DNA of 64,000 bases from Promicromonospora iranensis (GTDB lineage: Bacteria > Actinomycetota > Actinomycetes > Actinomycetales > Cellulomonadaceae), in the NCBI RefSeq assembly GCF_028994805.1, contig NZ_JAJQQP010000019.1, positions 1 through 64,000 of the forward strand, in the 5' to 3' direction. The notes under the pieces were generated by a model, which was given only the letters and a program-made list of their open reading frames with translations, ran no database searches and was not told where the DNA came from. The translations under genes and the position numbers were made by a program. This document shows, piece after piece, positions 1-64,000 of the stretch. Within the stretch, counting starts at the first letter, position 1, and every line of letters begins with the position of its first letter.

Positions 1-25
1 GGTACTAACTGCCGATAACTTCACA
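1..25 (+). rRNA. 23S rRNA, 3' terminal fragment
   Basis: The window opens with GGTACTAACTGCCGATAACT, which resembles the conserved last bases of actinobacterial 23S rRNA (GGTACTAATxGGCCGA...). A 5S rRNA follows about 160 bases later on the same strand, as expected for an rrn operon. Only the very end is present, and the exact 3' end is a guess. Confidence 0.6.
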
Positions 26-187
26 ACATAACAACACATCTAATAAGTTCTCTTTGATTGTTACGCGTCCACTATGCGGTTCCCGAGTCACGGGCGCCAC
101 ACCCACCACCCACCCACTGTCGGGCCCCGTTCCACGGGGTTCTGACAGGCCGGGCAGGGTCTGGTCGGGTGTTGCCTTCTCGATAGC
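26..187 (+). other. 23S-5S rRNA intergenic spacer
   Basis: This stretch is AT-rich at first and then GC-rich. It contains a small stem, CCCCGT/ACGGGG at 125-139, that could take part in rRNA processing. No tRNA fold or credible coding frame was seen. Confidence 0.5.
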
Positions 188-305
188 GTTACGGTGGTCA
201 TAGCGTGGGGGAAACGCCCGGTCCCATTCCGAACCCGGAAGCTCAGCCCTACAGCGCCGATGGTACTGCCCTGGAGACGGGGTGGGAGAGTAGGACGCCG
301 CCGGA
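188..305 (+). rRNA. rrf: 5S ribosomal RNA
   Basis: The sequence starts GTTACGGTGGTCATAGCGTG and carries the conserved core CCCGGTCCCATTCCGAACCC near 218. It closes with GGGAGAGTAGGACGCCGCC, giving the usual length of about 117 nt. Its 5' and 3' ends pair to form helix I (CGGTGG with CCGCCG). The ends are set by comparison with known actinobacterial 5S rRNA and may be off by a few bases. Confidence 0.93.
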
Positions 306-318
306 CAACCATTCCCAG

Positions 319-370
319 CAGGGGGTGGAACCAGCACAACCCACACGGGTGGTGCTGGTTCCACCCCCTG
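319..370 (+). terminator. rrn operon terminator hairpin
   Basis: A perfect 19-bp stem (319-337 with 352-370) closes a 14-nt loop 14 bases after the 5S gene. There is no U-tract, which is common for actinobacterial terminators. Position and stability suggest it ends the rRNA operon. Confidence 0.85.
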
Positions 371-447
371 ACTGCATTCCCCCACCATGGCCGGCCGTAC
401 TCTGGGCAACTTGCCGTGGACACAGCGCCCGCGGTTATCGTGGCCGT

Positions 448-1704
448 GTGAACGCAGACGCAACCCGCACCGGCGCGGGCTCGACCAGCTCCCAGCCCGC
501 AAGCACCGCTGACTCCGCATGGCGCAGGGACCACTTCGTCTCGCTGCTGCGTTTCGCTGAAGGGTCTGTCCGTGAGGACGGGGCAGCTTGTTGGCTCGAT
601 GACCACGGACGGCCCGACAGCTCGCATCCCGTGGAGACGTGGATCACCTCCCGTATGGCGCACACCTTCGCGGTGGGGCACCTGTTGGGAGTGAGCGGAG
701 CGGGTGAGTACGCGGCGCGCGCCATCAGTGGTCTGCAGAACGTGCTCGCCGACCCGGAGTTCGGCGGTTGGCTGGCGGCCCGTGGTGAGGGCGACGAGCT
801 GGTCGGTACCAAGGAGGCGTATGCGCATGCCTTCGTGGTACTTGCCGCCTCGACCGGCAAGGTCGCTGGCATCACCGGTGCATCCGAGCTGCTCACCAAG
901 GCGCTTGCCGTGCTGGACGCGCGATTCTGGGACCCGGAGCAGGAGCTGCACGTGGACGAGCGGTCACGAGACTGGTCGTCGACGTCGGACTACCGCGGAG
1001 TGAACGCGAACATGCACTCCGTCGAGGCACTTCTGGCGGCGCACGCCGCGACCGGGGACGGGCTCTGGCTCGGGCGGGCTGCATCCATCGGCGATCGAGT
1101 GGTGAGCTGGGCGAAGTCGAACGGGTGGCGGATCCCCGAGCATTTCGACACAGCGTGGAATCCGCTCCTCGAGTACAACGCGGACCGGCCGCACGACCCG
1201 TTCAAGCCGTACGGCGCGACTCCCGGGCACGGGCTCGAGTGGTCGCGGCTGCTGCTGCAGATCGACGCCGAGTCCGGAACTCCGGGTCGCCGGACCGGGG
1301 CTGCGGTCGCGCTGTTCGACCGTGCGGTCGCCGACGGCTGGGACGGCGAGGGCGGCGGCTTCGTCTACACCACTGACTGGTCAGGCACGCCTGTCGAGGC
1401 GCGTCGCTTCCACTGGGTGGCGGCGGAGGCGGTCGCCACCGCACAGGTGCTGGCGCGCGTCACCGGCGAGGCGCGCTACGCCGAGCTCGAGGCCGAATGG
1501 TGGGCCTGGATCCGAGCACATCTCATCGACACCGAGCACGGCTCCTGGCACCACGAGCTCGACACGGAGAACCGTCCGTCGGGTCGCACGTGGGTCGGCA
1601 AGCCGGACGTCTACCACGCTGCCCAGGCCGTCATCCTGCCGGAGCTGCCACTGACCGGGTCGTTCGCTGCCTCGGCACAGCGGGCGGGCCACATCCTGGG
1701 CTGA
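448..1704 (+). CDS. AGE-family sugar isomerase/epimerase, probable D-mannose isomerase
   Basis: This 418-residue cytosolic protein belongs to the N-acylglucosamine 2-epimerase (AGE) superfamily, an (alpha/alpha)6 barrel. The family signatures are the NANMHSVEALL block, the W-PLLEYN block, TPGHGLEWSRLLLQ with its catalytic-type histidine, and a late WHHELD segment. These blocks are closest to the YihS/D-mannose isomerase branch, which interconverts mannose, fructose and glucose, rather than to renin-binding epimerases. The GTG at 448 was chosen because in-frame codons further upstream run into the terminator and 5S gene. It stands alone just after the rrn terminator, facing the modBC gene tail to tail. 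The exact substrate is inferred. Confidence 0.82.
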   Translation: MNADATRTGAGSTSSQPASTADSAWRRDHFVSLLRFAEGSVREDGAACWLDDHGRPDSSHPVETWITSRMAHTFAVGHLLGVSGAGEYAARAISGLQNVLADPEFGGWLAARGEGDELVGTKEAYAHAFVVLAASTGKVAGITGASELLTKALAVLDARFWDPEQELHVDERSRDWSSTSDYRGVNANMHSVEALLAAHAATGDGLWLGRAASIGDRVVSWAKSNGWRIPEHFDTAWNPLLEYNADRPHDPFKPYGATPGHGLEWSRLLLQIDAESGTPGRRTGAAVALFDRAVADGWDGEGGGFVYTTDWSGTPVEARRFHWVAAEAVATAQVLARVTGEARYAELEAEWWAWIRAHLIDTEHGSWHHELDTENRPSGRTWVGKPDVYHAAQAVILPELPLTGSFAASAQRAGHILG

Positions 1705-1722
1705 CGCCGCGACCGACGACTG

Positions 1723-3798
1723 CTAGCGGTGCAGGACGGTCACCTCGGCGGCCTTCACCACGAACCAGAGGCGCTCCGCGGGCACGGCGCCGAGCTCGGC
1801 GACGGCGGCGGGAGTCAGGTCTGCCGCTATCTGCTCCGGGCCCGCGCCGGGGAGGTCGGCGACGGCCCAGACCCGCAGGAGCGGGCCGTGCGGCTCGATC
1901 CCGGTCAGCACCACCGCAAAGGCATTGCGTGGACTGCCGCCCGGCGGGTCCCTGTACACCGAGACCGAGCGTGGTTCGAAGAGGGCGACGGCTTCGGCGT
2001 CTGCTTCGAGCGTGTCCTCCGTCGTTCCGTGCACGTCGCCGAACGCGGTGGTCAGCACGGCGGCCCACACCTCGGCAGCGCCACCCTCGGGTCCGCTCTC
2101 GACCCCGGCCGCTGCGTCCCCCACCGCCGCCCTGCTCGCCGTCGTGTCCCGCACCGCAACAACCCGGCCCACCAGCAGGTTCACCCCGGCGAAACGTCCA
2201 CCGAACGCTGAACGCGGCCGTGCGAGCACCTCCGCTGTCGGCCCGTCCTCGACGACGCGGCCGTCCTCGAGGACGACGACACGGTCGGCGAGCTGGGCGA
2301 CGTCCAGCAGGTCGTGCGTGACGAGCAGCGTCGTGCGAGGTGCTGCCCGCTGCGCCGCCTGCAGGAGCAGACGGGCATGCTGGGCGGCCCCCACGTCGAG
2401 CGCGGAGAACGGCTCGTCGATCAGCAGCACGTCCGGGTCGGTGGCCAGCGCCCGGGCGATCGCCACGCGCTGCGCCTGACCGCCGGAGAGCTCGTGCGGG
2501 CGCCGTCCGGCGAGGTGCGCGGCGCCGACGTCGGACAGGAGGGCGCGCGCGAACGGGCGTGCCGCGGCCCGGGGAGTGCCACGGGAGACCGGGCCGAAGG
2601 CCACGTTGTCGGTGACGGACAGGTGCCGCAGCAGCAGCGCGCGCTGCCCGAGCCAGCCGACGCGGCGGTCGCGTGGTGGCGTGGTGGACACGCGGGGGCC
2701 CGCGAGCACACGGTCTCCGATGGTCACCGCGACGTCCCCGCTGCGGTCGCCGAGTCCGGCGACGGCCTGGAGCAACGTCGACTTGCCCGCCCCGTTCGGG
2801 CCCAGGACGGCGACCACCTCGCCCGCGGGGACGTCGAGAGAGATGTCGACACCCCGTCCGGGCACGCGGACACGCACGACCAGCGGGACCGGCGGCCGGC
2901 CGCCCGCTCCGGACGCAGTCGTCCCTGACGCAGTCACCCCGGGCACGGTTGCGTCGGTACCGGTCCCGCCAGGCACGGGGCCGGACGGCGGTCCGTCGGG
3001 CCGCTGGGCCCCGGGGAGCTCCGGGACCTGGGGGAACCATGGACCGTACGCCGCGACGATGATCGCGAGTGCCACCACCACGAGCACCAGGGAGAGCGCG
3101 ACGGCGGCGTCGGGATCGGACGAACGCTGCAGGTAGATCTCGAGCGGCAGGGTCTGGGTCACGCCCTGGAGGGCACCGGCGAACGTGATCGTCGCCCCGA
3201 ACTCACCGAGCGCCCTGGCGAAGGCCAGGACCGTTCCCGAGACGAGCGCCGGCGCGAGCGCGGGCAGCGTCACCCGCAGCAGCACACGGGTGGGTCGCGC
3301 GCCGAGCGTCGCGGCGACGTCCTCGTACGCCGTGTCATGGGACCGGAGCGCCCCGTCCAGCGTCAGGACCAGGAACGGCAGGGCCACGAACGCCTGCGCG
3401 AGCACCACTGCCGCCGTCGTGAACGGGACGCGGACCCCGATGACCTCGAGCACACCGCCCAGCAGCCCGCTGCGCCCCAGCAGGGTGAGCAGCGCGAGAC
3501 CGCCCACCACGGGCGGCAGCACCAGGGGGAGCAGGAGCAGCGCGCGCACCACCCGACGCCCCGGGAACGACGCCCGGGCCAGCACCAGCGCCAGCGGCAC
3601 ACCGAGCACGACGCACAGGATCGTCGCGACGACCGCGGTGCGGAGGGACAGCCAGAGCGCGTCGCGCGCACCGGGAGACGTCAGCAGCGGCCAGAGCGAG
3701 CCGACGTCGACGCGCGTGAGCAGCGATGCGACAGGCAGGACCACCAGCAGCGCGCCGAGCGCCGCCGGGAGGACCGCCCACCGCGGCAGGCCGTTCAC
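1723..3798 (-). CDS. modBC: ModB-ModC fusion: molybdate ABC permease and ATPase
   Basis: This 691-residue fusion combines the membrane and ATP-binding parts of a molybdate importer. Residues about 1-230 form a permease with roughly five or six membrane segments and the EAA-type motif ...[20 protein letters not shown] Pro/Gly-rich linker follows. From about 270 an ABC domain shows Walker [10 protein letters not shown], signature LSGGQAQRV and Walker B VLLIDEP. The C-terminal part resembles a TOBE/Mop molybdate-binding domain. The GTG start at 3798 overlaps the modA stop by 4 bp (GTGA), so the two are translationally coupled. Separate modB and modC genes are more usual, although fusions are known in actinobacteria. 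Confidence 0.9.
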
Positions 3799-4592
3799 GG
3801 CGTGCCGAACCCCGCCTCCGACAGCGCCGACCGACCCTCTGTACCCGTGAGGAGGGCTACCCACTCGTCGGCCAGGTCGGGGGCGGGCGGGTCGGAGAGC
3901 GTTGCGACGGGGTACCGGTTGACGACGTCGGCGGCCTCCGGGGTGGGGACCGTCTCGACGTCCTCCGGCTCCGTGGCGGCGTCGGTGGCGTAGACGAGGC
4001 CGGCGTCCGCCTCGCCGAGGGACACCTTGGCCAGCACGTCCGTCACGCTCGGCTCCTCGCTCACCGTGTGCGGGGTGACGTCGGCGGCGTCGGTCACCGC
4101 GGCGGCGGCACGTCCGCACGGCACCTCCGGCGCGCAGAGCACCACGTCGACATCGCGTCGTCCCAGGTCGGCAAGGCTCTCGACGCGCGCGGGATTGCCG
4201 GTGGGCACCACGATCGTGAGCACGTTGGTGGCGAAGACGGCGGGCGAGGCGACGAGGCCGGCATCGGTCAGGCGGGCCATGGTGGGCTCGTCCGCGGTGG
4301 CGACGACGTCGGCGGGGGCGCCCGCCTCGATCTGGTCGGCGAGGTCGGACGACCCGCCGAACGACAGCTTCACGTCCACGCCGGGGTGTGCGCTCTCGAA
4401 GGTGGTCTCGAGGGCGGCGAAGGGCTCGCGCAGCGAGGCGGCTGCCAGCACGGTCAGCGTCTCGCCGCCGGGCGCCGGGGCGCACCCGGCCAGGACCAGG
4501 CCGGCCCCCAGGCAGGAGCCCAGAGCGGCGGCGGCGCGCGGTGCGAACACCTGGCGGCGGACGCCGACGGGCAACCTCACGAGTCTCGACAC
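3795..4592 (-). CDS. modA: ModA molybdate-binding lipoprotein
   Basis: This 265-residue periplasmic-type binding protein captures molybdate or tungstate for the modBC transporter. A lipoprotein signal ends in LVLAGC, so it should be anchored to the outer face of the membrane. Family blocks include [17 protein letters not shown] near the mature N-terminus, [19 protein letters not shown] and [13 protein letters not shown]. The first gene of the modA-modBC operon, it is divergent from the Rrf2 regulator. The GTG at 4592 is used; an in-frame GTG at 4580 gives a protein four residues shorter and cannot be excluded. The specificity call rests on the family and the neighbouring modBC. Confidence 0.88.
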
Positions 4593-4646
4593 GGTGCCGA
4601 GGTTATCCCGGCACACCCCGCACGACGTACAGGAGAGAATGGGTCC

Positions 4647-5105
4647 ATGAGGATCTCCGCACGAGCCGACTACGCCGTCCGGGCAGCCGCCGAGCTGGCG
4701 GCGACCGACCACGACGGGCCCGTCCGCGCCGAGGCTCTGGCCCGCGCACAGGACATCCCGCACCGCTTCCTCGAGGGGATCCTGAGCGATCTGCGCCGCG
4801 ACGGTCTCGTCACGAGCCACCGTGGCGCGGGCGGGGGCTACCGGCTGGCGCGCGCTGCCGACGCGATCACCATCGCCGACGTGGTGCGGGCCGTCGACGG
4901 GCCGCTGGTCTTCGTCCGTGGCAACCGGCCGTCCGACCTGGAGTTCCAGGGTCCAGCCGCCCCCCTGCTCCACGTGTGGGTGGCGCTCCGTGCCAACGTG
5001 CGCGCCGTGCTGGAGGCGGTCTCGCTCGCTGACCTGGTGTCCGGCACGCTGCCGGACGACGTTCGTGCCCTGACGCAGGGCGAGTCGGCCTGGGCCAACT
5101 CCTGA
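4647..5105 (+). CDS. Rrf2-family transcriptional regulator without cysteines
   Basis: This 152-residue DNA-binding protein has the Rrf2 winged helix-turn-helix at its N-terminus, beginning MRISARADYAVRAAAELA and including the RxGAGGGYRLAR wing. A good ribosome site, AGGAGAG at 4631, fixes the ATG. Many Rrf2 proteins (IscR, NsrR, RsrR) bind an Fe-S cluster through three cysteines. This protein contains no cysteine, so it is more like the cluster-free CymR-type sensors that work through protein partners. It is divergent from modA and lies upstream of tauE, so either could be its target. What signal it senses is unknown. Confidence 0.87.
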   Translation: MRISARADYAVRAAAELAATDHDGPVRAEALARAQDIPHRFLEGILSDLRRDGLVTSHRGAGGGYRLARAADAITIADVVRAVDGPLVFVRGNRPSDLEFQGPAAPLLHVWVALRANVRAVLEAVSLADLVSGTLPDDVRALTQGESAWANS

Positions 5106-5145
5106 CGAACCGCAGGACCTCCGGGCCCTTTGAGCATGGCCACTT

Positions 5146-5192
5146 ATCCGACCTTTAAGATACTGCTTGTTTCCGACCGGATTGGGCGGATA
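5146..5192 (+). promoter_or_regulatory. Candidate operator/promoter upstream of tauE
   Basis: The AT-richer leader of tauE carries an inverted pair, TATCCG (5146-5151) and CGGATA (5187-5192), with CCGACC/CCGG elements between them. It sits about 60 bases before the tauE start and just after the Rrf2 gene, so it could be the Rrf2 site. This is inference from position and symmetry only. Confidence 0.3.
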
Positions 5193-5253
5193 CTCTGTCC
5201 GGGCCGTCCTCGTGCGGCCTGTGCCGCATCCTCGGACCTGGAAGGTCACCACC

Positions 5254-6189
5254 ATGAAGACCCTCATCCTGCTGGCGCTCGTCGGCCTCGGTGCGCAGCT
5301 CGTGGACGGCAGTCTGGGCATGGCCTACGGCGTGACCTCCACCACGCTGTTGCTGGCCATCGGCACCAACCCCGCTGCGGCGTCGGCCACGGTGCACCTC
5401 GCCGAGATCGGCACCACGCTCGCCTCCGGTGCCTCGCACTGGCGGTTCGGCAACGTGGACTGGAAGGTCGTGGCCCGTATCGGTATCCCGGGTGCGATCG
5501 GCGCGTTCGCGGGAGCCACGTTCCTGTCGTCGCTCTCCACCGCGATCGCCGCGCCGGTGATGTCGCTGATCCTGCTGACGCTCGGCCTCTACGTGCTGCT
5601 CCGGTTCACCGTGCAGGGCCTGCCGGCGCGCTCGGACAAGCCGCTGCGCCGCCGGTTCCTCACCCCGCTCGGCCTGGTGGCCGGGTTCATGGACGCCACC
5701 GGTGGCGGCGGCTGGGGCCCCGTGGGCACACCCGCGATCCTGGCGAGCGGCCGCATGGAGCCCCGCAAGGTGATCGGCTCGATCGACACCAGCGAGTTCT
5801 TCGTCGCTGTCGCGGCGAGCGTCGGGTTCTTCGTCGGCCTCAGCGGCGAGGGCATCGACTACACCTGGGTGCTCGCCCTGCTCATCGGCGGCCTGATCGC
5901 GGCCCCGATCGCCGCCTGGCTGGTCCGCCTGGTGCCACCGCGCGTCCTCGGCTCGCTCGTGGGCGGCGTCATCATCCTGACGAACTCCCGCACCCTGCTC
6001 AACAGCGACTGGATCGCCGCGGGTGACGGCGTGAAGATCGCCGTGTACGTGGTGGTCTGCCTCGGCTGGGCCAGCGCCGTCGCCTGGTCCGTGCGCGCCT
6101 ACCGCCGGGACAGGGCGGCGGAGGCAGCCGCACCCCAGGAGGCCGAGGCCACGCCTCGGGAGCCGGAGACCGATAGCGTGTCGGTATGA
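5254..6189 (+). CDS. TauE/SafE-family sulfite/sulfonate exporter
   Basis: This 311-residue integral membrane protein has about eight hydrophobic helices in the two-half TauE/SafE arrangement. Both halves carry the typical glycine-rich openings (GAQLVDGSLGMAYG and GLVAGFMDATGGGGWGP). The family exports sulfite, sulfoacetate or related organosulfur anions. The ATG at 5254 is preceded by GGAAGG. Its stop overlaps the mog/moaB ATG by 4 bp, so exporter and molybdenum-cofactor gene are co-translated. This suggests a link between sulfite handling and molybdoenzymes such as sulfite oxidase. The C-terminal 35 residues are hydrophilic and Ala/Glu-rich. Confidence 0.85.
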   Translation: MKTLILLALVGLGAQLVDGSLGMAYGVTSTTLLLAIGTNPAAASATVHLAEIGTTLASGASHWRFGNVDWKVVARIGIPGAIGAFAGATFLSSLSTAIAAPVMSLILLTLGLYVLLRFTVQGLPARSDKPLRRRFLTPLGLVAGFMDATGGGGWGPVGTPAILASGRMEPRKVIGSIDTSEFFVAVAASVGFFVGLSGEGIDYTWVLALLIGGLIAAPIAAWLVRLVPPRVLGSLVGGVIILTNSRTLLNSDWIAAGDGVKIAVYVVVCLGWASAVAWSVRAYRRDRAAEAAAPQEAEATPREPETDSVSV

Positions 6190-6683
6190 CGTCCGACCAG
6201 GTCGCGGTGATCACCGTCTCCGACCGTTGTGCACGCGGCGAGTCCGAGGACCGGTCCGGACCGACGGCGGTGTCGCTCCTGGAGCAGGCGGGGCTCACCG
6301 ACGTGCGCAGCCACCTGGTGCCCGACGGCGTCGAGACGGTCCGGGACGTGCTGCGCACCGCACTCGACGAGGGTGCCCGGCTGGTGATCACCACCGGCGG
6401 TACGGGGATCGCCCCGCGCGACCTCACGCCCGAGGGCACGCGCGAGGTGCTCGACTACGAGATCCCCGGGATCGCCGAGGCGGTCCGCCAGCAAGGCATC
6501 GCGGCGGGGGTGGCCACCGCCGCGCTCTCCCGCGGGCTGGCGGGGCTCGCCACCGCCGCGGACGGCGGCCGCGCCCTCGTGGTGAACCTCCCCGGCTCGT
6601 CCGGCGGGGTGCGCGACGGGCTCCAGGTGGTGCTCACGCTCTGGCCGCACGTCCGTTCCCAGCTGGTGGGCGGCGACCACTGA
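6186..6683 (+). CDS. MogA/MoaB-family molybdopterin adenylyltransferase
   Basis: This 165-residue cytosolic enzyme belongs to the MoaB/Mog fold that adenylylates molybdopterin before molybdenum insertion. The diagnostic motif is ITTGGTGIAPRDLTPEGT near residue 60, with VTVSDRCARGE-like residues at the N-terminus and VVNLPGSSGGVRD near 140. The start codon overlaps the tauE stop (ATGA). It converges on moaD, leaving a 12-bp gap. Whether it acts as Mog or as a MoaB homologue cannot be told from sequence alone. Confidence 0.88.
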   Translation: MTSDQVAVITVSDRCARGESEDRSGPTAVSLLEQAGLTDVRSHLVPDGVETVRDVLRTALDEGARLVITTGGTGIAPRDLTPEGTREVLDYEIPGIAEAVRQQGIAAGVATAALSRGLAGLATAADGGRALVVNLPGSSGGVRDGLQVVLTLWPHVRSQLVGGDH

Positions 6684-6695
6684 CAGCCAAGCGCG

Positions 6696-6935
6696 TCAGC
6701 CGCCTGCGAAGGGGGGGAGCACGTCTATCGTGACGTCGTCCGGGATCTCTGCCTCGTCCGATGTCGCCCGGGCGCCCGCGACCAGCAGCGCGCACTTCGG
6801 CAGCACTGCGGCCAGGCCCGGGTGCGCGGCGGTCAGGCGGTCGCGGAGGGCGGCGACCGTCGTCGGGCGGTCGAGGCGTTCGGTGGCGACCCCGGCCGCC
6901 TCGCGGGCGCCGGCGAAGTAGCGGACGGTGATCAT
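6696..6935 (-). CDS. moaD: MoaD sulfur-carrier subunit of molybdopterin synthase
   Basis: This 79-residue ubiquitin-like protein has MITVRYFAGAREAAG at the N-terminus and the required diglycine tail (PPFAGG). The C-terminal glycine is thiocarboxylated and donates sulfur to precursor Z (cPMP) together with MoaE. Its ATG overlaps the moaC stop by 4 bp, so the pair is translationally coupled. No moaE or moaA is present in the window, so the pathway must be completed elsewhere. Confidence 0.92.
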   Translation of the reverse strand: MITVRYFAGAREAAGVATERLDRPTTVAALRDRLTAAHPGLAAVLPKCALLVAGARATSDEAEIPDDVTIDVLPPFAGG

Positions 6936-7402
6936 TCGGGACGCGTCCAGTCGCCCGACTTGCCGCCCGTCTTGCGCTCCAGACGTACGTCCGCGAGCGA
7001 GACCGACTTGTCGAGGCCCTTGACCATGTCGACCACGGCGAGGCCGGCCACGGCGACTGCGGTGAGCGCCTCCATCTCGACCCCCGTACGGTCCGCGGTG
7101 CGTACGGTCGCGGTGATGGCGACGCCGTCGTCGGTCACCGCGAGGTCCACTGCCGCGCCGTGCACGCCGATCACGTGCGCCAGCGGCAGCAGCTCCGGCG
7201 TCCTCTTGGCGGCGGCGATACCGGCTATGCGGGCGACCGCCAGCACGTCGCCCTTGGGCACCGCGCCGTCGCGCAGCGCCCGCACGACGTCGGGGCCGCA
7301 CCGGACGGTGCCCGATGCCGTGGCGGAGCGGATCGTCGGCTGCTTGGCGGTGACGTCGACCATGCGGGCCTGGCCGCGGTCGTCAAGGTGCGTGAAGCTC
7401 AC
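6932..7402 (-). CDS. moaC: MoaC cyclic pyranopterin monophosphate synthase
   Basis: This 156-residue enzyme acts at the first stage of molybdenum-cofactor synthesis, converting the MoaA product to cPMP. Recognisable blocks are FTHLDDRGQARMVDVTAK at the N-terminus, KRTPELLPLAHVIG around residue 67 and GVEMEALTAVAVAGLAVVDMVKGLDK, which holds active-site residues. The length fits the family (about 155-165). It is transcribed away from the nucleotide-sugar gene at 7580, with a 177-bp divergent promoter region between them. Confidence 0.95.
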   Translation of the reverse strand: MSFTHLDDRGQARMVDVTAKQPTIRSATASGTVRCGPDVVRALRDGAVPKGDVLAVARIAGIAAAKRTPELLPLAHVIGVHGAAVDLAVTDDGVAITATVRTADRTGVEMEALTAVAVAGLAVVDMVKGLDKSVSLADVRLERKTGGKSGDWTRPE

Positions 7403-7579
7403 GGGACCAGGGTGTCATGTCCCGAGCGCTGTCGGAGCGCCCCTCCGTGCTCGGCTGCGAGTGAACCGGCCCCGGTGCACCGTAGAACGGTGCGGTCGAG
7501 ACCAGGCTGCGGGAGCTTGGCGAGAGGACGATCCCATGCGCAGCGACAGCTGGACACCGTGCCCCGGCGAGGCCCCACG

Positions 7580-8542
7580 ATGAGGGTCGTCGTCACAGGT
7601 GGTGCCGGGTTCGTGGGCAGCAGGGTGTGCGAGGTACTCCTGGGTACCGGCGCCGAGGTGGTGTGTCTCGACAACCTCCTGACGGGCGCCCCGGACAACG
7701 TCGGCGCCCTGCGCGGGCACCCGGCGTTCCGCTTCGAGCAGTGCGACGTCACCGAGGGCTTCGACTCGCGTGCGGTCCGGGCCGCGCTGCGGCCCGGTGT
7801 CGACCTGGTGCTGCACCTCGCCTCCCCGGCGTCGCCCGTCGACTACCTGGAGCACCCGATAGAGACGCTCGACGCCGGCTCCCGTGGCACACGCGCCGCG
7901 CTCGACCTGGCGGGCGAGCACGGCGCGCGCCTCGTCCTCGCCTCGACCTCGGAGGTGTACGGCGATCCACAGGTTCATCCACAGACCGAGGAGTACTGGG
8001 GAAACGTGAGCAGCGTCGGCCCCCGGAGCGTCTATGACGAGTCCAAGCGGTTCGGTGAGGCACTGACCGCCGGGTACCGGCGCGCCCTCGGGACCGACAC
8101 GGGCATCGTCCGGATCTTCAACACGTACGGCCCCCGCATGCGGGAGCACGACGGACGCGTGGTACCTACCTTCATCCGGCAGGCGCTCGCGGACGAGCCG
8201 CTCACCGTCGCGGGTGACGGCAGCCAGACGCGGTCGCTCTGCTACGTCGACGACCTGGTGGAGGGCCTGCTGGCGTTCGCGCGCAGCGGGCACCCCGGCC
8301 CGATGAACCTCGGTAACCCGCACGAGCTCACGGTCCTTCAGATCGCCGAGGACGTGATCCGGGCGACGGGCTCGCGGTCACGGATCGAGTACGTCGAGCG
8401 GCCTGTCGACGACCCGGGGATGCGCTGCCCGGACATCACCCTGGCGCGGACGGAGCTGGGCTGGGAGCCGCGTGTCGGCTGGACGGACGGTCTGACCCGG
8501 ACGGTGTCGTGGTTCCGTTCCCGGTCGCAGGGGGCTGCGTGA
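7580..8542 (+). CDS. NAD-dependent nucleotide-sugar dehydratase/decarboxylase (UDP-xylose synthase type)
   Basis: This 320-residue extended short-chain dehydrogenase has the Rossmann motif VTGGAGFVGS at its N-terminus. The catalytic pair is in YDESK, and HLASPASPVDYLEHPIETL and FNTYGPRM are typical of the UDP-glucuronate decarboxylase (UXS) and dTDP-glucose 4,6-dehydratase group. The likely product is a UDP-xylose-type donor for the adjacent glycan genes, but the substrate is inferred. The ribosome site before ATG 7580 is weak, and an in-frame GTG at 7559 is an alternative start. Its last 107 bases overlap the 3' end of the convergent GT9 gene. Confidence 0.85.
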   Translation: MRVVVTGGAGFVGSRVCEVLLGTGAEVVCLDNLLTGAPDNVGALRGHPAFRFEQCDVTEGFDSRAVRAALRPGVDLVLHLASPASPVDYLEHPIETLDAGSRGTRAALDLAGEHGARLVLASTSEVYGDPQVHPQTEEYWGNVSSVGPRSVYDESKRFGEALTAGYRRALGTDTGIVRIFNTYGPRMREHDGRVVPTFIRQALADEPLTVAGDGSQTRSLCYVDDLVEGLLAFARSGHPGPMNLGNPHELTVLQIAEDVIRATGSRSRIEYVERPVDDPGMRCPDITLARTELGWEPRVGWTDGLTRTVSWFRSRSQGAA

Positions 8543-9524
8543 GCGCGGACTCGCACGCCGCGACCACCTCGTCCACCGGCACCTGAGCGAGCGCCGGGTC
8601 CAGCCGGCCCGCGTTCGGGTCCCGCGGTGGAGCGTCCGGGTCGCCGTGCCAGATGACGAGGTGCCGGGGCAGGTCGATCATCGGCCCCCACAGCGCGGGC
8701 GGCGTCGGCCCGAACAGGGTGACCGACGGCGTGCCGTACGCGGTCGCGAGGTGCGCCACGCCCGTGTCCCCGCTCACGAGCAGCCGGGCCGTGGACACCA
8801 GGTCGGCCAGCGCGGGCAGGCCGAGCCGGCCCGAGGCGTCGCGCACCGCGTCGCCCGCGTCCGCCTCGAGCCGCACCCGGGCGCAGAGGCCGCGCTCGGC
8901 CTCCGACCCGGTCAGGACGACGTCGTGACCCTGCGCCGCGAGCGCGTGCACGACCCGCGCCCAGCGGGCGGCGGGCCAGCGGCGGGCCTCGGCGGCGGCG
9001 CCCGGGTGGACGAGCACCGCACCCCGGCCACCCTGCTGCGCCCCGGTGCTCTCCTGCCCTCGTCCGCCCGGCGGGTCCAGCGGGCCGAGGCGGAGGTCCT
9101 CCGGCTCGCAGTGCCCGCCCACGCTCCGCACGAGCCGGCACCAGCGCAGCACCTCGTGCTCGTTCTCGTCCCAGTCGGGCCCGATGTGGCCGGCGTCGGT
9201 GTTGTCGAAGGCGAGCAGCGCGTCCGGCCGGGTCGCCTGCAGCACGCGGTGGCTCTCCGGCCCACGCCCGTGCAGGTTCACCGCGAGGCACCCGGGGGCG
9301 TCCTGGGCACCGCCCGGGCCCGCCCAGGGCCAGGGGAGCCGGGTCAGCCCCTGGGCCGGCAGGACCGCGTCCACTATCCCGTGGTCGGCCAGCCACTGGC
9401 CGAGGGGTCGGGGTGCGGCGAGCACCACCCGGTGTCCGGGCCATGCTCGCCGCACCCCACGGAGCGCGGCCACGCCGGTCAGCGCGTCGCCGAGCCCGAG
9501 CGCCCGCAGGACGAGGACGGTCAT
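8436..9524 (-). CDS. GT9 heptosyltransferase-family glycosyltransferase
   Basis: This 362-residue protein has the GT9 two-domain GT-B fold seen in LPS heptosyltransferases. It begins MTVLVLRALGLGDALTGVAALRG, and later shows [20 protein letters not shown] and the donor-site block LLVSGDTGVAHLATAYGTPSVTLFGP. The family usually transfers ADP-heptose, which fits the gmhA/hldE genes upstream in the same operon. It is the last gene, 25 bp after the SDR. The final 35 or so residues are low-complexity (Ser/Pro/Thr/Ala) and lie antisense to the end of the convergent UXS-like gene, so the stop codon may have drifted into its neighbour. Confidence 0.87.
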   Translation of the reverse strand: MTVLVLRALGLGDALTGVAALRGVRRAWPGHRVVLAAPRPLGQWLADHGIVDAVLPAQGLTRLPWPWAGPGGAQDAPGCLAVNLHGRGPESHRVLQATRPDALLAFDNTDAGHIGPDWDENEHEVLRWCRLVRSVGGHCEPEDLRLGPLDPPGGRGQESTGAQQGGRGAVLVHPGAAAEARRWPAARWARVVHALAAQGHDVVLTGSEAERGLCARVRLEADAGDAVRDASGRLGLPALADLVSTARLLVSGDTGVAHLATAYGTPSVTLFGPTPPALWGPMIDLPRHLVIWHGDPDAPPRDPNAGRLDPALAQVPVDEVVAACESALTQPPATGNGTTTPSGSDRPSSRHAAPSPAPSAPG

Positions 9525-9549
9525 GACGGGCTCCCGGTGGCCCGCCCGG

Positions 9550-10305
9550 TCACGGCCATGACGCCTCGCCCGACGCCATGACGAGCATCTCGCGGATCTC
9601 GCTGCCCGGCGGCTGCGTCAGCGCCGTCACCACGGCGGCGGCCGTGGCGGCCGGGTCGTTCAGGTCGGCATCCGGGCCCGGCTTGTACTGCTCGGTGCGG
9701 CCGTCGAAGAACGGCGTCCGCATGCCACCGGGGATCAGGCACGTCACGCCTACCCGGCCCGCGTACTCCGCGGCGAGGGCCTGGGTGAACCCGCGGATGC
9801 CCCACTTCGACGCGCAGTACGCCGTCGCGTCGCCGGCGCCGCGCAGGGCGAGCGTGGAGGCGACGGTCACCACCGTGCCGCGCCGCTCCTCGAGGTAGGG
9901 AAGCACGGCCCGGACCACTGCCACGGTGCCGAGCAGGTTGACGCGGATCACGCGCTCCCAGTCCTCCGCGGCGATGTCGAGCAGCGGGCCGCACGCGTCG
10001 ATCCCGGCGGCGGTCACCACCGCGTCGGGTGGTCCCACCTGCTCCACCAGCGAGTCGACGGCGGCCTGTGCCGCGCCCGGCTCGCCGAGGTCGGCGGCCG
10101 CGAACGGCACGTCGGCGGACGGCTCGGCCACGTCGAGGACCGCCGGGGTGCCGCCGGCGGCGGCCAGGACGTCGACGAGTGCCGCGCCGAGCCCGGACGA
10201 GCCGCCGGTGACGAACACCGTGCCGACCGACCGCGGCGCGAGCGGGGACGATGCGGGAGCGGGTGCGGTGGATGACTGGGTGGTGTCTGTGGTGGTTGCG
10301 GTCAT
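9550..10305 (-). CDS. Short-chain dehydrogenase/reductase in heptose operon
   Basis: This 251-residue classical SDR has the NAD(P) motif TGGSSGLG about residue 35 and the catalytic YCASK about residue 160, followed by PGGMRTPFF. A clear GGAGG sits before ATG 10305, and the start overlaps the hldE stop by 4 bp. Classical SDRs oxidise or reduce hydroxyl and keto groups. It is too short, and of the wrong SDR type, to be the extended-SDR HldD epimerase. It may modify the heptose or another sugar of the product glycan, but the substrate is unknown. Confidence 0.83.
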   Translation of the reverse strand: MTATTTDTTQSSTAPAPASSPLAPRSVGTVFVTGGSSGLGAALVDVLAAAGGTPAVLDVAEPSADVPFAAADLGEPGAAQAAVDSLVEQVGPPDAVVTAAGIDACGPLLDIAAEDWERVIRVNLLGTVAVVRAVLPYLEERRGTVVTVASTLALRGAGDATAYCASKWGIRGFTQALAAEYAGRVGVTCLIPGGMRTPFFDGRTEQYKPGPDADLNDPAATAAAVVTALTQPPGSEIREMLVMASGEASWP

Positions 10306-11837
10306 GATGACCTCCTCAGGGTCGACGGGATCGAGGACGACAGGGGTTCGGCCGCCCGGACCTGGCTGAAGAGCCCGGTCGTGGAGCGGCCCGGGAGATA
10401 GGGCAGGGTGACCACGCGCCCTCCGTAGGAGCGGACGACCGAGGCCTCGGGCAGGTCGGACCACGTGTAGTCGCCGCCCTTGGCCCAGATGTCGGGGCGG
10501 AGCGCGGACACGGCGGCGGACGGCTCGTCGTCGTCCATCACGACGGCGGCGTCGACGCTCGCGAGGCTCTCCAGGACGCGGAGCCGGTCGGCCAGGGGCA
10601 CCACCGGTCGCTCGGGCCCCTTGAGGTGCCGCACCGACCGGTCGGAGTTGACCAGCACCACCAGGTGCTCGCCCAGCTGCCGCGCGGCGTCGAGCATCGT
10701 GACGTGGCCGGCGTGCAGCAGGTCGAAGCACCCGCTCGTCGCGACCAGCACACCGCCCGCCGCACGCATCCGCGCGCCGAGCTCCTCCAGGGACGCCGGG
10801 CTGCTCTGCTCGACGGGCTGTCGAGCGGCCGTTCGGGCGCGGCGGAAGCCGTCGGCGCCCCCGGACGCGACCCAGGCGCTCGCGGCGACCACACCTTCCC
10901 GGACGGCGGTGGTGGCCTCGTCCCCGCGGGCCAGCCGGTCCGTCACCGTCGCGGCGAACCGGTCGCCGGCGCCGCAGGGGTCGGGACCGTGGGCGGGTTC
11001 GGTGGGCAGGTGCCGGATGACACCAGGGGCGTCGTCGGTGCTGCCGTCGTCGTCGGCCGGCCGGGTGGCGACGAAGGCGCCGCGGTCACCGGCGGTGACG
11101 CTGACCGCTCGCACGTCCCAGGCCCTGCGCAGCACGTCGGCCACCCCCGGGACCCCGGTGTCGGCTTCCGCGGGCGGCAGCGGAAGCTGCCGCGCCGCCC
11201 GTTCGGCCTCCGCGGCGTTCGGCGTGACGAGTGCCGCCCCGGGGACGGGCTCACCACCCCGCGGGTGCGGGTCCCAGACGAGCGGTACGCGCGCCGCCGA
11301 CTCGGCGAGGACCTCCCGCAGCAGCGGCTCCTGGGTGACACCGCCGCCGTAGTCGGCGACGAGGACGGCGTCGCAGCCCGTGAGGGCGTCGCGCACGCGT
11401 TCGGCGGTCGCCTGGTTCACGCCGAGCGGGGTGCCCGGTCCGCCGTCGTCGAGGCGGACCAGCCCCTGTCCGGAGCTGCGCACGCGCGTCTTGCGGCGGG
11501 TCGGACCGTCGTGGCGGAGCGGGACGACGGTGACGTCGGAGAGCTGTCGGCGCAGCTCCTGGCCGTCCGCGTCGTCGGCGATCGGTGCGACGAGGACGAC
11601 GTCGGCTCGCTGTGCGCACAGCAGGGCGGCGAGCCCCGCACCTCCTGGGCTCTGGCGGACCTCCGACACGTCGACGACGGGTACGGGGGCGTCGGGGGCC
11701 AGCCGGGTGACCGACCCGTCGACGTCGCGGTCGAGCAGGATGTCGCCGACGACGGCGACCCGCGGCCGGCCGCCGTCCCCGGGGGGTTCGGCCTGCTTGC
11801 GCGAGAGATCGCCGACGGGGGTGCCGTTCCCGGTCAT
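10302..11837 (-). CDS. hldE: HldE-like bifunctional heptose 7-phosphate kinase / heptose 1-phosphate adenylyltransferase
   Basis: This 511-residue two-domain enzyme makes ADP-heptose from heptose 7-phosphate, with a GmhB phosphatase acting between its two steps. Residues about 20-330 are a PfkB-type sugar kinase (VVGDILLDRDVDG, SPGGAGLAA, and DPCGAGDRFAA with the catalytic Asp). Residues about 355-505 are a nucleotidyltransferase with TSGCFDLLHAGHV (the HxGH site), RPDIWAKGGDYT and GRSTTGLF. The domain order and length match proteobacterial HldE (about 475 residues). It is coupled by 4-bp overlaps to gmhA upstream and the SDR downstream. This pathway normally serves lipopolysaccharide, which actinobacteria lack. 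Confidence 0.92.
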   Translation of the reverse strand: MTGNGTPVGDLSRKQAEPPGDGGRPRVAVVGDILLDRDVDGSVTRLAPDAPVPVVDVSEVRQSPGGAGLAALLCAQRADVVLVAPIADDADGQELRRQLSDVTVVPLRHDGPTRRKTRVRSSGQGLVRLDDGGPGTPLGVNQATAERVRDALTGCDAVLVADYGGGVTQEPLLREVLAESAARVPLVWDPHPRGGEPVPGAALVTPNAAEAERAARQLPLPPAEADTGVPGVADVLRRAWDVRAVSVTAGDRGAFVATRPADDDGSTDDAPGVIRHLPTEPAHGPDPCGAGDRFAATVTDRLARGDEATTAVREGVVAASAWVASGGADGFRRARTAARQPVEQSSPASLEELGARMRAAGGVLVATSGCFDLLHAGHVTMLDAARQLGEHLVVLVNSDRSVRHLKGPERPVVPLADRLRVLESLASVDAAVVMDDDEPSAAVSALRPDIWAKGGDYTWSDLPEASVVRSYGGRVVTLPYLPGRSTTGLFSQVRAAEPLSSSIPSTLRRSS

Positions 11838-12499
11838 GCGCTCGCCCCTGCCGTGCGCGACCTGGTCCGGCGGACCTCTGTGCCGCCGGCGGCGATGTGG
11901 GCGTCGAGCACCGCGCACAGGGTGTGTGCGACGACGAGGTGGATCTCCTGCACCGCGGACGTGGAGACCGACGGGACGGTGAGCGCGTCGTCGCACAGTG
12001 CCGCGAGCGGGTTGGGTGCGCGGCCGGTGAGCGCCCAGGTGGTGAGCCCCAGCTCGCGGGCCCGCCGGGCGGCGACGAGCACGTTGGCGCTCGCCCCGGA
12101 CGTCGACAGACAGAGCAGCACGTCGCCAGGCCTGCCGTGCGCCGCGACCTGCCGGGCGAACATCTCGTCCTGGCCGTAGTCGTTGACGATCGCGCTGAGG
12201 CTGGAGGTCTCGGCGTGCAGGGCGATCGCCGCGAGCGGGACACGTTCGCCCTCGAAGCGGCCGACAAGTTCCGCGGTCAGGTGCTGGGCCTCCGCGGCGC
12301 TGCCGCCGTTGCCTGCGACGAGCAGGCGCTGGCCGGAGACCAGCCGTTCGGCGAGGTCCTGTCCCCACGCCTCGATGCGGCCGAAGCTGGCGCTCAGGTG
12401 GTCGAGGCCGGTCAACAGGTCGGCACGGTGCTGGCGGAGCCAGGTCCGGCCGCTGGAGGAGGGCTGGAGGGCGGTCGGACGGACGGGCTGCGAACTCAT
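11834..12499 (-). CDS. gmhA: GmhA sedoheptulose 7-phosphate isomerase
   Basis: This 221-residue SIS-domain enzyme converts sedoheptulose 7-phosphate to D-glycero-D-manno-heptose 7-phosphate. Characteristic blocks are GNGGSAAEAQHLTAELVGRF about residue 65, SAIVNDYGQDEMFARQV, CLSTSGASANVL and the metal-site region QEIHLVVAHTLCAVLD near 185. The length is slightly above the usual 190-200 because of N- and C-terminal tails. It lies inside the nine-gene heptose operon, overlapping a GT4 gene upstream and hldE downstream by 4 bp each. Together with hldE and the fused GmhB domain at 15898 it completes a route to ADP-heptose. Confidence 0.93.
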   Translation of the reverse strand: MSSQPVRPTALQPSSSGRTWLRQHRADLLTGLDHLSASFGRIEAWGQDLAERLVSGQRLLVAGNGGSAAEAQHLTAELVGRFEGERVPLAAIALHAETSSLSAIVNDYGQDEMFARQVAAHGRPGDVLLCLSTSGASANVLVAARRARELGLTTWALTGRAPNPLAALCDDALTVPSVSTSAVQEIHLVVAHTLCAVLDAHIAAGGTEVRRTRSRTAGASA

Positions 12500-13794
12500 C
12501 GGTTACCTCCTGCAGAAACCAGCGGAGCGTCCGTCGCGGACCACTGCGGCAGCGGCGTGCGTGCGGACGAGGAACTGACGACCTCGGCGTAGGCCTCGGC
12601 CGTCTGCCGGGCCACGGAGACCCAGCCGTACTGGCGCTCCGCGCGGACGCGGGCGGCGGCACCGAGGCGGAGCCGGAACCGGCGGTCCGCCAGCCGCAGC
12701 AACGCGTCGGCGACGGCGGCGGGGTCACGCGGCGGCACGAGCAGTCCGGTGCGCTCGTGCGCCACCGTGTCGAGCATGCCCCCGACCGCCGACGCGATGA
12801 CCGGCAGACCGCACGCCGCGGCCTCCAGCGGGACTATCCCGAACGGCTCGTACCAGGGCGTGCACGCCACCACGTCGGCGCTGCGGAGCAGCTCCGGGAC
12901 CTCCTCGTGCGACACAGCGCCGAGGAACCGCACCCGGTCCGCGACGCCCAGCCGCTCGGCCTGGGCACGCAGGCGGCGCACCTCGGGGTCGCGGTCGAGC
13001 TCGCCGAGGGGCGGTCCGCCCGCGACCAGCAGCTCCACCGGGGGACCGTGCCTACCGAGCCGGGCGAGCGCCTCGACGACGGTCGCGACGCCCTTGCGCT
13101 CCACGAGCCTGCCCAGGGAGAGCAGGCGCAAGGGCCGGCCGTCGTCCGCGTGCTGCGCCCGGGCCGCGCCCGGCGTGAACACACCGAGGTCGACGCCGCA
13201 GGGCACCACGCGGACCCGGTCGTCCGACGCGCCCAGCTCCCGCAGCTCGCGCACCTCGTCCTGACATGTGGCGATCACCAGGTCCACATCCGCGCACAGG
13301 GACTTCTCCAGGGAGATCCGCGCGGTGGGGCTGGTGTCGGCGGCGCCCTGGTACCGGCGTTTGACCGAGCCCAGCGCGTGGAACGTCTGGACCACCGGCA
13401 CGGCGGGCAGGTGCCCGTCGTCCGATCGGCGGGTGGCTCGCAGCGCGGCCAGGCCCGACATCCAGAAGTGGGCGTGCAGCACGTCCGGCCGCACCCCGGG
13501 GTCGGTGAAGCGGGCCGCGAGGTCGTCGCCGAACTGGTTCATCCAGCGCAGCAGCTCGTCCTTCGGCAGCCGTTCGGGCGGGCCCGCGTCGACGTGCACG
13601 ACGTCGACGCCTTCCGTGAGCGGTACCCGCTCCGGGACCGCCGGGTCGTCCCGCCGCGTGTAGACGTCGACGGTGTGACCGTCCGCGGCGAGCCGCTGGG
13701 CCAGCGCCGCGACGTGGACGTTCTGTCCACCGGCGTCCGCTTCGCCGAGTACGGCGAGCGGGCTGGCGTGCTCCGAGATCATGCCGATCTTCAT
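12496..13794 (-). CDS. GT4 glycosyltransferase (MshA-like)
   Basis: This 432-residue GT-B retaining glycosyltransferase opens MKIGMISEHASPL and continues GEADAGGQNVHVAALAQRLAADGH, the acceptor-loop pattern seen in MshA and sucrose-phosphate synthase relatives. The donor domain carries LLSLGRLVERKGVATVVEAL and the nucleotide-sugar motif EPFGIVPLEAAACGLPVIAS (E-x7-E). It is cytosolic or membrane-peripheral and should add one sugar of the glycan built by this operon. It overlaps the genes on both sides by 4 bp. Donor and acceptor are not predictable from sequence. Confidence 0.88.
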   Translation of the reverse strand: MKIGMISEHASPLAVLGEADAGGQNVHVAALAQRLAADGHTVDVYTRRDDPAVPERVPLTEGVDVVHVDAGPPERLPKDELLRWMNQFGDDLAARFTDPGVRPDVLHAHFWMSGLAALRATRRSDDGHLPAVPVVQTFHALGSVKRRYQGAADTSPTARISLEKSLCADVDLVIATCQDEVRELRELGASDDRVRVVPCGVDLGVFTPGAARAQHADDGRPLRLLSLGRLVERKGVATVVEALARLGRHGPPVELLVAGGPPLGELDRDPEVRRLRAQAERLGVADRVRFLGAVSHEEVPELLRSADVVACTPWYEPFGIVPLEAAACGLPVIASAVGGMLDTVAHERTGLLVPPRDPAAVADALLRLADRRFRLRLGAAARVRAERQYGWVSVARQTAEAYAEVVSSSSARTPLPQWSATDAPLVSAGGNR

Positions 13795-14798
13795 GGCGAC
13801 ACCTCCTGTGTCAGCAGCGTGGTCCAGCGGTCGAGGAACCGGTCGAGGGGGTAGTGGGTGAGGACGTGCTCGCGGGCGACCTTGCCGTGGGCGGCGGCCT
13901 CCGACGGGTCGGCGAGCCAGCGGCGGGCTACCGCCGCGAGCTCGTCCGGGTCGGCGCTGAGCACGCCGGCCTCGGGCGGGACCGCCGCATAGGCGGCGGT
14001 GACCGGCAGGGCCAGGACGGGCAGGCCGAGGGCCATGGCCTCCAGGAGCGCGAGCCCCAGACTCGTCCACCGGTAGGGGTGCAGGTAGACGCGGGCTCCC
14101 GCCAGGCGGTCGTGCAGCTCCGCCTGCGGCAGGTCGTAGAGGCGGTCGGCGGCTCCCGCCGCCGTCGGGCCCAGGGGGGAGAGGTGCTCGGCCAGCAGCG
14201 CGGTCCCCATCCCGTACACCTCGGCCGGCGCCTGGCGGGCGACCTGCAGCAGCACGTCCGTGCCCGCGGCTCGCCACCGGCGCACCGGTTCGTTCACGAC
14301 CGCCGCGACGCGCTCGCGCTCTCCCGTGTAGCGGTGGCCCGGGTCGGGGATGCCGTGCTCGATCACCGCGGTGCGCGCCGGGCCGGTGTCCCACATGAGG
14401 GCGTTGAACTGGGTCACGTGCACGATGGGGACGTGCCCCTCGGCCGCGACGTCGACGTCGGCCAGGGGATGCCGTGTGGCGGCGGCGGGCCCGCCCGGGG
14501 CGTCGTGCTCCAGATACACGGTCGGCACGTCCCGCCCCGCGCGGCGTCCGGTCCACTCCCGCAGGAGCCGGGCCTCGTGCGGCCGCTGGAGCACGACGGC
14601 GTCCACCCCCTCGTCGTCGAACGCCCGGCGGAGCTCCGCGGGTCCCAGCTCCCGCACCGACGCCGGCCAGTCCCAGGTCTGCGCCCGTCCGCGCCCGTCG
14701 GCGGGCCGGTCGGGGAGCACCGGCACCAGGTACTCGTGCTCGCCCTGGACGAAGGCCGTGGTCCACGAACCGTGCACGTGCCACAGGAGGACTCTCAT
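13791..14798 (-). CDS. GT4-like glycosyltransferase
   Basis: This 335-residue glycosyltransferase has a GT-B layout with MRVLLWHVHGSWTTAFVQGEHEYLVPV at the N-terminus. The second half contains the donor-binding stretch YLHPYRWTSLGLALLEAMALGLPVLALP, with the E-x7-type motif partly altered (SLGLALLEA). A GGAGG-like site precedes ATG 14798, and the gene overlaps both neighbours by 4 bp. This protein type is common in actinobacterial heptose clusters, as far as I recall, but it has no assigned reaction here. Confidence 0.8.
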   Translation of the reverse strand: MRVLLWHVHGSWTTAFVQGEHEYLVPVLPDRPADGRGRAQTWDWPASVRELGPAELRRAFDDEGVDAVVLQRPHEARLLREWTGRRAGRDVPTVYLEHDAPGGPAAATRHPLADVDVAAEGHVPIVHVTQFNALMWDTGPARTAVIEHGIPDPGHRYTGERERVAAVVNEPVRRWRAAGTDVLLQVARQAPAEVYGMGTALLAEHLSPLGPTAAGAADRLYDLPQAELHDRLAGARVYLHPYRWTSLGLALLEAMALGLPVLALPVTAAYAAVPPEAGVLSADPDELAAVARRWLADPSEAAAHGKVAREHVLTHYPLDRFLDRWTTLLTQEVSP

Positions 14799-15901
14799 GA
14801 GGACCACCCCTCGGCGTGGCTCCCGCCGGTCGGGGCCGGCGCGCGGGGCGGTTGGCGCGTGAGCCGCGTGACGGCGTCGGACACCTGTTCCGGCGTGACC
14901 GATGCGAGGCAGGGGTGGCCCGGCACCGGGCAGGTGCGGGCCCGCGTGCCGCGGCACACCGCGCCCTGGTCGCCGAGCACGAGCCGGGGCACCCCGTAGG
15001 GGGCCCACCGGTCCGCGGGGACGACAGGAGCGAACAGGCTGACCACCGGCGTGCCGACCGCGGCGGCCAGGTGGGCGGGACCGGTGTTCCCGACGACCGC
15101 GCAGGCGGCCGACTCGAGGACGGCGCCCAGCTGGGCCAGGTCGGTCAGCCCGCCCAGGTCGGTGGCGTGGCCGCCGGCCACGTAGGCGGTGAGGTCGCGT
15201 TCCGAGGGGGACCCGGTCACGAGAACGTCCCAACCATCACGTGCGAGGCGCGCCGCGATGGCCCGGGCGTGCTCGGGCAGCGGCGCCCGGGCGGGTACCG
15301 ATGCCCCCGGGTGGAGCACCACCGAACGCTGCCGCCAGGTGCCCCCGACGCCGAGGGTGTGCTCGGCCGGCTCCGGCACGGCAGGCAGCGGACGGCGGAC
15401 GGCGAGCAGCCCGTCGTCCTCCACCGGCAGCCGGGCCCCGGCCCGCTCGGCGAGGTCGAGGGCTGCCTCTACCTCGTGCAGTCCCGGCGGGCGCTTGTGC
15501 CGGACGTCGAGCAGCGAGCCGGGGTAGTCCTCGCTCACCGCGACGATCCTGCGCACGCCACCGAGGCGGGCGAGCAGTGCCATCGGGAGCGGTGACTGGT
15601 GGAACGACGTGAAGATCACCGCGAGCTGGTAGCGGCGTGCGACCAGGCCCGCAACGAGGTCGAGCACTGCTTCGGCCGAGACCGGAGGCGGCTCGGTGCC
15701 GGACCACGGCGCGTCGAACCGGAGGATCTCGGTCACACCGGGCAACAGCTCGGCCGCCTGCAGGCCGGAGCTGGAGACCAGGAGGTCCACCTGGTCGTAG
15801 GTAGCGGCCAGCGCGCGCACGGCGGGGCCGGTCAGGAGCAGGTCCCCGTCGCTGTCGAGCCGGATCGCCAGCACGCGGACAGAGCGTTCCGCGGAGGTCA
15901 T
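14795..15901 (-). CDS. Second GT9 heptosyltransferase-family glycosyltransferase
   Basis: This 368-residue GT9 protein is a distant paralog of the one at 8436. It starts VRVLAIRLDSDGDLLLTGPAVRALAATY and later has VVLHPGASVPARAPLPEH and CAVVGNTGPAHLAAAVGTPVVSLFAPVVP, the family's donor-site block. A cysteine pair, CRGTRARTCPVPGHPC, lies near the C-terminus as in many heptosyltransferases. Two GT9 enzymes in one operon suggest at least two heptose, or heptose-like, transfers per glycan unit. It overlaps the GT2-HAD gene (upstream) and the GT4-like gene (downstream) by 4 bp. Confidence 0.88.
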   Translation of the reverse strand: MTSAERSVRVLAIRLDSDGDLLLTGPAVRALAATYDQVDLLVSSSGLQAAELLPGVTEILRFDAPWSGTEPPPVSAEAVLDLVAGLVARRYQLAVIFTSFHQSPLPMALLARLGGVRRIVAVSEDYPGSLLDVRHKRPPGLHEVEAALDLAERAGARLPVEDDGLLAVRRPLPAVPEPAEHTLGVGGTWRQRSVVLHPGASVPARAPLPEHARAIAARLARDGWDVLVTGSPSERDLTAYVAGGHATDLGGLTDLAQLGAVLESAACAVVGNTGPAHLAAAVGTPVVSLFAPVVPADRWAPYGVPRLVLGDQGAVCRGTRARTCPVPGHPCLASVTPEQVSDAVTRLTRQPPRAPAPTGGSHAEGWSS

Positions 15902-17454
15902 AGCAGCATCACCACCTCATCGAGAGTGGCGGCCACGACGGGAGCGGCGGACAGCTCCTCCCGTCTGGTCACCTCGGTCGGCACGAGGACGCCGCGTGCA
16001 CCGGACGCCACGGCGGCGCCCACGTCCGAGCCGATGTCTCCGACCACCGCGCACTCCGCCGGGAGCACGCCGAGCACCGCCGCCGCCCGGAGCACGAGGC
16101 CCGGATCCGGCTTGCGGCACGTGCACTCGTCCTCGGGCCGGTGCGGGCAGCGCTGCCAGGTGTCGAACGGGCCCAGCAGCCGGCGGACCCGCTCGTCCAC
16201 GGCGTCCACCTGGGCGCTCGTGAGCAGCCCGCGCCCGATGGCCGACTGGTTCGAGACCACGCCGACCCGTACGCCGCCGGCCCGTAGCCCGTCCAGCACC
16301 CGCCGGGCGCCGGGCATCGGCACGACCGCGTCGGGGTCGCCGTTGTAGGGGACGTCGCGGACGAGCGTGCCGTCCCGGTCGAACAGCACGGCGCGAACGG
16401 GCGGCGGCCAGGCAGGCACCCGCCCGCCGAGCCCTCCTCGCCACGTCCACGCACCGCGCGCGCGGTGGGCGACCGCAAAGAACGGGATCAGCGTGCTCGT
16501 CACGAGCATGCGGCGCAGCTCGGGGCCGTAGCCCTCGTCGCCGGGCCGTGGTCCGGGGCCGATCCGCTGCGCGGCGAACGCCGCGGTGAGGCCCGCCCAC
16601 GCGGTCCCGGCGAGGGCGGCGATCGTGCCGGCCGCGCGAGGCGCCCGCGTACCGGGCACGGCGGCGGCCACACCACCACCGAGCGCCGTCAGACCGGCCG
16701 CGACCGTCGCCACGTGCCAGGGCAGCCGGCCCCGGCCGGCTCCGGTGAGCCGGCGCCAGTCGCGGCCGTGCAGAGTGCGCAGCAGCGCGTCGTCCGCGTT
16801 GCCGGCCTGGGCCCGGACGCTTGCCAGGTTCCCGGCCGGCCGGACGGGATGTTCCACGAACCGGACGCCGTGCTCGAGGTCCCAGCCGGCGTCGCGGACG
16901 CGCAGCGCGAGGTCGGCGTCCTCCCGGTACGCGCGGGGGAAGCGTTCGTCGAAGCCGCTCACCGCCTCCAGCGCGGCCCGGCGGTAGACCATGTCGGCGG
17001 TCGCCCAGGCCGCCGTCTCCAGTCCGGCGGTGTTGCGTTCGAGGTCGGTCGGGGGCCGGTGGTTCGGCAGCGGCACCACGATCCGGCCCTGTACACCGGC
17101 GACGTCGGGGCCGGCCGCCGTCAGGTCCTGCTCCAGGGCGGCGGCCCAGCGCTCCGGCACCACCACGTCGTCGTCCAGGAAGGCCACCCACTCCGTCCGG
17201 ACGGTGCGCCACCCGGCGTTGCGGGCGGCGGCGGGGCCGCGCCCGCCGGTGCGGACCACCCGCACGCCAGGGACCGGATCGGGTCCGAGGTCGAGGGGAG
17301 CGTTCCCGCCGTCGTCCGGGAACGCCCGGTCGTCGACCACCACGACGTCGAGCGGCCGAGGGCCGCGCGCACAGGCGACGCGCACCGAGTCCAGCAGCGC
17401 GCGCAGCTGCGGACGGCCGATCGTCGGGACGACTATCGAGTACGACGGAGTCAC
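15898..17454 (-). CDS. GT2 glycosyltransferase fused to GmhB-type HAD phosphatase
   Basis: This 518-residue protein joins two enzymes. Residues about 1-210 are a GT2 transferase (SIVVPTIGRPQLRALLDSV, FLDDDVVVPERW with the DxD-type motif, FDERFPRAYREDADLALR). A hydrophobic middle (about 245-305) could span the membrane. Residues about 350-518 are a HAD phosphatase with FDRDGTLV (nucleophile D359, acid/base D361), SNQSAIGRG, the zinc loop CPHRPEDECTCRKPDPG and GDIGSDV. That combination matches GmhB, heptose 1,7-bisphosphate 7-phosphatase, the step between the two HldE activities. The GTG start overlaps the carbamoyltransferase stop (GTGA). The fusion is unusual. Confidence 0.87.
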   Translation of the reverse strand: MTPSYSIVVPTIGRPQLRALLDSVRVACARGPRPLDVVVVDDRAFPDDGGNAPLDLGPDPVPGVRVVRTGGRGPAAARNAGWRTVRTEWVAFLDDDVVVPERWAAALEQDLTAAGPDVAGVQGRIVVPLPNHRPPTDLERNTAGLETAAWATADMVYRRAALEAVSGFDERFPRAYREDADLALRVRDAGWDLEHGVRFVEHPVRPAGNLASVRAQAGNADDALLRTLHGRDWRRLTGAGRGRLPWHVATVAAGLTALGGGVAAAVPGTRAPRAAGTIAALAGTAWAGLTAAFAAQRIGPGPRPGDEGYGPELRRMLVTSTLIPFFAVAHRARGAWTWRGGLGGRVPAWPPPVRAVLFDRDGTLVRDVPYNGDPDAVVPMPGARRVLDGLRAGGVRVGVVSNQSAIGRGLLTSAQVDAVDERVRRLLGPFDTWQRCPHRPEDECTCRKPDPGLVLRAAAVLGVLPAECAVVGDIGSDVGAAVASGARGVLVPTEVTRREELSAAPVVAATLDEVVMLL

Positions 17455-19139
17455 GCGGCACCTCCGGACTGCCGCTCGGACAGGAAGAGGTCCGCGCGCC
17501 GGACGAGGTGGGGACCCAGGACCAGGAGGTCGACGGGCGCGGAGCCGAAGAGCTCGAGCGCGTCGCGGGGGGTGTCCACCATGGGGCGGCCCGCGGTGTT
17601 GAGGCTGGTGTTCACCACCACCGGCAGCCCGGTGCGCGCCCGGAACGCCCTGAGCATCGACTGGAGGCGCGGCTGCGCGTCGTCCACCGTCTGGATGCGG
17701 GCGGTGCCGTCCACGTGGACGGTCGCGGGGATCCGGTCGCGCCATGCGGGGGCGACGTCGTGGACGAACAGCATGTAGGGGCTGGGGACGGGACCGCCCG
17801 AGAAGATCTCGGGGGCGTCCTCCAGGAGCACCATCGGCGCGACCGGGCGGAACTGCTCACGGCCCTTGACCACGTTCAGGCGCTCCGTGTTGGCCCGCGT
17901 ACCGGGGTGCGCGAGCAGCGAGCGCTGGCCGAGGGCCCGCGGCCCGAACTCGGAGCGGCCGTCGAACCAGGCGACGATCCCGTCGTCGGCCAGCACGCCG
18001 GCCACCTGGTCCGGGAGGTCGGCGGGGGTCGTGAACGGCACACGCGCCGTGCGCAGCGCGTCCGCCAGCTCGTCGTCGGACCACTCGCGGCCCAGTGCCG
18101 CCGAAGCCATGGGCACGGTGGGCACGCCCGCCTCCGCCGTGAGCTGCAGGGCCGCGCCGAGAGCCGTGCCCGAGTCACCCGCGGCGGGCTGGACCCAGAC
18201 GTGCTCGAACGGGGTCTCCCGCCAGATCCGGGAGTTGGCCACGCAGTTCAGCGCAGTGCCGCCGGCCAGGGTCAGCGCGGTGTCGCCGGTCCGCTCGTGC
18301 AGCGCCGTGGCGAGCTCGACGAGCAGCTCCTCCAGCCGCGCCTGGACTGACGCCGCGAGGTCCGCCTGGTCGGGAGGCAGGCCGCCTGCGCCGCTGGGTT
18401 CCTGGATGGTGCCGGGCTCCGCCGGAGCCGCCCATCGCGACCAGTCGGGGGCCTCGGCCACGAACCCGCCCTCCGGCGTGGTCCGGAGCAGCTCCCGCAG
18501 CTCGGGCAGGAACCGCGGCCGGCCGTACGACGCGAGCGCCATCACCTTGTACTCGTCGCTGGACCGCAGGAAGCCGAGGTGCTCGGTCAGGGACTCGTAC
18601 ACGAGGCCGAGGGAGTGCGGCAGCTCCTGGCTCGCCAGCACCTCGAGCTGCCCGCCGTCGTACCGGCCCGCCAGGTAGGAGGACCGCTCGCCGCGGCCGT
18701 CGAGGGACATGACGCTGCACGTGGAGAACGGGGAGGCGAGCGCCGCCGACGCGGCGTGCGCCACCTCGTGCGGCACGAAGCGGACGGCGGCCGGGCTCAG
18801 CCCGGGCAGCGCGGTGGCGATGAACTGCGGTACCCGCTCGGCGTACAGCTGCCGCAGCCAGTCCCACGGGTCGGGCAGGCTCATCTCGTCGGACGGCTTG
18901 GCGAGGGCCGGGTCGAACGAGTACGCGACGGCGTCCAGGTCCTCCGGCGCGAGCCCGCCGACGTCGAGACACCACCGCATCGCCTGCTCCGGTAGCTCCC
19001 AGGCCGCGAACGGGACGGGACGCTTGCCGTGCTTGCGCCGGGTGAACCGCTCTTCCTCGGCTGCGGCAAGCACGTGGCCGTCCACGACGAGGGCGGCCGA
19101 CGGGTCATGGAAGAGAGCATTCACGCCAAGAACTCGCAC
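17451..19139 (-). CDS. NodU/CmcH/TobZ-family carbamoyltransferase
   Basis: This 562-residue O-carbamoyltransferase should add a carbamoyl group from carbamoyl phosphate to a sugar hydroxyl through a carbamoyl-AMP intermediate. The N-terminal ASKHA-like domain has LGVNALFHDPSAAL and HEVAHAASAALASPF, with LAGGTALNCVANSRI near the middle. The C-terminal part has WFDGRSEFGPRALGQRSLLAHP and VVNTSLNTAGRPMVDTP. GTG 19139 is preferred because GGAGG lies just upstream; a GTG four codons earlier is the alternative. As first gene of the nine-gene operon, it suggests a carbamoylated, heptose-containing surface glycan. Confidence 0.9.
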   Translation of the reverse strand: MRVLGVNALFHDPSAALVVDGHVLAAAEEERFTRRKHGKRPVPFAAWELPEQAMRWCLDVGGLAPEDLDAVAYSFDPALAKPSDEMSLPDPWDWLRQLYAERVPQFIATALPGLSPAAVRFVPHEVAHAASAALASPFSTCSVMSLDGRGERSSYLAGRYDGGQLEVLASQELPHSLGLVYESLTEHLGFLRSSDEYKVMALASYGRPRFLPELRELLRTTPEGGFVAEAPDWSRWAAPAEPGTIQEPSGAGGLPPDQADLAASVQARLEELLVELATALHERTGDTALTLAGGTALNCVANSRIWRETPFEHVWVQPAAGDSGTALGAALQLTAEAGVPTVPMASAALGREWSDDELADALRTARVPFTTPADLPDQVAGVLADDGIVAWFDGRSEFGPRALGQRSLLAHPGTRANTERLNVVKGREQFRPVAPMVLLEDAPEIFSGGPVPSPYMLFVHDVAPAWRDRIPATVHVDGTARIQTVDDAQPRLQSMLRAFRARTGLPVVVNTSLNTAGRPMVDTPRDALELFGSAPVDLLVLGPHLVRRADLFLSERQSGGAA

Positions 19140-19255
19140 AGTGACCTCCACGGATGGTCGTCACCGGGCTTCTTCCGGTGGTTCTACGTTCTCCGGGTGC
19201 CGGAGCACTCGCATCTCGAACCGCTTCTCGGCGGGCCGGTGGATATTCGCACTGC

Positions 19256-20677
19256 TCAGTGACGTGCGAGGTCCTCGGTGGCGGGGCCTTCGAGCAGCGT
19301 CCCGTCCGGCCCGAACCGCGAGCCGTGCACGGGGCAGTCCCAGGACTGCTCCTGGTCGTTCCACCGCACGACGCCGCCGAGGTGCGGGCAGATCCGGGAG
19401 ACACGCGGGGCGCCTGGCCGCTCTCCGGAGGGACGGGTGGCCGCGCAGGCCCAGTCCCTGGTCTGCACGCCGAACGTGGCGGCGGTGCTCGTTCTCGGCG
19501 CTGGTCGGCGGGCCCACGGTTCGAACGTGGGGCCCCACTCGACGGGATCCCCGAGGATGCGGCCGGCGAGCGCGAGGCCGGCCGCCGCACCGTTCGTGAG
19601 GCCCCACTTGGCGTAGCCGGTGGCCACCAGCACGCGGTCGTCACCCGGCACGGCCGGCCCGACGAGCGGTAGGTCGGTGTCGCTGGTGTAGTCCTGGGCC
19701 GCCCACGCGTGCCGGGGAAGGTCGACCGGGAAGTGGACACGGGTCCACTCGTCGAGCACGGCCAGCCGCCGGGCAGGGTCCCGCTCCCGTCCGACGGTAT
19801 AGCCCTCGCCGCCCACCATGAGCAGCCCGTCGGCCATCCGGAGCGAGCGGACCGGGGATCCGGCGGTGATCGACATGGTCTCGGTGAAGCCCGGCGGCAG
19901 CGCCGTCGGGTCGGTGACCTCCCACGTGGTGAGCAGGCTCCGGCCGGCCTCCAGCCGAAGGAACAGGCCACCCAGGCGGCCGGGCGGGGTGCCGGTGGCC
20001 AGCACCACCCGATCGGCGAGCACGGTGCCGTGGGTGGTGCGCAGCGCGACGCCGGAGCGGGCCCGACGCACCTGCCGGACCCGGACGCCGTCGTACACCG
20101 GCACGCCCCGGGACCGGAGGCGGGCGCGCAACGCGGAGAGCATGCGCAACGGGTCGACCTGGGCCTGTCCCGGCAGGCGCACCGCGCCGTAGGACCGCAC
20201 GGGATACGGCGGGTCCTCCTCCCACTGGGCAGCGAGTCCCTGGCGCGCGCAGGTCGCGAGCACGGCGTCGACGTCGGCCACCTCCTCGGGGGTGGACGCG
20301 ACGGTCAGGTCGTCGCGGTTCTCGACCGGCACGTTCAGGTCGTCGAGAGTGCGGCGCAGCCACCCGAGGCCCGCGAAGTTGGCCGCGAGGTAGTCCTGCA
20401 CCACCTCGTCGCCGTACCGCGCGATGCGCGCGAGCCGGGTGCCCTGCAGCACCGAGAGCTTGCCCGTCGAACGGGCGGTGGTGGTGGCGCGTGCGCCGTC
20501 GGCGTCGAGCACCACGACGTGGGCGCCGCCGTCGGCGAGCAGCTGAGCCGTCACGACACCGGTGAGCCCTGCGCCCACCACGGCCACGTCGGTGCGTAGC
20601 GGGCCGGGGGCCATGATCTCTGGTGTACCCGCGCCGGTGTCTCCCGGGTCCGTCGCGGCAAAGGGTGTCTCGCTCAC
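19256..20677 (-). CDS. FAD-dependent oxidoreductase with C-terminal Rieske domain
   Basis: This 473-residue protein has a DAO-type FAD domain with the dinucleotide motif VAVVGAGLTGVVTAQLLADGG from about residue 30 and ATGTPPGRLGG later. The last 80 or so residues are a Rieske [2Fe-2S] domain with CPHLGG and CPVHGSRF as cluster ligands. This domain order is typical of glycine-oxidase-like proteins fused to Rieske domains in many bacteria. The substrate is unknown. GTG 20677 has GGAGGTGCACC in front. It reads the same way as the heptose operon but is separated by 116 bp, so a separate unit is likely. Confidence 0.87.
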   Translation of the reverse strand: MSETPFAATDPGDTGAGTPEIMAPGPLRTDVAVVGAGLTGVVTAQLLADGGAHVVVLDADGARATTTARSTGKLSVLQGTRLARIARYGDEVVQDYLAANFAGLGWLRRTLDDLNVPVENRDDLTVASTPEEVADVDAVLATCARQGLAAQWEEDPPYPVRSYGAVRLPGQAQVDPLRMLSALRARLRSRGVPVYDGVRVRQVRRARSGVALRTTHGTVLADRVVLATGTPPGRLGGLFLRLEAGRSLLTTWEVTDPTALPPGFTETMSITAGSPVRSLRMADGLLMVGGEGYTVGRERDPARRLAVLDEWTRVHFPVDLPRHAWAAQDYTSDTDLPLVGPAVPGDDRVLVATGYAKWGLTNGAAAGLALAGRILGDPVEWGPTFEPWARRPAPRTSTAATFGVQTRDWACAATRPSGERPGAPRVSRICPHLGGVVRWNDQEQSWDCPVHGSRFGPDGTLLEGPATEDLARH

Positions 20678-20949
20678 GGTGCACCTCCGGTGGTCGGTCC
20701 GTGCCGGTCGGGCCCTTGCGGGCCGGCTCGTCCCAGGCTGGCACGGAGGTCCGGTACTCGCAGCGTCCCGCTCGTGCCGGGCGGTGCGCCGCGGGGAAGG
20801 GCGCGGGAACGCCTGCTGCGCAAGGCCCAGGGAAAGCGTGCGGAAAAAGTAGGGCAGCGGGGGCTGTCGAAGTGAGCGAACCGCTTTACAATCAAGGCTG
20901 CGGAGTCATGAAGCGGCTCCTGGTCCGCTGTGGATCCGGGAGGTACAAA

Positions 20950-21741
20950 ATGCCCCCTTTCAAGCAGCCCAGGCTCAGCGTCGTGGACGGCGCCGGCGGC
21001 GACACGGCTACGGAGTCACCGAGCTTCTCGGCGGGTGACCTGGCGCATGCTCTCGGTCTGGGGACCAACCTTCTTGTCGGTCGCTACCGGGTCGATCTGA
21101 TGACGGGCACCTGGTGGTGGTCCGACGAGCTCTACACGATGCACGGGTGGAAGCGGCACGAGGTCGAGCCGAGCCTCGAGGCGCTCCGTTCCCGCAAGCA
21201 TCCCGACGACCGGGTCCGCGTGGTGCGGGCCGCCGCCGAAGCCCTGCGGCTCGGCCGACCGTTCGCCTGCGCGCACCGGATCGTGGACCGGAAGGGCCGC
21301 ACCCGTTCGGTGGTCGTCATCGGCCAGGGCTGGCGCGGTGGCCCTGACCGGTCGCCGGAGCTGGTCGGGTACGTCGTGGACGTCACGCCGGTCCAGCGGG
21401 AGGCGCTGACGCGACGGTCCACCGGTGTCGTGACCCGGGCCTTCGTCAGCCAGGCCGTGATCGAGCAGGCCAAGGGCATCATCATCGCGGTACGCGGCGT
21501 GGACGAGGAGACAGCCGGTCAGCTGCTGCTCGACGCCGCGGGCCGGGCGGGCATCCCGCTGCGGCTGGCAGCCGACCAGGTGATGGCCCGGCTGCGGGCG
21601 GACACCGAGCAGAAGGGCGTCACGCAGGCAGCGCTCACGCGCGCGCTCGAAGGTGTCGAGCCGGTGGGCCGGCCCCGTGGGCACGACCCGCTGCTCACCC
21701 GGCGGCCGCGCAAGGCGCCCGCGCGCGACACGTCCGGCTGA
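20950..21741 (+). CDS. PAS-ANTAR domain regulator
   Basis: This 263-residue cytosolic protein has a PAS fold at about residues 45-145 (YRVDLMTGTWWWSDELYTMHGW, KHPDDRVRVV, HRIVDRKGRTRSVVVIGQG). An ANTAR RNA-binding domain follows at about 165-220 (SQAVIEQAKGIIIAVRGVDEETAGQLLLDAA). ANTAR proteins prevent transcription termination by binding paired hexaloop hairpins in target mRNAs. ATG 20950 is chosen because a strong GGGAGG ribosome site precedes it; an in-frame ATG at 20908 lacks one. It is divergent from the FAD/Rieske gene, with a 272-bp region between that holds no gene I can support. Targets and signal are unknown. Confidence 0.88.
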   Translation: MPPFKQPRLSVVDGAGGDTATESPSFSAGDLAHALGLGTNLLVGRYRVDLMTGTWWWSDELYTMHGWKRHEVEPSLEALRSRKHPDDRVRVVRAAAEALRLGRPFACAHRIVDRKGRTRSVVVIGQGWRGGPDRSPELVGYVVDVTPVQREALTRRSTGVVTRAFVSQAVIEQAKGIIIAVRGVDEETAGQLLLDAAGRAGIPLRLAADQVMARLRADTEQKGVTQAALTRALEGVEPVGRPRGHDPLLTRRPRKAPARDTSG

Positions 21742-21746
21742 GCGTT

Positions 21747-21788
21747 CGGCGGGGTGCCTGGCCGGACGTCCGGCCGGGCACCCCGCCG
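21747..21788. terminator. Bidirectional terminator hairpin
   Basis: A long stem pairs 21747-21758 with 21777-21788, continued by GGCCGG/CCGGCC around an ACGT loop. It lies between convergent genes (PAS-ANTAR and the DUF4235-like gene), so it can serve both. Confidence 0.85.
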
Positions 21789-21800
21789 GCGCGGGGTCTT

Positions 21801-22082
21801 CTAGTGCGCCGTGCGGCGGGCGGCGAGCCGCAGGGCGGCCTTCGACGCGCCCTTCGCCGCCATGCGCTTGGCGAACACCGCCGTGCCGGCGGCGACCGCA
21901 GCGAACACGGTGGCCTGCACCAGGTCCAGCTCCGGGTCGTCCGCCTTGTTCGGTGCGTCGTTGCCGGTCACGCCTTTCCAGATCATGCTGACCGCCTTTT
22001 GCGCGACCCAGCCGGCCGCGAGCATCAGGGCAAGAGTGCCGACCTTCTCAGCGAGTGTCTGTTCCGTCTCAATCTGGGCCAC
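21801..22082 (-). CDS. Small DUF4235-like membrane protein
   Basis: This 93-residue protein has two hydrophobic segments, about residues 14-35 (VGTLALMLAAGWVAQKAVSMIW) and 55-72 (VQATVFAAVAAGTAVFAKRM). The basic C-terminus is rich in Ala, Lys and Arg. It resembles the DUF4235 family of short actinobacterial membrane proteins of unknown role. The start is a GTG, read away from the TPP riboswitch; the two share a 40-bp divergent promoter region. No function is proposed. Confidence 0.75.
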   Translation of the reverse strand: MAQIETEQTLAEKVGTLALMLAAGWVAQKAVSMIWKGVTGNDAPNKADDPELDLVQATVFAAVAAGTAVFAKRMAAKGASKAALRLAARRTAH

Positions 22083-22125
22083 GTCTACACCGTAGCCCTC
22101 TCCGGGCCAGTAGGCTGGCCGGACA

Positions 22126-22211
22126 CGACAGGGGAGCGCCCCACAGCGCTGAGAGTGCGGAGAACCGCAGACCCTTGAACCTGATCCGGCTCAGACCGGC
22201 GGAGGAAGTCG
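22126..22211 (+). promoter_or_regulatory. TPP riboswitch (THI element)
   Basis: The leader contains the conserved THI-box elements: GGGGAGCGCC at 22131, GCTGAGAGTGCGG at 22148, ACCCTTGAACCTGATCCGG at 22171 and GGCGGAGGAAGTC at 22198. The closing P1 stem pairs CGAC (22126) with GTCG (22208). It ends seven bases before the thiB start, and the ribosome site GAGG overlaps its 3' edge, so thiamine pyrophosphate probably blocks translation initiation of thiBPQ. Confidence 0.95.
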
Positions 22212-22218
22212 AGGCACG

Positions 22219-23307
22219 ATGTTGCGTCTTTCCGGTGCCCACGCGGGCACCATCCAGGCAGGGACGGTCGCTGGAGCTGCCGCTGTCGCGCTCCTGCTCG
22301 CCGGTTGTGGCGGTGGCTCCGGGTCCGGCGACTCCGGGTCCGACGGGAGCGATCCGGCGGCGTCGGGCACCGTGACCCTCGTGACCCACGACTCCTGGGC
22401 TCTCGACGAGAAGCTCGTCGAGGGGTTCGAGGAGGAGTCCGGCCTGACCGTCGAGGTCAGCGCGGCGGGTGACGCCGGGACGCTGGTGAACCAGCTGGTG
22501 CTCACCAAGGACTCTCCGCTCGGCGACGCGGTGTTCGGCATCGACAACACGTTCGCCTCCCGCGCGCTGGAGGCGGGGGTGGTCGAGGAGTACACCCCGG
22601 CGGACCTGCCCGAGGGCGCCGAGCAGCTCGGCGGCGCCCTCACCCCGATCGACCAGGGTGACGTCTGCGTCAACGCGGACGAGGCCTGGTTCGAGAAGTC
22701 GGACCTCGACGTGCCGAGGACGCTGGAGGACCTGGCCGACCCCGAGTACCAGGACCTGCTCGTGGTGAGCAACCCGGCGACGTCGTCCCCGGGGCTCGCC
22801 TTCCTGCTGGCGACCGTCGGGGCGTTCGGCGAGAACGGGTTCGAGGACTACTGGGCCTCCCTGGCCGACAACGGCGTCAAGGTCGCCGACTCGTGGGAGG
22901 ACGCCTACTACGTGGACTTCTCGGGTGCGGGCGAGGGCGGCGAGCGGCCGCTCGTGCTGTCGTACGCGACGTCGCCCGCGTTCACCGTGACCGAGGACGG
23001 CACCGGGACCACCACCAGCGCCCTGCTGGAGACATGCTTCCGGCAGGTCGAGTACGCGGGCGTGCTGGCCGGGTCGGACAACCCGGAGGGCGCGCAGGCG
23101 CTCGTCGACTTCCTGCTCAGCGCGGACGTCCAGGCCGCGCTGCCCGAGTCGATGTACATGTACCCGGCCGACTCCTCGGTGGAGCTCCCGAAGGACTGGC
23201 AGAAGTTCGCCCCCCAGGCCGAGGCGCCGTTCGAGGTCGAGCCCGCCGAGGTGAGCGAGCACCGGGACGAGTGGATCGAGCGGTGGACCGAGACCGTCGT
23301 CGGCTGA
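22219..23307 (+). CDS. thiB: Thiamine ABC transporter substrate-binding lipoprotein
   Basis: This 362-residue extracytoplasmic binding protein has a lipoprotein signal ending LLLAGC and then a Gly/Ser/Asp spacer. The mature part fits the ThiB family: VTLVTHDSWALDEKLVEGFEEESG, FGIDNTFASRALEAG, VNADEAWFEKSDLDVPRTLEDLADPEYQDLLVVSNPATSSPGLAFL and YATSPA. It captures thiamine or its phosphates. The TPP riboswitch immediately upstream supports the specificity. thiP overlaps its 3' end. Confidence 0.93.
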   Translation: MLRLSGAHAGTIQAGTVAGAAAVALLLAGCGGGSGSGDSGSDGSDPAASGTVTLVTHDSWALDEKLVEGFEEESGLTVEVSAAGDAGTLVNQLVLTKDSPLGDAVFGIDNTFASRALEAGVVEEYTPADLPEGAEQLGGALTPIDQGDVCVNADEAWFEKSDLDVPRTLEDLADPEYQDLLVVSNPATSSPGLAFLLATVGAFGENGFEDYWASLADNGVKVADSWEDAYYVDFSGAGEGGERPLVLSYATSPAFTVTEDGTGTTTSALLETCFRQVEYAGVLAGSDNPEGAQALVDFLLSADVQAALPESMYMYPADSSVELPKDWQKFAPQAEAPFEVEPAEVSEHRDEWIERWTETVVG

Positions 23308-24986
23308 GTCGGGCGAGCCTGCGGCCCGCACCGCTGCTCTGGGGGACGGCGGTCGCCGTCCCCCTCGGCTTCCTCGGCGTCTTCTTCGCGTGGCCGGTGG
23401 CCGCGCTCGTCGTACGCGGCTTCGTGCCCGACGGCGCACTCGACCTCACCGGCTTCACCGACGTGCTGTCCAGCCCGCGCACGTGGCGGCTCGTCGGGCT
23501 CACGCTGACCCAGGCGGTGCTCGGCACCGCCTTCTCCGTGCTGCTCGGCCTGCCGCTCGCGTACCTGCTGTACCGCCGCTCGTTCCCGGGCCGCGGCCTG
23601 GTGCGCGGGCTCGTGACCGTGCCGTTCGTGCTGCCCGCCGTCGTGGTCGGGGTGGCGTTCCGCACCCTGTTCGCGCCCGGCGGCACGCTCGGCTTCCTCG
23701 GTCTGGAGGAGTCGCTGGCCGGGATCGTCGTCGCCCTCGTCTTCTTCAACGTGTCCGTGGTCGTGCGGACCGTCGGCGGGCTGTGGGAGCGGCTCGATCC
23801 CCGGACGGAGCAGGCGGCCGCGTCCCTCGGCGCGGGACCCGCACGGGTGTTCCGGACGGTGACGCTGCCCTCGCTGGCACCCGCCGTGGCCTCGGCGGCC
23901 GCCGTGGTGTTCCTGTTCTGTGCCACCGCGTTCGGGGTGGTGCTGGTGCTCGGTGGTGTGCGGTACGGGACCATCGAGACCGAGATCTGGACCCGCACCA
24001 CCCAGTTCCTGGACCTGCGGTCGGCCTCCGTGCTCTCGATCATGCAGCTCGTGGTCATCTCGGGCGCCCTGGCCGTCTCCGCGCGGGCGCGCCGGCGCCG
24101 CGAGGCCGCGCTGCACCTCGTGTCCGCGCGGGGATCGGCCCGGCGGCTGTCCTGGCGGTCGCCGCAGGACGTGACGGTGGCGCTGGTGGGCGCGGCGATC
24201 GTCGTCGGGCTCATGGTGCTCCCGATGGCCGGGCTCGTGACCCGGTCCCTGCGCGAGCCGGACGGCTCCTGGGGTCTGGGGAACTACGCCGCGCTCGGGA
24301 CCACCGGCGAACGGAACGCGCTGGTGGTGACCGTGTGGGAGGCCGCAGCGACCTCGCTGCGGATCGCGCTGGCCGCGACGGTGATCTCGCTGGTCGTCGG
24401 AGGCCTCGTCGCGCTCGTGGTGTCCCGGCGCCCGCGGTCCGCCGGCGCGCGTCGCGCCGTCAGCACCCTGGACGGGCTGTTCATGCTCCCGCTCGGCGTG
24501 TCCGCGGTGACCGTCGGCTTCGGGTTCCTCATCACCATGGACCAGCCCGTGCTCGGGGTGGACCTGCGGACCTCCGGCCTGCTCGTGCCCGTGGCCCAGG
24601 CGGTCGTCGCGATACCCCTCGTGGTGCGCACGGTGCTGCCCGTGCTCCGGGCCATCGACCCGCGGCTGCGCGAGGTCGCCGCGGTGCTCGGCTCCGGCCC
24701 GGGCCGCGTGCTGCGAACCGTGGACCTGCCGATCGCCCTGCGCTCGGTCGGGCTGGCCACCGGGTTCGCCTTCGCGGTGTCGCTCGGCGAGTTCGGCGCG
24801 ACGTCGTTCCTCGCTCGGCCCGACGGCGCCACCCTGCCTGTCGTGATCTACCGCCTCATCGGGCGGCCCGGGGCGGAGAACTACGGGATGGCGCTCGCGG
24901 CATCGGTGGTGCTCGCCGTGCTCACCGCGACGGTGATGATGGTGGCGGAGCGGTTGCGCGACGAGCGCGCCGGAGGGGAGTTCTGA
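23283..24986 (+). CDS. thiP: Thiamine ABC transporter permease
   Basis: This 567-residue permease has two binding-protein-dependent transport domains in one chain, with about twelve membrane segments in all. Each half has an EAA-type loop (AASLGAGPARVFRTVTLPSLAP near residue 185 and EVAAVLGSGPGRVLRTVDLPIAL near 465). The start is uncertain: GTG 23283 lies inside the 3' end of thiB (25-bp overlap), and an in-frame GTG at 23271 is also possible. No ATG suits. The stop shares a base with the thiQ ATG (TGATG). With thiB and thiQ it forms a complete thiamine importer. Confidence 0.9.
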   Translation: MDRDRRRLSRASLRPAPLLWGTAVAVPLGFLGVFFAWPVAALVVRGFVPDGALDLTGFTDVLSSPRTWRLVGLTLTQAVLGTAFSVLLGLPLAYLLYRRSFPGRGLVRGLVTVPFVLPAVVVGVAFRTLFAPGGTLGFLGLEESLAGIVVALVFFNVSVVVRTVGGLWERLDPRTEQAAASLGAGPARVFRTVTLPSLAPAVASAAAVVFLFCATAFGVVLVLGGVRYGTIETEIWTRTTQFLDLRSASVLSIMQLVVISGALAVSARARRRREAALHLVSARGSARRLSWRSPQDVTVALVGAAIVVGLMVLPMAGLVTRSLREPDGSWGLGNYAALGTTGERNALVVTVWEAAATSLRIALAATVISLVVGGLVALVVSRRPRSAGARRAVSTLDGLFMLPLGVSAVTVGFGFLITMDQPVLGVDLRTSGLLVPVAQAVVAIPLVVRTVLPVLRAIDPRLREVAAVLGSGPGRVLRTVDLPIALRSVGLATGFAFAVSLGEFGATSFLARPDGATLPVVIYRLIGRPGAENYGMALAASVVLAVLTATVMMVAERLRDERAGGEF

Positions 24987-25753
24987 TGGCGGGGCTGGAG
25001 ATCCGGGACGCCACCGTGCGGTACGGGGTCCCGACGGGCTCGGCCCGCTCGGGGCGCTCGGCCGGTGTCACCGCGGTGGACCGGGTGTCGCTGACGGTCG
25101 CGCCCGGCGAGGTGGTCGCGCTGCTCGGCCCCAGCGGATGCGGCAAGTCGTCGTTGCTGCGCGCGGTGGCCGGGCTGGAGCCGCTGGCGGGCGGCAGCAT
25201 CGGGTACGACGGCGAGGAGCTCGCCGGGGTGCCCGTGCACAAGCGGCGGTTCGGGCTCATGTTCCAGGAGGGTCAGCTCTTTCCGCACCGGGACGTGCGA
25301 CGGAACGTGGGCTACGGGCTGGAGACGCAGGAGCTCTCCCGGGCCGAGCGGGACACCCGGGTATCGGCGCTGCTCGACCTGGTCGGGCTCGCCGGTTACG
25401 AGCGGCGGTCGGTGCTCACCCTGTCCGGCGGGGAGCAGCAGCGGGTGGCCCTGGCGCGCGCCCTGGCCCCGCGTCCGCGCCTGCTCCTGCTCGACGAGCC
25501 GTTGTCCGCGCTCGACCGCCAGCTCCGCGAACGGCTGGCGGGCGAGGTGCGTGCCGCGCTCGTCGAGACCGGGACGACGGCGATGTTCGTCACGCACGAC
25601 CACACGGAGGCGTCCGCGGTGGCCGACCGGGTCGGCGTGATGGACAGGGGCCGGCTGCTGCAGGTGGCTGCGCCGGACGAGCTGCGGACCGCCCCGGCGT
25701 CCGACCGGGTGACGGAGTTCCTGGGGCTGCGCGGCAGCCAGTCCGGCGTCTGA
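24986..25753 (+). CDS. thiQ: Thiamine ABC transporter ATPase
   Basis: This 255-residue ABC ATPase has Walker A GPSGCGKSS near residue 48, Q-loop FQEGQLFPHRDV, signature LSGGEQQRVALARAL, Walker B LLLLDEP and the switch histidine in VTHDHTEA. It powers the ThiBP thiamine importer. Translation is coupled to thiP through TGATG. An Arg/Ser-rich insertion (residues about 15-27) lies between the first strand and the Walker A region. The gene converges on the two-component regulator at 25782, with no clear terminator in the 28-bp gap. Confidence 0.92.
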   Translation: MAGLEIRDATVRYGVPTGSARSGRSAGVTAVDRVSLTVAPGEVVALLGPSGCGKSSLLRAVAGLEPLAGGSIGYDGEELAGVPVHKRRFGLMFQEGQLFPHRDVRRNVGYGLETQELSRAERDTRVSALLDLVGLAGYERRSVLTLSGGEQQRVALARALAPRPRLLLLDEPLSALDRQLRERLAGEVRAALVETGTTAMFVTHDHTEASAVADRVGVMDRGRLLQVAAPDELRTAPASDRVTEFLGLRGSQSGV

Positions 25754-25781
25754 GAGAAGTGTCCAGGCGGTGCGGCGCACC

Positions 25782-26429
25782 TCACTCCGCGACGGCCTCG
25801 CGGACCAGCAGCGCCACCTGGGTCCGGTTCTCCACGCCGAGCTTCACCAGCACGCTCGACACGTGCGCCTTGACCGTGGGCACGCTGAGGTAGAGCCGCT
25901 GCGCGATCTCGGCGTTGGACGACCCGCGGCCGATCTCGAGTGCGACGTCGCGCTCGCGGCCGGTGAGCCGGTCCAGCGCTGCCCGCGCCTGCCGTGTCCC
26001 GTCGCCGCCCGCGGCGACCGTGTCCATGAGGCGGCGTGCGATGTCGGGCGCGAGCACGGGCTCGCCGGCGGCTGCCGTCCGGACCGCCGCGGCGATCCGC
26101 GCCGGAGGCATGTCCTTGAGCAGGTATCCGGCGGCCCCGGCGCGCAGAGCGCCCGCCACCTCGGCGTCGGTGTCGAACGTCGTGAGCACCACGACGGCGG
26201 GCGGGGACGGCCGGGCCCGCACGCGGCGCGTGGCCTCGATCCCGTCGACGCCCGGCATCCGCAGGTCCATGAGCACGACGTCGGCCGGATGGGCGTCGAG
26301 GACCCCAGACACGTCACCGCCGTCCGCGGCTTCGCCAACCACACTGATCCCGTCGGCGCCGTCGAGCATGAGGCGCAGTCCCGCGCGGACCAGCGCGTCG
26401 TCGTCGGCTATCACGATCCGGGTCTCCAT
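25782..26429 (-). CDS. NarL/LuxR-family response regulator
   Basis: This 215-residue regulator has a receiver domain with the acidic pair in VIADDDALVRAG, phospho-acceptor Asp in VLMDLRMPGVDG about residue 54, Thr in LTTFD and Lys in LLKDMPP. The LuxR-type helix-turn-helix at about 150-210 reads LTGRERDVALEIGRGSSNAEIAQRLYLSVPTVKAHVSSVLVKLGVENRTQ. Its start shares one base with the kinase stop (TGATG), so the pair is co-translated. Possible targets are its own operon and the divergent membrane protein gene at 27783. Confidence 0.93.
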   Translation of the reverse strand: METRIVIADDDALVRAGLRLMLDGADGISVVGEAADGGDVSGVLDAHPADVVLMDLRMPGVDGIEATRRVRARPSPPAVVVLTTFDTDAEVAGALRAGAAGYLLKDMPPARIAAAVRTAAAGEPVLAPDIARRLMDTVAAGGDGTRQARAALDRLTGRERDVALEIGRGSSNAEIAQRLYLSVPTVKAHVSSVLVKLGVENRTQVALLVREAVAE

Positions 26430-27619
26430 CAACGCCACGGTATCCGCACGTCCAGGGTGAAACCGGCGGTGGAGCGATCTGCGTCGAGCGTGCCGCCCAG
26501 CAGCTCCACCCGCTCCCGCAGTCCGACCAGGCCGGTGCCGGGCGCTCTGCTCTCCGGGCGAGGCGGGCCGTCGTCGGCCACGGTGATCCGGACCTCGCCC
26601 GCACGAGCGGCCACGGTGACCCGGACGGTCGCGCCGGGTGCGTGCCGCCGGACGTTGGTGAGGCCCTCCTGGACCACACGGTAGGCGGCAGTGGCGACCG
26701 CGGGTGGTGGCCCCTCGCCGGTAGGGACGTCCGGCAGGTCGAGGGTCACGGTGGTCCCGACGGACCGGGCGGCGTCGACGAGCCCGCGGACGTCGGTGAG
26801 GACGGGCGGCGGAGCCAGCCGGTCCGAGCCGTCGCGCAGGAGGCGCACCAGCTGCCGCAGGTCCTCCAAGGCCTCGGCCGCCCCGGACCGGACCCGCCCG
26901 GCGGCGGCCGCGAGCTGCTCCGGCGGGGCGTCCGGCCGGAACTCGACCGCGCCCGCCGTAGCGGCCAGGAGGGACAGGCGGTGGCCGAGCGCGTCGTGCA
27001 TCTCGGCGGCGATCCGGTTGCGCTCGGCGGCGCGGGCCTCCGTCAGCGCACGACCGCGCTCGGTCTCCGCCCGCCGGGCACGTTCCCGCAGGTCGCGCAG
27101 GACCTGCGCCCGCGCCTGCCCGAACGCGCCCCAGCCCAGGAGGGCTGCGTGCACGGCGACGTCGCACAGCAGCCACCAGCCCAGCGGCAGCGCCGGAGGC
27201 CGCCAGAGAGCTTGCACGGCATGCGCGCAGACGCCCGCGGACGTGACCAGGACCGCTGTCCGGAGCGGGAACCAGCGGGCGATCTGCAGGGTCCCGGCCG
27301 TCGCCGCGGGGGTGGCGACGGGCGAGATCGCGGCGAGGACCGTCAACATCAGCACGACCGCCACCGGGCGGCGCGACCACAGGAGGGGCACGAGGGCGAG
27401 CGCTGCCAGGGCGACGGCGGAGTCCAGCACCAGGAGCTGGTGCGCACCGAGCACCCCGGGGACGGCGGCGCGCTGCGACAGGACCGCCCAGACCATGAGC
27501 GCGGTCAGCACCATCATGGCCGGCGCTGCGACGTGCCACGACGACCAGGGATGGCGGCCGGGTCGGGCAGATGTGGTGCCGTCGTCGGGTGGGCAGTCCA
27601 GCGGGTCAGCAGCTGTCAT
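26429..27619 (-). CDS. NarL-type sensor histidine kinase
   Basis: This 396-residue membrane kinase has about five hydrophobic segments in residues 30-170 and no large external domain. A HisKA_3 dimerisation region follows, with the phosphorylated His in RNRIAAEMHDALGHRLSLLA about residue 210. The HATPase domain has VVQEGLTNVRRHAPGATV (N box) and VADDG plus GTGLVGLRERVELLGGTL (G boxes). It phosphorylates the regulator encoded just downstream. ATG 27619 is used; GTG 27637 is an alternative. The signal is unknown, but few-TM sensors of this class often respond to membrane or envelope stress. Confidence 0.9.
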   Translation of the reverse strand: MTAADPLDCPPDDGTTSARPGRHPWSSWHVAAPAMMVLTALMVWAVLSQRAAVPGVLGAHQLLVLDSAVALAALALVPLLWSRRPVAVVLMLTVLAAISPVATPAATAGTLQIARWFPLRTAVLVTSAGVCAHAVQALWRPPALPLGWWLLCDVAVHAALLGWGAFGQARAQVLRDLRERARRAETERGRALTEARAAERNRIAAEMHDALGHRLSLLAATAGAVEFRPDAPPEQLAAAAGRVRSGAAEALEDLRQLVRLLRDGSDRLAPPPVLTDVRGLVDAARSVGTTVTLDLPDVPTGEGPPPAVATAAYRVVQEGLTNVRRHAPGATVRVTVAARAGEVRITVADDGPPRPESRAPGTGLVGLRERVELLGGTLDADRSTAGFTLDVRIPWR

Positions 27620-27675
27620 GCCGGCGACCCTACGCACGGCCAGCAGGGCGTGGAACCGACCGAAGTAGGGGGCCC

Positions 27676-27695
27676 CCGGTCAAAGGACCGGTCAA
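27676..27695 (+). promoter_or_regulatory. Direct repeat in divergent promoter, candidate operator
   Basis: CCGGTCAA occurs twice (27676 and 27688), 12 bp apart, between the sensor kinase and the membrane protein gene at 27783. The spacing of about one helical turn suggests binding of a dimeric regulator. Assigning it to the neighbouring NarL-type regulator is inference. Confidence 0.35.
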
Positions 27696-27782
27696 GTCGG
27701 TACTGCAGGCTGATGCCGGCCGGCGCAGGCTCTCGCGAGGCTGTCACCAGGTGCGAGGGACGTACCGAGAAGGAGGAATCCC

Positions 27783-28205
27783 ATGACCGAGAACACAGCA
27801 GCCCAGCGCCGGTGGCCCGCCTGGACGGTGCCGCTCGTCGCGGGAGCCGCTGCCGTGGCTGTGTGGCTCGTCGGAGCGGCGCTCGGAGTCGAGCTCGAGG
27901 CGCGTACAGGTGCGATCACCCGGTCGGTCACGGTGGTGGCGGTGCTGGTCGCCGCGCTTGTCGTCGGCCTGGCCGGCTGGGGCGTGCGGGCTCTGATCGC
28001 GCGGCTCACGAAGGGCGGCGGCGAGGTGGCGTGGCTCGTGCTGTGCGGCGTCCTCCTGCTCGGATCGCTGCTGGGTGCGGCCTCGGGCACCACGCCCGGC
28101 GCGGTAGCAGTCCTGATGGCCGAGCACGTGGTGGTGGGCTTCGTCGTGGCGCTGGGCCTGTGCCGGTCTGGGCAGCGTGTCACGGCCGCGTCAACACCTG
28201 CGTAA
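27783..28205 (+). CDS. DUF6069-like four-helix membrane protein
   Basis: This 140-residue protein has four hydrophobic stretches, about residues 15-35, 48-70, 83-100 and 108-128, with a short polar N-terminus and a Ser/Thr/Ala tail. The pattern fits the DUF6069 family of unknown role. A strong ribosome site, AAGGAGGAAT, precedes ATG 27783. It is divergent from the NarL-type two-component genes and shares their promoter region, so it may be their target. No function is proposed. Confidence 0.78.
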   Translation: MTENTAAQRRWPAWTVPLVAGAAAVAVWLVGAALGVELEARTGAITRSVTVVAVLVAALVVGLAGWGVRALIARLTKGGGEVAWLVLCGVLLLGSLLGAASGTTPGAVAVLMAEHVVVGFVVALGLCRSGQRVTAASTPA

Positions 28206-28292
28206 TTTCAGGGCATTGCGGGTAAAAGTTCTCTAACCTCTCGGGTGAACCAGGTTGATAAGTCCTGAATTTCCCCCAGGGAGGACGCTCGA

Positions 28293-30110
28293 ATGAGAAT
28301 CCGAACGAGATGGAGCAGGATGGCGCCCGCGGTCGCGGCCGCAGCAACGCTCGTGCTGACCACGGGCGCCGTGCCCGCCGCGGTCGCCGACCCGGCGGAG
28401 GGCGGCTCCAGCGGCACGTCGACGACGGTCGACGACCCGGTCACCCATGACGAGAACGAGCGCGTTCCCGAGGGCGCGGCGTGGACCGAGGCGTACTTCC
28501 CGTCGGCGGGTGGCGTGGAGCTGCACGCCGACATCCTGCGGCCCGCCCACCTGGCACCGGACGCGCGGACGCCGGTGATCCTGTCCGTCGGGCCCTACTT
28601 CGCGCACGCCGGCCAGACCGGGCCGGAGGGCTGGGACGTCGTGGGCCCGTCCGTGCGGTTCCAGGACTTCGTCGACGGCGCCGAGCTGATGGCGAACGAG
28701 TACACGTTCGTCATGGTCGATCTCCGTGGTTACGGCGGCAGCACCGGCTGCATCGACTGGGTGGGTCCGGGCGAGCAGGCCGACGTCGGCGCGGCGATCG
28801 AGTGGTCCGCGAGCCAGCCGTGGTCCACCGGCGACGTCGGCATGTACGGCAAGTCGTACGACGCCGTCACCGGGCTCGTCGGCAACAACCTGGGCCTGGA
28901 CCCGCTCAAGGCGGTAGTGGCCCAGGAGCCGGTGTGGAACATGTACAACTACCTGTGGAGCAACGAGGTGGCCCGGCCCAACGTGACGGGCACGCCCCAG
29001 GCGTACAACCACATCGCCACGATCGGGCCCATGGCGGGCGACAGCGAGCGGTACGCCGCGAACGCCCGCTACGAGGACCAGCACCCCGAGTGCCTGGCGG
29101 ACAACCTGTCCGACCCCAACCACCCCGACCCGGAGTCGGAGTACTGGGACGCCCGCAACCTGGCGGACGACGCCGCAGGCACGGACACCCCGCTGTTCGT
29201 GACCCAGGGCTTCATCGAGCCGAACACCAAGCCCGAGGACATGCAGGTCTACCTCGACAACCACACGGGCGTCGAGCGCGGCTGGCTCGGCCCGTGGGAC
29301 CACGTGCGGGGCAACGACACCGTCTCCGACGGGCGCCTCGCGATGGGGCGGGAAGGCTTCTTCGACGAGGTGATGCGGTTCTACGACGAGCACCTCAAGG
29401 GCGTGGAGCCGAGCGCCGAGGACCCGGCGTACGCGATCCAGGACAGCACCGGCGCCTGGCGTGCACAGGACACGTGGCCCGAGGTCGACCGCTCGACCGT
29501 GGCCAGGCTGCGGCACGGCGCCTACGTGGACGACGGCGGGCCGTCGTCGCGTGCGGCGACGGGGCGGACGGCGGCGCGGGTCGACGGCTGGGACATGGAG
29601 AACGCGCCGGCGCTCCCCGAGCGGGGCCGGTCAGCTGCCAGGGCGGGCGCGGCGTCGTCGTCGTACCTGACCTTCTCGAGGCCGGTGGCATCGGCCGTGC
29701 GGATCACGGGCACACCCTCGGTCTCGCTCCGCGCGGGAGGTTCCGGGGACGTGATGGTGCGGCTGTGGGACGTCGCGCCGGACGGCACGGCGACCATGTT
29801 CGACGAGAACGTGGCCCGCATCGAGCGGCGCGGGCGCACGGCGTTCGACCTGAAGTCGGCCGACTGGACCCTCGCCGAGGGGCACCAGCTCGGCGTGCAG
29901 ATCGGGACCATCGAGTCGGACGGCTGGCTGGCCGAGCCGTCCGGCAAGCGGGTGCTCGTGACCGGCGCCCGGCTCTCGCTCGACCTGCAGGACCCGTCCG
30001 GCGACACCGCGACCGAGGGCGCGCCGGCGCCCTACCTGGAGCGCTACCTCTCCTGGTACACGACCACGTTCGCCGACGTGGGGAAGGGCAGCTTCGTCCT
30101 GAACCCCTGA
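28293..30110 (+). CDS. Secreted CocE/NonD (S15-like) alpha/beta hydrolase
   Basis: This 605-residue exported hydrolase has a Sec signal peptide with a cleavage site near AVADPAEG (about residue 32). The alpha/beta-hydrolase domain has the nucleophile block MYGKSYDAVTG with Ser188, an acid in VTQGFIEPNTKPEDM and the catalytic His in GPWDHVRGND. The C-terminal beta domain is the X-Pro dipeptidyl-peptidase C-terminal type (VSLRAGGSGDVMVRLWDVAPDG). The family includes Xaa-Pro dipeptidyl-peptidases, cocaine esterase and glutaryl-7-ACA acylases. The likely job is extracellular peptide or ester hydrolysis; the substrate is unknown. GGGAGG precedes the ATG. Confidence 0.88.
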   Translation: MRIRTRWSRMAPAVAAAATLVLTTGAVPAAVADPAEGGSSGTSTTVDDPVTHDENERVPEGAAWTEAYFPSAGGVELHADILRPAHLAPDARTPVILSVGPYFAHAGQTGPEGWDVVGPSVRFQDFVDGAELMANEYTFVMVDLRGYGGSTGCIDWVGPGEQADVGAAIEWSASQPWSTGDVGMYGKSYDAVTGLVGNNLGLDPLKAVVAQEPVWNMYNYLWSNEVARPNVTGTPQAYNHIATIGPMAGDSERYAANARYEDQHPECLADNLSDPNHPDPESEYWDARNLADDAAGTDTPLFVTQGFIEPNTKPEDMQVYLDNHTGVERGWLGPWDHVRGNDTVSDGRLAMGREGFFDEVMRFYDEHLKGVEPSAEDPAYAIQDSTGAWRAQDTWPEVDRSTVARLRHGAYVDDGGPSSRAATGRTAARVDGWDMENAPALPERGRSAARAGAASSSYLTFSRPVASAVRITGTPSVSLRAGGSGDVMVRLWDVAPDGTATMFDENVARIERRGRTAFDLKSADWTLAEGHQLGVQIGTIESDGWLAEPSGKRVLVTGARLSLDLQDPSGDTATEGAPAPYLERYLSWYTTTFADVGKGSFVLNP

Positions 30111-30120
30111 CCCCTGCCTT

Positions 30121-30181
30121 GTGGTGGGCGTGACCGTTGCGACGACGTGTCCGTCGTTGGCGCAACGATCACGTCCACCAC
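30121..30181 (+). terminator. Terminator hairpin after the S15-like hydrolase
   Basis: A long, nearly continuous stem pairs 30121-30133 with 30169-30181, then CGTTGCG (30135) with CGCAACG (30161), then ACGACG with CGTCGT. It begins 10 bases after the stop codon. Confidence 0.85.
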
Positions 30182-30258
30182 GTGCTGCCCCCGCGCGGGA
30201 GGGGCGGAGCACAGCGAGGAGGTCCACCCCGAGGCGGGGCGGCCGATACCGTGCCTGC

Positions 30259-31407
30259 ATGGCCTTCCACGAGACTCCCGCCGGACCCGACGTCGACGCA
30301 CTGATCGAGGACCTGCGGACGCTGGTCGAGTGCGAGTCACCGTCGTCGGACCCGGGCGCGCTGGCCCGGTCGGCGGACCTGGTGGCCCGGCTCGGCACCG
30401 CGCACCTCGGTGCCGAGCCCGAGCGGCTCGGCATCCACCTGCGGTGGCGGCTCGGCGGCCCGACGCGTGTGCTCCTGCTGGCGCACCACGACACGGTGTG
30501 GCCGGTCGGCACCCTCCGGACGCACCCGTTCGGCATCTCCGACGGGGTGCTGCGCGGTCCTGGCAGCTTCGACATGAAGACCGGCCTGGCCATGGTGCTG
30601 CACGTGCTGGGGTCCCTCGACGACCGGACCGGCGTCACCCTGCTGGTGACCGGCGACGAGGAGCTCGGCTCGCCGTCGTCCCAGGCGCTCATCGAGGACG
30701 AGGCGCGCGGGGCGGACGCCGCGCTGGTGCTGGAGGCCTCGGCCGACGGCGGTGCGCTCAAGCTGGAGCGCAAGGGCACCTCGATCTACCGGGTGCTGGT
30801 GAAGGGCAGGGCCGCGCACGCGGGCCTGGAGCCGGAGAAGGGCGTGAACGCCTCGGTCGAGCTGGCGCACCAGGTGCTCGCGGTCGCCGCGCTGGGCGAT
30901 CCGGCGCTCGGGACCACCGTCACGCCGACCGACGCCGTCTCCGGCACCACCCGGAACACGGTCCCGGCCGACGCGTCGTTCGCCGTCGACGTCCGGGCGC
31001 GGACCGCCGCGGAGCAGCACCGGGTCGACACCGCTCTGCGTGCGCTGGTCCCCGTGCTGCCCGGCGCGGTGCTCGAGATCGAGGGCGGGATCAACCGGCC
31101 GCCGCTGGAGGGAGCGTTGTCCGCCGCACTCTTCGCGCGTGCGTCGCGGCTCGCGGCGGCGGCCGGCTTCCCGACGCTCACCGGAGTGGCGGTGGGCGGG
31201 GCGTCCGACGGCAACTTCGCCGCCGGCGTCGGCACGCCCACGCTGGACGGTCTCGGGGCAGTGGGCGGCGGCGCGCACGCCGACGACGAGCACGTCCTCG
31301 TCGACCGGATCGCCGACCGGACGGCGCTGCTGCGCGCGCTGGTGGTCGACCTGATCGCGAACCCGGCCGGCGACCGGGACGGCACGAGCCCGGCAGGTGC
31401 CCGGTGA
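30259..31407 (+). CDS. M20-family deacylase, likely N-succinyl-L-amino acid hydrolase
   Basis: This 382-residue metallohydrolase of the M20/carboxypeptidase G2 group has the metal-site sequence LAHHDTVWPVG near residue 75, GSFDMKTGLAM with the bridging Asp, and GDEELGSPSS with the catalytic and ligand Glu. A dimerisation domain lies between about residues 175 and 285 (KGRAAHAGLEPEKGVNAS). The GTGA overlap with the GNAT gene, and the racemase after it, point to desuccinylation of N-succinyl-L-amino acids in a D-to-L amino acid pathway. Alone it could be a general peptidase. Confidence 0.88.
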   Translation: MAFHETPAGPDVDALIEDLRTLVECESPSSDPGALARSADLVARLGTAHLGAEPERLGIHLRWRLGGPTRVLLLAHHDTVWPVGTLRTHPFGISDGVLRGPGSFDMKTGLAMVLHVLGSLDDRTGVTLLVTGDEELGSPSSQALIEDEARGADAALVLEASADGGALKLERKGTSIYRVLVKGRAAHAGLEPEKGVNASVELAHQVLAVAALGDPALGTTVTPTDAVSGTTRNTVPADASFAVDVRARTAAEQHRVDTALRALVPVLPGAVLEIEGGINRPPLEGALSAALFARASRLAAAAGFPTLTGVAVGGASDGNFAAGVGTPTLDGLGAVGGGAHADDEHVLVDRIADRTALLRALVVDLIANPAGDRDGTSPAGAR

Positions 31408-32279
31408 CCGCCCCGGATGGCGACGCGGTGGGCGACGTCGCCGCCGCCGACGAGCCGCTCGCCGACGCCGTCCGCGCCGCCGACGCCGCAGCCCGCTCGG
31501 CCGGCATCGAGATCCGTGAGGTCGACGACATGGCCGGCCACACCGCCGTCGACCGGCTGTGGACGGCGGTCTGGGGCGGGTCCGCGATGTCCGCCGAGCT
31601 GTTGCGGGCGCTGGCCAAGGCGCACAACTACGTCGCGGCCGCCTACGCGGGCGGCCGGATGGTCGGCGCGTGCGCCGGGTTCTTCCACGCCCCGGCCGAG
31701 CGGGCCCTGCACAGCCACGTCGCCGGGGTGTCCGCCGAGGCGGCGGGCCGCGGGGTCGGGTTCGCGCTCAAGCTGCACCAGCGGGTCTGGGCGCTCGAAC
31801 GGGGCCTCGACGCCATCACCTGGACCTACGACCCGCTGATCGCCCGGAACGCCCACTTCAACCTCACCAAGCTGCACGCGCGGCCGGTCGAGTACCTGCC
31901 GAACTTCTACGGCGCGATGCCCGATGCGATCAACCGGGGCGACGAGTCCGACCGGGTCCTCGTGCGCTGGGACCTGCGCGACCCGGACGTCGCGGCGGCG
32001 TGCATGGGATCTCGATCGGCTCGACCAGCGGAGGAGGGCGGCCTCCGCACGGTGGCCGTACCCGCCGACATCGAAGCCCTGCGCACGACCGACCCGGCCG
32101 CGGCCCGGCGCTGGCGCGCGGCGGTCCGCGACGGCCTGCTGCCGGTGCTGTCCGGTGGCGGGGCCGTCGTCGGGTTCGGCCGTGACGGCTACCTGGTGCG
32201 TACGGCGGCGCCCACCGCGCCGCCCGGTGAGCCGACGAGCGGACCGACGAGCGACCCGACCACCGAGGAGACCGCATGA
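31404..32279 (+). CDS. GNAT acyltransferase, candidate D-amino acid N-succinyltransferase
   Basis: This 291-residue protein has a GNAT-like acyl-CoA domain in its middle (VAAAYAGGRMVGACAGFF, HSHVAGVSAEAAGRGVGFALKLHQR with the CoA-binding RGxGxA-like loop, and TWTYDPLIARNAHFNLTKLHA). It resembles the COG3375 group, which is found beside enolase-superfamily racemases. In Geobacillus kaustophilus a neighbour of this type succinylates D-amino acids with succinyl-CoA. The GTG start overlaps the M20 stop, and its own stop overlaps the racemase ATG. The last 25 residues are a disordered Pro/Thr/Ser tail. Confidence 0.82.
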   Translation: MTAPDGDAVGDVAAADEPLADAVRAADAAARSAGIEIREVDDMAGHTAVDRLWTAVWGGSAMSAELLRALAKAHNYVAAAYAGGRMVGACAGFFHAPAERALHSHVAGVSAEAAGRGVGFALKLHQRVWALERGLDAITWTYDPLIARNAHFNLTKLHARPVEYLPNFYGAMPDAINRGDESDRVLVRWDLRDPDVAAACMGSRSARPAEEGGLRTVAVPADIEALRTTDPAAARRWRAAVRDGLLPVLSGGGAVVGFGRDGYLVRTAAPTAPPGEPTSGPTSDPTTEETA

Positions 32280-33412
32280 CCAGCACAGGCATGAACATCC
32301 GGGGCATCGAGCTGCGCCGCGTCGAGCTTCCGCTCGTGTCGCCGTTCCGCACGTCGTTCAGCACGCAGACCGAGCGCGACGTGCTCCTGCTGCGTGTCGA
32401 GACCGATGACGGCGAGGGCTGGGGCGAGTGCGTCGCGGGGGAGGACCCGCTGTACTCCTCGGAGTACGTCGACGCCTCCGCCGACGTGCTGCGCCGGTTC
32501 CTCGTCCCCGCGCTGAGCGCGTACCGCGAGGGCGCCGGGATCACGTCGGCGATCGACGTCGGGCAGGCGCTCGCTCCGGTCAAGGGGCACCGCATGGCCA
32601 AGGCGGCCCTGGAGATGGCGGTGCTCGACGCCGAGCTGCGCGCCCAGGGGCGGCCGCTGTCCCGGGAGCTGGGCTCCGTCGTCGACCGGGTGCCGAGCGG
32701 CGTCTCCGTGGGTATCCAGGATTCGATACCGCGGCTGCTCGACGCCGTCGGCGGCTACCTCGCCGAGGGGTACGTGCGGATCAAGCTGAAGATCGAGCCG
32801 GGCTGGGACCTGGAGCCCGTCCGGGCGGTACGGGAGCGCTTCGGCGACGACGTGCTGCTGCAGGTCGACGCGAACACCGCCTACACGCTGCGGGACGCGC
32901 GCCACCTCGCACGCCTCGACCCGTTCGACCTGCTGCTGATCGAGCAGCCGCTGGAGGAGGAGGACGTGCTGGGGCACGCGGAGCTCGCGCGCCGGATCGA
33001 GATGCCGGTCTGCCTCGACGAGTCCATCGTCTCCGCGCAGACCGCGGCCGCCGCGATCACGCTCGGCGCCTGCTCGATCATCAACATCAAGCCCGGGCGC
33101 GTGGGCGGCTACCTCGAGGCCCGGCGCATCCACGATCTCGCCGTCGCGCACGGTGTCGCCGTCTGGTGCGGCGGAATGCTGGAGACCGGGATCGGGCGGG
33201 CGGCGAACGCGGCGCTCGCCGCGCTGCCGGGGTTCACGCTGCCCGGTGACATCTCGGCATCAGGCCGTTTTTATGCCACCGACATCACGGAGCCGTTCGT
33301 GCTCGACGACGGCCACATCGCCGTGCCGACCGGCCCCGGCCTGGGCGTGACGCCGCTGCCCGAGATACTCGACGAGGTGACCACCACGACCGAGTGGATA
33401 CCGCTGCCCTGA
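32276..33412 (+). CDS. N-succinylamino acid racemase / o-succinylbenzoate synthase family enzyme
   Basis: This 378-residue enolase-superfamily enzyme keeps the full catalytic set: the KxK motif in RIKLKIEPG, Mg ligands in VDANTAY, IEQPL and CLDES, and the second base Lys in INIKPGRVGGY. The N-terminal capping domain reads PLVSPFRTSFSTQTERDVLLL. The family covers MenC (menaquinone) and N-succinylamino acid racemase. Here the M20 and GNAT partners, joined by 4-bp overlaps, favour racemisation of N-succinyl amino acids. No other men genes are nearby, although a MenC activity as well cannot be excluded. Confidence 0.92.
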   Translation: MTSTGMNIRGIELRRVELPLVSPFRTSFSTQTERDVLLLRVETDDGEGWGECVAGEDPLYSSEYVDASADVLRRFLVPALSAYREGAGITSAIDVGQALAPVKGHRMAKAALEMAVLDAELRAQGRPLSRELGSVVDRVPSGVSVGIQDSIPRLLDAVGGYLAEGYVRIKLKIEPGWDLEPVRAVRERFGDDVLLQVDANTAYTLRDARHLARLDPFDLLLIEQPLEEEDVLGHAELARRIEMPVCLDESIVSAQTAAAAITLGACSIINIKPGRVGGYLEARRIHDLAVAHGVAVWCGGMLETGIGRAANAALAALPGFTLPGDISASGRFYATDITEPFVLDDGHIAVPTGPGLGVTPLPEILDEVTTTTEWIPLP

Positions 33413-33434
33413 CCCACCGCACAGCCAGGGTCAG
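33409..33434. terminator. Small stem spanning convergent stop codons
   Basis: CTGACCC (33409-33415) pairs with GGGTCAG (33428-33434) over a 12-base loop, between and overlapping the ends of the racemase and the PrsW gene. The stem is short, so its termination role is uncertain. Confidence 0.35.
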
Positions 33435-34615
33435 TGGTGGCCCGGGGGGCCGAAGCCCGTGGCGCCCCAGGGGCTGGCCGGCGGGCGCGGCTGCCTCGCG
33501 AGGAAGGTGGCCCGTGCCTGCTGCATGACCCACACCAGGTACTGCCGCTGCTGCTCCAGCCCGTGCGGGTCGAGGTCCCTCTGCGCGCCCGCGCGCTGGT
33601 GCAGCAGGGCGAGCTCCGTGGCAGCCTGCTGGTAGTCGGTCATGGCGCGCTCGGCGGGGCGGCCGCCCGCGGCCCGGGCCCAGCGCCGCGCCGCCCGGCG
33701 GCCGGGCAGGGTCGACAGCATCCGCAGGTCGTCGGGCGTGACGATGCCGACCGGGCCGTACAGCGGCAGGTAGTGGCCGATGAGCTGGACGATCCGACGC
33801 CGGTCGCGGGCCAGGATCACGATCAGCCCGATCAGCACCATGAACCCGACGAGGTACGCGCCGGCGAGGCCGGGGAGCCCGAACTTCGTGGAGCCGTTCC
33901 ACAGGCTGTGGAGGGCGATGGCGCCGAGCAGACCGTAGAGCGGCGCCCGGCGGCGCAGCTTCCCGGGCCCGGCCAGGGCAGCCACCGCCACGCCGATACC
34001 GGTCATCGCCGTGCACAGCGGGTGCAGCAGCGGCGAGACGATGGCCCGCAGCACGAACACGTACCCCAGCTGGTTCACCTCGAGCGCGTCGATGAAGTAC
34101 TGGATGTTCTCCGTCGCGGCGAAGCCGAGACCCACCATCGCGGCGTAGATGACGCCGTCGGTCGGTCCGTTCAGCTCCTCCCTGCGCCACCAGAGCATGC
34201 CGAACAGGACCGCGCCCTTGAGCAGCTCCTCGACCACCGGCGCGCCGAACGTCGCGACGATGTACCAGCCCTCCTCCTCGCCGGTGAGCTCGGTCTCGGT
34301 CAGGAGCGACAGGCCCAGCGTGTTGAGGATGCTCGCGAACAGCGCGGCGACCCCGGCGCCCCACAGGAACGCGAAGATCAGGGCGTTCGGCGGCTCCGGC
34401 TCCAGCCGGTCCAGCGCGAGCACCAGCGGCAGCCAGACGGCGACCGGCAGCACCGCGAGCAGCAGCCCGACGACGAACGACGCGCCGCCCGTGATCGCGT
34501 CGAACGCGAGGATGAGGAGCAGGCAGAGCGACGCGAAGACGATCCCCAGGATCACTCCGATCGGGGCACGCCCGGGGGCACGACCCGTGAGGATCGCACT
34601 GGGATCGATGGCCAT
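33431..34615 (-). CDS. PrsW-family intramembrane metalloprotease
   Basis: This 394-residue membrane protein has about eight hydrophobic helices within residues 20-270. PrsW/CPBP-type catalytic motifs are present: [15 protein letters not shown] (EE), [11 protein letters not shown] (E..N), HPLCTAMTG and LHSLWNG (His residues). In Bacillus, PrsW starts cleavage of an anti-sigma factor under envelope stress. The C-terminal 110 residues are cytosolic, Arg/Gln-rich and end in a Pro/Gly tail, an extension that many homologues lack or vary. It is divergent from cutC with a 75-bp gap. No sigma/anti-sigma pair is nearby, so the substrate is unknown. Confidence 0.88.
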
Positions 34616-34690
34616 GCCAGGGACACTACCGACTCGACGCCTGGGACGGCGGGCGACAGACCGCCCCCACGCACGGCTACGCTGGCGCCC

Positions 34691-35455
34691 GTGCCCCAAC
34701 GTGTCGCTCTCGAGCTCGCTGTCCAGGACCCGGCCGGGGCGGTGATCGCAGCCGACGTCGGCGCCCGGCGCGTCGAGCTCTGCTCCGCGCTCGGCGCCAC
34801 CGGTGGCCTCACACCGAGCGCCGCACTCATCGAGGCCGTGGTCGACGCCGCGGCGGTGGTCCCGTCGTCCGACAACGCCCCTCTCCTCGAGGTGCACGTG
34901 CTGGTGCGGCCCCGGCCGGGCGGTTTCGTGTACTCGTCCGCCGAGATCGACCTGATGCTCCGCGACGTGACCCTGGCGACCGACCAGGGCGCCGACGGTG
35001 TCGTGCTGGGCGCCCTGACGTCGTCCGGCACCGTGGACGTCGCGCGCATGCGCGACCTGATCGCCGCCGCAGAGGACGCCGAGGTGACGTTCCACCGCGC
35101 CCTCGACGTGATCGCCGACCCGCTGGCCGCCCTCGACACGCTCGCCGAGCTGGGTGTGGCGCGTGTGCTCACCTCCGGCGGCGCGGCCCGCGCGGGTGCC
35201 GGCCTGAGCCGGCTGGCCGCCCTCGTCGAGCGCAGCGCGGAGCTGGGCATCGAGGTCATGGCGGGCGGCGGCGTGACGGCGGCGGACATCCCGGCCCTGC
35301 TCGGCACCGGTGTCGATGCCGTCCATCTCTCGGCGAAGCGTTCGGTGGTCGACGCCGGCGGACCCGGCGGCGGGGACGAGGCCGGCTACGAGGTGACCGA
35401 CCCGACACTGGCCAGGGCTGCGGCGGAGGCGCTCCGGACTACGGTTGTCCCATGA
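34691..35455 (+). CDS. cutC: CutC-family protein
   Basis: This 254-residue TIM-barrel protein carries CutC blocks: [30 protein letters not shown] at the start, [44 protein letters not shown] and RVLTSGGAA. CutC was first linked to copper homeostasis, but its biochemical role is unsettled. GTG 34691 is used, as no ATG lies at the conserved N-terminus. Its stop overlaps the pgi ATG by 4 bp, so the two are co-translated even though no metabolic link is evident. Confidence 0.9.
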
Positions 35456-37167
35456 CCTCAGTGCCAGCCCGTCTGCCTGTCGATGCCACCACCACCAACG
35501 CCTGGGGCTCGCTCACCGAGCTCTCCAAGAACCTCCGGCCCGACCTGCGCGGTTGGTTCGCCGCGGACCCGGCCCGGGCCGAGCGTCTGAGCCACCAGGC
35601 CGCCGACCTGCACGTGGACCTGTCGAAGAACCTGGTCACGGACGACGTCCTCGCCGCGCTCCTGGCCCTGGCCGACGAGGTGAAGCTCACCGAGCGCCGC
35701 GACGCGATGTTCGCCGGCGAGCACATCAACGTCACCGAGGACCGCGCGGTGCTGCACACGGCGCTGCGCCGCCCGGCCGAGGAGCCCCTGACCGTCGACG
35801 GCCAGGACATCACCGCGGACGTGCAGGACGAGCTCGCCAAGGTGTACGCGTTCGCGGAGAAGGTCCGCTCCGGAGAGTGGACGGGCGTCACCGGCGAACC
35901 GGTCCGGACCATCGTGAACATCGGCATCGGGGGCTCCGACCTCGGCCCCGTCATGGCGTACGAGGCCCTCGAGCCGTACGTCCAGGACGGGCTGGAGGTC
36001 CGGTTCGTCTCCAACATCGACCCCACCGACGTCGCGCAGAAGACCGCCGACCTCGACCCCACCACGACCCTGTTCATCGTCGCGTCCAAGACGTTCGGGA
36101 CCCTCGAGACCCTCACCAACGCGCGGCTCGCCCGCGACTGGCTGTGGCGCTCGCTGGTGGCCGCCGGGGCCGTCGAGGACTCCGAGGAGGGCCGCGCCGA
36201 CGCCGTCGCGAAGCACTTCGTGGCAGTGTCCACCGCCCTCGACAAGGTCGAGGCGTTCGGGATCGACCCCGAGAACGCGTTCGGGTTCTGGGACTGGGTG
36301 GGTGGCCGCTACTCCGTGGACTCGGCGATCGGCACCTCGCTCGCCGTGGCGATCGGGCCGGACGCGTTCGCCGAGTTCCTGGGCGGATTCCACGCGATGG
36401 ACGAGCACTTCCGCACCGAGCCGCTCGAGCGCAACGTGCCGGTCCTGATGGGGCTCCTCAACGTCTGGTACGTGAACTTCCGCGACGCGCACACGCACGC
36501 CGTCCTGCCGTACGCGCAGCAGCTGCACCGGTTCCCGGCGTACCTGCAGCAGCTCACCATGGAGTCCAACGGCAAGTCCGTGCGCTGGGACGGCACGCCC
36601 GTCACGTCGGACACGGGCGAGGTCTTCTGGGGCGAGCCGGGCACCAACGGTCAGCACGCGTTCTACCAGCTCATCCACCAGGGCACACGCACCATCCCGG
36701 CCGACTTCATCGCCGTCGCGAACCCGGCCTACCCGCTGACCGACGCCGTGGGCGACGGTGGCGCGGTCGAGGCGGGCGCCGACGTGCACGGCCTGTTCCT
36801 CGCGAACTTCTTCGCGCAGACCAAGGCGCTCGCGTTCGGCAAGACGGCGGACGAGGTGCGGGCCGAGGGCGTCGCGGAGGACCTGGTCTCGGCGAAGGTG
36901 TTCAGCGGCAACCGGCCGACGACGTCGATCCTCGCCCCCGCACTGACCCCGTCGGTGCTCGGGCAGCTGGTCGCGCTGTACGAGCACATCACGTTCGTGC
37001 AGGGCGTCGTCTGGGGCATCGACTCGTTCGACCAGTGGGGTGTCGAGCTCGGCAAGAAGCTCGCCCTCGAGATCGCCCCGGCGGTCGCCGGTGACGAGGC
37101 GGCCCTGGCGGCGCAGGACCCGTCGACGGCAGCCCTGATCGCGAAGTACCGCGAGCTGCGCGCCTGA
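35452..37167 (+). CDS. pgi: Glucose-6-phosphate isomerase
   Basis: This 571-residue cytosolic enzyme interconverts glucose 6-phosphate and fructose 6-phosphate. Family signatures include [13 protein letters not shown] about residue 162, the phosphate-binding [39 protein letters not shown] with the catalytic His, and the C-terminal [13 protein letters not shown] with the active-site Lys. The length fits the large bacterial/eukaryotic type. ATG 35452 overlaps the cutC stop. Fructose 6-phosphate feeds the pentose phosphate route and so indirectly the sedoheptulose used by the heptose genes elsewhere in the window. Confidence 0.97.
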
Positions 37168-37189
37168 CCCACAACCAAGGGACTGGGTG

Positions 37190-37207
37190 GATGAGAGGTT
37201 TCTCATC
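37190..37207 (+). promoter_or_regulatory. Palindromic operator-like site upstream of kinase-HK-RR operon
   Basis: GATGAGA (37190-37196) and TCTCATC (37201-37207) form a perfect palindrome around GGTT. It lies 45 bases before the start at 37252. A near-identical site occurs at 40681, after the same three genes, which suggests a shared regulator; the OmpR-type protein at 39983 is the obvious candidate. Confidence 0.55.
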
Positions 37208-37251
37208 CGCACCAAGGGGCTTCCGTGGGTGGCGGCTGCGAGGATTGCCGG

Positions 37252-38505
37252 GTGAACACGCACCTCGACCTGCTGACCGGTGACGCCGCCGCGGGGCTGC
37301 TCGATGCCGCCGTGGCCACGGCCGGTGGCGAGCTCGTGGACTGGCGGGTGCGTCAGGTGGACCATCGACCGGGCTCGACCACCACCGTCGCCTACCGGGC
37401 GACGGTGCGCTGGGACGGCGTGGAGCGGTCCGAGACGCTCGGCGCGAGCGTCGGCCGCTCCCGCGACGGCCGCAAGCCGGGTGTGGTCACGCTGTCCGAC
37501 GGCGACGCGACGGTCGCCGTGTGGCGGTTCCCCGGCGACCCGGCACTGCCCGCGCTGCCCCGCGCCTTCAGCCCTGACGCGGTGGAGGAGCTCCTCGCAG
37601 GCCTCGGCGTCGGCCCCGAGGCGCGCGCACACCCCGAGCTCAAGGTCCGGGCCTACCGCCCGACCCGGCGCGCGGTGATCGAGGCCAGGGCCCGGGCAGC
37701 GCGCGTGTTCCTCAAGGTGCTGCGCCCCCGCAAGGTCGCCGACCTGCACCGGCGGCACGAGCTCCTGTCGAGGGCCGGCCTGCCCGTCCCGCGGCCGCTC
37801 GGCTGGTCGGAGGACGGTCTGCTCGTCCTGTCCCCGCTGCACGGCACCGAGATGCGCACCGCCGTCCGGGACGGTGGGCGCATCCCGACCCCGCTGGAGG
37901 TGCTGGAGCTGCTCGACCGCCTGCCCGCCGAGGTGCGGGACCTGCCGCGGCGCCCCGCCTGGAGCGAGTCGGCAGCGCACTACGCCGGCGTCATCGGGGC
38001 GGCGCTGCCCGCAGAGGCAGGCCGGGCCGCCGATCTGGCCGGCGACGTGCAGGCGCGGCTCGCGGAACGTGGGACCGGCGCCGACCCCACGCACGGCGAC
38101 CTCTACGAGGCACAGATCATGCTCACCGACGGCCGGATCACCGGGCTGCTCGACGTCGACTCCGCCGGTCCCGGTCACCGGGCCGACGACCTCGCCTGCC
38201 TCGTCGCCCACCTGGACGTGCTGTCCCTGGTGCAGAGTCCGGACGCCGCGCAGACGACGTACGCGGCCCGGATGCGCAAGCTCGCCGCCGACTACGCCGC
38301 GGGGTTCGTGGCGGCTCCGGGCGGTCGGGGCGCCGACCGGAGCGACCTGGCCGCACGGGTCGCCGGGGTGCTGCTGTCCTTGGCCACCGGGCCGCACCGG
38401 GTGCAGGAGCAGGGGTGGCAGGCGGCGACATCACGCCGTCTGGACGTCGTGGCCGGCTGGCTCGACGGGTCGAGGCTCGCGGAGTCCGGCGTGGGCCGCG
38501 CATGA
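37252..38505 (+). CDS. Aminoglycoside phosphotransferase-fold kinase-like protein
   Basis: This 417-residue cytosolic protein has the APH/choline-kinase fold in its second half. It shows VFLKVLRPRKVADLHRRHELLSRAGLPVPRPLG for the ATP-binding side, the catalytic loop THGDLYEAQIML (HGDxxxxQ in place of the usual N) and the metal site GLLDVDSAGPGHRADDLACLVAHL. The N-terminal 120 residues do not suggest a family. The substrate is unknown: antibiotic, sugar and choline kinases all share this fold. It is the first gene of a three-gene unit, overlapping the histidine kinase by 4 bp. An operator-like palindrome precedes it. Confidence 0.8.
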   Translation: MNTHLDLLTGDAAAGLLDAAVATAGGELVDWRVRQVDHRPGSTTTVAYRATVRWDGVERSETLGASVGRSRDGRKPGVVTLSDGDATVAVWRFPGDPALPALPRAFSPDAVEELLAGLGVGPEARAHPELKVRAYRPTRRAVIEARARAARVFLKVLRPRKVADLHRRHELLSRAGLPVPRPLGWSEDGLLVLSPLHGTEMRTAVRDGGRIPTPLEVLELLDRLPAEVRDLPRRPAWSESAAHYAGVIGAALPAEAGRAADLAGDVQARLAERGTGADPTHGDLYEAQIMLTDGRITGLLDVDSAGPGHRADDLACLVAHLDVLSLVQSPDAAQTTYAARMRKLAADYAAGFVAAPGGRGADRSDLAARVAGVLLSLATGPHRVQEQGWQAATSRRLDVVAGWLDGSRLAESGVGRA

Positions 38506-39986
38506 GTCTGCGTCGGCCGTCGGTACGGGCCAAGGTGGTGACGGTGGTCGTGTCGGTGACCGCCATCGGGCTGCTCGCGACGGGTCTGCTCACCCACGCC
38601 ATCCAGTCCCAGCAGATCATGGACGACATCTCCGAGGACTTCGACCAGGAGATCGGGGAGCTGCAGCAGCTCGCCGAGACCGGCGTGGACCCGGAGACGG
38701 GCGAGGAGTTCCACGGCGCCGGCCGGCTCATGAGCATCGCCATGGAGCGGAACGTGCCAGGCACCAACGAGATGTTCGTGAGCTACCTGGACGGCGAGCA
38801 CCAGCAGACCAACCCGCCCACGAGGGGTCGGGTGGTGGCGGAGCACCCGGTGGTCCAGGCCGCGGTCCAGGACCTGACGCCGGAGTCGGCGCGGACGGTC
38901 CAGCGTGAGATCGACACCCCGGAGATGGGCCGTGTGTGGTTCGTCATCGTGCCCGTGACGGTGCCCGACCGTCAGGAGGTGGGCGCCTTCGTCATGGCCT
39001 CCGCGCTGGACGACGCGCTCCGGGCGGAGACCGACGTGATGCGCACCTACGCGATCGTCTGCTGCGTGGCGCTGGTGCTCCTGGGGCTGTTCGCGTGGCT
39101 GGTCGTGAGCCGCCTGCTGCGCCCGCTGCGGCAGCTGAGCTCGACCGCCACCCGGGTGACCGAGACCGACCTGTCCCAGCGGGTCCCCGTGGCCACCGAC
39201 GACGACCTCGGCGAGCTCGCGGGAGCGTTCAACACGATGCTCGACCGGCTGTCCACCGCCATCGAGACGCAGCGCCAGTTCCTGGACGACGCCGGGCACG
39301 AGCTCCGGACGCCGCTGACCGTCCTGCGGGGCCACCTGGAGGTGCTCGACCCGGACGACCCGGCGGACGTGCGCGAGACCCGGGACCTCCTGCTCGACGA
39401 GACGTCCCGGATGGGCCAGATCGTCGAGGAGCTGGTGCTGCTCGCCAAGGCCGAACGGTCCGACTTCGTGACCACCGCGCCCGTGGACCTCGGCCGTCTC
39501 ACCGACGACGTGCACGACAAGGCCCGCGCGCTGGGCGCGCGCCGCTGGGTGGTGGACGCCCGGGCCGACGCCGAGGTGGTCGCCGACGCGCACCGGCTCA
39601 CCCAGGCGGTGCTGCAGCTCGCGGACAACGCGGTGAAGTTCACGGGACCCGACGACGAGGTGGGTATCGGCACGCAGGTGTTCGACGGGCCCGCCGGCCG
39701 CCAGGTGCGGCTCTGGGTCCGGGACACCGGCCCCGGCGTGCCGCCCGGGGAGGCGGAGCGCATCTTCGACCGGTTCGCGCGGGGCAGCACGACGGGTGGC
39801 GCGCCCGGCTCCGGCCTGGGCCTCGCCATCGTGCGGGCCATCGCGCAGGGGCACGGCGGTGACGTGGTGGTCGAGCGGTCCGATGGTGGCGGTGCACGCT
39901 TCGTGATGACCTGGCCGGCCGACGGCGCCGCGCCGGCGAGCAGCCAGCCCGGTTCGAGGAGTTCGGCGACGGAGGAGACAGGGTGA
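38502..39986 (+). CDS. HAMP-containing sensor histidine kinase
   Basis: This 494-residue membrane kinase has a first membrane helix at about residues 10-32, an extracytoplasmic sensor of about 150 residues, and a second helix at about 187-208. A HAMP domain (RPLRQLSSTATRVTETDLSQRVPV) leads to HisKA with the phosphorylated His in FLDDAGHELRTPLTVLRGHLE. The HATPase domain has LADNAVKFT (N box), VRDTGPGVPPGEAERIFDRF and GSGLGLAIVRAIAQGHGG. ATG 38502 overlaps the upstream gene, and the stop overlaps the response regulator (GTGA). The very acidic sensor domain (many Glu/Asp) could bind cations or cationic compounds; this is inference. Confidence 0.92.
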   Translation: MSLRRPSVRAKVVTVVVSVTAIGLLATGLLTHAIQSQQIMDDISEDFDQEIGELQQLAETGVDPETGEEFHGAGRLMSIAMERNVPGTNEMFVSYLDGEHQQTNPPTRGRVVAEHPVVQAAVQDLTPESARTVQREIDTPEMGRVWFVIVPVTVPDRQEVGAFVMASALDDALRAETDVMRTYAIVCCVALVLLGLFAWLVVSRLLRPLRQLSSTATRVTETDLSQRVPVATDDDLGELAGAFNTMLDRLSTAIETQRQFLDDAGHELRTPLTVLRGHLEVLDPDDPADVRETRDLLLDETSRMGQIVEELVLLAKAERSDFVTTAPVDLGRLTDDVHDKARALGARRWVVDARADAEVVADAHRLTQAVLQLADNAVKFTGPDDEVGIGTQVFDGPAGRQVRLWVRDTGPGVPPGEAERIFDRFARGSTTGGAPGSGLGLAIVRAIAQGHGGDVVVERSDGGGARFVMTWPADGAAPASSQPGSRSSATEETG

Positions 39987-40648
39987 ACCAGATCCTGATC
40001 GCGGAGGACGAGGAACGCATCGCGCAGTTCGTGCGCAAAGGGCTGAAGGCGCACGGGTTCCAGCCCACCGTGGTGTCCGACGGCGCGTCCGCGCTGGCCC
40101 ATGCCATGTCCGGCGGCTACGACCTGATGGTCCTGGACATCGGGCTTCCCGTGCTGGACGGGTTCACGGTGCTGCAGCGCCTGCGCGACGTCGGCTCGAC
40201 GCTGCCGGTGGTGATCCTGACCGCCCGGGACTCGCTGTCCGACCGGGTGGCGGGCCTGGAGGGCGGTGCGGACGACTACATGTCCAAGCCCTTCGGCTTC
40301 GACGAGCTGCTCGCCCGCATCCGGCTGCGCCTGCGCCGTGCCACGGGAGAGGCCGCGTCGTCGGACCGGCTGGAGCACGGCGACGTCGGACTGGATCTGC
40401 GGACCCGCACCGCCACCGTGTCGGGGCGTGCGGTGGAGCTGTCGGCGCGCGAGTTCGCGCTCGCCGAGGTGTTCCTCCAGCACCCGGGCCAGGTGATGTC
40501 GCGCGAGCAGCTGCTGTCGCGGGTCTGGGGGTACGACTTCGATCCCGGCTCCAACGTGGTCGACGTGTACGTGCGATACCTGCGCAAGAAGCTCGGGGCG
40601 GACCGGATCGAGACGGTGCGCGGGGCGGGCTACCGGTTCCGGGGCTGA
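39983..40648 (+). CDS. OmpR-family response regulator
   Basis: This 221-residue regulator has a receiver domain (ILIAEDEERIAQFVRKGL, phospho-acceptor Asp in LMVLDIGLPVLDG about residue 51, LTARD, and SKPFGFDELLARIR). The winged-helix effector domain runs from about residue 125 to 221 (VELSAREFALAEVFLQHPGQVMSREQLLSRVWGYDFDPGSNVVDVYVRYLRKKLG). It partners the kinase at 38502. Palindromes with ATGAGA/TCTCAT lie upstream of the operon and just after this gene, in front of the acidic repeat protein, making both likely targets. Confidence 0.94.
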   Translation: MNQILIAEDEERIAQFVRKGLKAHGFQPTVVSDGASALAHAMSGGYDLMVLDIGLPVLDGFTVLQRLRDVGSTLPVVILTARDSLSDRVAGLEGGADDYMSKPFGFDELLARIRLRLRRATGEAASSDRLEHGDVGLDLRTRTATVSGRAVELSAREFALAEVFLQHPGQVMSREQLLSRVWGYDFDPGSNVVDVYVRYLRKKLGADRIETVRGAGYRFRG

Positions 40649-40680
40649 CTCGCCGCAGGGGCTCCTGCCGTCCGGCTCGA

Positions 40681-40719
40681 GATGAGAGGTGTCTCATGCG
40701 GGTCTCCTCATCGCCTCAT
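40681..40719 (+). promoter_or_regulatory. Second ATGAGA/TCTCAT palindrome with CTCAT repeats
   Basis: ATGAGA (40682-40687) and TCTCAT (40692-40697) flank GGTG, matching the palindrome at 37190. CTCAT then recurs at 40707 and 40715, giving direct repeats of the kind OmpR-type regulators often use. The site is 69 bases before the start at 40788, well placed for promoter control. Confidence 0.55.
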
Positions 40720-40787
40720 CCTGGCGGCGCAGACTCTCTACCAGGAGGCACCCGGCAGGGGGTGCCGCGAGACCGGAGGTCACAGAG

Positions 40788-41240
40788 ATGAACCCCTCGA
40801 CCATGAAGAAGCGCTGGGCCATCGTCGGGGCGGCTGCCGTGCTCGGAGTCGCCGGCGCGACGACTGCCGCGGCGCTGAACGACCCGGCCCCGCGGGCGGT
40901 GTCCTCCGCGGCCGTCGCCCTGGACGGCCCCACGCAGCCCGACGGCGGTGCGGCCCCTGCGACCGCCGACCCCTCGCCGGAGTCGGCGGACTCGCCGAAC
41001 GAGTCGGCCCGCGACACCCCGGGCTCCGCCCAGTCGGCGGACTCGCCGGGCGACGCGAACTACGACCCCTCGCCGGAGTCGGCGGACTCGCCGAACGAGT
41101 CGGCGCACGACACCCCGGGCTCCGCGCAGTCGGCGGACTCGCCGGGCGACGCGAACTACGTCGATGACGAGGACGACAACACCCCGAACGACGCGGACGA
41201 CGACGCGGACGACGACGCGGACGACCGGGGCGACGACTGA
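40788..41240 (+). CDS. Exported or membrane-anchored acidic repeat protein
   Basis: This 150-residue protein of unknown function has a basic start (MNPSTMKKRW) and one hydrophobic helix at about residues 10-28, AIVGAAAVLGVAGATTAAAL, acting as signal or anchor. The rest is predicted disordered: two 32-residue copies of a Ser/Pro/Asp-rich unit (residues 61-124) and an Asp-rich tail of about 26 residues. Such acidic tails can bind calcium or other cations. GGAGGT sits before ATG 40788. Its promoter carries the palindrome also found before the kinase-HK-RR genes, so it is probably a target of that two-component system. Confidence 0.78.
   Translation: MNPSTMKKRWAIVGAAAVLGVAGATTAAALNDPAPRAVSSAAVALDGPTQPDGGAAPATADPSPESADSPNESARDTPGSAQSADSPGDANYDPSPESADSPNESAHDTPGSAQSADSPGDANYVDDEDDNTPNDADDDADDDADDRGDD
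40968..41159 (+). repeat. Tandem 96-bp direct repeat inside the acidic protein gene
   Basis: Two adjacent 96-bp units (40968-41063 and 41064-41159) differ at only a few bases. Each encodes 32 residues beginning DPSPESADSPNESA and ending DSPGDANY. Within each unit SADSP occurs twice, so the unit is itself internally repetitive. The near identity suggests recent duplication or slippage. Confidence 0.92.
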
Positions 41241-41324
41241 CGTCCGGCGGCCCGATGCCCGACACCTGGTCTTTTACCGTGGAATAAGCGCTAAGTCGTA
41301 ACCCGTCCCGCCTACACTGCGCGC

Positions 41325-42818
41325 GTGACCCGTACCCTCCGACGGCCGCGGATCGCGATCTGCGGCATGGCCATCGAGTCCAGCACGTTCTCTCCGCACC
41401 GCTCGGGCTGGGAGGCGTTCACCCTTCTGCGCGGCAACGAGCTCGTCCGCCGGTACCCGTTCCTGCGGGACGGCGCGCCGCTGCGCCGGGAGGCCGAATG
41501 GGTGGGGGTGCTGCGGGCCGGGGCGCTCCCGGGCGGGGCGGTCCTCACCGACGTCTACGAGACGGTCCGGACCGAGATCGGTCTGGCGCTGGAGGCGCAG
41601 GGCCCGTTCGACGGCGTGCTGCTCGACGTCCACGGCGCCATGACGGTGCTCGGGTACACGGACGCGGAGGCGGACCTCGCGCGGGCGGTGCGTGCCGCCG
41701 TCGGGCCGGACTGCCTGATCTCCGCCTCGATGGACCTGCACGGCAACGTGTCTCGGGAGCTCGCCGAGACCGCCGACCTGGTCACCTGCCACCGCATGAC
41801 CCCGCACGAGGACGATGACGAGGCGCGGGACCGCGCGGCCACGAACCTGCTGCGCCGGATCGACGGGTCGGGCCGGCCACGCAAGGCCTGGGTGCAGGTC
41901 CCGGTGCTGCTGCCGGGGGAGAAGACGAGCACCCGGCTCGAGCCGGCGCGGGGCATCTACGAGGACGTGGCTCGGGTCGGAGCGCTGGACGGCGTCCTGG
42001 ACGCCTCGGTATGGGTCGGGTACGCGTGGGCGGACGAGCCGCGCTGCCGGGCCGCCGTCGTGGTCATGGGGGACGACGACGCGCTCATCGCTCGCGAGGC
42101 CGAGCGGCTCGCGCGCCGGTACTGGGACGCCCGCGACCAGTTCGAGTTCGTCGCGCCGGCGGGAACCTACGAGGAGTGCCTGAAGGCGGTGCTCGCGAGC
42201 GACGCGCAGCCGTTCGTCCTCTCGGACTCCGGCGACAACCCCATGGCAGGCGGTGCGGGTGACGTCACCTGGACCCTCGCGCGGCTCCTGGCGGAGCCCG
42301 CCTTCGCCAACCTGCCCGAGGCAGGCGGCCGCAGCGCCATCTACGCGTCCCTGCCCGACCCCGACGCCGTCCGTACCGTGGCCGACGCCGGCGTGGGCCA
42401 CGTCGTCGAGGTGACGGCCGGTGCCCGGGTCGACGCCGGCCCGCACGGGCCGGTCACGCTGCGCGGCGTGGTGGAGCACGTCCGGGAGGACGACCCGGTG
42501 GGCGGCACCGTCTGCGTCGTGGCGGCCGGCGGGCTCAAGGTGATCCTCACCGAACGCCGCAGGCCCTATCACCTGGAGTCGGACTTCACGGCGCTCGGGC
42601 TCGACCCGCGCGGCACTGACGTCGTGGTGGTGAAGATCGGGAACCTCGAGACCGAGCTCTACGACATGGCCGACGACTGGATGCTCATGCTCAGCCCGGG
42701 CGCCGTGGACCAGGACCTGCTCCGCCTGCGGCACACGAACCTGGGCGGCCCGGTGCACCCGTTCGACCCGGACGAGGCATTCGGCGAGTCTCCGAACCTG
42801 ACCCCGCACCTCCTCTGA
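41325..42818 (+). CDS. M81-family (MlrC-like) metallopeptidase
   Basis: This 497-residue protein matches the M81/MlrC family, first known from microcystin degradation but widespread in soil bacteria. It starts RIAICGMAIESSTFSP and has the N-terminal domain blocks LLDVHGAMTVLGYTDAEADL, SASMDLHGNVS and TCHRMTPHEDDDEA, which supply histidine and acidic metal ligands. The C-terminal domain has SDSGDNPMAGGAGD. GTG 41325 is used. There is no signal peptide, so the substrate is probably a cytosolic peptide or amide. It converges on the GNAT gene at 42835 with a 16-bp gap. Confidence 0.88.
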   Translation: MTRTLRRPRIAICGMAIESSTFSPHRSGWEAFTLLRGNELVRRYPFLRDGAPLRREAEWVGVLRAGALPGGAVLTDVYETVRTEIGLALEAQGPFDGVLLDVHGAMTVLGYTDAEADLARAVRAAVGPDCLISASMDLHGNVSRELAETADLVTCHRMTPHEDDDEARDRAATNLLRRIDGSGRPRKAWVQVPVLLPGEKTSTRLEPARGIYEDVARVGALDGVLDASVWVGYAWADEPRCRAAVVVMGDDDALIAREAERLARRYWDARDQFEFVAPAGTYEECLKAVLASDAQPFVLSDSGDNPMAGGAGDVTWTLARLLAEPAFANLPEAGGRSAIYASLPDPDAVRTVADAGVGHVVEVTAGARVDAGPHGPVTLRGVVEHVREDDPVGGTVCVVAAGGLKVILTERRRPYHLESDFTALGLDPRGTDVVVVKIGNLETELYDMADDWMLMLSPGAVDQDLLRLRHTNLGGPVHPFDPDEAFGESPNLTPHLL

Positions 42819-42834
42819 CGCTCACAACACACCG

Positions 42835-43959
42835 CTAGAGCGGGCCCTGGAAGTTCGCGCAGCCGCCCGCCGGGACGAAGCCCAGCGCGATGTTGATCCC
42901 GAGCATGTGCGGGTTCTCCTCGTTGTTCCAGGTGTAGATGCGCTGCGCGCCGGGCCGCAGCCGAGCGTGCTCGCGCAGGTTCGCCGCCTTGAGGAGCATC
43001 CCGAGCCGGTGCCCCCGGTGCGCACGCAGCACCACCGTGGACTCCTGATCGGTGTGGTCCGGCTTCTCGTCGTTCCAGAGCAGCATGGTGATCCCGGCGA
43101 GCTCGCCCGTGGCCACGTGCTCCGCGGCGGTCACCACGTACCGGTCACCCCGCGCGGCGATCACGGCCTCCTGCGCCCGGATCCGGTCGGCGTCCCAGAC
43201 GTCGGACTCGATGTCGAGACCGCCACGCGGCTCGTCGTCGGCCAGCGCCTGCTCCAGCGCGGCATACGGCGCCACCCACTGCTCGGGCGTGGGGGCGAGC
43301 CAGGTGTGGAGCCGATACGCATCACCCGCGGCGGCCCGCGCCTCGGCCTCGAGGCGGGCGACCGTCTCCGGCGCGACCGGCAGATCGAGGCGGGACCGCC
43401 GCTCGACGATCTGCAGGGTGAGGCCCAGCTTCTGCGCCATCCGCACCCCCGGCAGGTCCGCGGAGACCTTTCCGTTGCCCGACGCCGGGACCAGCGTCTC
43501 GCCGTCTGCGCCGTCCGGTCCGAAGTCGACGTAGGCCCTGAGCGACGTCCGGCCCTCCGCCCGGGCCGTGCTCGTCGCCCACTCGGCCAGGGCGGTGCCG
43601 ATGCCCTGTCCCCGGTGGTCCGGATGCACCACCACGCCGGTGTGGGCCAGCTCCGGGTTCGACCGGACGTGCAGGAACACCGTGGCCTCGCCGACAACCT
43701 GCGGGCCGCCCGGCGTCGCCACGACGGCGACCTGACGCAGCTTGCGCATGTAGCTCTGGTTGTTCATCCCGACCAGGATCCCGAGCGGCGCCGGGGCGCC
43801 GTCCGGATTGCCGAGGTCGGCGCGCTGCGCGGCCGCGTGCAGGTTCGCTATACCCCGGTACGCCCAGGCGTCGGCGTCCTCGAGCGAGGACGGGTGCGGA
43901 GGGGCCATCAACCGCCACGCCGACGTCGCCGGGGCGGGTACTGCTGAGGGTGAGGTCAT
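42835..43959 (-). CDS. Double-GNAT acetyltransferase (paralog of 46563-47699)
   Basis: This 374-residue protein appears to hold two GNAT domains. The first has the acetyl-CoA loop VVVHPDHRGQGIGTALAEWA about residue 115, and the second has VVLRAHRGHRLGMLLKAANLRE about residue 325. Both halves share layout and end motifs with the protein at 46563-47699, notably the C-terminal YTWNNEENPHMLGINIALGF against HTFNAEENAHMLDINVALGF. Substrates are unknown; mycothiol synthase MshD also has two GNAT domains but is shorter. It is divergent from the GH3 gene at 44023 with a 63-bp gap. Confidence 0.83.
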   Translation of the reverse strand: MTSPSAVPAPATSAWRLMAPPHPSSLEDADAWAYRGIANLHAAAQRADLGNPDGAPAPLGILVGMNNQSYMRKLRQVAVVATPGGPQVVGEATVFLHVRSNPELAHTGVVVHPDHRGQGIGTALAEWATSTARAEGRTSLRAYVDFGPDGADGETLVPASGNGKVSADLPGVRMAQKLGLTLQIVERRSRLDLPVAPETVARLEAEARAAAGDAYRLHTWLAPTPEQWVAPYAALEQALADDEPRGGLDIESDVWDADRIRAQEAVIAARGDRYVVTAAEHVATGELAGITMLLWNDEKPDHTDQESTVVLRAHRGHRLGMLLKAANLREHARLRPGAQRIYTWNNEENPHMLGINIALGFVPAGGCANFQGPL

Positions 43960-44022
43960 GTGCCCAGAGTGCTCCCGGACGTGCCGGAACGCACGGCTTT
44001 TTGCGCCGGGTAGCGTGACCAC

Positions 44023-46500
44023 ATGACGAAGAAGCCGCAGGCCCGCACCGCAGTCGCCACCGCAGCGGGGCCTGGGGCGATCGTCAGGAAGCTCACCCTC
44101 GAGCAGAAGGCGCGGCTCCTGTCCGGCGCCTCGTTCTGGACCACCGCCGAGGTGCCCGGCGTCCCCTCGGTGTTTCTCGCGGACGGCCCGCACGGGGTGC
44201 GGCGGCTCGCCCCCGACGTCGGCGACATCGAGGGCGCGGTTCCCGCCACCTGCTTCCCGCCGGCGGTCGCACTCGGCAGCACGTTCGACGTCGACCTGGT
44301 CCGGCGTGTGGGCGAGGCGGTGGCGGACGAGGCCAAGCGGCGCGGCGTCGACGTGGTGCTCGGGCCCGGCATCAACATCAAGCGCAGCCCGCTGTGCGGG
44401 CGCAACTTCGAGTACGTGTCCGAGGACCCGCTGCTCGCCGGCGAGATCGGTGCGGCCCTCGTCACCGGCATCCAGGGCAACGGCGTCGCCACGAGCCTCA
44501 AGCACTTCGCCGCCAACAACCAGGAGACGGAACGCATGCGCGTCTCCGCCGACATCGACGAGCGCACCCTCCGCGAGATCTACCTGCGCGGCTTCCAGCG
44601 GGTCGTCACCACGGCGCAGCCGGCGACCCTCATGTCGTCCTACAACCGTGTCAACGGCACGCACACCGGTGAGGACCGCCGCCTCACCACCGACATCCTC
44701 CGTGGCGAATGGGGCTTCGAGGGCCTCGTCATGTCCGACTGGGGTGCGGTCCACGACCGGGTCGCCGGAGTCGGCGCAGGTCTTGACCTGGAGATGCCCG
44801 CCGCCGGGGAGACCCGCGTCAAGGAGCTCGTCACGGCGGTGAGGTCCGGCACCCTCGACGTCGTCGACGTCGACCGCTCGGCCACCCGGGTCGTCGCGCT
44901 GGCGCTCGCGGCGCGGGCCGCGCGCGAGGAGGCGGCGGACGCTGGCGCACCACCGCTCGCCGAGCGCGGCCACGACCCCGAGGCCTGGCACGACGCCGCA
45001 CACCACGCCCTGGCCCGGGAGGCGGCGAGCCGTGCGGTGGTGCTGCTCAAGAACGACGACGGCCTGCTGCCGCTCGCGCCGAGCACGCGCGTCGCGGTGA
45101 TCGGCGAGCTCGCCCGCACGCCGCGCTACCAGGGGTCGGGATCGTCGCAGATCGTCCCGACCCAGCTCGACGACGCACTCGCGGCGATCCAGGACTCAGC
45201 GCCCGACGTCGTCTTCGCGCCTGGTTACGGGCTCGGCCCGGGAGGGGCCTCGACGAGCTCGACCGGCGGAAGAGCCGGCAACGGGGGCGCGGCCCGTGGG
45301 GGTGCGCTCGGAAGGTCGTGGAAGAGGTCGGCCGCTGCGGCCGACGCCGTCGAGGCGCTGGCCGCCGACGCGGTGGCCGCGGCCCGCGACGCCGGTGTGG
45401 TGCTGTTCTTCGCGGGCCTGCCGCAGTCGGCCGAGGCGGAGGGCCGCGACCGCGTGGACATCGAGCTGCCCGCCGTCCAGCTCGAGCTGCTCGACCGGGT
45501 GCTGCAGGTCAATCCGCGTGTGGTGGTGGTGCTGTCCAACGGTTCGGTGGTCCGGTTGTCCGGGTTCGCGGGCCGGGTGCCCGCGATCGTGGAGGGCTGG
45601 CTGCTGGGGCAGGCGGGCGGCGGGGCGCTCGCCGACGTGGTGTACGGACGCGTCAACCCGTCGGGCCGGCTCGCAGAGACCGTCCCGCTGCGCATCGAGG
45701 ACACCCCTGCCTGGACGAGCTTTCCCGGCACGGGCCTGCGCGTCACCTACGGCGAGGGCATCTACGTCGGCTACCGCTGGTACGACGCGCGCGCCCTGGA
45801 CGTGCAGTTCCCGTTCGGGCACGGGCTCTCGTACACGACGTTCGCGTACTCGGGGCTGGGGGTCTCGACAGGCTCGACCAACGGGAAGGGTGTGTCCGGC
45901 GACGTCGGACTCACCGTGCGCGTGACCGTCACCAACACCGGCGACGTCGCCGGACGCGAGGTGGTGCAGTGCTACGTATCCCTGCCCGGATCGAAGATCC
46001 CGCGTGCCCCGCGTTCGCTCGCCGCGTTCGCCGTGGTCGATCTCGCGCCGGGGGAGTCCCGCGAGGTGGAGCTCTCGGTGGCCCGGGACGACCTCGCGTA
46101 CTGGGACGTCCTGGCCGACCGCTGGCGCGTCGAGGGCGGTACCTATCGGGTGGAGGTGGGCGCCTCGAGCCGCGATGTCCGCGCCACGACGGACTCCGAG
46201 GTGCCGTCGGACGGCGTCGTCGCGCCGCTCACCGCCGCTTCCTCGCTGGGCGAGGCGATGGCCCACCCCGTCATCGGCCCGACGGTCATGGGCATGCTGC
46301 AGGGCGCGGGCCTGTCCGACGACGTCATGATCATGACCAGCGCGATGCCCCTGGACCGCCTGCCCTATCAGCCAGGTTCGGACGTCACGCACAAGCAGGT
46401 ACGTCAGCTGCTGGACGTCGCGAACGGCACGGGCGGCGTGGTCACCCGGGCGACCGGCCGCCTCCTCACCCTGGCCGGCCGCTTCCGCAAGCACCGTTGA
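44023..46500 (+). CDS. GH3 family beta-glycosidase (beta-glucosidase-like)
   Basis: This 825-residue cytosolic glycosidase has the GH3 N-domain (FLADGPHGVR, LGPGINIKRSPLCGRNFEYVSEDP, SLKHFAANNQE) with the nucleophile Asp239 in VMSDWGAVHD. The second domain spans about 340-600 (VVLLKNDDGLLPL, VPAIVEGWLLGQAGG, NPSGRLAETVP), and a fibronectin-III-like domain follows (PFGHGLSYTTFAYS, VTNTGDVAGREVVQCYV). No signal peptide is present. Two low-complexity insertions, near residues 408-420 and 612-622, coincide with an interspersed 26-bp DNA repeat. The neighbouring double-GNAT genes do not clarify its substrate. Confidence 0.92.
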   Translation: MTKKPQARTAVATAAGPGAIVRKLTLEQKARLLSGASFWTTAEVPGVPSVFLADGPHGVRRLAPDVGDIEGAVPATCFPPAVALGSTFDVDLVRRVGEAVADEAKRRGVDVVLGPGINIKRSPLCGRNFEYVSEDPLLAGEIGAALVTGIQGNGVATSLKHFAANNQETERMRVSADIDERTLREIYLRGFQRVVTTAQPATLMSSYNRVNGTHTGEDRRLTTDILRGEWGFEGLVMSDWGAVHDRVAGVGAGLDLEMPAAGETRVKELVTAVRSGTLDVVDVDRSATRVVALALAARAAREEAADAGAPPLAERGHDPEAWHDAAHHALAREAASRAVVLLKNDDGLLPLAPSTRVAVIGELARTPRYQGSGSSQIVPTQLDDALAAIQDSAPDVVFAPGYGLGPGGASTSSTGGRAGNGGAARGGALGRSWKRSAAAADAVEALAADAVAAARDAGVVLFFAGLPQSAEAEGRDRVDIELPAVQLELLDRVLQVNPRVVVVLSNGSVVRLSGFAGRVPAIVEGWLLGQAGGGALADVVYGRVNPSGRLAETVPLRIEDTPAWTSFPGTGLRVTYGEGIYVGYRWYDARALDVQFPFGHGLSYTTFAYSGLGVSTGSTNGKGVSGDVGLTVRVTVTNTGDVAGREVVQCYVSLPGSKIPRAPRSLAAFAVVDLAPGESREVELSVARDDLAYWDVLADRWRVEGGTYRVEVGASSRDVRATTDSEVPSDGVVAPLTAASSLGEAMAHPVIGPTVMGMLQGAGLSDDVMIMTSAMPLDRLPYQPGSDVTHKQVRQLLDVANGTGGVVTRATGRLLTLAGRFRKHR
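45244..45269 (+). repeat. 26-bp interspersed repeat, copy 1, inside GH3 gene
   Basis: The core CTCGACGAGCTCGACC, flanked by GGGG and GGCGG, matches copy 2 at 45859 in 21 of 26 positions. Both copies are read in the same frame, giving GASTSSTGG here. It resembles the CTCGACAAGCTCGACC-type elements I recall as scattered through Micrococcales genomes. Confidence 0.5.
45859..45884 (+). repeat. 26-bp interspersed repeat, copy 2, inside GH3 gene
   Basis: This copy has the core CTCGACAGGCTCGACC and encodes GVSTGSTNG. It interrupts the start of the C-terminal fibronectin-like domain between strands, which would tolerate an insertion. Confidence 0.5.
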
Positions 46501-46555
46501 GTGCTGGCTATCTGCGGGTCTCGGGCCCGCGAAGCCGCAGATACCCAGCACTCAA
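46497..46555. terminator. Bidirectional terminator overlapping GH3 stop
   Basis: TTGAGTGCTGG (46497-46507) pairs with CCAGCACTCAA (46545-46555). One C/C mismatch follows, and then TATCTGCGG pairs with CCGCAGATA. The left arm begins within the stop codon of the GH3 gene, and the right arm ends seven bases before the convergent GNAT stop. Confidence 0.9.
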
Positions 46556-46562
46556 CGAGGGG

Positions 46563-47699
46563 TCAGAGGCGTTTTTGGAGGGCCGCCTCCGCGCCTGAGG
46601 GGCGGAAGCCCAGGGCCACGTTGATGTCGAGCATGTGCGCGTTCTCCTCGGCGTTGAACGTGTGCACGCGCTCGGTCTGCGGGTACCGGGCGGCGAGCTC
46701 GCGCAGGTTGACCGCCTTGACCAGCATGCCGAGCCGGTGCCCGCGGTGCGACTTCAGCACGATCGTCTCCTCCTGGAACACGAACGCCGGCTTGCCGTCC
46801 TGCAGCAGGAACGACGTGCCGCCCGCGACCTCGCCCGACGGGACGTGCTCCACCAGGGTGGTCAGCAGGCGCTGGCCGCTCGCGGCGCGCTCCTCGAGGT
46901 AGACGCGCACCCGCTCGGCGTCCCATGTCTCCTCGCCGAAGTCCAGGTCGCCCTGGGGCACGTCCGTCGTCATCCGGGTCATGAGCTGGGCGTATCCCTC
47001 GTGCCACTCCTCGGGGATGCCCTCCCACGTGTGCGTCCGGTAGTCGGCGCCGGCCGTGGCCCGCGCCTCCGCCTCGAACGCCGCCAGCCTGTCAGGATCC
47101 GCCGGCAGGTCGAGCCGCGACATGCGTTCCACCTGCTCGACGGTGTATCCCCGCCCGAGCGCGAACCGCACGGCGGGGGCATCGGCGGGGATCCGCCCGA
47201 CGCCGGTGGTCGGCACCACCGCTTCCTCGTCGGCGGTGGCCTCGCGCGGCGACGCCGCCCAGACGAAGAACGTCGTCCGCCCGGCATCGGCGGCCGCCTC
47301 CTCGACGCGTGCCGCGAGGGCCGTGCCGATGCCCCGCCGACGGTGGTCCGGATGGACGCCCACGTAGACGTCCGCGGCATGCGTGTTGTCCTGGAGCGTC
47401 ATCGCCAGGAACCCGAAGCCGACCACGTCGTCGGCAGTGGGCGCCCCGCCGTCGGGCCGGTCCAGGACCGCGACGAACCGCTGCTTGCGCGCGTACTCCT
47501 GGTGCAGCATGCCGCTGATGGTCTGCAGCGCCGGGCGGGCGAGGTCGTCGTACCCGCGGTCGGCGATCTCCGTGGCCCGCTCGACGGCGGCCATCCCGTG
47601 GTACGCCCAGGCGTCCGGATGGTCGGCGGACGGTACGGCCGCCACCTCGAGGACGTGCCACGGCTTCGGTGCCGCTGTCGGACCGGTGAGGGAGCTCAT
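46563..47699 (-). CDS. Double-GNAT acetyltransferase (paralog of 42835-43959)
   Basis: This 378-residue protein also has two GNAT-type domains. The first CoA loop is VGVHPDHRRRGIGTALAARVEEAA about residue 115 and the second is IVLKSHRGHRLGMLVKAVNLRELA about residue 325. The conserved C-terminal segment NAEENAHMLDINVALGF is shared with its relative on the other side of the GH3 gene. This arrangement suggests an old duplication around, or with, the glycosidase. The substrate is unknown. It lies on the same strand as the LacI gene, 64 bp downstream of it. Confidence 0.83.
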   Translation of the reverse strand: MSSLTGPTAAPKPWHVLEVAAVPSADHPDAWAYHGMAAVERATEIADRGYDDLARPALQTISGMLHQEYARKQRFVAVLDRPDGGAPTADDVVGFGFLAMTLQDNTHAADVYVGVHPDHRRRGIGTALAARVEEAAADAGRTTFFVWAASPREATADEEAVVPTTGVGRIPADAPAVRFALGRGYTVEQVERMSRLDLPADPDRLAAFEAEARATAGADYRTHTWEGIPEEWHEGYAQLMTRMTTDVPQGDLDFGEETWDAERVRVYLEERAASGQRLLTTLVEHVPSGEVAGGTSFLLQDGKPAFVFQEETIVLKSHRGHRLGMLVKAVNLRELAARYPQTERVHTFNAEENAHMLDINVALGFRPSGAEAALQKRL

Positions 47700-47763
47700 G
47701 CCACCAGAGTGCCCCGGTCCACCGTCGGCGGCGAGGTTATTTCGGCGGAGCAGGACGTCCGGG

Positions 47764-48822
47764 TCAGGCGGCAGGCGGGGGAGCCGTGCTCGCGCGCTCG
47801 ACCAGCCGCGTGGGCAGACGGGTGTGCTTGCCGGCCGTCGTACCCGACTCGAGCATCGCGATGACCATGCGGAGCGCCTCGGCGCCCATCTCGTGCAGGG
47901 ACTGCGCGATCGTGGTCAGGGGCGGGGTCGACGCCGCGGCCTCGGGGATGTTGTCGAACCCGATGACCGACAGGTCCTCGGGGACACGCAGCCCCAGCTC
48001 CTGGGCCACCTGGATGACGTGGATGGCCGACAGGTCGTTCGCGGCGAAGACGGCGGTCGGCCGGTCGGTGCGTTCGAGCAGGTCGTGCGTGGGCCGGTCG
48101 GACCGGTCCGGACGGTAGCCGCCCTCGAGCACCAGGCTGGGGTCCGGGGTGAGACCCGCTGCCGCCATCGCCTCGAAGAAGCCGAGCTCGCGCAGGCGGG
48201 CCGACTCCAGGTCGGAACGTCCGCCCAGGTAGCCGATGCGCGTGTGGCCGAGGCCGATGAGGTGCTCGGTCGCGGCGCGGGCACCGCCCAGGTTGTCGGA
48301 GTCCACGGTGGCCGGTCCGGTGGGGCCGGTGTGCGGGTCGATGGCGACGATCGGGACGCCGTCGTGCTCGGGCAGGGCGAGGGTGGGCGTGACGATCACC
48401 ACGCCGTCGATCAGGGTGCCGGCCAGGCGGGACAGGGAGCGTCGCTCCCAGCCCACGTGGTCCGAGTGCCCGGCGTCACCGCAGTAGGCGAGGAGCTCGT
48501 AGCCCGTGCCGTCGACCGCGGCGGAGATGCCCTTGAGCAGCTCCGTGCTGAACGGCTCGAACTCGGCGACGAGCACGCCGATCACGTTGGTCTGACGGCG
48601 GCGCAGGCTGCGCGCGACGAGGGACGACTCGTACCCGAGGTCGGCGACGACACCGAGCACCCGCTCCGCGGTCGCGGCCGCCACGCCGTAGCGACCGTTG
48701 ACCACCTTGGACACGGTGGCGACCGATACGCCGGCGACGCGCGCGACGTCGGTGATGGTGGCGCGGCCGGTCGCACGTTCCTGGGTGGCGAACGGTTCCG
48801 GGGTCCCCGGAACCTTCGCCAC
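47764..48822 (-). CDS. LacI-family repressor of the sugar uptake operon (BxlR-like)
   Basis: This 352-residue repressor has a LacI helix-turn-helix at about residues 20-70 (ATITDVARVAGVSVATVSKVVNGRYGVAAATAERV). The hinge and effector-binding domain follow, with NVIGVLVAEFEPFSTELLKGI, DSDNLGGARAATEHLIGLGHTRIGYLGG and GFDNIPEAAASTPPLTTI. It is divergent from the ABC transporter genes, and the gap holds two palindromes likely to be its operators. The start is uncertain: GTG 48822 has GGGTGA in front, while GTG 48873 adds 17 residues. The inducer is presumably the transported sugar, perhaps xylobiose. Confidence 0.92.
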   Translation of the reverse strand: MAKVPGTPEPFATQERATGRATITDVARVAGVSVATVSKVVNGRYGVAAATAERVLGVVADLGYESSLVARSLRRRQTNVIGVLVAEFEPFSTELLKGISAAVDGTGYELLAYCGDAGHSDHVGWERRSLSRLAGTLIDGVVIVTPTLALPEHDGVPIVAIDPHTGPTGPATVDSDNLGGARAATEHLIGLGHTRIGYLGGRSDLESARLRELGFFEAMAAAGLTPDPSLVLEGGYRPDRSDRPTHDLLERTDRPTAVFAANDLSAIHVIQVAQELGLRVPEDLSVIGFDNIPEAAASTPPLTTIAQSLHEMGAEALRMVIAMLESGTTAGKHTRLPTRLVERASTAPPPAA

Positions 48823-48921
48823 GCTGTCACCCGGTCCGGCAGTGGACCCGGGTGAGCCTGTCCCACTGTGCACGGAAGTGAGGGTACCCCGGGCAACGCG
48901 GTATGTCTGGCAGACCGATCC

Positions 48922-48958
48922 GTTTCGAAATCGATATCGAAACCGTTTGACGAAACGG
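48922..48958 (+). promoter_or_regulatory. Two palindromic LacI-type operators
   Basis: GTTTCGAAATC (48922) and GATATCGAAAC (48933) form a 22-bp palindrome with one mismatched pair. CCGTTT (48943) and AAACGG (48953) form a second perfect palindrome around GACG. Both centre on the CGAAAC/GTTTCG half-sites typical of LacI-family operators and lie between lacI and the binding-protein gene. A similar half-site, CGTTTCGAA, occurs at 52283 before the downstream GH3 gene. Confidence 0.7.
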
Positions 48959-49051
48959 TCGCCCGGCTGCCACGCTCCTGACTGACGGACCTGTCGTCCG
49001 TCACCGGCAGACTCCTGCCGACCGTCGATGACGACTACAAGGGGTTCCACA

Positions 49052-50371
49052 ATGAAGAGGAAGATGCGCGGCGCGGCACTGATCGCGCTCGGCAGCACCG
49101 TCGCCCTGCTGGCGGCCGGCTGTGTCGGAGCCGGTTCCGGCCCCAGCGAGAGCGAGACCAACGAGAACGCCGACGCCCAGGAGTTCACCTGGTGGCACAA
49201 CTCCAACACCGGCGAGGGCAAGGCGTACTACGACCAGGTCGCCGCCGACTTCGAGGCCGAGACGGGGGTCAAGGTCGACGTCCAGGCCATGCAGCACGAG
49301 GACATGCTGACCAAGCTGCAGGCGGCCTTCCAGTCCGGTGACGACGCGCAGATCCCCGACGTCTACATGAGCCGTGGTGGCGGTGAGCTCGCCGCCGAGG
49401 TCGAGGCCGGCCTGGTGCGTGACCTCACCGAGGACTCCGCCGACACGATCAGCACGATCTCCAACTTCACCGATCAGTACTCGGTGGACGACAAGGTCTA
49501 CGCCCTGCCGTACTCCATGGGCCTGGTCGGCTTCTGGTACAACACGGACCTCTTCGAGGCGGCGGGCATCACCGACGTGTCGCAGAGCCCGACGATCGAG
49601 GAGTTCGACGGCTACCTCGAGAAGCTCGAGGAGGCCGGCACCACCCCGATCTCCGTGGGTGCCGGTGACAAGTGGCCGGCCGCGCACTACTGGTACTACG
49701 GCGTGGTCCGCGAGTGCCCGTACGACGTGGTCGAGGCCGCCATCGAGAGCACCGACTACTCCGACCCGTGCTTCCTCAAGGCGGGCGAGCACGTCGAGGA
49801 CATCATCGCGCAGGAGCCGTTCAACCGGGGCTTCCTGACCACCCCGGCCCAGACGGGCCCGACGTCGGCCTCCGGCCTGCTCGCGACCGAGAAGGTCGCG
49901 ATGGAGCTCGCGGGTCACTGGGAGCCCGGCGTGGCCGGTGGCCTCACCGAGAGCGGCGAGGTGCCGGACTTCCTCGGCTGGTTCGCCTTCCCGACGTTCG
50001 ACGGCCAGGGCGGCGACCCTGCCGACCAGATGGGCGGCGGCGACGCATGGTCGGTCTCGGCCGCAGCACCCGACGCGGCGGTCGACTTCGCCAACTACCT
50101 GCTCTCGGACGAGGTCCAGCAGGGCTTCGCCGAGCTCGACATGGGCCTGCCGACCAACCCCGCCGCGACGGACTCGCTCACGAACGAGACCCTCGCGCAG
50201 CTCATCCCGGTGCGCGACGGCGGCGGCGTGACCCAGCTCTACCTCGACACGCGCCTCGGCCAGTCGGTCGGCGGCGCCATGAACGACGAGATCGCCCTCA
50301 TGTTCGCCGGCGAGTCCGGCCCGCAGGACGTCGTCGACGCCATCCAGTCCGCGGCAGAAGCGGAGCAGTGA
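49052..50371 (+). CDS. Sugar ABC transporter substrate-binding lipoprotein (BxlE-like)
   Basis: This 439-residue family-1 extracytoplasmic sugar-binding protein has a lipoprotein signal ending LLAAGC and an acidic Ser/Glu/Asn spacer. The mature domain starts FTWWHNSNTGEGKAYYDQVAADFEAETGVKVDVQAM and includes YALPYSMGLVGFWYNTDLFEAAGI and MELAGHWEPGVAGG. AAGGGG precedes ATG 49052. It is the first gene of a four-gene unit with two permeases and a GH3 enzyme, matching the bxlEFGA layout for xylobiose in Streptomyces. An ATPase gene is missing; a shared MsiK-type ATPase encoded elsewhere is usual for such systems. Confidence 0.92.
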   Translation: MKRKMRGAALIALGSTVALLAAGCVGAGSGPSESETNENADAQEFTWWHNSNTGEGKAYYDQVAADFEAETGVKVDVQAMQHEDMLTKLQAAFQSGDDAQIPDVYMSRGGGELAAEVEAGLVRDLTEDSADTISTISNFTDQYSVDDKVYALPYSMGLVGFWYNTDLFEAAGITDVSQSPTIEEFDGYLEKLEEAGTTPISVGAGDKWPAAHYWYYGVVRECPYDVVEAAIESTDYSDPCFLKAGEHVEDIIAQEPFNRGFLTTPAQTGPTSASGLLATEKVAMELAGHWEPGVAGGLTESGEVPDFLGWFAFPTFDGQGGDPADQMGGGDAWSVSAAAPDAAVDFANYLLSDEVQQGFAELDMGLPTNPAATDSLTNETLAQLIPVRDGGGVTQLYLDTRLGQSVGGAMNDEIALMFAGESGPQDVVDAIQSAAEAEQ

Positions 50372-50375
50372 GCCA

Positions 50376-51338
50376 GTGACTGCACCAGCCATGGGCGGGC
50401 GCGGCAGGGTGACCTCTGCGTGGCGCAAGCGCCTAGAGATCCTTTTCTTCGTCACGCCCGCCCTGGCACTCTTCGGCCTCTTCGTGGTGTGGCCGATCAT
50501 CACGGCGGTCCAGCTCTCGGTGTACCGCTGGAAGGGCTTCGGCCCGCTGGTCGACTTCGTCGGCCTGCGCAACTACGTGACCGTGCTGGCCGACGACGTC
50601 TTCGTCAACTCGATCGTCCACAACCTGATCATCGTCGGCGGCTCCATAGCGATCCAGCTCCCGCTGGGCCTGGCCATCGCCCTCCTGCTCAACCGCAAGA
50701 TGTGGGGCCAGGGCCTGCTGCGCACGATCATCTTCGTGCCGTACGTGCTCGCCGAGGTCATCGCGGGCGTGGTCTGGTTCCAGCTCCTGCAGCCGGAGTA
50801 CGGCGTGATCGACGGTCTGCTCGGCGCCGTCGGCCTGCGGGCGCCGGAGCAGGGCTGGCTCGGTGACCCCGACCTCGCGCTGTGGACGGTGCTCGTCGTG
50901 CTCACGTGGAAGTACCTCGGTCTCGCCGTGATCCTGTTCCTCGCGGGGCTGCAGGGTGTGCCGGACGAGCTCTACGAGGCCGCCCAGCTCGACGGCGCCT
51001 CGTGGTGGCAGGTGCAGCGCAAGATCACCGTCCCGCTGCTCGGCCCGACGATGCGTACCTGGGCGTTCCTGTCGATGATCGGCGCGCTCCAGCTGTTCGA
51101 CATGGTGTGGATCCTGACCGGCGGTGGCCCCGCCAACTCCACGACCACCATGGCCACCTACCTGATCAACCAGGGCACCCGGAGCCAGAACTTCGGTATC
51201 GCCGGAGCCGCCTCGGTGATCCTCTTCGTCATCGCGCTCATCATGGCCGTCCTGTACCAGCAGCTGATCCTCAGCCGGGACACGCGGTCCGACGTGGTGA
51301 CGGCGAGAAGGAAGAAGACGAAGAAGGTGATCCGGTGA
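50376..51338 (+). CDS. Sugar ABC transporter permease, MalF type (BxlF-like)
   Basis: This 320-residue inner-membrane permease has six predicted helices: FFVTPALALFGLFVVWPI, ILFF and similar stretches at about residues 23-45, 87-110, 120-140, 170-190, 218-240 and 282-305. The conserved EAA loop is YEAAQLDGASWWQVQRKITVPLLGP near residue 203. It starts with GTG four bases after the binding-protein stop, and overlaps the next permease by 4 bp. The basic C-terminus (RRKKTKKVIR) is cytosolic. It pairs with the product of 51335-52237. Confidence 0.93.
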   Translation: MTAPAMGGRGRVTSAWRKRLEILFFVTPALALFGLFVVWPIITAVQLSVYRWKGFGPLVDFVGLRNYVTVLADDVFVNSIVHNLIIVGGSIAIQLPLGLAIALLLNRKMWGQGLLRTIIFVPYVLAEVIAGVVWFQLLQPEYGVIDGLLGAVGLRAPEQGWLGDPDLALWTVLVVLTWKYLGLAVILFLAGLQGVPDELYEAAQLDGASWWQVQRKITVPLLGPTMRTWAFLSMIGALQLFDMVWILTGGGPANSTTTMATYLINQGTRSQNFGIAGAASVILFVIALIMAVLYQQLILSRDTRSDVVTARRKKTKKVIR

Positions 51339-52237
51339 GTACGTCGAACGCGGCTGTCCTGATGCACGCCCCGACCACGCGCGAACCCGCCAAGCCGGGC
51401 CGGACCCGCAGGCGCGGTTCCTTCGGGGGCGGCAACCCCGTCGTCTACGCGATCGCTCTCGTGGTGGTCGCGCTCACCCTCGGGCCGGTCCTCTACGGCG
51501 TGCTGGGCGGCTTCCGCACCAACGCGCAGATCGCCCAGGACCCGTCGGGCCTGCCGAGCCCGTGGGTGCTCGACAACTACGTGGGCGTCCTGACCGGTCC
51601 CAGCTTCTGGCAGTACGCGCTCAACTCGACGGTGATCGCCGTGCTGACCACCGCGATCACCGTGGTGTTCGGCGTCATGGCCGCCTACCCGCTGGCCCGG
51701 TACCAGTTCAAGGGCCGCGAGACGCTGTTCATGGTCTTCGTGGTGGGCCTGCTCTTCCCCGCCACCGTGGCGATCGTCCCGCTGTTCATCCTCATCACGC
51801 AGAACCTGCAGCTGGGGAACACCTGGATGGGCGTGGCGCTGCCGCAGGCGGCGTTCGCGCTGCCGGTGACCGTCGTGATCCTGCGGCCGTTCCTCGCCGC
51901 GATCCCGAAGGAGCTCGAGGAGGCCGCGCAGCTCGACGGCACCTCACGGATCGGTTTCTTCTGGCGCATCCTGCTGCCGCTGTCGGGTCCGGGCATGGTG
52001 ACGGTCGGCGTGCTGGCGTTCGTCGGTTCGTGGAACGCGTACCTGCTGCCGTTGCTCCTGCTGCAGTCCGACATGAAGACGCTGCCGCTCGGCGTCGCCG
52101 ACTTCTCGTCGGAGCACGCGGCGGACACGGCAGGCGTGTTCGCCTTCACGACCCTCGCCATGATCCCTGCCCTGGTGTTCTTCCTGGCCATGCAGCGGCG
52201 CATCGTCGGTGGTCTCAGCGGAGCCGTCAAGGGCTGA
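51335..52237 (+). CDS. Sugar ABC transporter permease, MalG type (BxlG-like)
   Basis: This 300-residue permease has six hydrophobic helices, a cytosolic N-terminal tail rich in Arg/Pro, and the EAA loop ELEEAAQLDGTSRIGFFWRILLPLSGP about residue 195. The N-terminal PxLYGVLGGFRTNAQI loop is typical of MalG homologues. Its GTG start overlaps the upstream permease stop by 4 bp. Together with the MalF-type partner it forms the membrane channel of the LacI-controlled sugar importer. Confidence 0.93.
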   Translation: MSTSNAAVLMHAPTTREPAKPGRTRRRGSFGGGNPVVYAIALVVVALTLGPVLYGVLGGFRTNAQIAQDPSGLPSPWVLDNYVGVLTGPSFWQYALNSTVIAVLTTAITVVFGVMAAYPLARYQFKGRETLFMVFVVGLLFPATVAIVPLFILITQNLQLGNTWMGVALPQAAFALPVTVVILRPFLAAIPKELEEAAQLDGTSRIGFFWRILLPLSGPGMVTVGVLAFVGSWNAYLLPLLLLQSDMKTLPLGVADFSSEHAADTAGVFAFTTLAMIPALVFFLAMQRRIVGGLSGAVKG

Positions 52238-52255
52238 GCAGGGCGTGGCCGCCGT

Positions 52256-52277
52256 GCCCGGGTCACGTGACCCGGGC
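52256..52277 (+). terminator. Perfect 22-bp palindrome between permease and GH3 gene
   Basis: GCCCGGGTCAC and GTGACCCGGGC are exact inverted halves with no loop, 18 bases after the permease stop. It could be a transcription-attenuating hairpin lowering expression of the intracellular glycosidase, or a protein-binding site. Its position 51 bases before the GH3 start leaves room for a separate promoter. Confidence 0.5.
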
Positions 52278-52327
52278 CGGCACGTTTCGAAGCAGGCCTG
52301 GACAAGCAGGTCGAGAAAGGGATTTTT

Positions 52328-54775
52328 ATGACGGAGCTGCCCGTGGCGCTTCGGGCGATGCCCGAGGTGTCGGAGCGCGTGCGCGAGCTGCACGCCCAGA
52401 TGACTCTCGAGGAGAAGCTGGCCCAGCTGGTCGGGTACTGGCTGGACCAGGGCGGCAACGTCGTGGCACCGATGCAGGGCGAGATGGCCGGGGCCCAGGG
52501 CTCCGCGACACTCCCCGAGATCACGAAGAACGGCCTCGGCCACTACACCCGTGTGTACGGCACGCGCCCGGTCGATCCCGTCGAGCGGGCGGCGTGGCTC
52601 TGGGACGAGCAACGGAGGCTGAAGCGCGAGACGCGCCTCGGGATCCCGGCGCTGGTCCACGAGGAGTGCCTCACCGGCCTGGCGGCCTGGCAGGCAGCGA
52701 CCTTCCCGACGCCGCTCGCCTGGGGCGCCTCCTTCGACCCGGACCTGGTGGCCGAGATGGGCCGGGTCATCGGGCAGTCCATGCATGAGCTCGGCATCCA
52801 CCAGGGGCTGGCGCCCGTGCTCGACGTCGTCCGGGACCCTCGCTGGGGGCGCGTCGACGAGTGCATCGGCGAGGACCCGTACCTCGTCGGCACCCTCGGC
52901 ACCTCCTACGTGCGCGGGCTCCAGGGGGCGGGCGTGCACGCCACGCTCAAGCACTTCGTCGCCTACTCCGGTTCCAAGGCGGGGCGCAACCACGCCCCGG
53001 TGAGCGCCGGTCCGCGCGAGATCGCCGACATCTTCCTGCCGCCCTTCGAGATGGCGGTGCTCGACGGCGGGGTGCGCGGCGTCATGGCCTCGTACAACGA
53101 CGTCGACGGCGTGCCGATGCACTCGTCGGGCGAGTACCTCACCGGCGTGCTCCGCGAGCGGTGGGGGTTCGATGGCGTCGTGGTCGCCGACTACTTCGGG
53201 GTGGCGTTCCTGAACGTCATGCACGCGATCGCGGCGGACCGGGGCGCGGCCGCCGCGGCGGCGCTCGAAGCCGGCGTCGACATCGAGCTGCCGTCGGGCG
53301 ACGCGTATCTCGAGCCGCTCGCCGCGCTCGTGACGGACGGCACCGTACCCGTCGAGATCGTGGACCGGGCGGTGCTGCGCGCGCTCAAGCAGAAGGAGGA
53401 GCTGGGTCTCCTCGAGCCGGACGTGTATGAGGACGCGCCGCCCGCCGTCGTCGACCTGGACTCGCCGGCGCACCGCGACGTGGCCAGGCGCCTCGCCGAG
53501 GAATCGGTGGTGCTGCTCTCGAACGACGGCGTGCTGCCGCTCGGCTCGTGGCACGACAAGCCGGCCCGCGTGGCGGTGATCGGGCCGAACGCCGCCCGGC
53601 CCGAGGCACTGATGGGCTGCTACTCGTTCGCGAACCACGTGCTCGCGCACTTCCCCGGCGTGCCGGCGGGCTTCGAGATCCCGTCGGTGGCCGAGGCGCT
53701 GGCCGTGGAGTTCGACCGCGCGGGCCTGCCCGCGCCCGAGCTGACGTTCGCGCGGGGCTGTGACGTCGAGGGTGCGGACACCTCCGGGTTCCCCGAGGCC
53801 GTCGCCGCGGCGGAGGCCGCCGACGTCGCGATCGTCGTCGTGGGCGACCAGGCGGGACTGTTCGGCCGCGGCACCGTGGGCGAGGGCAACGACAGCGAGT
53901 CGCTGGAGCTGCCCGGCGTCCAGCGCGAGCTGGTCGAGGCGGTGCTCGCCGCCGGCAAGCCGGTCGTCATGGTGCTCATCACCGGCCGTCCGTACGCGGT
54001 GGGCTGGGCGCTCGATGCCCCGGAGGACTCGGGCGAGGTCGGCGCGAGGAAGCCCGGCGCGGTGCTCCAGGCGTTCTTCCCGGGCGAGGAGGGCGGCAGT
54101 GCGCTCGCCGGCGTCATCTCCGGCCGGGTGAACCCCTCGGGCCGCCTGCCCGTGTCGCTCCCGCGGTCCACGGGCTCGCAGCCGTACTCGTACCTGCACC
54201 CGATCCTCGGTGGTGCGTCCGAGGTGACGTCGACCGACTCGACGCCGCCGCGCGCCTTCGGGTTCGGCCTGTCGTACACGACGTTCGCGCGCGAGCTGGT
54301 CTCCGTGGACCCGGTGGTCGCCGCTGGTGGCACGTTCCGCGCCGTCGTGACGGTGACGAATACCGGTGCAGTGGCCGGGGCCGACGTCGTGCAGCTGTAC
54401 GGGCACGACGTGCTGGGCTCCCTCGCCCGGCCCACCGCGCAGCTGCTCGGCTACCACCGGGTCACGCTGGAGCCGGGGGAGTCCACCACGATCGCGTTCG
54501 ACGTGCCGACCACCAGGTTCGCGTTCACCGACCGGAACATGGTGCGGGTCGTCGAGCCGGGGGACGTCGAGGTGTGGGTAGGTGCGCATGCGGCCGACAG
54601 CGTTGTCAGGGTGGTGGCCGAGGGTATCGCCGACCTCGACGAGCCCAACGACGTGCCGGGCGACGGTGCGGTGGTCGCCGCGCCGGCGGCCCGCAAGGTC
54701 GTCGCGATCACGGGCGACGTGCACGAGGTGACCACCGCCGACCCCCGATGGGTCGCGGTGGTGGCAGCCTGCTGA
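52328..54775 (+). CDS. GH3 beta-xylosidase-like enzyme (BxlA-like)
   Basis: This 815-residue cytosolic glycosidase has the GH3 N-domain (IPALVHEECLTGLAAWQAATFPTPLAWGASFDPDL, VRDPRWGRVDECIGEDPYLVG, TLKHFVAYSGSKAGRNHAPVSAGPRE) with the predicted nucleophile Asp288 in VVADYFGVAF. That block differs from the SDW of glucosidases and is typical of BxlA-type beta-xylosidases. The C-domains show VVLLSNDGVLPLG, VMVLITGRPYAVGWAL, GFGLSYTTFARE and a fibronectin-like end. No signal peptide is present, so it should cleave oligosaccharides imported by the adjacent transporter. The ribosome site (GAAAGG) is moderate. Confidence 0.93.
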   Translation: MTELPVALRAMPEVSERVRELHAQMTLEEKLAQLVGYWLDQGGNVVAPMQGEMAGAQGSATLPEITKNGLGHYTRVYGTRPVDPVERAAWLWDEQRRLKRETRLGIPALVHEECLTGLAAWQAATFPTPLAWGASFDPDLVAEMGRVIGQSMHELGIHQGLAPVLDVVRDPRWGRVDECIGEDPYLVGTLGTSYVRGLQGAGVHATLKHFVAYSGSKAGRNHAPVSAGPREIADIFLPPFEMAVLDGGVRGVMASYNDVDGVPMHSSGEYLTGVLRERWGFDGVVVADYFGVAFLNVMHAIAADRGAAAAAALEAGVDIELPSGDAYLEPLAALVTDGTVPVEIVDRAVLRALKQKEELGLLEPDVYEDAPPAVVDLDSPAHRDVARRLAEESVVLLSNDGVLPLGSWHDKPARVAVIGPNAARPEALMGCYSFANHVLAHFPGVPAGFEIPSVAEALAVEFDRAGLPAPELTFARGCDVEGADTSGFPEAVAAAEAADVAIVVVGDQAGLFGRGTVGEGNDSESLELPGVQRELVEAVLAAGKPVVMVLITGRPYAVGWALDAPEDSGEVGARKPGAVLQAFFPGEEGGSALAGVISGRVNPSGRLPVSLPRSTGSQPYSYLHPILGGASEVTSTDSTPPRAFGFGLSYTTFARELVSVDPVVAAGGTFRAVVTVTNTGAVAGADVVQLYGHDVLGSLARPTAQLLGYHRVTLEPGESTTIAFDVPTTRFAFTDRNMVRVVEPGDVEVWVGAHAADSVVRVVAEGIADLDEPNDVPGDGAVVAAPAARKVVAITGDVHEVTTADPRWVAVVAAC

Positions 54776-54802
54776 CGGGCCAGGTGGTGGGAGGATAGGC
54801 CG

Positions 54803-55159
54803 ATGCGCATCGACGTCTGGCTGTGGGCGGTGCGGCTGACCAAGAGCCGGTCGGTCGCCGCCGACCTGTGCCGCAGCGGCAGGGTTCGGATCAACGGCAA
54901 GGTGGCGAAGGCGTCGGCTTCCGTCGCCGTCGGCGACCGCGTGACGTGGCGAGACCCTCTCCGGGACCGGGTCGTGGAGGTTGTGGAGCTGGTGCCCAAG
55001 CGGGTCGGTGCGCCCCTCGCCGCCAAGGCGTACCTGGACCACAGCCCGCCGCTGCCGACGCGGGTCGAACGGGAGGCGGTCGGGCTGCGCGACCGCGGCG
55101 CCGGGCGTCCCACCAAGCGTGAGCGGCGCGAGATCGACAAGCTGCGCGGACGGCACTGA
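54803..55159 (+). CDS. S4-domain RNA-binding protein (HslR/Hsp15 family)
   Basis: This 118-residue basic protein has an S4 RNA-binding fold at residues about 1-50 (MRIDVWLWAVRLTKSRSVAADLCRSGRVRINGKVAKASASVAVGDRV). A charged C-terminus follows, RPTKRERREIDKLRGRH. Hsp15 in E. coli binds stalled 50S subunits carrying nascent chains. The role here is likely ribosome-related, but direct evidence is lacking. It stands alone, 27 bp after the GH3 gene, and is followed by a 171-bp gap before the subtilase. Confidence 0.88.
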   Translation: MRIDVWLWAVRLTKSRSVAADLCRSGRVRINGKVAKASASVAVGDRVTWRDPLRDRVVEVVELVPKRVGAPLAAKAYLDHSPPLPTRVEREAVGLRDRGAGRPTKRERREIDKLRGRH

Positions 55160-55330
55160 ACCCTCCGGGCCCGGGCGTCCGCGGTCGTCCGGGCGGGGTG
55201 GGTGATTTCTCTGAAATTGCGGGATATCGGGCCGTTGCGGCCGCTAGTGTGCGGCTGTCTTCCCTGTCCGGTCGGGCAGGGCCCCCGGCCCGTGACTGGG
55301 CACCCCCGTCCAACTCTCCGGAGTGCCCAC

Positions 55331-58300
55331 ATGCATCGTCGTACGTTCGTGACCCGGGCTGTCGCGTCGGCAGCCGCCGTCGCGTTCCTCGCGTCCCCCG
55401 CGGCAGCGGTCGCCGCGCCGGACCCCGCCCCGGGTGACCGGTCCGGGGTCCGGCCCAGCGCCACCGCCGGCCGGGGCGAGCCAGGTCTTCAGGCTCCGCG
55501 TGCCGCGGTCGACCCGGCGGACAAGATCACCCCGGCGGCTGCCCGGGCCTTCCGGGCGGAGGGCGAGACGGACTTCTGGCTACGGTTCGCCGAAGAGCCC
55601 GATCTCTCGGCGGCTGGCGGGATCACGAGCTGGTCCGAGCGCGGCGAGTACGTGCACGACACGCTCGTCGCCGCGGCGGAGGCGTCCCAGGAGCAGGCGA
55701 TCGCCGCCCTGGAGAAGTCGGGGACCGAGTACACCTCGTTCTGGGCCACGAACGCGATCCTGGTCGAGGACGGCTCGCTCGACCAGGCGGTCGACCTCGC
55801 GGCGGACACCCAGGTCCTGGAGGTCCGGCCCACGACCCGGCACGTGATCGACGAGCCGGAGACGACGGACGGCGCCGTACCGAACGCGGCGGCGAACTCG
55901 ACGTACGGCATCAAGGCGATCAACGCCGACGACGTGTGGCGCCGCGGGGCCACCGGCGACGGCATCGTCGTCGCGGGCCTCGACAGCGGCGTGAGCCGTA
56001 CGCACCCGGCCCTCGCCGCGCAGTATCGCGGTGCGACGTCGGGCAACAACTACAACTGGTTCGACGCCGCCCGTGTCGGCGCCAGCGCCCCGCGGGACGA
56101 CCACGGGCACGGCACCCACACCATGGGCACCATGGTGGGCACGGACGACGGCGCGATGAACATCGGCGTGGCGCCCGGCGCGCAGTGGATCGCGACGAAC
56201 GGCTGCGCCGACGACTGCGCGGACGCCGCGCTGATCGCGTCGGGCCAGTGGATCCTCGCGCCGACGCGGCTGGACGGCAGCGCGCCCGACGCGGCCCAGC
56301 GGCCGCACGTCGTGAACAACTCGTGGGGTCTGTCCTTCTCCACCGACCCGTTCATGGAGGACGTGATCTCCGCCTGGGAGGCCGCAGGCATCTTCAGCAC
56401 GTGGGCCAACGGCAACGAGGGCGAGTACGGCTGCGAGTCGTCGGGCAGCCCCGGGTCGCGCACGCTGTCCTACTCGGTCGGCGCGTTCACGCCGACGGGT
56501 GCGATCGCGTCCTTCTCGTCCCGTGGTCCGGGGCAGAGCGGAACCGTGAAGCCCGACATCGCGGCCCCCGGCGAGAAGGTGCGCTCGGCCGTGCCCGGCG
56601 GACGCTACGAGCAGTGGTCCGGGACGTCCATGGCCGCCCCGCACGTCGCGGGCGCCGTCGCGCTGTTGTGGGACGCCGTGCCCGAGCTCGTGGGTGACGT
56701 GACGCGCACCCGGGCGATCCTCGACGGGTCCGCAGCCGACGTGCGCGACACGAGCTGTGGCGGCACCACCGACGACAACAACGTGTGGGGCGAGGGCAAG
56801 CTCGACGTCCTCGCGGCGTACGAGCTGGCGCAGGCGCAGGCGTTCGCCGCCTCCCCCGAGCCGGTCGTCTCCGGCGCGCAGACCAAGGTCGGCGTGCAGC
56901 TCACCGCCACGGTGCCCGCCTGGTCGCCGGCCGCCTCCTTCACGTACCAGTGGCGCCGGGACGGGGCGAAGATCCTCGGGGCGACGAAGAACACCTACAC
57001 GCCGCGTGGAGCCGACGCCGGCTCCCGGCTCTCCGTGACGGTGCTCGGGTCGGCCACCGGCCGCACGCCCACGGCTCGGACCAGTGCGGAGACCGCCGTG
57101 GTCGCGCCCGGGGTCATGACCGCGACCAGGCCCACCATCAGCCCGGCGGCGAAGGTGGGCACCACGCTCTACGCGAAGTCGGGCGCCTGGACCTCCGGCA
57201 CCACCTTCACCTACCAGTGGCTGGCGAACGGGACGCCCGTCTCCGGTGCGAGGTCCTTCACGTTCGTCCCCACGAGCAGCCACCGCGGCAAGCAGCTCAC
57301 GGTCACGATCACGGGCAAGCGCCCGGGCTACGTGTCCGAGACCCGCACCAGCCCTGCCGTCACGGTGGGCTACGGGACGTTCTCCGCGCGGTACCCCCGC
57401 ATCATCGGGAACGTCGCCCGCGGCGCGACCGTGAAGGCGTCCACGCCCCAGTGGGTGCCCGCACGGAGCACGACGAGCTACACCTGGAAGATCGACGGCA
57501 GGGCGATCAGCGGGGCGACCGGTTCCAGCTTCCGGGTCCCGTCGAGCTACGCGACCGGACGGGTGCTCACCGTGACGGTGAAGGGGCAGCGCGCCGGGTT
57601 CACGACCAAGTCGCTGGAGTCGATCGGCTACAAGGTGGGCAAGCCGTACACGAGGGCACCCTTCCCGAAGCTCAGTGGTACCGCGCGCGTCGGGTCGGTG
57701 CTCACGCTGAACCCCGGTACGTGGAGCCCGTCGGCCGGTCTGTCCTACCGGTGGTTCGCCTCCGGCGAGCCGATCGCTGGAGTCACCGGCAAGACGTACC
57801 GGCTCAAGGGCAGCGACTACGGCAAGGAGATCGTCGCGACCGTGACCGCACGCAAGTCCGGTTACGCCACGACCTCGCGCACCACCAGCCCCACGGCCGC
57901 CGTCGGCAAGCCGCTCACCGCGATCCCCGCGAACGGTGGCTACCTGGTGGGCAGCGGCAGCGTGGCGGCCGGCACCTACGTGGCCGCGGCCGGCTCGCGG
58001 TCCTGCGCCTGGACGCGTGAGTCGCGGTCGGCGGTCCTCGGTGCCGACTTCGGCTCCGGTCAGCGGATCGCCACGGTGAAGTCCACCGACTACGGCTTCT
58101 GGTCCGACAGCTGCGGCCCCTGGGCCAAGTACTACTCGGGCATGACGAAGCCGAGGACGAGCACGGCCGCCAACGGCGTCTACGTGCTCGGCGACCAGCT
58201 CCAGCGCGGGGTCTACGTGACCACCGGACCCGCGGACCCGGCGGCCGGCGTCTGCTACTACGCCGTCATCAACGAGTTCACCGGCCTGGAGAGCCGCGCC

Positions 58301-58405
58301 AACCTCGCGTCGTACGGGGAGGCGGCCGACCCCAGGACGATCACGCTGCCGTCCGGTGCGAAGGGCTTCGAGACCCTGAACTGCACCTGGCGCCGCGTGA
58401 GCTGA
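55331..58405 (+). CDS. Secreted subtilisin-like serine protease with Ig-like repeats
   Basis: This 1024-residue exported S8 protease (bacillopeptidase-F-like) has a twin-Arg-like MHRRTFVTRAVASAAAVAFLASPAAAVAA signal. An inhibitor-type propeptide region spans about 50-175. The catalytic domain (about 195-510) has Asp218 in LDSGVSRTHP, His260 in DDHGHGTH and Ser433 in GTSMAAPHVAG. Four Ig-like repeats of about 85 residues follow (FTYQWRRDGAKILGATKNTYTP, FTYQWLANGTPVSG, TSYTWKIDGRAISGATGSSFRV, LSYRWFASGEPIAGVTGKTYRL). Two C-terminal units with Cys (VAAGTYVAA...SCAW and LQRGVYVTT...VCYYAV) end the protein. The repeats probably help wall or substrate attachment. Confidence 0.92.
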   Translation: MHRRTFVTRAVASAAAVAFLASPAAAVAAPDPAPGDRSGVRPSATAGRGEPGLQAPRAAVDPADKITPAAARAFRAEGETDFWLRFAEEPDLSAAGGITSWSERGEYVHDTLVAAAEASQEQAIAALEKSGTEYTSFWATNAILVEDGSLDQAVDLAADTQVLEVRPTTRHVIDEPETTDGAVPNAAANSTYGIKAINADDVWRRGATGDGIVVAGLDSGVSRTHPALAAQYRGATSGNNYNWFDAARVGASAPRDDHGHGTHTMGTMVGTDDGAMNIGVAPGAQWIATNGCADDCADAALIASGQWILAPTRLDGSAPDAAQRPHVVNNSWGLSFSTDPFMEDVISAWEAAGIFSTWANGNEGEYGCESSGSPGSRTLSYSVGAFTPTGAIASFSSRGPGQSGTVKPDIAAPGEKVRSAVPGGRYEQWSGTSMAAPHVAGAVALLWDAVPELVGDVTRTRAILDGSAADVRDTSCGGTTDDNNVWGEGKLDVLAAYELAQAQAFAASPEPVVSGAQTKVGVQLTATVPAWSPAASFTYQWRRDGAKILGATKNTYTPRGADAGSRLSVTVLGSATGRTPTARTSAETAVVAPGVMTATRPTISPAAKVGTTLYAKSGAWTSGTTFTYQWLANGTPVSGARSFTFVPTSSHRGKQLTVTITGKRPGYVSETRTSPAVTVGYGTFSARYPRIIGNVARGATVKASTPQWVPARSTTSYTWKIDGRAISGATGSSFRVPSSYATGRVLTVTVKGQRAGFTTKSLESIGYKVGKPYTRAPFPKLSGTARVGSVLTLNPGTWSPSAGLSYRWFASGEPIAGVTGKTYRLKGSDYGKEIVATVTARKSGYATTSRTTSPTAAVGKPLTAIPANGGYLVGSGSVAAGTYVAAAGSRSCAWTRESRSAVLGADFGSGQRIATVKSTDYGFWSDSCGPWAKYYSGMTKPRTSTAANGVYVLGDQLQRGVYVTTGPADPAAGVCYYAVINEFTGLESRANLASYGEAADPRTITLPSGAKGFETLNCTWRRVS

Positions 58406-58412
58406 CCACCCT

Positions 58413-58447
58413 CGGACGCGCAGGGCACCCCGTGACCTGCGCGTCCG
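58413..58447 (+). terminator. Terminator hairpin after the subtilase
   Basis: CGGACGCGCAGG (58413-58424) pairs perfectly with CCTGCGCGTCCG (58436-58447) over an 11-base loop, eight bases after the stop codon. No U-tract follows. Confidence 0.85.
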
Positions 58448-58483
58448 ACCGGTCCCTGGTGAGCGAGAGGTAGCCTCGCCGGC

Positions 58484-59620
58484 ATGACGACAGCCGATCG
58501 CCTCACCGCGCTCCTGCAGAAGCACCCCGTCTGGGACGGTCACAACGACCTTCCGTGGGAGCTGCGCGAGCAGTCGTTCTACGACCTCGACGCCGTCGAC
58601 ATCGCCCAGCGGCTCACCAGCACCCACACGGACCTGCCCCGGCTGCGCGACGGCGGCGTCGGCGCCCAGTTCTGGTCGGTGTACGTGCCGTCGAAGCTCG
58701 CCGGCGGGGCGGCCGTCGCCGCGACCCTCGAACAGATCGACTGCGTGCACCGCATGGTGCGGAAGTACCCGGACACGCTGCAGCTCGCCCTGACCGCCGC
58801 CGACGTCGAGCAGGCGTGGGCCGCCGGCCGGATCGCCTCCCTCATGGGCGCGGAGGGTGGCCACTCCATCGACGAGTCCCTCGCCGTGCTGCGCATGCTG
58901 TACGCGCTCGGCGTCCGATACATGACCCTCACGCACAACGACAACGTGCCCTGGGCCGACTCCGGCACCGACGACGAGGTGCTCGGAGGGCTCTCCCTGT
59001 TCGGCGAGGACGTGGTGCGCGAGATGAACCGCCTCGGCATGCTCGTCGACCTCTCGCACACCTCCGCCGGCACCATGCGCCACGCCCTGCGCACCACCTC
59101 GGCGCCGGTCATCTTCAGCCACTCGAGCGCGCGCGCCGTCTGCGACGTCCCCCGCAACGTGCCGGACGACGTCCTCACGACCCTCGCGACCAACGGCGGT
59201 GTCTGCATGGTGACGTTCGTGCCGCAGTTCGTGTCACCCGCCGTCGCGGAGTGGCGAGCGACCGGCGCCGAGGTGGCCGCGGCCCAGGGCATCAGGAACG
59301 CCGACCTCGGAACGTTCGAGCCGTTCATGGCCCGGTGGCGGGCTCAGCACCCGCAGCCTCGCACCACGCTGTCCGACGTCGTGGCGCACGTCGAGCACGT
59401 CCGCGAGGTCGCCGGCGTCGACCACGTGGGACTCGGTGGCGACTACGACGGGACCCCCACCCTCCCCGAAGGGCTGGAGGACGTGACGGGCTACCCGCGT
59501 CTGCTTGCAGCGCTCGCGGACAACGGCTGGTCCGACGCCGACCTCGGAAAGCTGACCAGCGGAAACACGCTGCGTGTGCTCCGTGACGCCGAGTCGGTAG
59601 CGGCAGGGGCCGCACGCTGA
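58484..59620 (+). CDS. M19-family (renal-type) dipeptidase
   Basis: This 378-residue zinc dipeptidase has the binuclear metal-site residues of the M19 family: WDGHNDLPW (HxD), GAEGGHSI (bridging Glu), [11 protein letters not shown] and [10 protein letters not shown] (His), and GLGGDYDGT (Asp). No signal peptide is evident, so it is probably cytosolic or loosely associated. It hydrolyses dipeptides, including D-residue dipeptides in some members, so it could finish degradation started by the secreted protease upstream. It converges on a small gene with a single-base gap. Confidence 0.92.
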
Positions 59621-59621
59621 C

Positions 59622-59894
59622 TCAGGTGGGCAGCTGGACGACCTTGCGCTGGAAGCCCAGGGCCACCTTCTGCAGGGACTCGAGCGGCTCCTGCTCGTTG
59701 TGGTAGCTGATCTGCCGCAGCATCGAGCCGGAGGATGCGAGCAGCGCGACGATCACGTCGCGCGCGTCCTCGCGGGTCTCGAGCGCCTCCTGCAACAGCT
59801 CCTGGACGTGAGGTGATCTGAGGCCGTCCTCCTCGGGATCGAGCAAGGCTGTCAGGAGCGCTATCGACAACGAGCTTCCGTGGATGCTTGCCAT
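59622..59894 (-). CDS. Small protein of unknown function
   Basis: This 90-residue soluble protein starts MASIHGSSLSIALLTALLDPEEDG and looks largely helical, with acidic heptad-like stretches (VQELLQEALETREDARDVIVALLASSG). There is no signal, membrane segment or recognised domain. A GGGGGAG ribosome site before ATG 59894 supports expression. It lies between the M19 dipeptidase (convergent) and a 200-bp gap. I do not recognise the family. Confidence 0.68.
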   Translation of the reverse strand: MASIHGSSLSIALLTALLDPEEDGLRSPHVQELLQEALETREDARDVIVALLASSGSMLRQISYHNEQEPLESLQKVALGFQRKVVQLPT

Positions 59895-60094
59895 GGTGGT
59901 CTCCCCCCGTCGGGGCCCGGTGTCCCGGGCATCAGGCACCCGCGGGCAGGCCCGCGGGGTACGCGTCCGATGCCCCACCCCCTGTGGCTTCGGTCGTGCA
60001 CCCTTGTGTACCGCAGGTCAGGGCGTCGCGCCTGTTGACAGGCGCTGAACGGGCCCGACGTCGGCGTGTCGCACCGCGTCGGCGCCGTGGGGCG

Positions 60095-60637
60095 TCAACC
60101 GTGCAGGAGCCGTTGGAACAGGACGTGGTCCTGCCACTGCCCGGCGATCTTCAGGTAGCCGGGCGCGAAGCCGATCCGCTCGAAGCCGACCCGGGCGAGC
60201 ACCGCCTGGGACGCCTCGTTGTGCGGCAGCGTCGCGGCCTGCAGCCGGTGCAGGCCCAGCGCGTCCCGGGCGTGCGCCGCCAGCGCCTCGATCGCACGGG
60301 TCATCAGGCCTCGACCGGTGAACCGGGTATCCAGCCAGTAGCCGACGTGCCCGTTCTCGAAGGAGCCCCGCACGATGTCGGTCAGGTTCAGGCGGCCCAC
60401 CACCTCGCCGTCCGCCTCGAGCACGGTGTACAGCGCCCGGCCCGTGGAGTTCTCCAGCACCTGTGCCCAGAGACGCTCCTTGTGCCACTCCTCCGTGTAG
60501 AAGGCCTCGGGCCGCGCAGGGTCCCACGGGGCGAGGTGCTCGCGGTTGCGGCGGTAGGAGTGGGCGAGCGCCACCGCGTCGTCCTTGGTCAGCTCACGGA
60601 GTGTGACGTCGTCGGTCAGGGCGATCTCGAAGGGCAT
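60095..60637 (-). CDS. RimJ/RimL-type GNAT acetyltransferase
   Basis: This 180-residue protein belongs to the RimJ/RimL (Acetyltransf_3) group: VTLRELTKDDAVALAHSYRRNREHLAPWDP at the N-terminus, IVRGSFENGHVGYWLDTRFTGRGLMTRAIEALAAHA with the acetyl-CoA RGxG/A-like loop, and LHRLQAATLPHNEASQAVLARVGFERIGFAPGYLKIAGQWQDHVLFQRLL. Such enzymes acetylate protein N-termini, often on ribosomal proteins, or detoxify amines. ATG 60637 is used; ATG 60661 adds eight residues. It is divergent from the dnaK operon. Confidence 0.88.
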   Translation of the reverse strand: MPFEIALTDDVTLRELTKDDAVALAHSYRRNREHLAPWDPARPEAFYTEEWHKERLWAQVLENSTGRALYTVLEADGEVVGRLNLTDIVRGSFENGHVGYWLDTRFTGRGLMTRAIEALAAHARDALGLHRLQAATLPHNEASQAVLARVGFERIGFAPGYLKIAGQWQDHVLFQRLLHG

Positions 60638-60740
60638 GGCGCCACCATAATCCTGCGCCATCGGGCACTGCGTCCGTGCTGGTCAGCGCGGTTCAGGGTC
60701 GAGTAGTGCGCTGCGGGGAACCTTTCCGGCCCGAACGAGG

Positions 60741-60759
60741 TTGAGTGAAGTGGACTCAA
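60741..60759 (+). promoter_or_regulatory. HAIR operator 1 (HspR site)
   Basis: TTGAGT-N7-ACTCAA matches the HAIR consensus (CTTGAGT-N7-ACTCAAG) bound by the heat-shock repressor HspR in actinobacteria. It lies 103 bp before the dnaK start. Confidence 0.93.
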
Positions 60760-60802
60760 CTTTACGGGTGCGGGCTTGCTTCCACGCGAGCTGCGTCTTA
60801 AG

Positions 60803-60821
60803 TTGAGTGCAGAAGACTCAA
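60803..60821 (+). promoter_or_regulatory. HAIR operator 2 (HspR site)
   Basis: A second TTGAGT-N7-ACTCAA palindrome lies 62 bp downstream of the first and 22 bp before the dnaK ATG, partly overlapping the leader. Paired sites should allow tight HspR repression of dnaK-grpE-dnaJ. Confidence 0.93.
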
Positions 60822-60843
60822 TCTGTCGGAGGAAGGCAGTCAC

Positions 60844-62709
60844 ATGGCACGCGCAGTAGGTATCGACCTCGGCACCACGAACTCGGTGGTGGCGGTTCTC
60901 GAGGGTGGAGAGCCCACCGTCATCGCCAACGCGGAGGGCTCGCGGACCACCCCCTCGGTGGTCGCGTTCTCCAAGACAGGCGAGGTCCTGGTGGGTGAGG
61001 TCGCCAAGCGTCAGGCGGTCACCAACGTGGACCGCACCATCTCCTCGGTCAAGCGCCACATGGGCACCGACTGGTCGGTGGACATCGACGACAAGAAGTA
61101 CACCCCGCAGGAGATCTCCGCCCGCATCCTGGGCAAGCTCAAGCGCGACGCGGAGGAGTACCTGGGCGAGCCGGTCACGGAGGCCGTGATCACCGTTCCG
61201 GCGTACTTCAACGACGCCGAGCGTCAGGCGACGAAGGACGCCGGCCAGATCGCCGGCCTCGACGTGAAGCGCATCGTCAACGAGCCCACCGCGGCCGCCC
61301 TCGCCTACGGCCTGGACAAGGGCAAGGAGGACGAGCTCATCCTGGTCTTCGACCTCGGTGGCGGCACGTTCGACGTGTCCCTGCTCGAGGTGGGCAAGGA
61401 CGAGGACGACTTCTCGACCATCCAGGTGCGCGCCACCTCGGGTGACAACCGCCTCGGTGGTGACGACTGGGACCAGCGCGTCGTCGAGTACCTCATCAAG
61501 CAGGTGAAGAACTCGTCGGGCGTCGACCTGTCGAAGGACAAGATCGCGCTCCAGCGGCTCCGCGAGGCTTCCGAGCAGGCCAAGAAGGAGCTCTCGTCCG
61601 CGACGAGCACCAACATCTCGATGCAGTACCTCTCGATGAGCGAGAACGGCCCGATCCACCTGGACGAGAAGCTCACGCGCGCTCAGTTCCAGCAGATGAC
61701 GCAGGACCTCATCGACCGCACCAAGGCGCCGTTCCACGCGGTCATCCGCGACGCCGGCATCTCGGTCTCCGACATCGACCACGTCGTGCTCGTGGGTGGC
61801 TCCACCCGCATGCCGGCCGTGACCGAGGTCGTCAAGGAGCTCACCGGTGGTCGCGAGCCCAACAAGGGCGTGAACCCGGACGAGGTCGTTGCCGTCGGCG
61901 CCGTGCTGCAGGCCGGTGTCATCTCCGGTGACCGCAAGGACGTCCTGCTGATCGACGTCACCCCGCTGTCCCTCGGTATCGAGACCAAGGGTGGCGTGAT
62001 GACCAAGCTCATCGAGCGCAACACGGCCATCCCGACCAAGCGCAGCGAGGTCTTCTCCACGGCTGACGACAACCAGCCGTCCGTGGCGATCCAGGTGTTC
62101 CAGGGCGAGCGCGAGTTCACGCGCGACAACAAGCCGCTCGGCGTGTTCGAGCTCACCGGCATCGCACCCGCCCCGCGTGGCGTGCCGCAGATCGAGGTGA
62201 CGTTCGACATCGACGCGAACGGCATCGTGCACGTGTCCGCCAAGGACCGTGGCACGGGCATGGAGCAGTCGATGAAGATCACCGGCGGCTCGGCCCTCCC
62301 CAAGGAGGACATCGACCGCATGGTCAAGGACGCCGAGGCGCACGCCGAGGAGGACAAGAAGCGTCGCGAGGAAGCGGACACCCGCAACCAGGCCGAGACC
62401 TTCGCGTACTCCATGGAGAAGCAGATCGCGGACAACCGCGACAAGCTTCCCGCCGAGGTCGTCACCGAGGTCGAGGCGGACATCGCCGCGGTGAAGTCGG
62501 CCCTCGAGGGCGACGACGCCGAGGCGGTGAAGACCTCGTACGAGAAGCTCGGCGTGTCCTCGCAGAAGATCGGCGAGGCGCTGTACTCCGCCGAGCAGCC
62601 CGCGGCGCAGGGTGCCGAGGGTGGCCCGCAGACGGCGAACGCCCAGTCCGCCCCTGAGGAGGACGTCGTCGATGCCGAGATCGTGGACGACGAGGACGAG
62701 CGCAAGTGA
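60844..62709 (+). CDS. dnaK: Chaperone DnaK (Hsp70)
   Basis: This 621-residue Hsp70 has the ATPase domain ([49 protein letters not shown]) and the substrate-binding domain from about residue 365 ([37 protein letters not shown]). It lacks the roughly 24-residue loop of Gram-negative DnaK, as expected for Gram-positives, and ends in the acidic [26 protein letters not shown] precedes ATG 60844. Its stop overlaps the grpE GTG by 4 bp. HspR control is indicated by the two upstream HAIR sites; DnaK acts as HspR co-repressor in Streptomyces. Confidence 0.99.
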
Positions 62710-63401
62710 CCGAAGAGAACCCGCAGGGTCCCCCTGAGCCCCAGGGCTCGGGAGAGCACCCCTTCCAGTTCAGAGACAAGCGCAAGGTGGACAACTCCGG
62801 GGACGAGAGCCGACCGGCCGAGCCCGAGGTATCCGCCGAGCAGCCGAGCGAGTCCGAGGCCGGTGCGCCGGGCGAGCCGGGCGACGCGGAGCAGGCCGAC
62901 CAGCAGGGCGCCGCCGGCGACCCGCTGGACGGGCTCGACTTCGAGCTCTCCGGTGACGCGGCCGAAGCCGCCGAGGTCCTCAAGGCGAAGGCCGAGGCGG
63001 CGGAGCACCTGGACGCTCTGCAGCGGGAGCGCGCCAGCTTCACGAACTACCGCAACCGGGCACTGCGCGACCAGGAGGCCGCACGGAACCGGGGCGTGCA
63101 GGACGTGCTGACGGCGCTGCTTCCGGTGCTCGACGACGTCGAGCGCGCGAAGCAGCACGGCGAGCTGAGCGGAGCCATGGCGGCGATCGCGGAGAAGCTC
63201 GACCAGAACCTGCAGAAGTTCGGCGTCGAGCGGTTCGGCAAGGTGGGGGAGGAGTTCGACCCCACCGTGCACGAGGCGCTCATGCACTCGACCGACGCGG
63301 ACGCGACGGCCGCCACGGTGAACCTCGTGGTGGAGCCCGGGTACAAGATCGGCGACAAGGTGGTCCGGGCGGCACGCGTAGGCGTCGTCGGGCCGGAGTG
63401 A
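62706..63401 (+). CDS. grpE: Nucleotide exchange factor GrpE
   Basis: This 231-residue co-chaperone releases ADP from DnaK. The first 90 residues are disordered, acidic and Gln/Pro/Glu-rich. A long coiled-coil region follows ([57 protein letters not shown]), then the conserved beta domain ([24 protein letters not shown] and [21 protein letters not shown]). The start is GTG 62706, overlapping the dnaK stop (GTGA), which couples its synthesis to DnaK. Confidence 0.97.
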
Positions 63402-63406
63402 TCGCT

Positions 63407-63454
63407 CGGTGGTCGGGCCTGCCGGGACCTGAGTCCCGGCGGGCCCGACCACCG
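63407..63454 (+). terminator. Intercistronic hairpin between grpE and dnaJ
   Basis: CGGTGGTCGGGC (63407-63418) pairs with GCCCGACCACCG (63443-63454), continued by GCCGGGAC with GTCCCGGC around a CTGA loop. It may act as a partial terminator or an mRNA-stabilising structure that lowers dnaJ relative to dnaK-grpE. Confidence 0.7.
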
Positions 63455-63477
63455 GCAGCAACGCGGAAGGAGGTGCC

Positions 63478-64000
63478 ATGACCGGTCAGGACTGGATGGA
63501 GAAGGACTTCTACGCCGTGCTGGGCGTGCCCAAGGACGCCGACGACGCGGCCATCAAGAAGGCCTACCGCAAGCTGGCGCGCCAGTACCACCCGGACCAG
63601 AACCAGAGCAACGCGTCCGCAGAGTCTCGGTTCAAGGAGATCGGCGAGGCCTACGCGGTGCTGTCCGATCCGGAGCAGCGCCGTCAGTACGATGCCGTGC
63701 GCGCCATGGCGGGCGGCGCACGCTTCTCCGCGGGGCCGGGCGGCGCCGGTGCTGGTGGCTTCGAGGACATCATGGGCGCCATGTTCGGCGGCGGCGGGGG
63801 CCCGGCCGGCCGCGGTGGGCCGCGCGTCCGCTATTCGCAGGGCGGCAGCGCAGGCCCGGGCTTCGAGGACATCCTCGGTTCCATGTTCGGTGCCGGGGGC
63901 CCGTCCACCTACGGTTCGGCGGGTCCTACCGGATTCACCGCGCCGACCCCCGGGGCCGACACCGTCGCGCAGGTGACCCTGCCGTTCCGTGCGGCGGTCG
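63478..64000 (+). CDS. dnaJ: Chaperone DnaJ, N-terminal part (cut by window end)
   Basis: At least 174 residues are visible before the window ends. The J domain reads [31 protein letters not shown] with the HPD motif near residue 40, which stimulates DnaK ATPase. A long Gly/Phe-rich region with repeated [13 protein letters not shown] and [14 protein letters not shown] follows. The visible end, [13 protein letters not shown], is the start of the C-terminal substrate domain; no zinc-finger cysteines are seen before it, so this could be the DnaJ2/CbpA-like form lacking that domain. GGAAGGAGGT precedes the ATG. Confidence 0.95.

What the first reader, a model, noticed from the sequence alone, without database searches (positions are those of the whole stretch)
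8436..19139. Complete ADP-heptose pathway with glycan assembly genes in a Gram-positive operon
gmhA, hldE and a GmhB domain supply all steps from sedoheptulose 7-phosphate to ADP-D-glycero-D-manno-heptose. They lie in one nine-gene unit with eight consecutive 4-bp or short junctions, alongside two GT9 heptosyltransferase-like enzymes, two GT4, one GT2, an SDR and a carbamoyltransferase. Actinobacteria have no lipopolysaccharide, so the product is probably an uncharacterised carbamoylated heptose-containing wall glycopolymer or glycoconjugate. No HldD epimerase is present, so the D-glycero form is the likely donor. ADP-heptose is also the ALPK1 agonist in mammals, which adds biological interest.
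Basis: partly seen in the sequence, partly recalled or inferred. Interest (0 to 1): 0.8.

Follow-up and report, generated by a model that had tools for sequence, protein, structure and literature searches.

The report
Actinobacterial cwg cell-wall heptose operon
This high-GC Gram-positive bacterium carries a version of a gene cluster known in Streptomyces as the "cell wall glycan" (cwg) operon, which looks built to make a surface sugar containing heptose, xylose and carbamoyl groups, although the papers we could reach do not say what the sugar is.

Summary
Nine same-strand genes lie at 8436-19139, with seven 4-bp overlaps and one 25-bp gap. GmhA, bifunctional HldE and a Zn-type GmhB domain (fused to a GT2) are present, with active-site motifs nearly invariant in relatives.

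(1) The convergent gene 7574-8542 is UDP-glucuronate decarboxylase-like (UDP-xylose former; 302 bits to human UXS1); in many relatives it is codirectional with the cluster. (2) The locus is an ortholog of the cwg operon (cwgA-L, SCO6179-6190) of Streptomyces coelicolor, a vancomycin-induced sigma-E target.

The cluster's carbamoyltransferase subfamily is in 34 of 396 phylum genomes and 104 of 295 genomes of a Streptomyces-like genus. HldD is in 1 of 396, a genome without hldE.

Best reading: an envelope-stress operon making ADP-D-glycero-heptose and UDP-xylose for a carbamoylated envelope glycan. Gene content and orthology are well supported; the sugar's configuration, product structure, location and acceptor are inferred. 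Verdict: new member of a known, chemically uncharacterised kind.

The parts
17451..19139 (-). NodU/TobZ-type O-carbamoyltransferase (cwgB ortholog by position); GTG start at 19139 (or 19151)
   Evidence: PF16861 206 bits, PF02543 177 bits; a separate subfamily at >=941 bits in 34 of 396 phylum genomes, next best 615 bits; solved relatives 7xb6, TobZ, GdmN; 67% identity to the G643 cwg copy
15898..17454 (-). GT2 glycosyltransferase fused to a GmhB-like D,D-heptose-1,7-bisphosphate 7-phosphatase (positions of cwgC + cwgD; two genes in G643)
   Evidence: GmhB part best matches solved D,D-heptose 1,7-bisphosphate phosphatases 4pnh and 2gmw; DxD 48/48 and Zn CxH...CxC 47-48/48 in fused members, window included; the separate G643 gene is also GmhB-like, 106 bits against cut-off 178
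14795..15901 (-). GT9a heptosyltransferase-family enzyme (cwgE position)
   Evidence: PF01075 64 bits; weak match to WaaF 1psw, E 1e-4; 59% identity to the G643 cwg copy
13791..14798 (-). GT4a glycosyltransferase (cwgF position)
   Evidence: PF13692 44 bits; 58% identity to the G643 cwg copy
12496..13794 (-). GT4b glycosyltransferase, MshA-like but below the MshA cut-off (cwgG position)
   Evidence: PF00534 138 bits; TIGR03449 263.6 bits against cut-off 462.5; 54% identity to the G643 cwg copy
11834..12499 (-). gmhA, sedoheptulose 7-phosphate isomerase (cwgH position)
   Evidence: PF13580 88 bits; solved phosphoheptose isomerase 1tk9 E 2.5e-43; motif residues H73, E77, Q184, H192 each 60/60
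10302..11837 (-). hldE, bifunctional heptose 7-phosphate kinase / heptose 1-phosphate adenylyltransferase (cwgI position)
   Evidence: solved relatives 5x9q (putative cytidylyltransferase) and 4e84 (heptose 7-phosphate kinase); GAGD 69/69, HxGH His/Gly/His 69/69
9550..10305 (-). classical short-chain dehydrogenase (SDR), absent from the G643 operon; role unknown
   Evidence: PF00106 131 bits; S150, Y163, K167 each 54/54; present in 56 of 83 cluster loci
8436..9524 (-). GT9b heptosyltransferase-family enzyme (cwgJ position)
   Evidence: PF01075 101 bits; WaaC-type 2gt1/2h1f E about 8e-11; N-terminal Asp 69/70
7574..8542 (+).
   Evidence: human UXS1 4gll 302 bits, next family 124 bits; 64% identity to the G643 cwg copy; E127, Y154, K158, R220 each 41/41; codirectional with and next to the CTase gene in 22 of 83 cluster loci

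Best explanation
The locus is a cwg (cell wall glycan) operon. GmhA isomerises sedoheptulose 7-phosphate to a heptose 7-phosphate; the HldE kinase domain adds the 1-phosphate; the GmhB domain removes the 7-phosphate; the HldE nucleotidyltransferase domain makes ADP-D-glycero-heptose, most likely D-manno, with no C-6 epimerisation because HldD is absent. The adjacent UXS-like enzyme turns UDP-glucuronate (made by a nucleotide-sugar dehydrogenase encoded elsewhere in this genome) into UDP-xylose. The two GT9 enzymes are the likely users of ADP-heptose; GT2 and the two GT4 enzymes add the other sugars, and the NodU/TobZ-type enzyme carbamoylates a sugar hydroxyl. The product is most likely a heptose- and xylose-containing, carbamoylated envelope glycan or glycolipid induced by cell-wall stress. 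Shown here: gene content, active-site conservation, orthology to cwg, distribution, absence of HldD. From papers: sigma-E control and vancomycin induction of the S. coelicolor operon. Inferred: each enzyme's substrate, the order of sugars, the acceptor, export and the final structure.
For: Gene content and active-site motifs. Orthology to cwg: the exact 29-bp S. coelicolor cwg promoter printed in PMC6767563 occurs with 0 mismatches in 1 of 295 genomes of the genus searched and with 1-3 mismatches in 7 more. In the exact case it ends 147 bp before the UXS gene, as published. The genes below it are UXS, CTase, GT2, GmhB, GT9, GT4, GT4, gmhA, hldE, GT9, GT2, GT2, twelve in all; the ten shared with the window are 48-67% identical. 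This matches the published names cwgH phosphoheptose isomerase and cwgI bifunctional synthase/transferase (PMC5839063). cwg is vancomycin-induced and partly sigma-E dependent (PMC6767563). A nucleotide-sugar (UDP-glucose) dehydrogenase gene is in the fetched stretch in 8 of 83 cluster loci (two members checked), and two of that family are over cut-off in the own genome, which fits a UDP-xylose role. A weak polysaccharide pyruvyltransferase-like gene accompanies 14 of 83. HldD in 1 of 396 genomes, not an hldE-positive one.
Against: Among the gene families that recur with the cluster within the fetched stretches (about 10 kb or less on a side) I recognised no flippase, polymerase or ligase (mostly judged by eye; the commonest ones checked are GT2, aldehyde dehydrogenase, pyruvyltransferase-like and nucleotide-sugar dehydrogenase), so export and anchoring are unexplained. 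GmhA, HldE and GmhB are below their NCBIfam cut-offs, so substrates may differ; the UXS-like protein's best NCBIfam models, all sub-threshold, are dTDP-glucose dehydratase and LegB, not a xylose synthase. PMC5839063 labels cwgD a 'putative dehydratase', whereas I find a GmhB-like HAD domain at that position. A pattern scan of 416 bp upstream of the window CTase start found no AAC-N15..19-NGTC site, so stress control is not shown here. The cluster is patchy (34 of 396; 104 of 295), so the product is dispensable. A TM-like stretch was found in only 23 of 87 GT2 members. 5 of 34 genomes with the CTase subfamily had no HldE hit at E <= 1e-20.
Confidence: 0.66

Rival explanations
1. The operon makes a diffusible specialised metabolite (a carbamoylated oligosaccharide or glycosylated small molecule) rather than an envelope glycan.
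For: TobZ, GdmN and novobiocin-type carbamoyltransferases are among the solved relatives of the CTase; no flippase, polymerase or ligase was recognised among recurring neighbours; patchy distribution; one reduced plasmid-borne copy lies beside an MFS transporter gene. Bleomycin sugar genes are recalled to include similar families (from memory, not tested).
Against: Much the same layout across many families of one phylum, with no scaffold-type gene recognised as recurring beside it; sigma-E and vancomycin control in S. coelicolor; two Streptomyces loci that looked reduced (L140, L142) are one half of a set whose other half is elsewhere in the same genome.
Confidence: 0.15
2. The heptose is not D-glycero-D-manno: the GmhA homologue makes D-glycero-D-altro-heptose 7-phosphate, as HygP does, or the enzymes handle another sugar phosphate.
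For: [quoted passage not shown] GmhA, HldE and GmhB here fall below their NCBIfam cut-offs.
Against: GmhA is closest to solved phosphoheptose isomerases (1tk9, 2.5e-43) with the metal/catalytic motif residues invariant; the GmhB part is closest to solved D,D-heptose 1,7-bisphosphate phosphatases. No comparison with HygP itself was made.
Confidence: 0.25
3. The glycan decorates a protein, a lipid carrier or a low-molecular-weight cofactor rather than forming a wall-attached polymer.
For: Five glycosyltransferases without a recognised polymerase or ligase suggest a short oligosaccharide; GT4b is MshA-like, a family that glycosylates inositol phosphate; the GT2 domain matches an undecaprenol-linked-glycan glucosyltransferase (9jma) at E 7e-8.
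Against: None of these matches is close; generic LCP ligases or flippases encoded elsewhere could serve and were not surveyed; no acceptor gene was recognised near the cluster.
Confidence: 0.3

Closest known systems
cwg operon (cwgA-L, SCO6179-6190) of Streptomyces coelicolor
   Different: In the window GT2 and GmhB are fused, an SDR is inserted before the last GT9, UXS is convergent at the other end, cwgK/L-type GT2 genes are not adjacent (not sought elsewhere in the genome), and no sigma-E-like promoter was found
ADP-L-glycero-D-manno-heptose pathway of Gram-negative LPS (GmhA, HldE, GmhB, HldD)
   Same: The first three proteins (four steps) and GT9 heptosyltransferase-family enzymes
   Different: No HldD, so the D-glycero form is expected; xylose and carbamoyl functions added; no lipid A or LPS expected in an actinobacterium (general knowledge, not searched)
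Actinobacterial NDP-heptose synthetases (Tang et al. 2022) and the septacidin / hygromycin B heptose pathways (Tang et al. 2018); titles seen in a reference list only
   Same: Heptose activation from sedoheptulose 7-phosphate in actinobacteria
   Different: By title, tridomain synthetases and natural-product pathways; here HldE is two-domain, GmhB is fused to a GT2, and the relative is an envelope-stress operon. The papers were not held, so the comparison rests on titles.
Rhodococcus ruber gmhD (GDP-heptose) and its surface polysaccharide
   Same: A heptose-linked gene needed for an actinobacterial surface polysaccharide (PMC12298843 and PMC12786566 passages)
   Different: GDP-, not ADP-heptose; whether that strain has a cwg cluster was not tested

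Membership tests
cwg (cell wall glycan) operon | Gene set and order UXS-CTase-GT2-GmhB-GT9-GT4-GT4-gmhA-hldE-GT9(-GT2-GT2) | tested here: met
   Window matches the L215 (G643) copy from CTase to the last GT9, except for an inserted SDR and the GT2-GmhB fusion; UXS is moved and the two final GT2 are not adjacent
cwg (cell wall glycan) operon | Identity of the reference: sequence below the published S. coelicolor cwg promoter | tested here: met
cwg (cell wall glycan) operon | Sigma-E-type promoter upstream of the window operon | tested here: not met
   No AAC-N15..19-NGTC in 416 bp upstream of 19139; a different order of bacteria, so the regulator may differ
cwg (cell wall glycan) operon | Induction by cell-wall antibiotics | not testable with these tools
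   Known for S. coelicolor only (PMC6767563 passages)
ADP-heptose biosynthesis | GmhA with His/Glu and Gln/His active-site motifs | tested here: met
   H73, E77, Q184, H192 each 60/60; which residues are catalytic is recalled
ADP-heptose biosynthesis | Bifunctional HldE: PfkB GAGD and nucleotidyltransferase HxGH | tested here: met
   69/69 each
ADP-heptose biosynthesis | GmhB with DxD and Zn-binding CxH...CxC | tested here: met
   48/48 and 47-48/48
ADP-heptose biosynthesis | Scores above the curated NCBIfam cut-offs for GmhA, HldE, GmhB | tested here: not met
   162.8 v 209.5, 254.6 v 521, 98.1 v 178 bits; in the phylum sample 46 of 396 genomes do pass the HldE nucleotidyltransferase cut-off
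ADP-heptose biosynthesis | Product is ADP-D-glycero-D-manno-heptose | not testable with these tools
   Needs enzymology; a D-altro product is possible
LPS L,D-heptose pathway | HldD C-6 epimerase | tested here: not met
   Own genome best 113.9 v cut-off 274.6 bits; 1 of 396 phylum genomes
UDP-xylose synthase (UXS) | Glu / YxxxK / Arg active-site set and closest similarity to UXS | tested here: met
   302 bits to human UXS1 v 124 for the next family among solved structures; E127, Y154, K158, R220 each 41/41; residue roles recalled; no NCBIfam model passes its cut-off
GT9 heptosyltransferase | Transfers heptose from ADP-heptose | not testable with these tools
   Family membership met (PF01075); conserved N-terminal Asp 78/78 (GT9a) and 69/70 (GT9b); donor unknown

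The most novel reading that the evidence does not exclude
[quoted passage not shown] Its carriers would therefore hold the ALPK1 agonist ADP-D,D-heptose without having LPS.
Probability: 0.35. Interest if true: 0.75.

Novelty: new member of a known kind. Interest (0 to 1): 0.45.

Why it matters
The cwg operon has been a named target of the Streptomyces cell-envelope stress response since 2002, yet the passages reached here describe its product only as a putative cell wall glycan. Recognising the full set (an ADP-heptose arm, a UDP-xylose arm, carbamoylation, two GT9) and its recurrence across the phylum makes the product directly testable: it predicts heptose, xylose and carbamate in one fraction of any cwg-positive strain. 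If ADP-heptose is present, some Gram-positive bacteria would carry a molecule described in the papers seen here as a Gram-negative danger signal.

Tried and rejected
Rejected: "nine genes, uncharacterised unit". The UXS gene belongs to it and the operon is cwg. Rejected: the epimerase-like neighbour as an HldD substitute. It is UXS-like (302 v 124 bits) and scores 63-64 bits with the HldD model. Rejected: the reduced six-gene clusters L140/L142 as a separate natural-product cluster. The remaining genes sit elsewhere in the same genomes. The similar plasmid copy (L186) was not followed to its chromosome. Rejected: the solo carbamoyltransferases of Geodermatophilaceae as loss of the pathway. I asked for 13 of the 14 such loci; 12 genomes were held and 12 of 12 have an HldE match, one of them cut by a contig end. 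All 6 stretches fetched hold GT2-GmhB, GT9a, GT4a, GT4b, gmhA, hldE and GT9b in a row, and 5 of 6 also UXS. Inconclusive: TM prediction for GT2 (23 of 87); correlation of gene distances, 0.29-0.71 with no housekeeping control. The first all-ORF clustering was swamped by antisense ORFs and was replaced. Literature searches that gave nothing on the cwg product itself: 20 of 66 listed; 15 of 41 listed; 5 of 11,401 listed. The bleomycin-sugar comparison comes from memory and was not tested. No structure prediction was run.

Counting notes: the 83 cluster loci (window included) are those with at least 7 of 10 families out of 117 analysed (36 unnamed, 80 named, the window). The 34 dropped are 7 unnamed stretches, 14 Geodermatophilaceae loci with a solo CTase, L140 and L142 (split sets), and 11 named loci that, appear cut by a contig end. 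One of the 83 (L075) has no CTase and one (L074) a shuffled order. My gene finder misses some gmhA genes that tblastn sees (L077, L078), so 65 of 83 for gmhA is a lower bound. UXS in 47 of 83 is also a lower bound, since many stretches end soon after GT9b. The 36 unnamed stretches came from 65 places listed. The 104 of 295 includes two partial matches.

Full report
What is there. The window belongs to a 5.84-Mb genome and is 73% GC; the nearest named relative found is Promicromonospora thailandica (84% in the carbamoyltransferase). Nine minus-strand genes at 8436-19139 form one tightly packed unit: carbamoyltransferase, GT2-GmhB fusion, GT9a, GT4a, GT4b, gmhA, hldE, SDR, GT9b. Seven junctions are 4-bp overlaps and the last is a 25-bp gap. 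Pfam and NCBIfam confirm the families.

Is it an ADP-heptose pathway? By content and active sites, yes. GmhA is closest to solved phosphoheptose isomerases, the GmhB part to solved D,D-heptose 1,7-bisphosphate phosphatases, and HldE to a solved heptose 7-phosphate kinase and a "putative cytidylyltransferase". In alignments of cluster members, window included, the motif residues are almost invariant: GmhA H73, E77, Q184 and H192 60/60; HldE GAGD and HxGH 69/69; GmhB DxD 48/48 and its zinc motif 47-48/48. Against this, all three score under the curated NCBIfam cut-offs, so the exact sugar is not settled. HygP (recalled as the GmhA-type enzyme of hygromycin B biosynthesis) gives the D-altro epimer with the same partners (PMC10948575 passages). 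HldD is absent: the own genome's best hit is 113.9 bits against a cut-off of 274.6, and 1 of 396 phylum genomes has a match at E <= 1e-60, a genome not among the 53 of 396 with an HldE-type nucleotidyltransferase at E <= 1e-20.

The tenth gene. The plus-strand ORF at 7574-8542, convergent with GT9b and overlapping it by 107 bp, is a UXS-type UDP-glucuronate decarboxylase: 302 bits to human UXS1 against 124 for the next family among solved structures, with E127, Y154, K158 and R220 41/41 among cluster copies. No NCBIfam model passes its cut-off for it; the best are dTDP-glucose dehydratase and LegB. It was found in the fetched stretch of 47 of 83 cluster loci: directly upstream of and codirectional with the carbamoyltransferase in 22, directly after GT9b in 21. 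A nucleotide-sugar dehydrogenase gene of the UDP-glucose dehydrogenase family (two members checked; one 406 bits with TIGR03026) is in the stretch in 8 of 83, and the own genome has two over cut-off elsewhere. So the locus plausibly supplies two donors, ADP-heptose and UDP-xylose.

It is the cwg operon. A recalled locus range (SCO6179-6190) led to papers naming this the 12-gene cwg operon of S. [quoted passage not shown] cwgH is annotated as phosphoheptose isomerase and cwgI as bifunctional synthase/transferase (PMC5839063 table rows). I tested this by sequence. The 29-base cwg promoter printed in PMC6767563 was sought in 295 genomes of a Streptomyces-like genus: 8 match with up to 3 mismatches and one of these, G643, exactly; the reversed control pattern shows 0 in the listed rows. 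In G643 it ends 147 bp before a UXS gene, the published distance, and the divergent SCO6178 promoter is also exact. Downstream come UXS, CTase, GT2, GmhB, GT9, GT4, GT4, gmhA, hldE, GT9 and two further GT2, twelve genes in all, the ten shared ones at 48-67% identity to the window proteins. One published label disagrees: cwgD is a "putative dehydratase" in PMC5839063, while the gene at that place in G643 is GmhB-like (106 bits against cut-off 178). The window's version differs: GT2 and GmhB are fused, an SDR is inserted, UXS has moved, the last two GT2 are not adjacent, and no sigma-E-like site was found within 416 bp upstream.

Distribution. The carbamoyltransferase forms a distinct subfamily: 34 of 396 phylum genomes score at least 941 bits, the next best 615. 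29 of those 34 also appear in the HldE list; the exceptions are G013, G193, G200, G269 and G381. In the genus searched, 104 of 295 genomes have it at E <= 1e-200. Of 117 loci analysed, 83 hold at least 7 of the 10 families, window included. 53 of these keep CTase-GT2-GT9a-GT4a-GT4b-(gmhA)-hldE unbroken, and 27 match the window through SDR and GT9b. Named carriers include Promicromonospora, Cellulomonas, Georgenia, Kocuria, Nocardioides, Kribbella, Streptomyces, Nonomuraea and Actinomadura. Modestobacter, Blastococcus and Geodermatophilus carry the same set with the CTase gene elsewhere in the genome (6 stretches read).

How it most likely works. GmhA, the HldE kinase, GmhB and the HldE nucleotidyltransferase make ADP-D-glycero-heptose; UXS makes UDP-xylose; the GT9 enzymes are the best candidates for heptosyl transfer; GT2 and the GT4 enzymes add the remaining sugars; the NodU/TobZ-type enzyme carbamoylates. 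The envelope setting rests on the S. coelicolor regulation data. Acceptor, sugar order, export and final structure are inferred or unknown. Among recurring neighbours I recognised no flippase, polymerase or ligase (mostly by eye; commonest ones checked).

What is known in print. In the library searched, 'cwg' terms gave 167 papers, of which 40 were listed and three were relevant (PMC5839063, PMC3902916, PMC13011467; many of the rest were about a machine-learning method whose name begins alike). The listing is not complete: the sigma-E regulon paper PMC6767563, found by locus tags, was not in it. I saw passages of these papers, not whole texts. In those passages none defines the product, and 'heptose' as the start of a word did not occur in the main text of the three in which I looked for it (PMC6767563, PMC5839063, PMC13011467), although "phosphoheptose isomerase" does in PMC5839063. 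The founding paper (Hong et al. [quoted passage not shown] 2022) were not held. NDP-heptose in actinobacteria is therefore not new in itself, and either paper may already say more than I could see.

Verdict. The finding is real and coherent but not a new kind of system: it is an ortholog of a known, chemically uncharacterised stress operon. The added value is the second donor arm, the phylum-level spread and the absence of HldD, which together give direct predictions for the identity of the cwg glycan.

Noticed in passing
window 1723-7402: Beside the cwg locus lie molybdate-type ABC transporter genes (fused permease-ATPase, binding protein) and molybdenum-cofactor genes (MoCF domain, ThiS/MoaD-like, MoaC). 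The relocated solo CTase of Geodermatophilaceae loci (L110, L112, L116 and others) and the cluster of L088 also sit near related transporter and cofactor gene families; cause unknown.
   Followed up: partly
G000:C8:157186-160819 (own genome): A second carbamoyltransferase (357.6 bits with the cwg model) lies about 1 kb from an epimerase that is the genome's best, sub-threshold HldD hit; probably another glycan locus.
   Followed up: no
L225, L226 with L140, L142: In two Streptomyces genomes the cwg set is split into two loci: UXS-CTase-GT2-GT4b-gmhA-hldE, and GT2-GmhB-GT9a-GT4a-GT9b-GT2-GT2.
   Followed up: yes
L186 (Streptomyces fungicidicus plasmid p1, NZ_CP023408.1): A six-gene UXS-CTase-GT2-GT4b-gmhA-hldE cluster lies on a 927-kb plasmid beside an MFS transporter gene; related carbamoyltransferases are on other plasmid records (H10, H11).
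   Followed up: partly
window 19256-20677: FAD-dependent oxidoreductase (DAO) gene directly upstream of the operon on the same strand, with a weak C-terminal Rieske match (23.5 bits against cut-off 20.3).
   Followed up: partly
L215 1385-2176 and L046 13910-14983 (family f15): A gene near the Streptomyces-type cwg operon, seen in 14 of 83 cluster loci, weakly similar to polysaccharide pyruvyl transferase (33-38 bits against cut-off 25.3).
   Followed up: partly
window 631-1704: N-acylglucosamine 2-epimerase family gene (PF07221, 339 bits).
   Followed up: no
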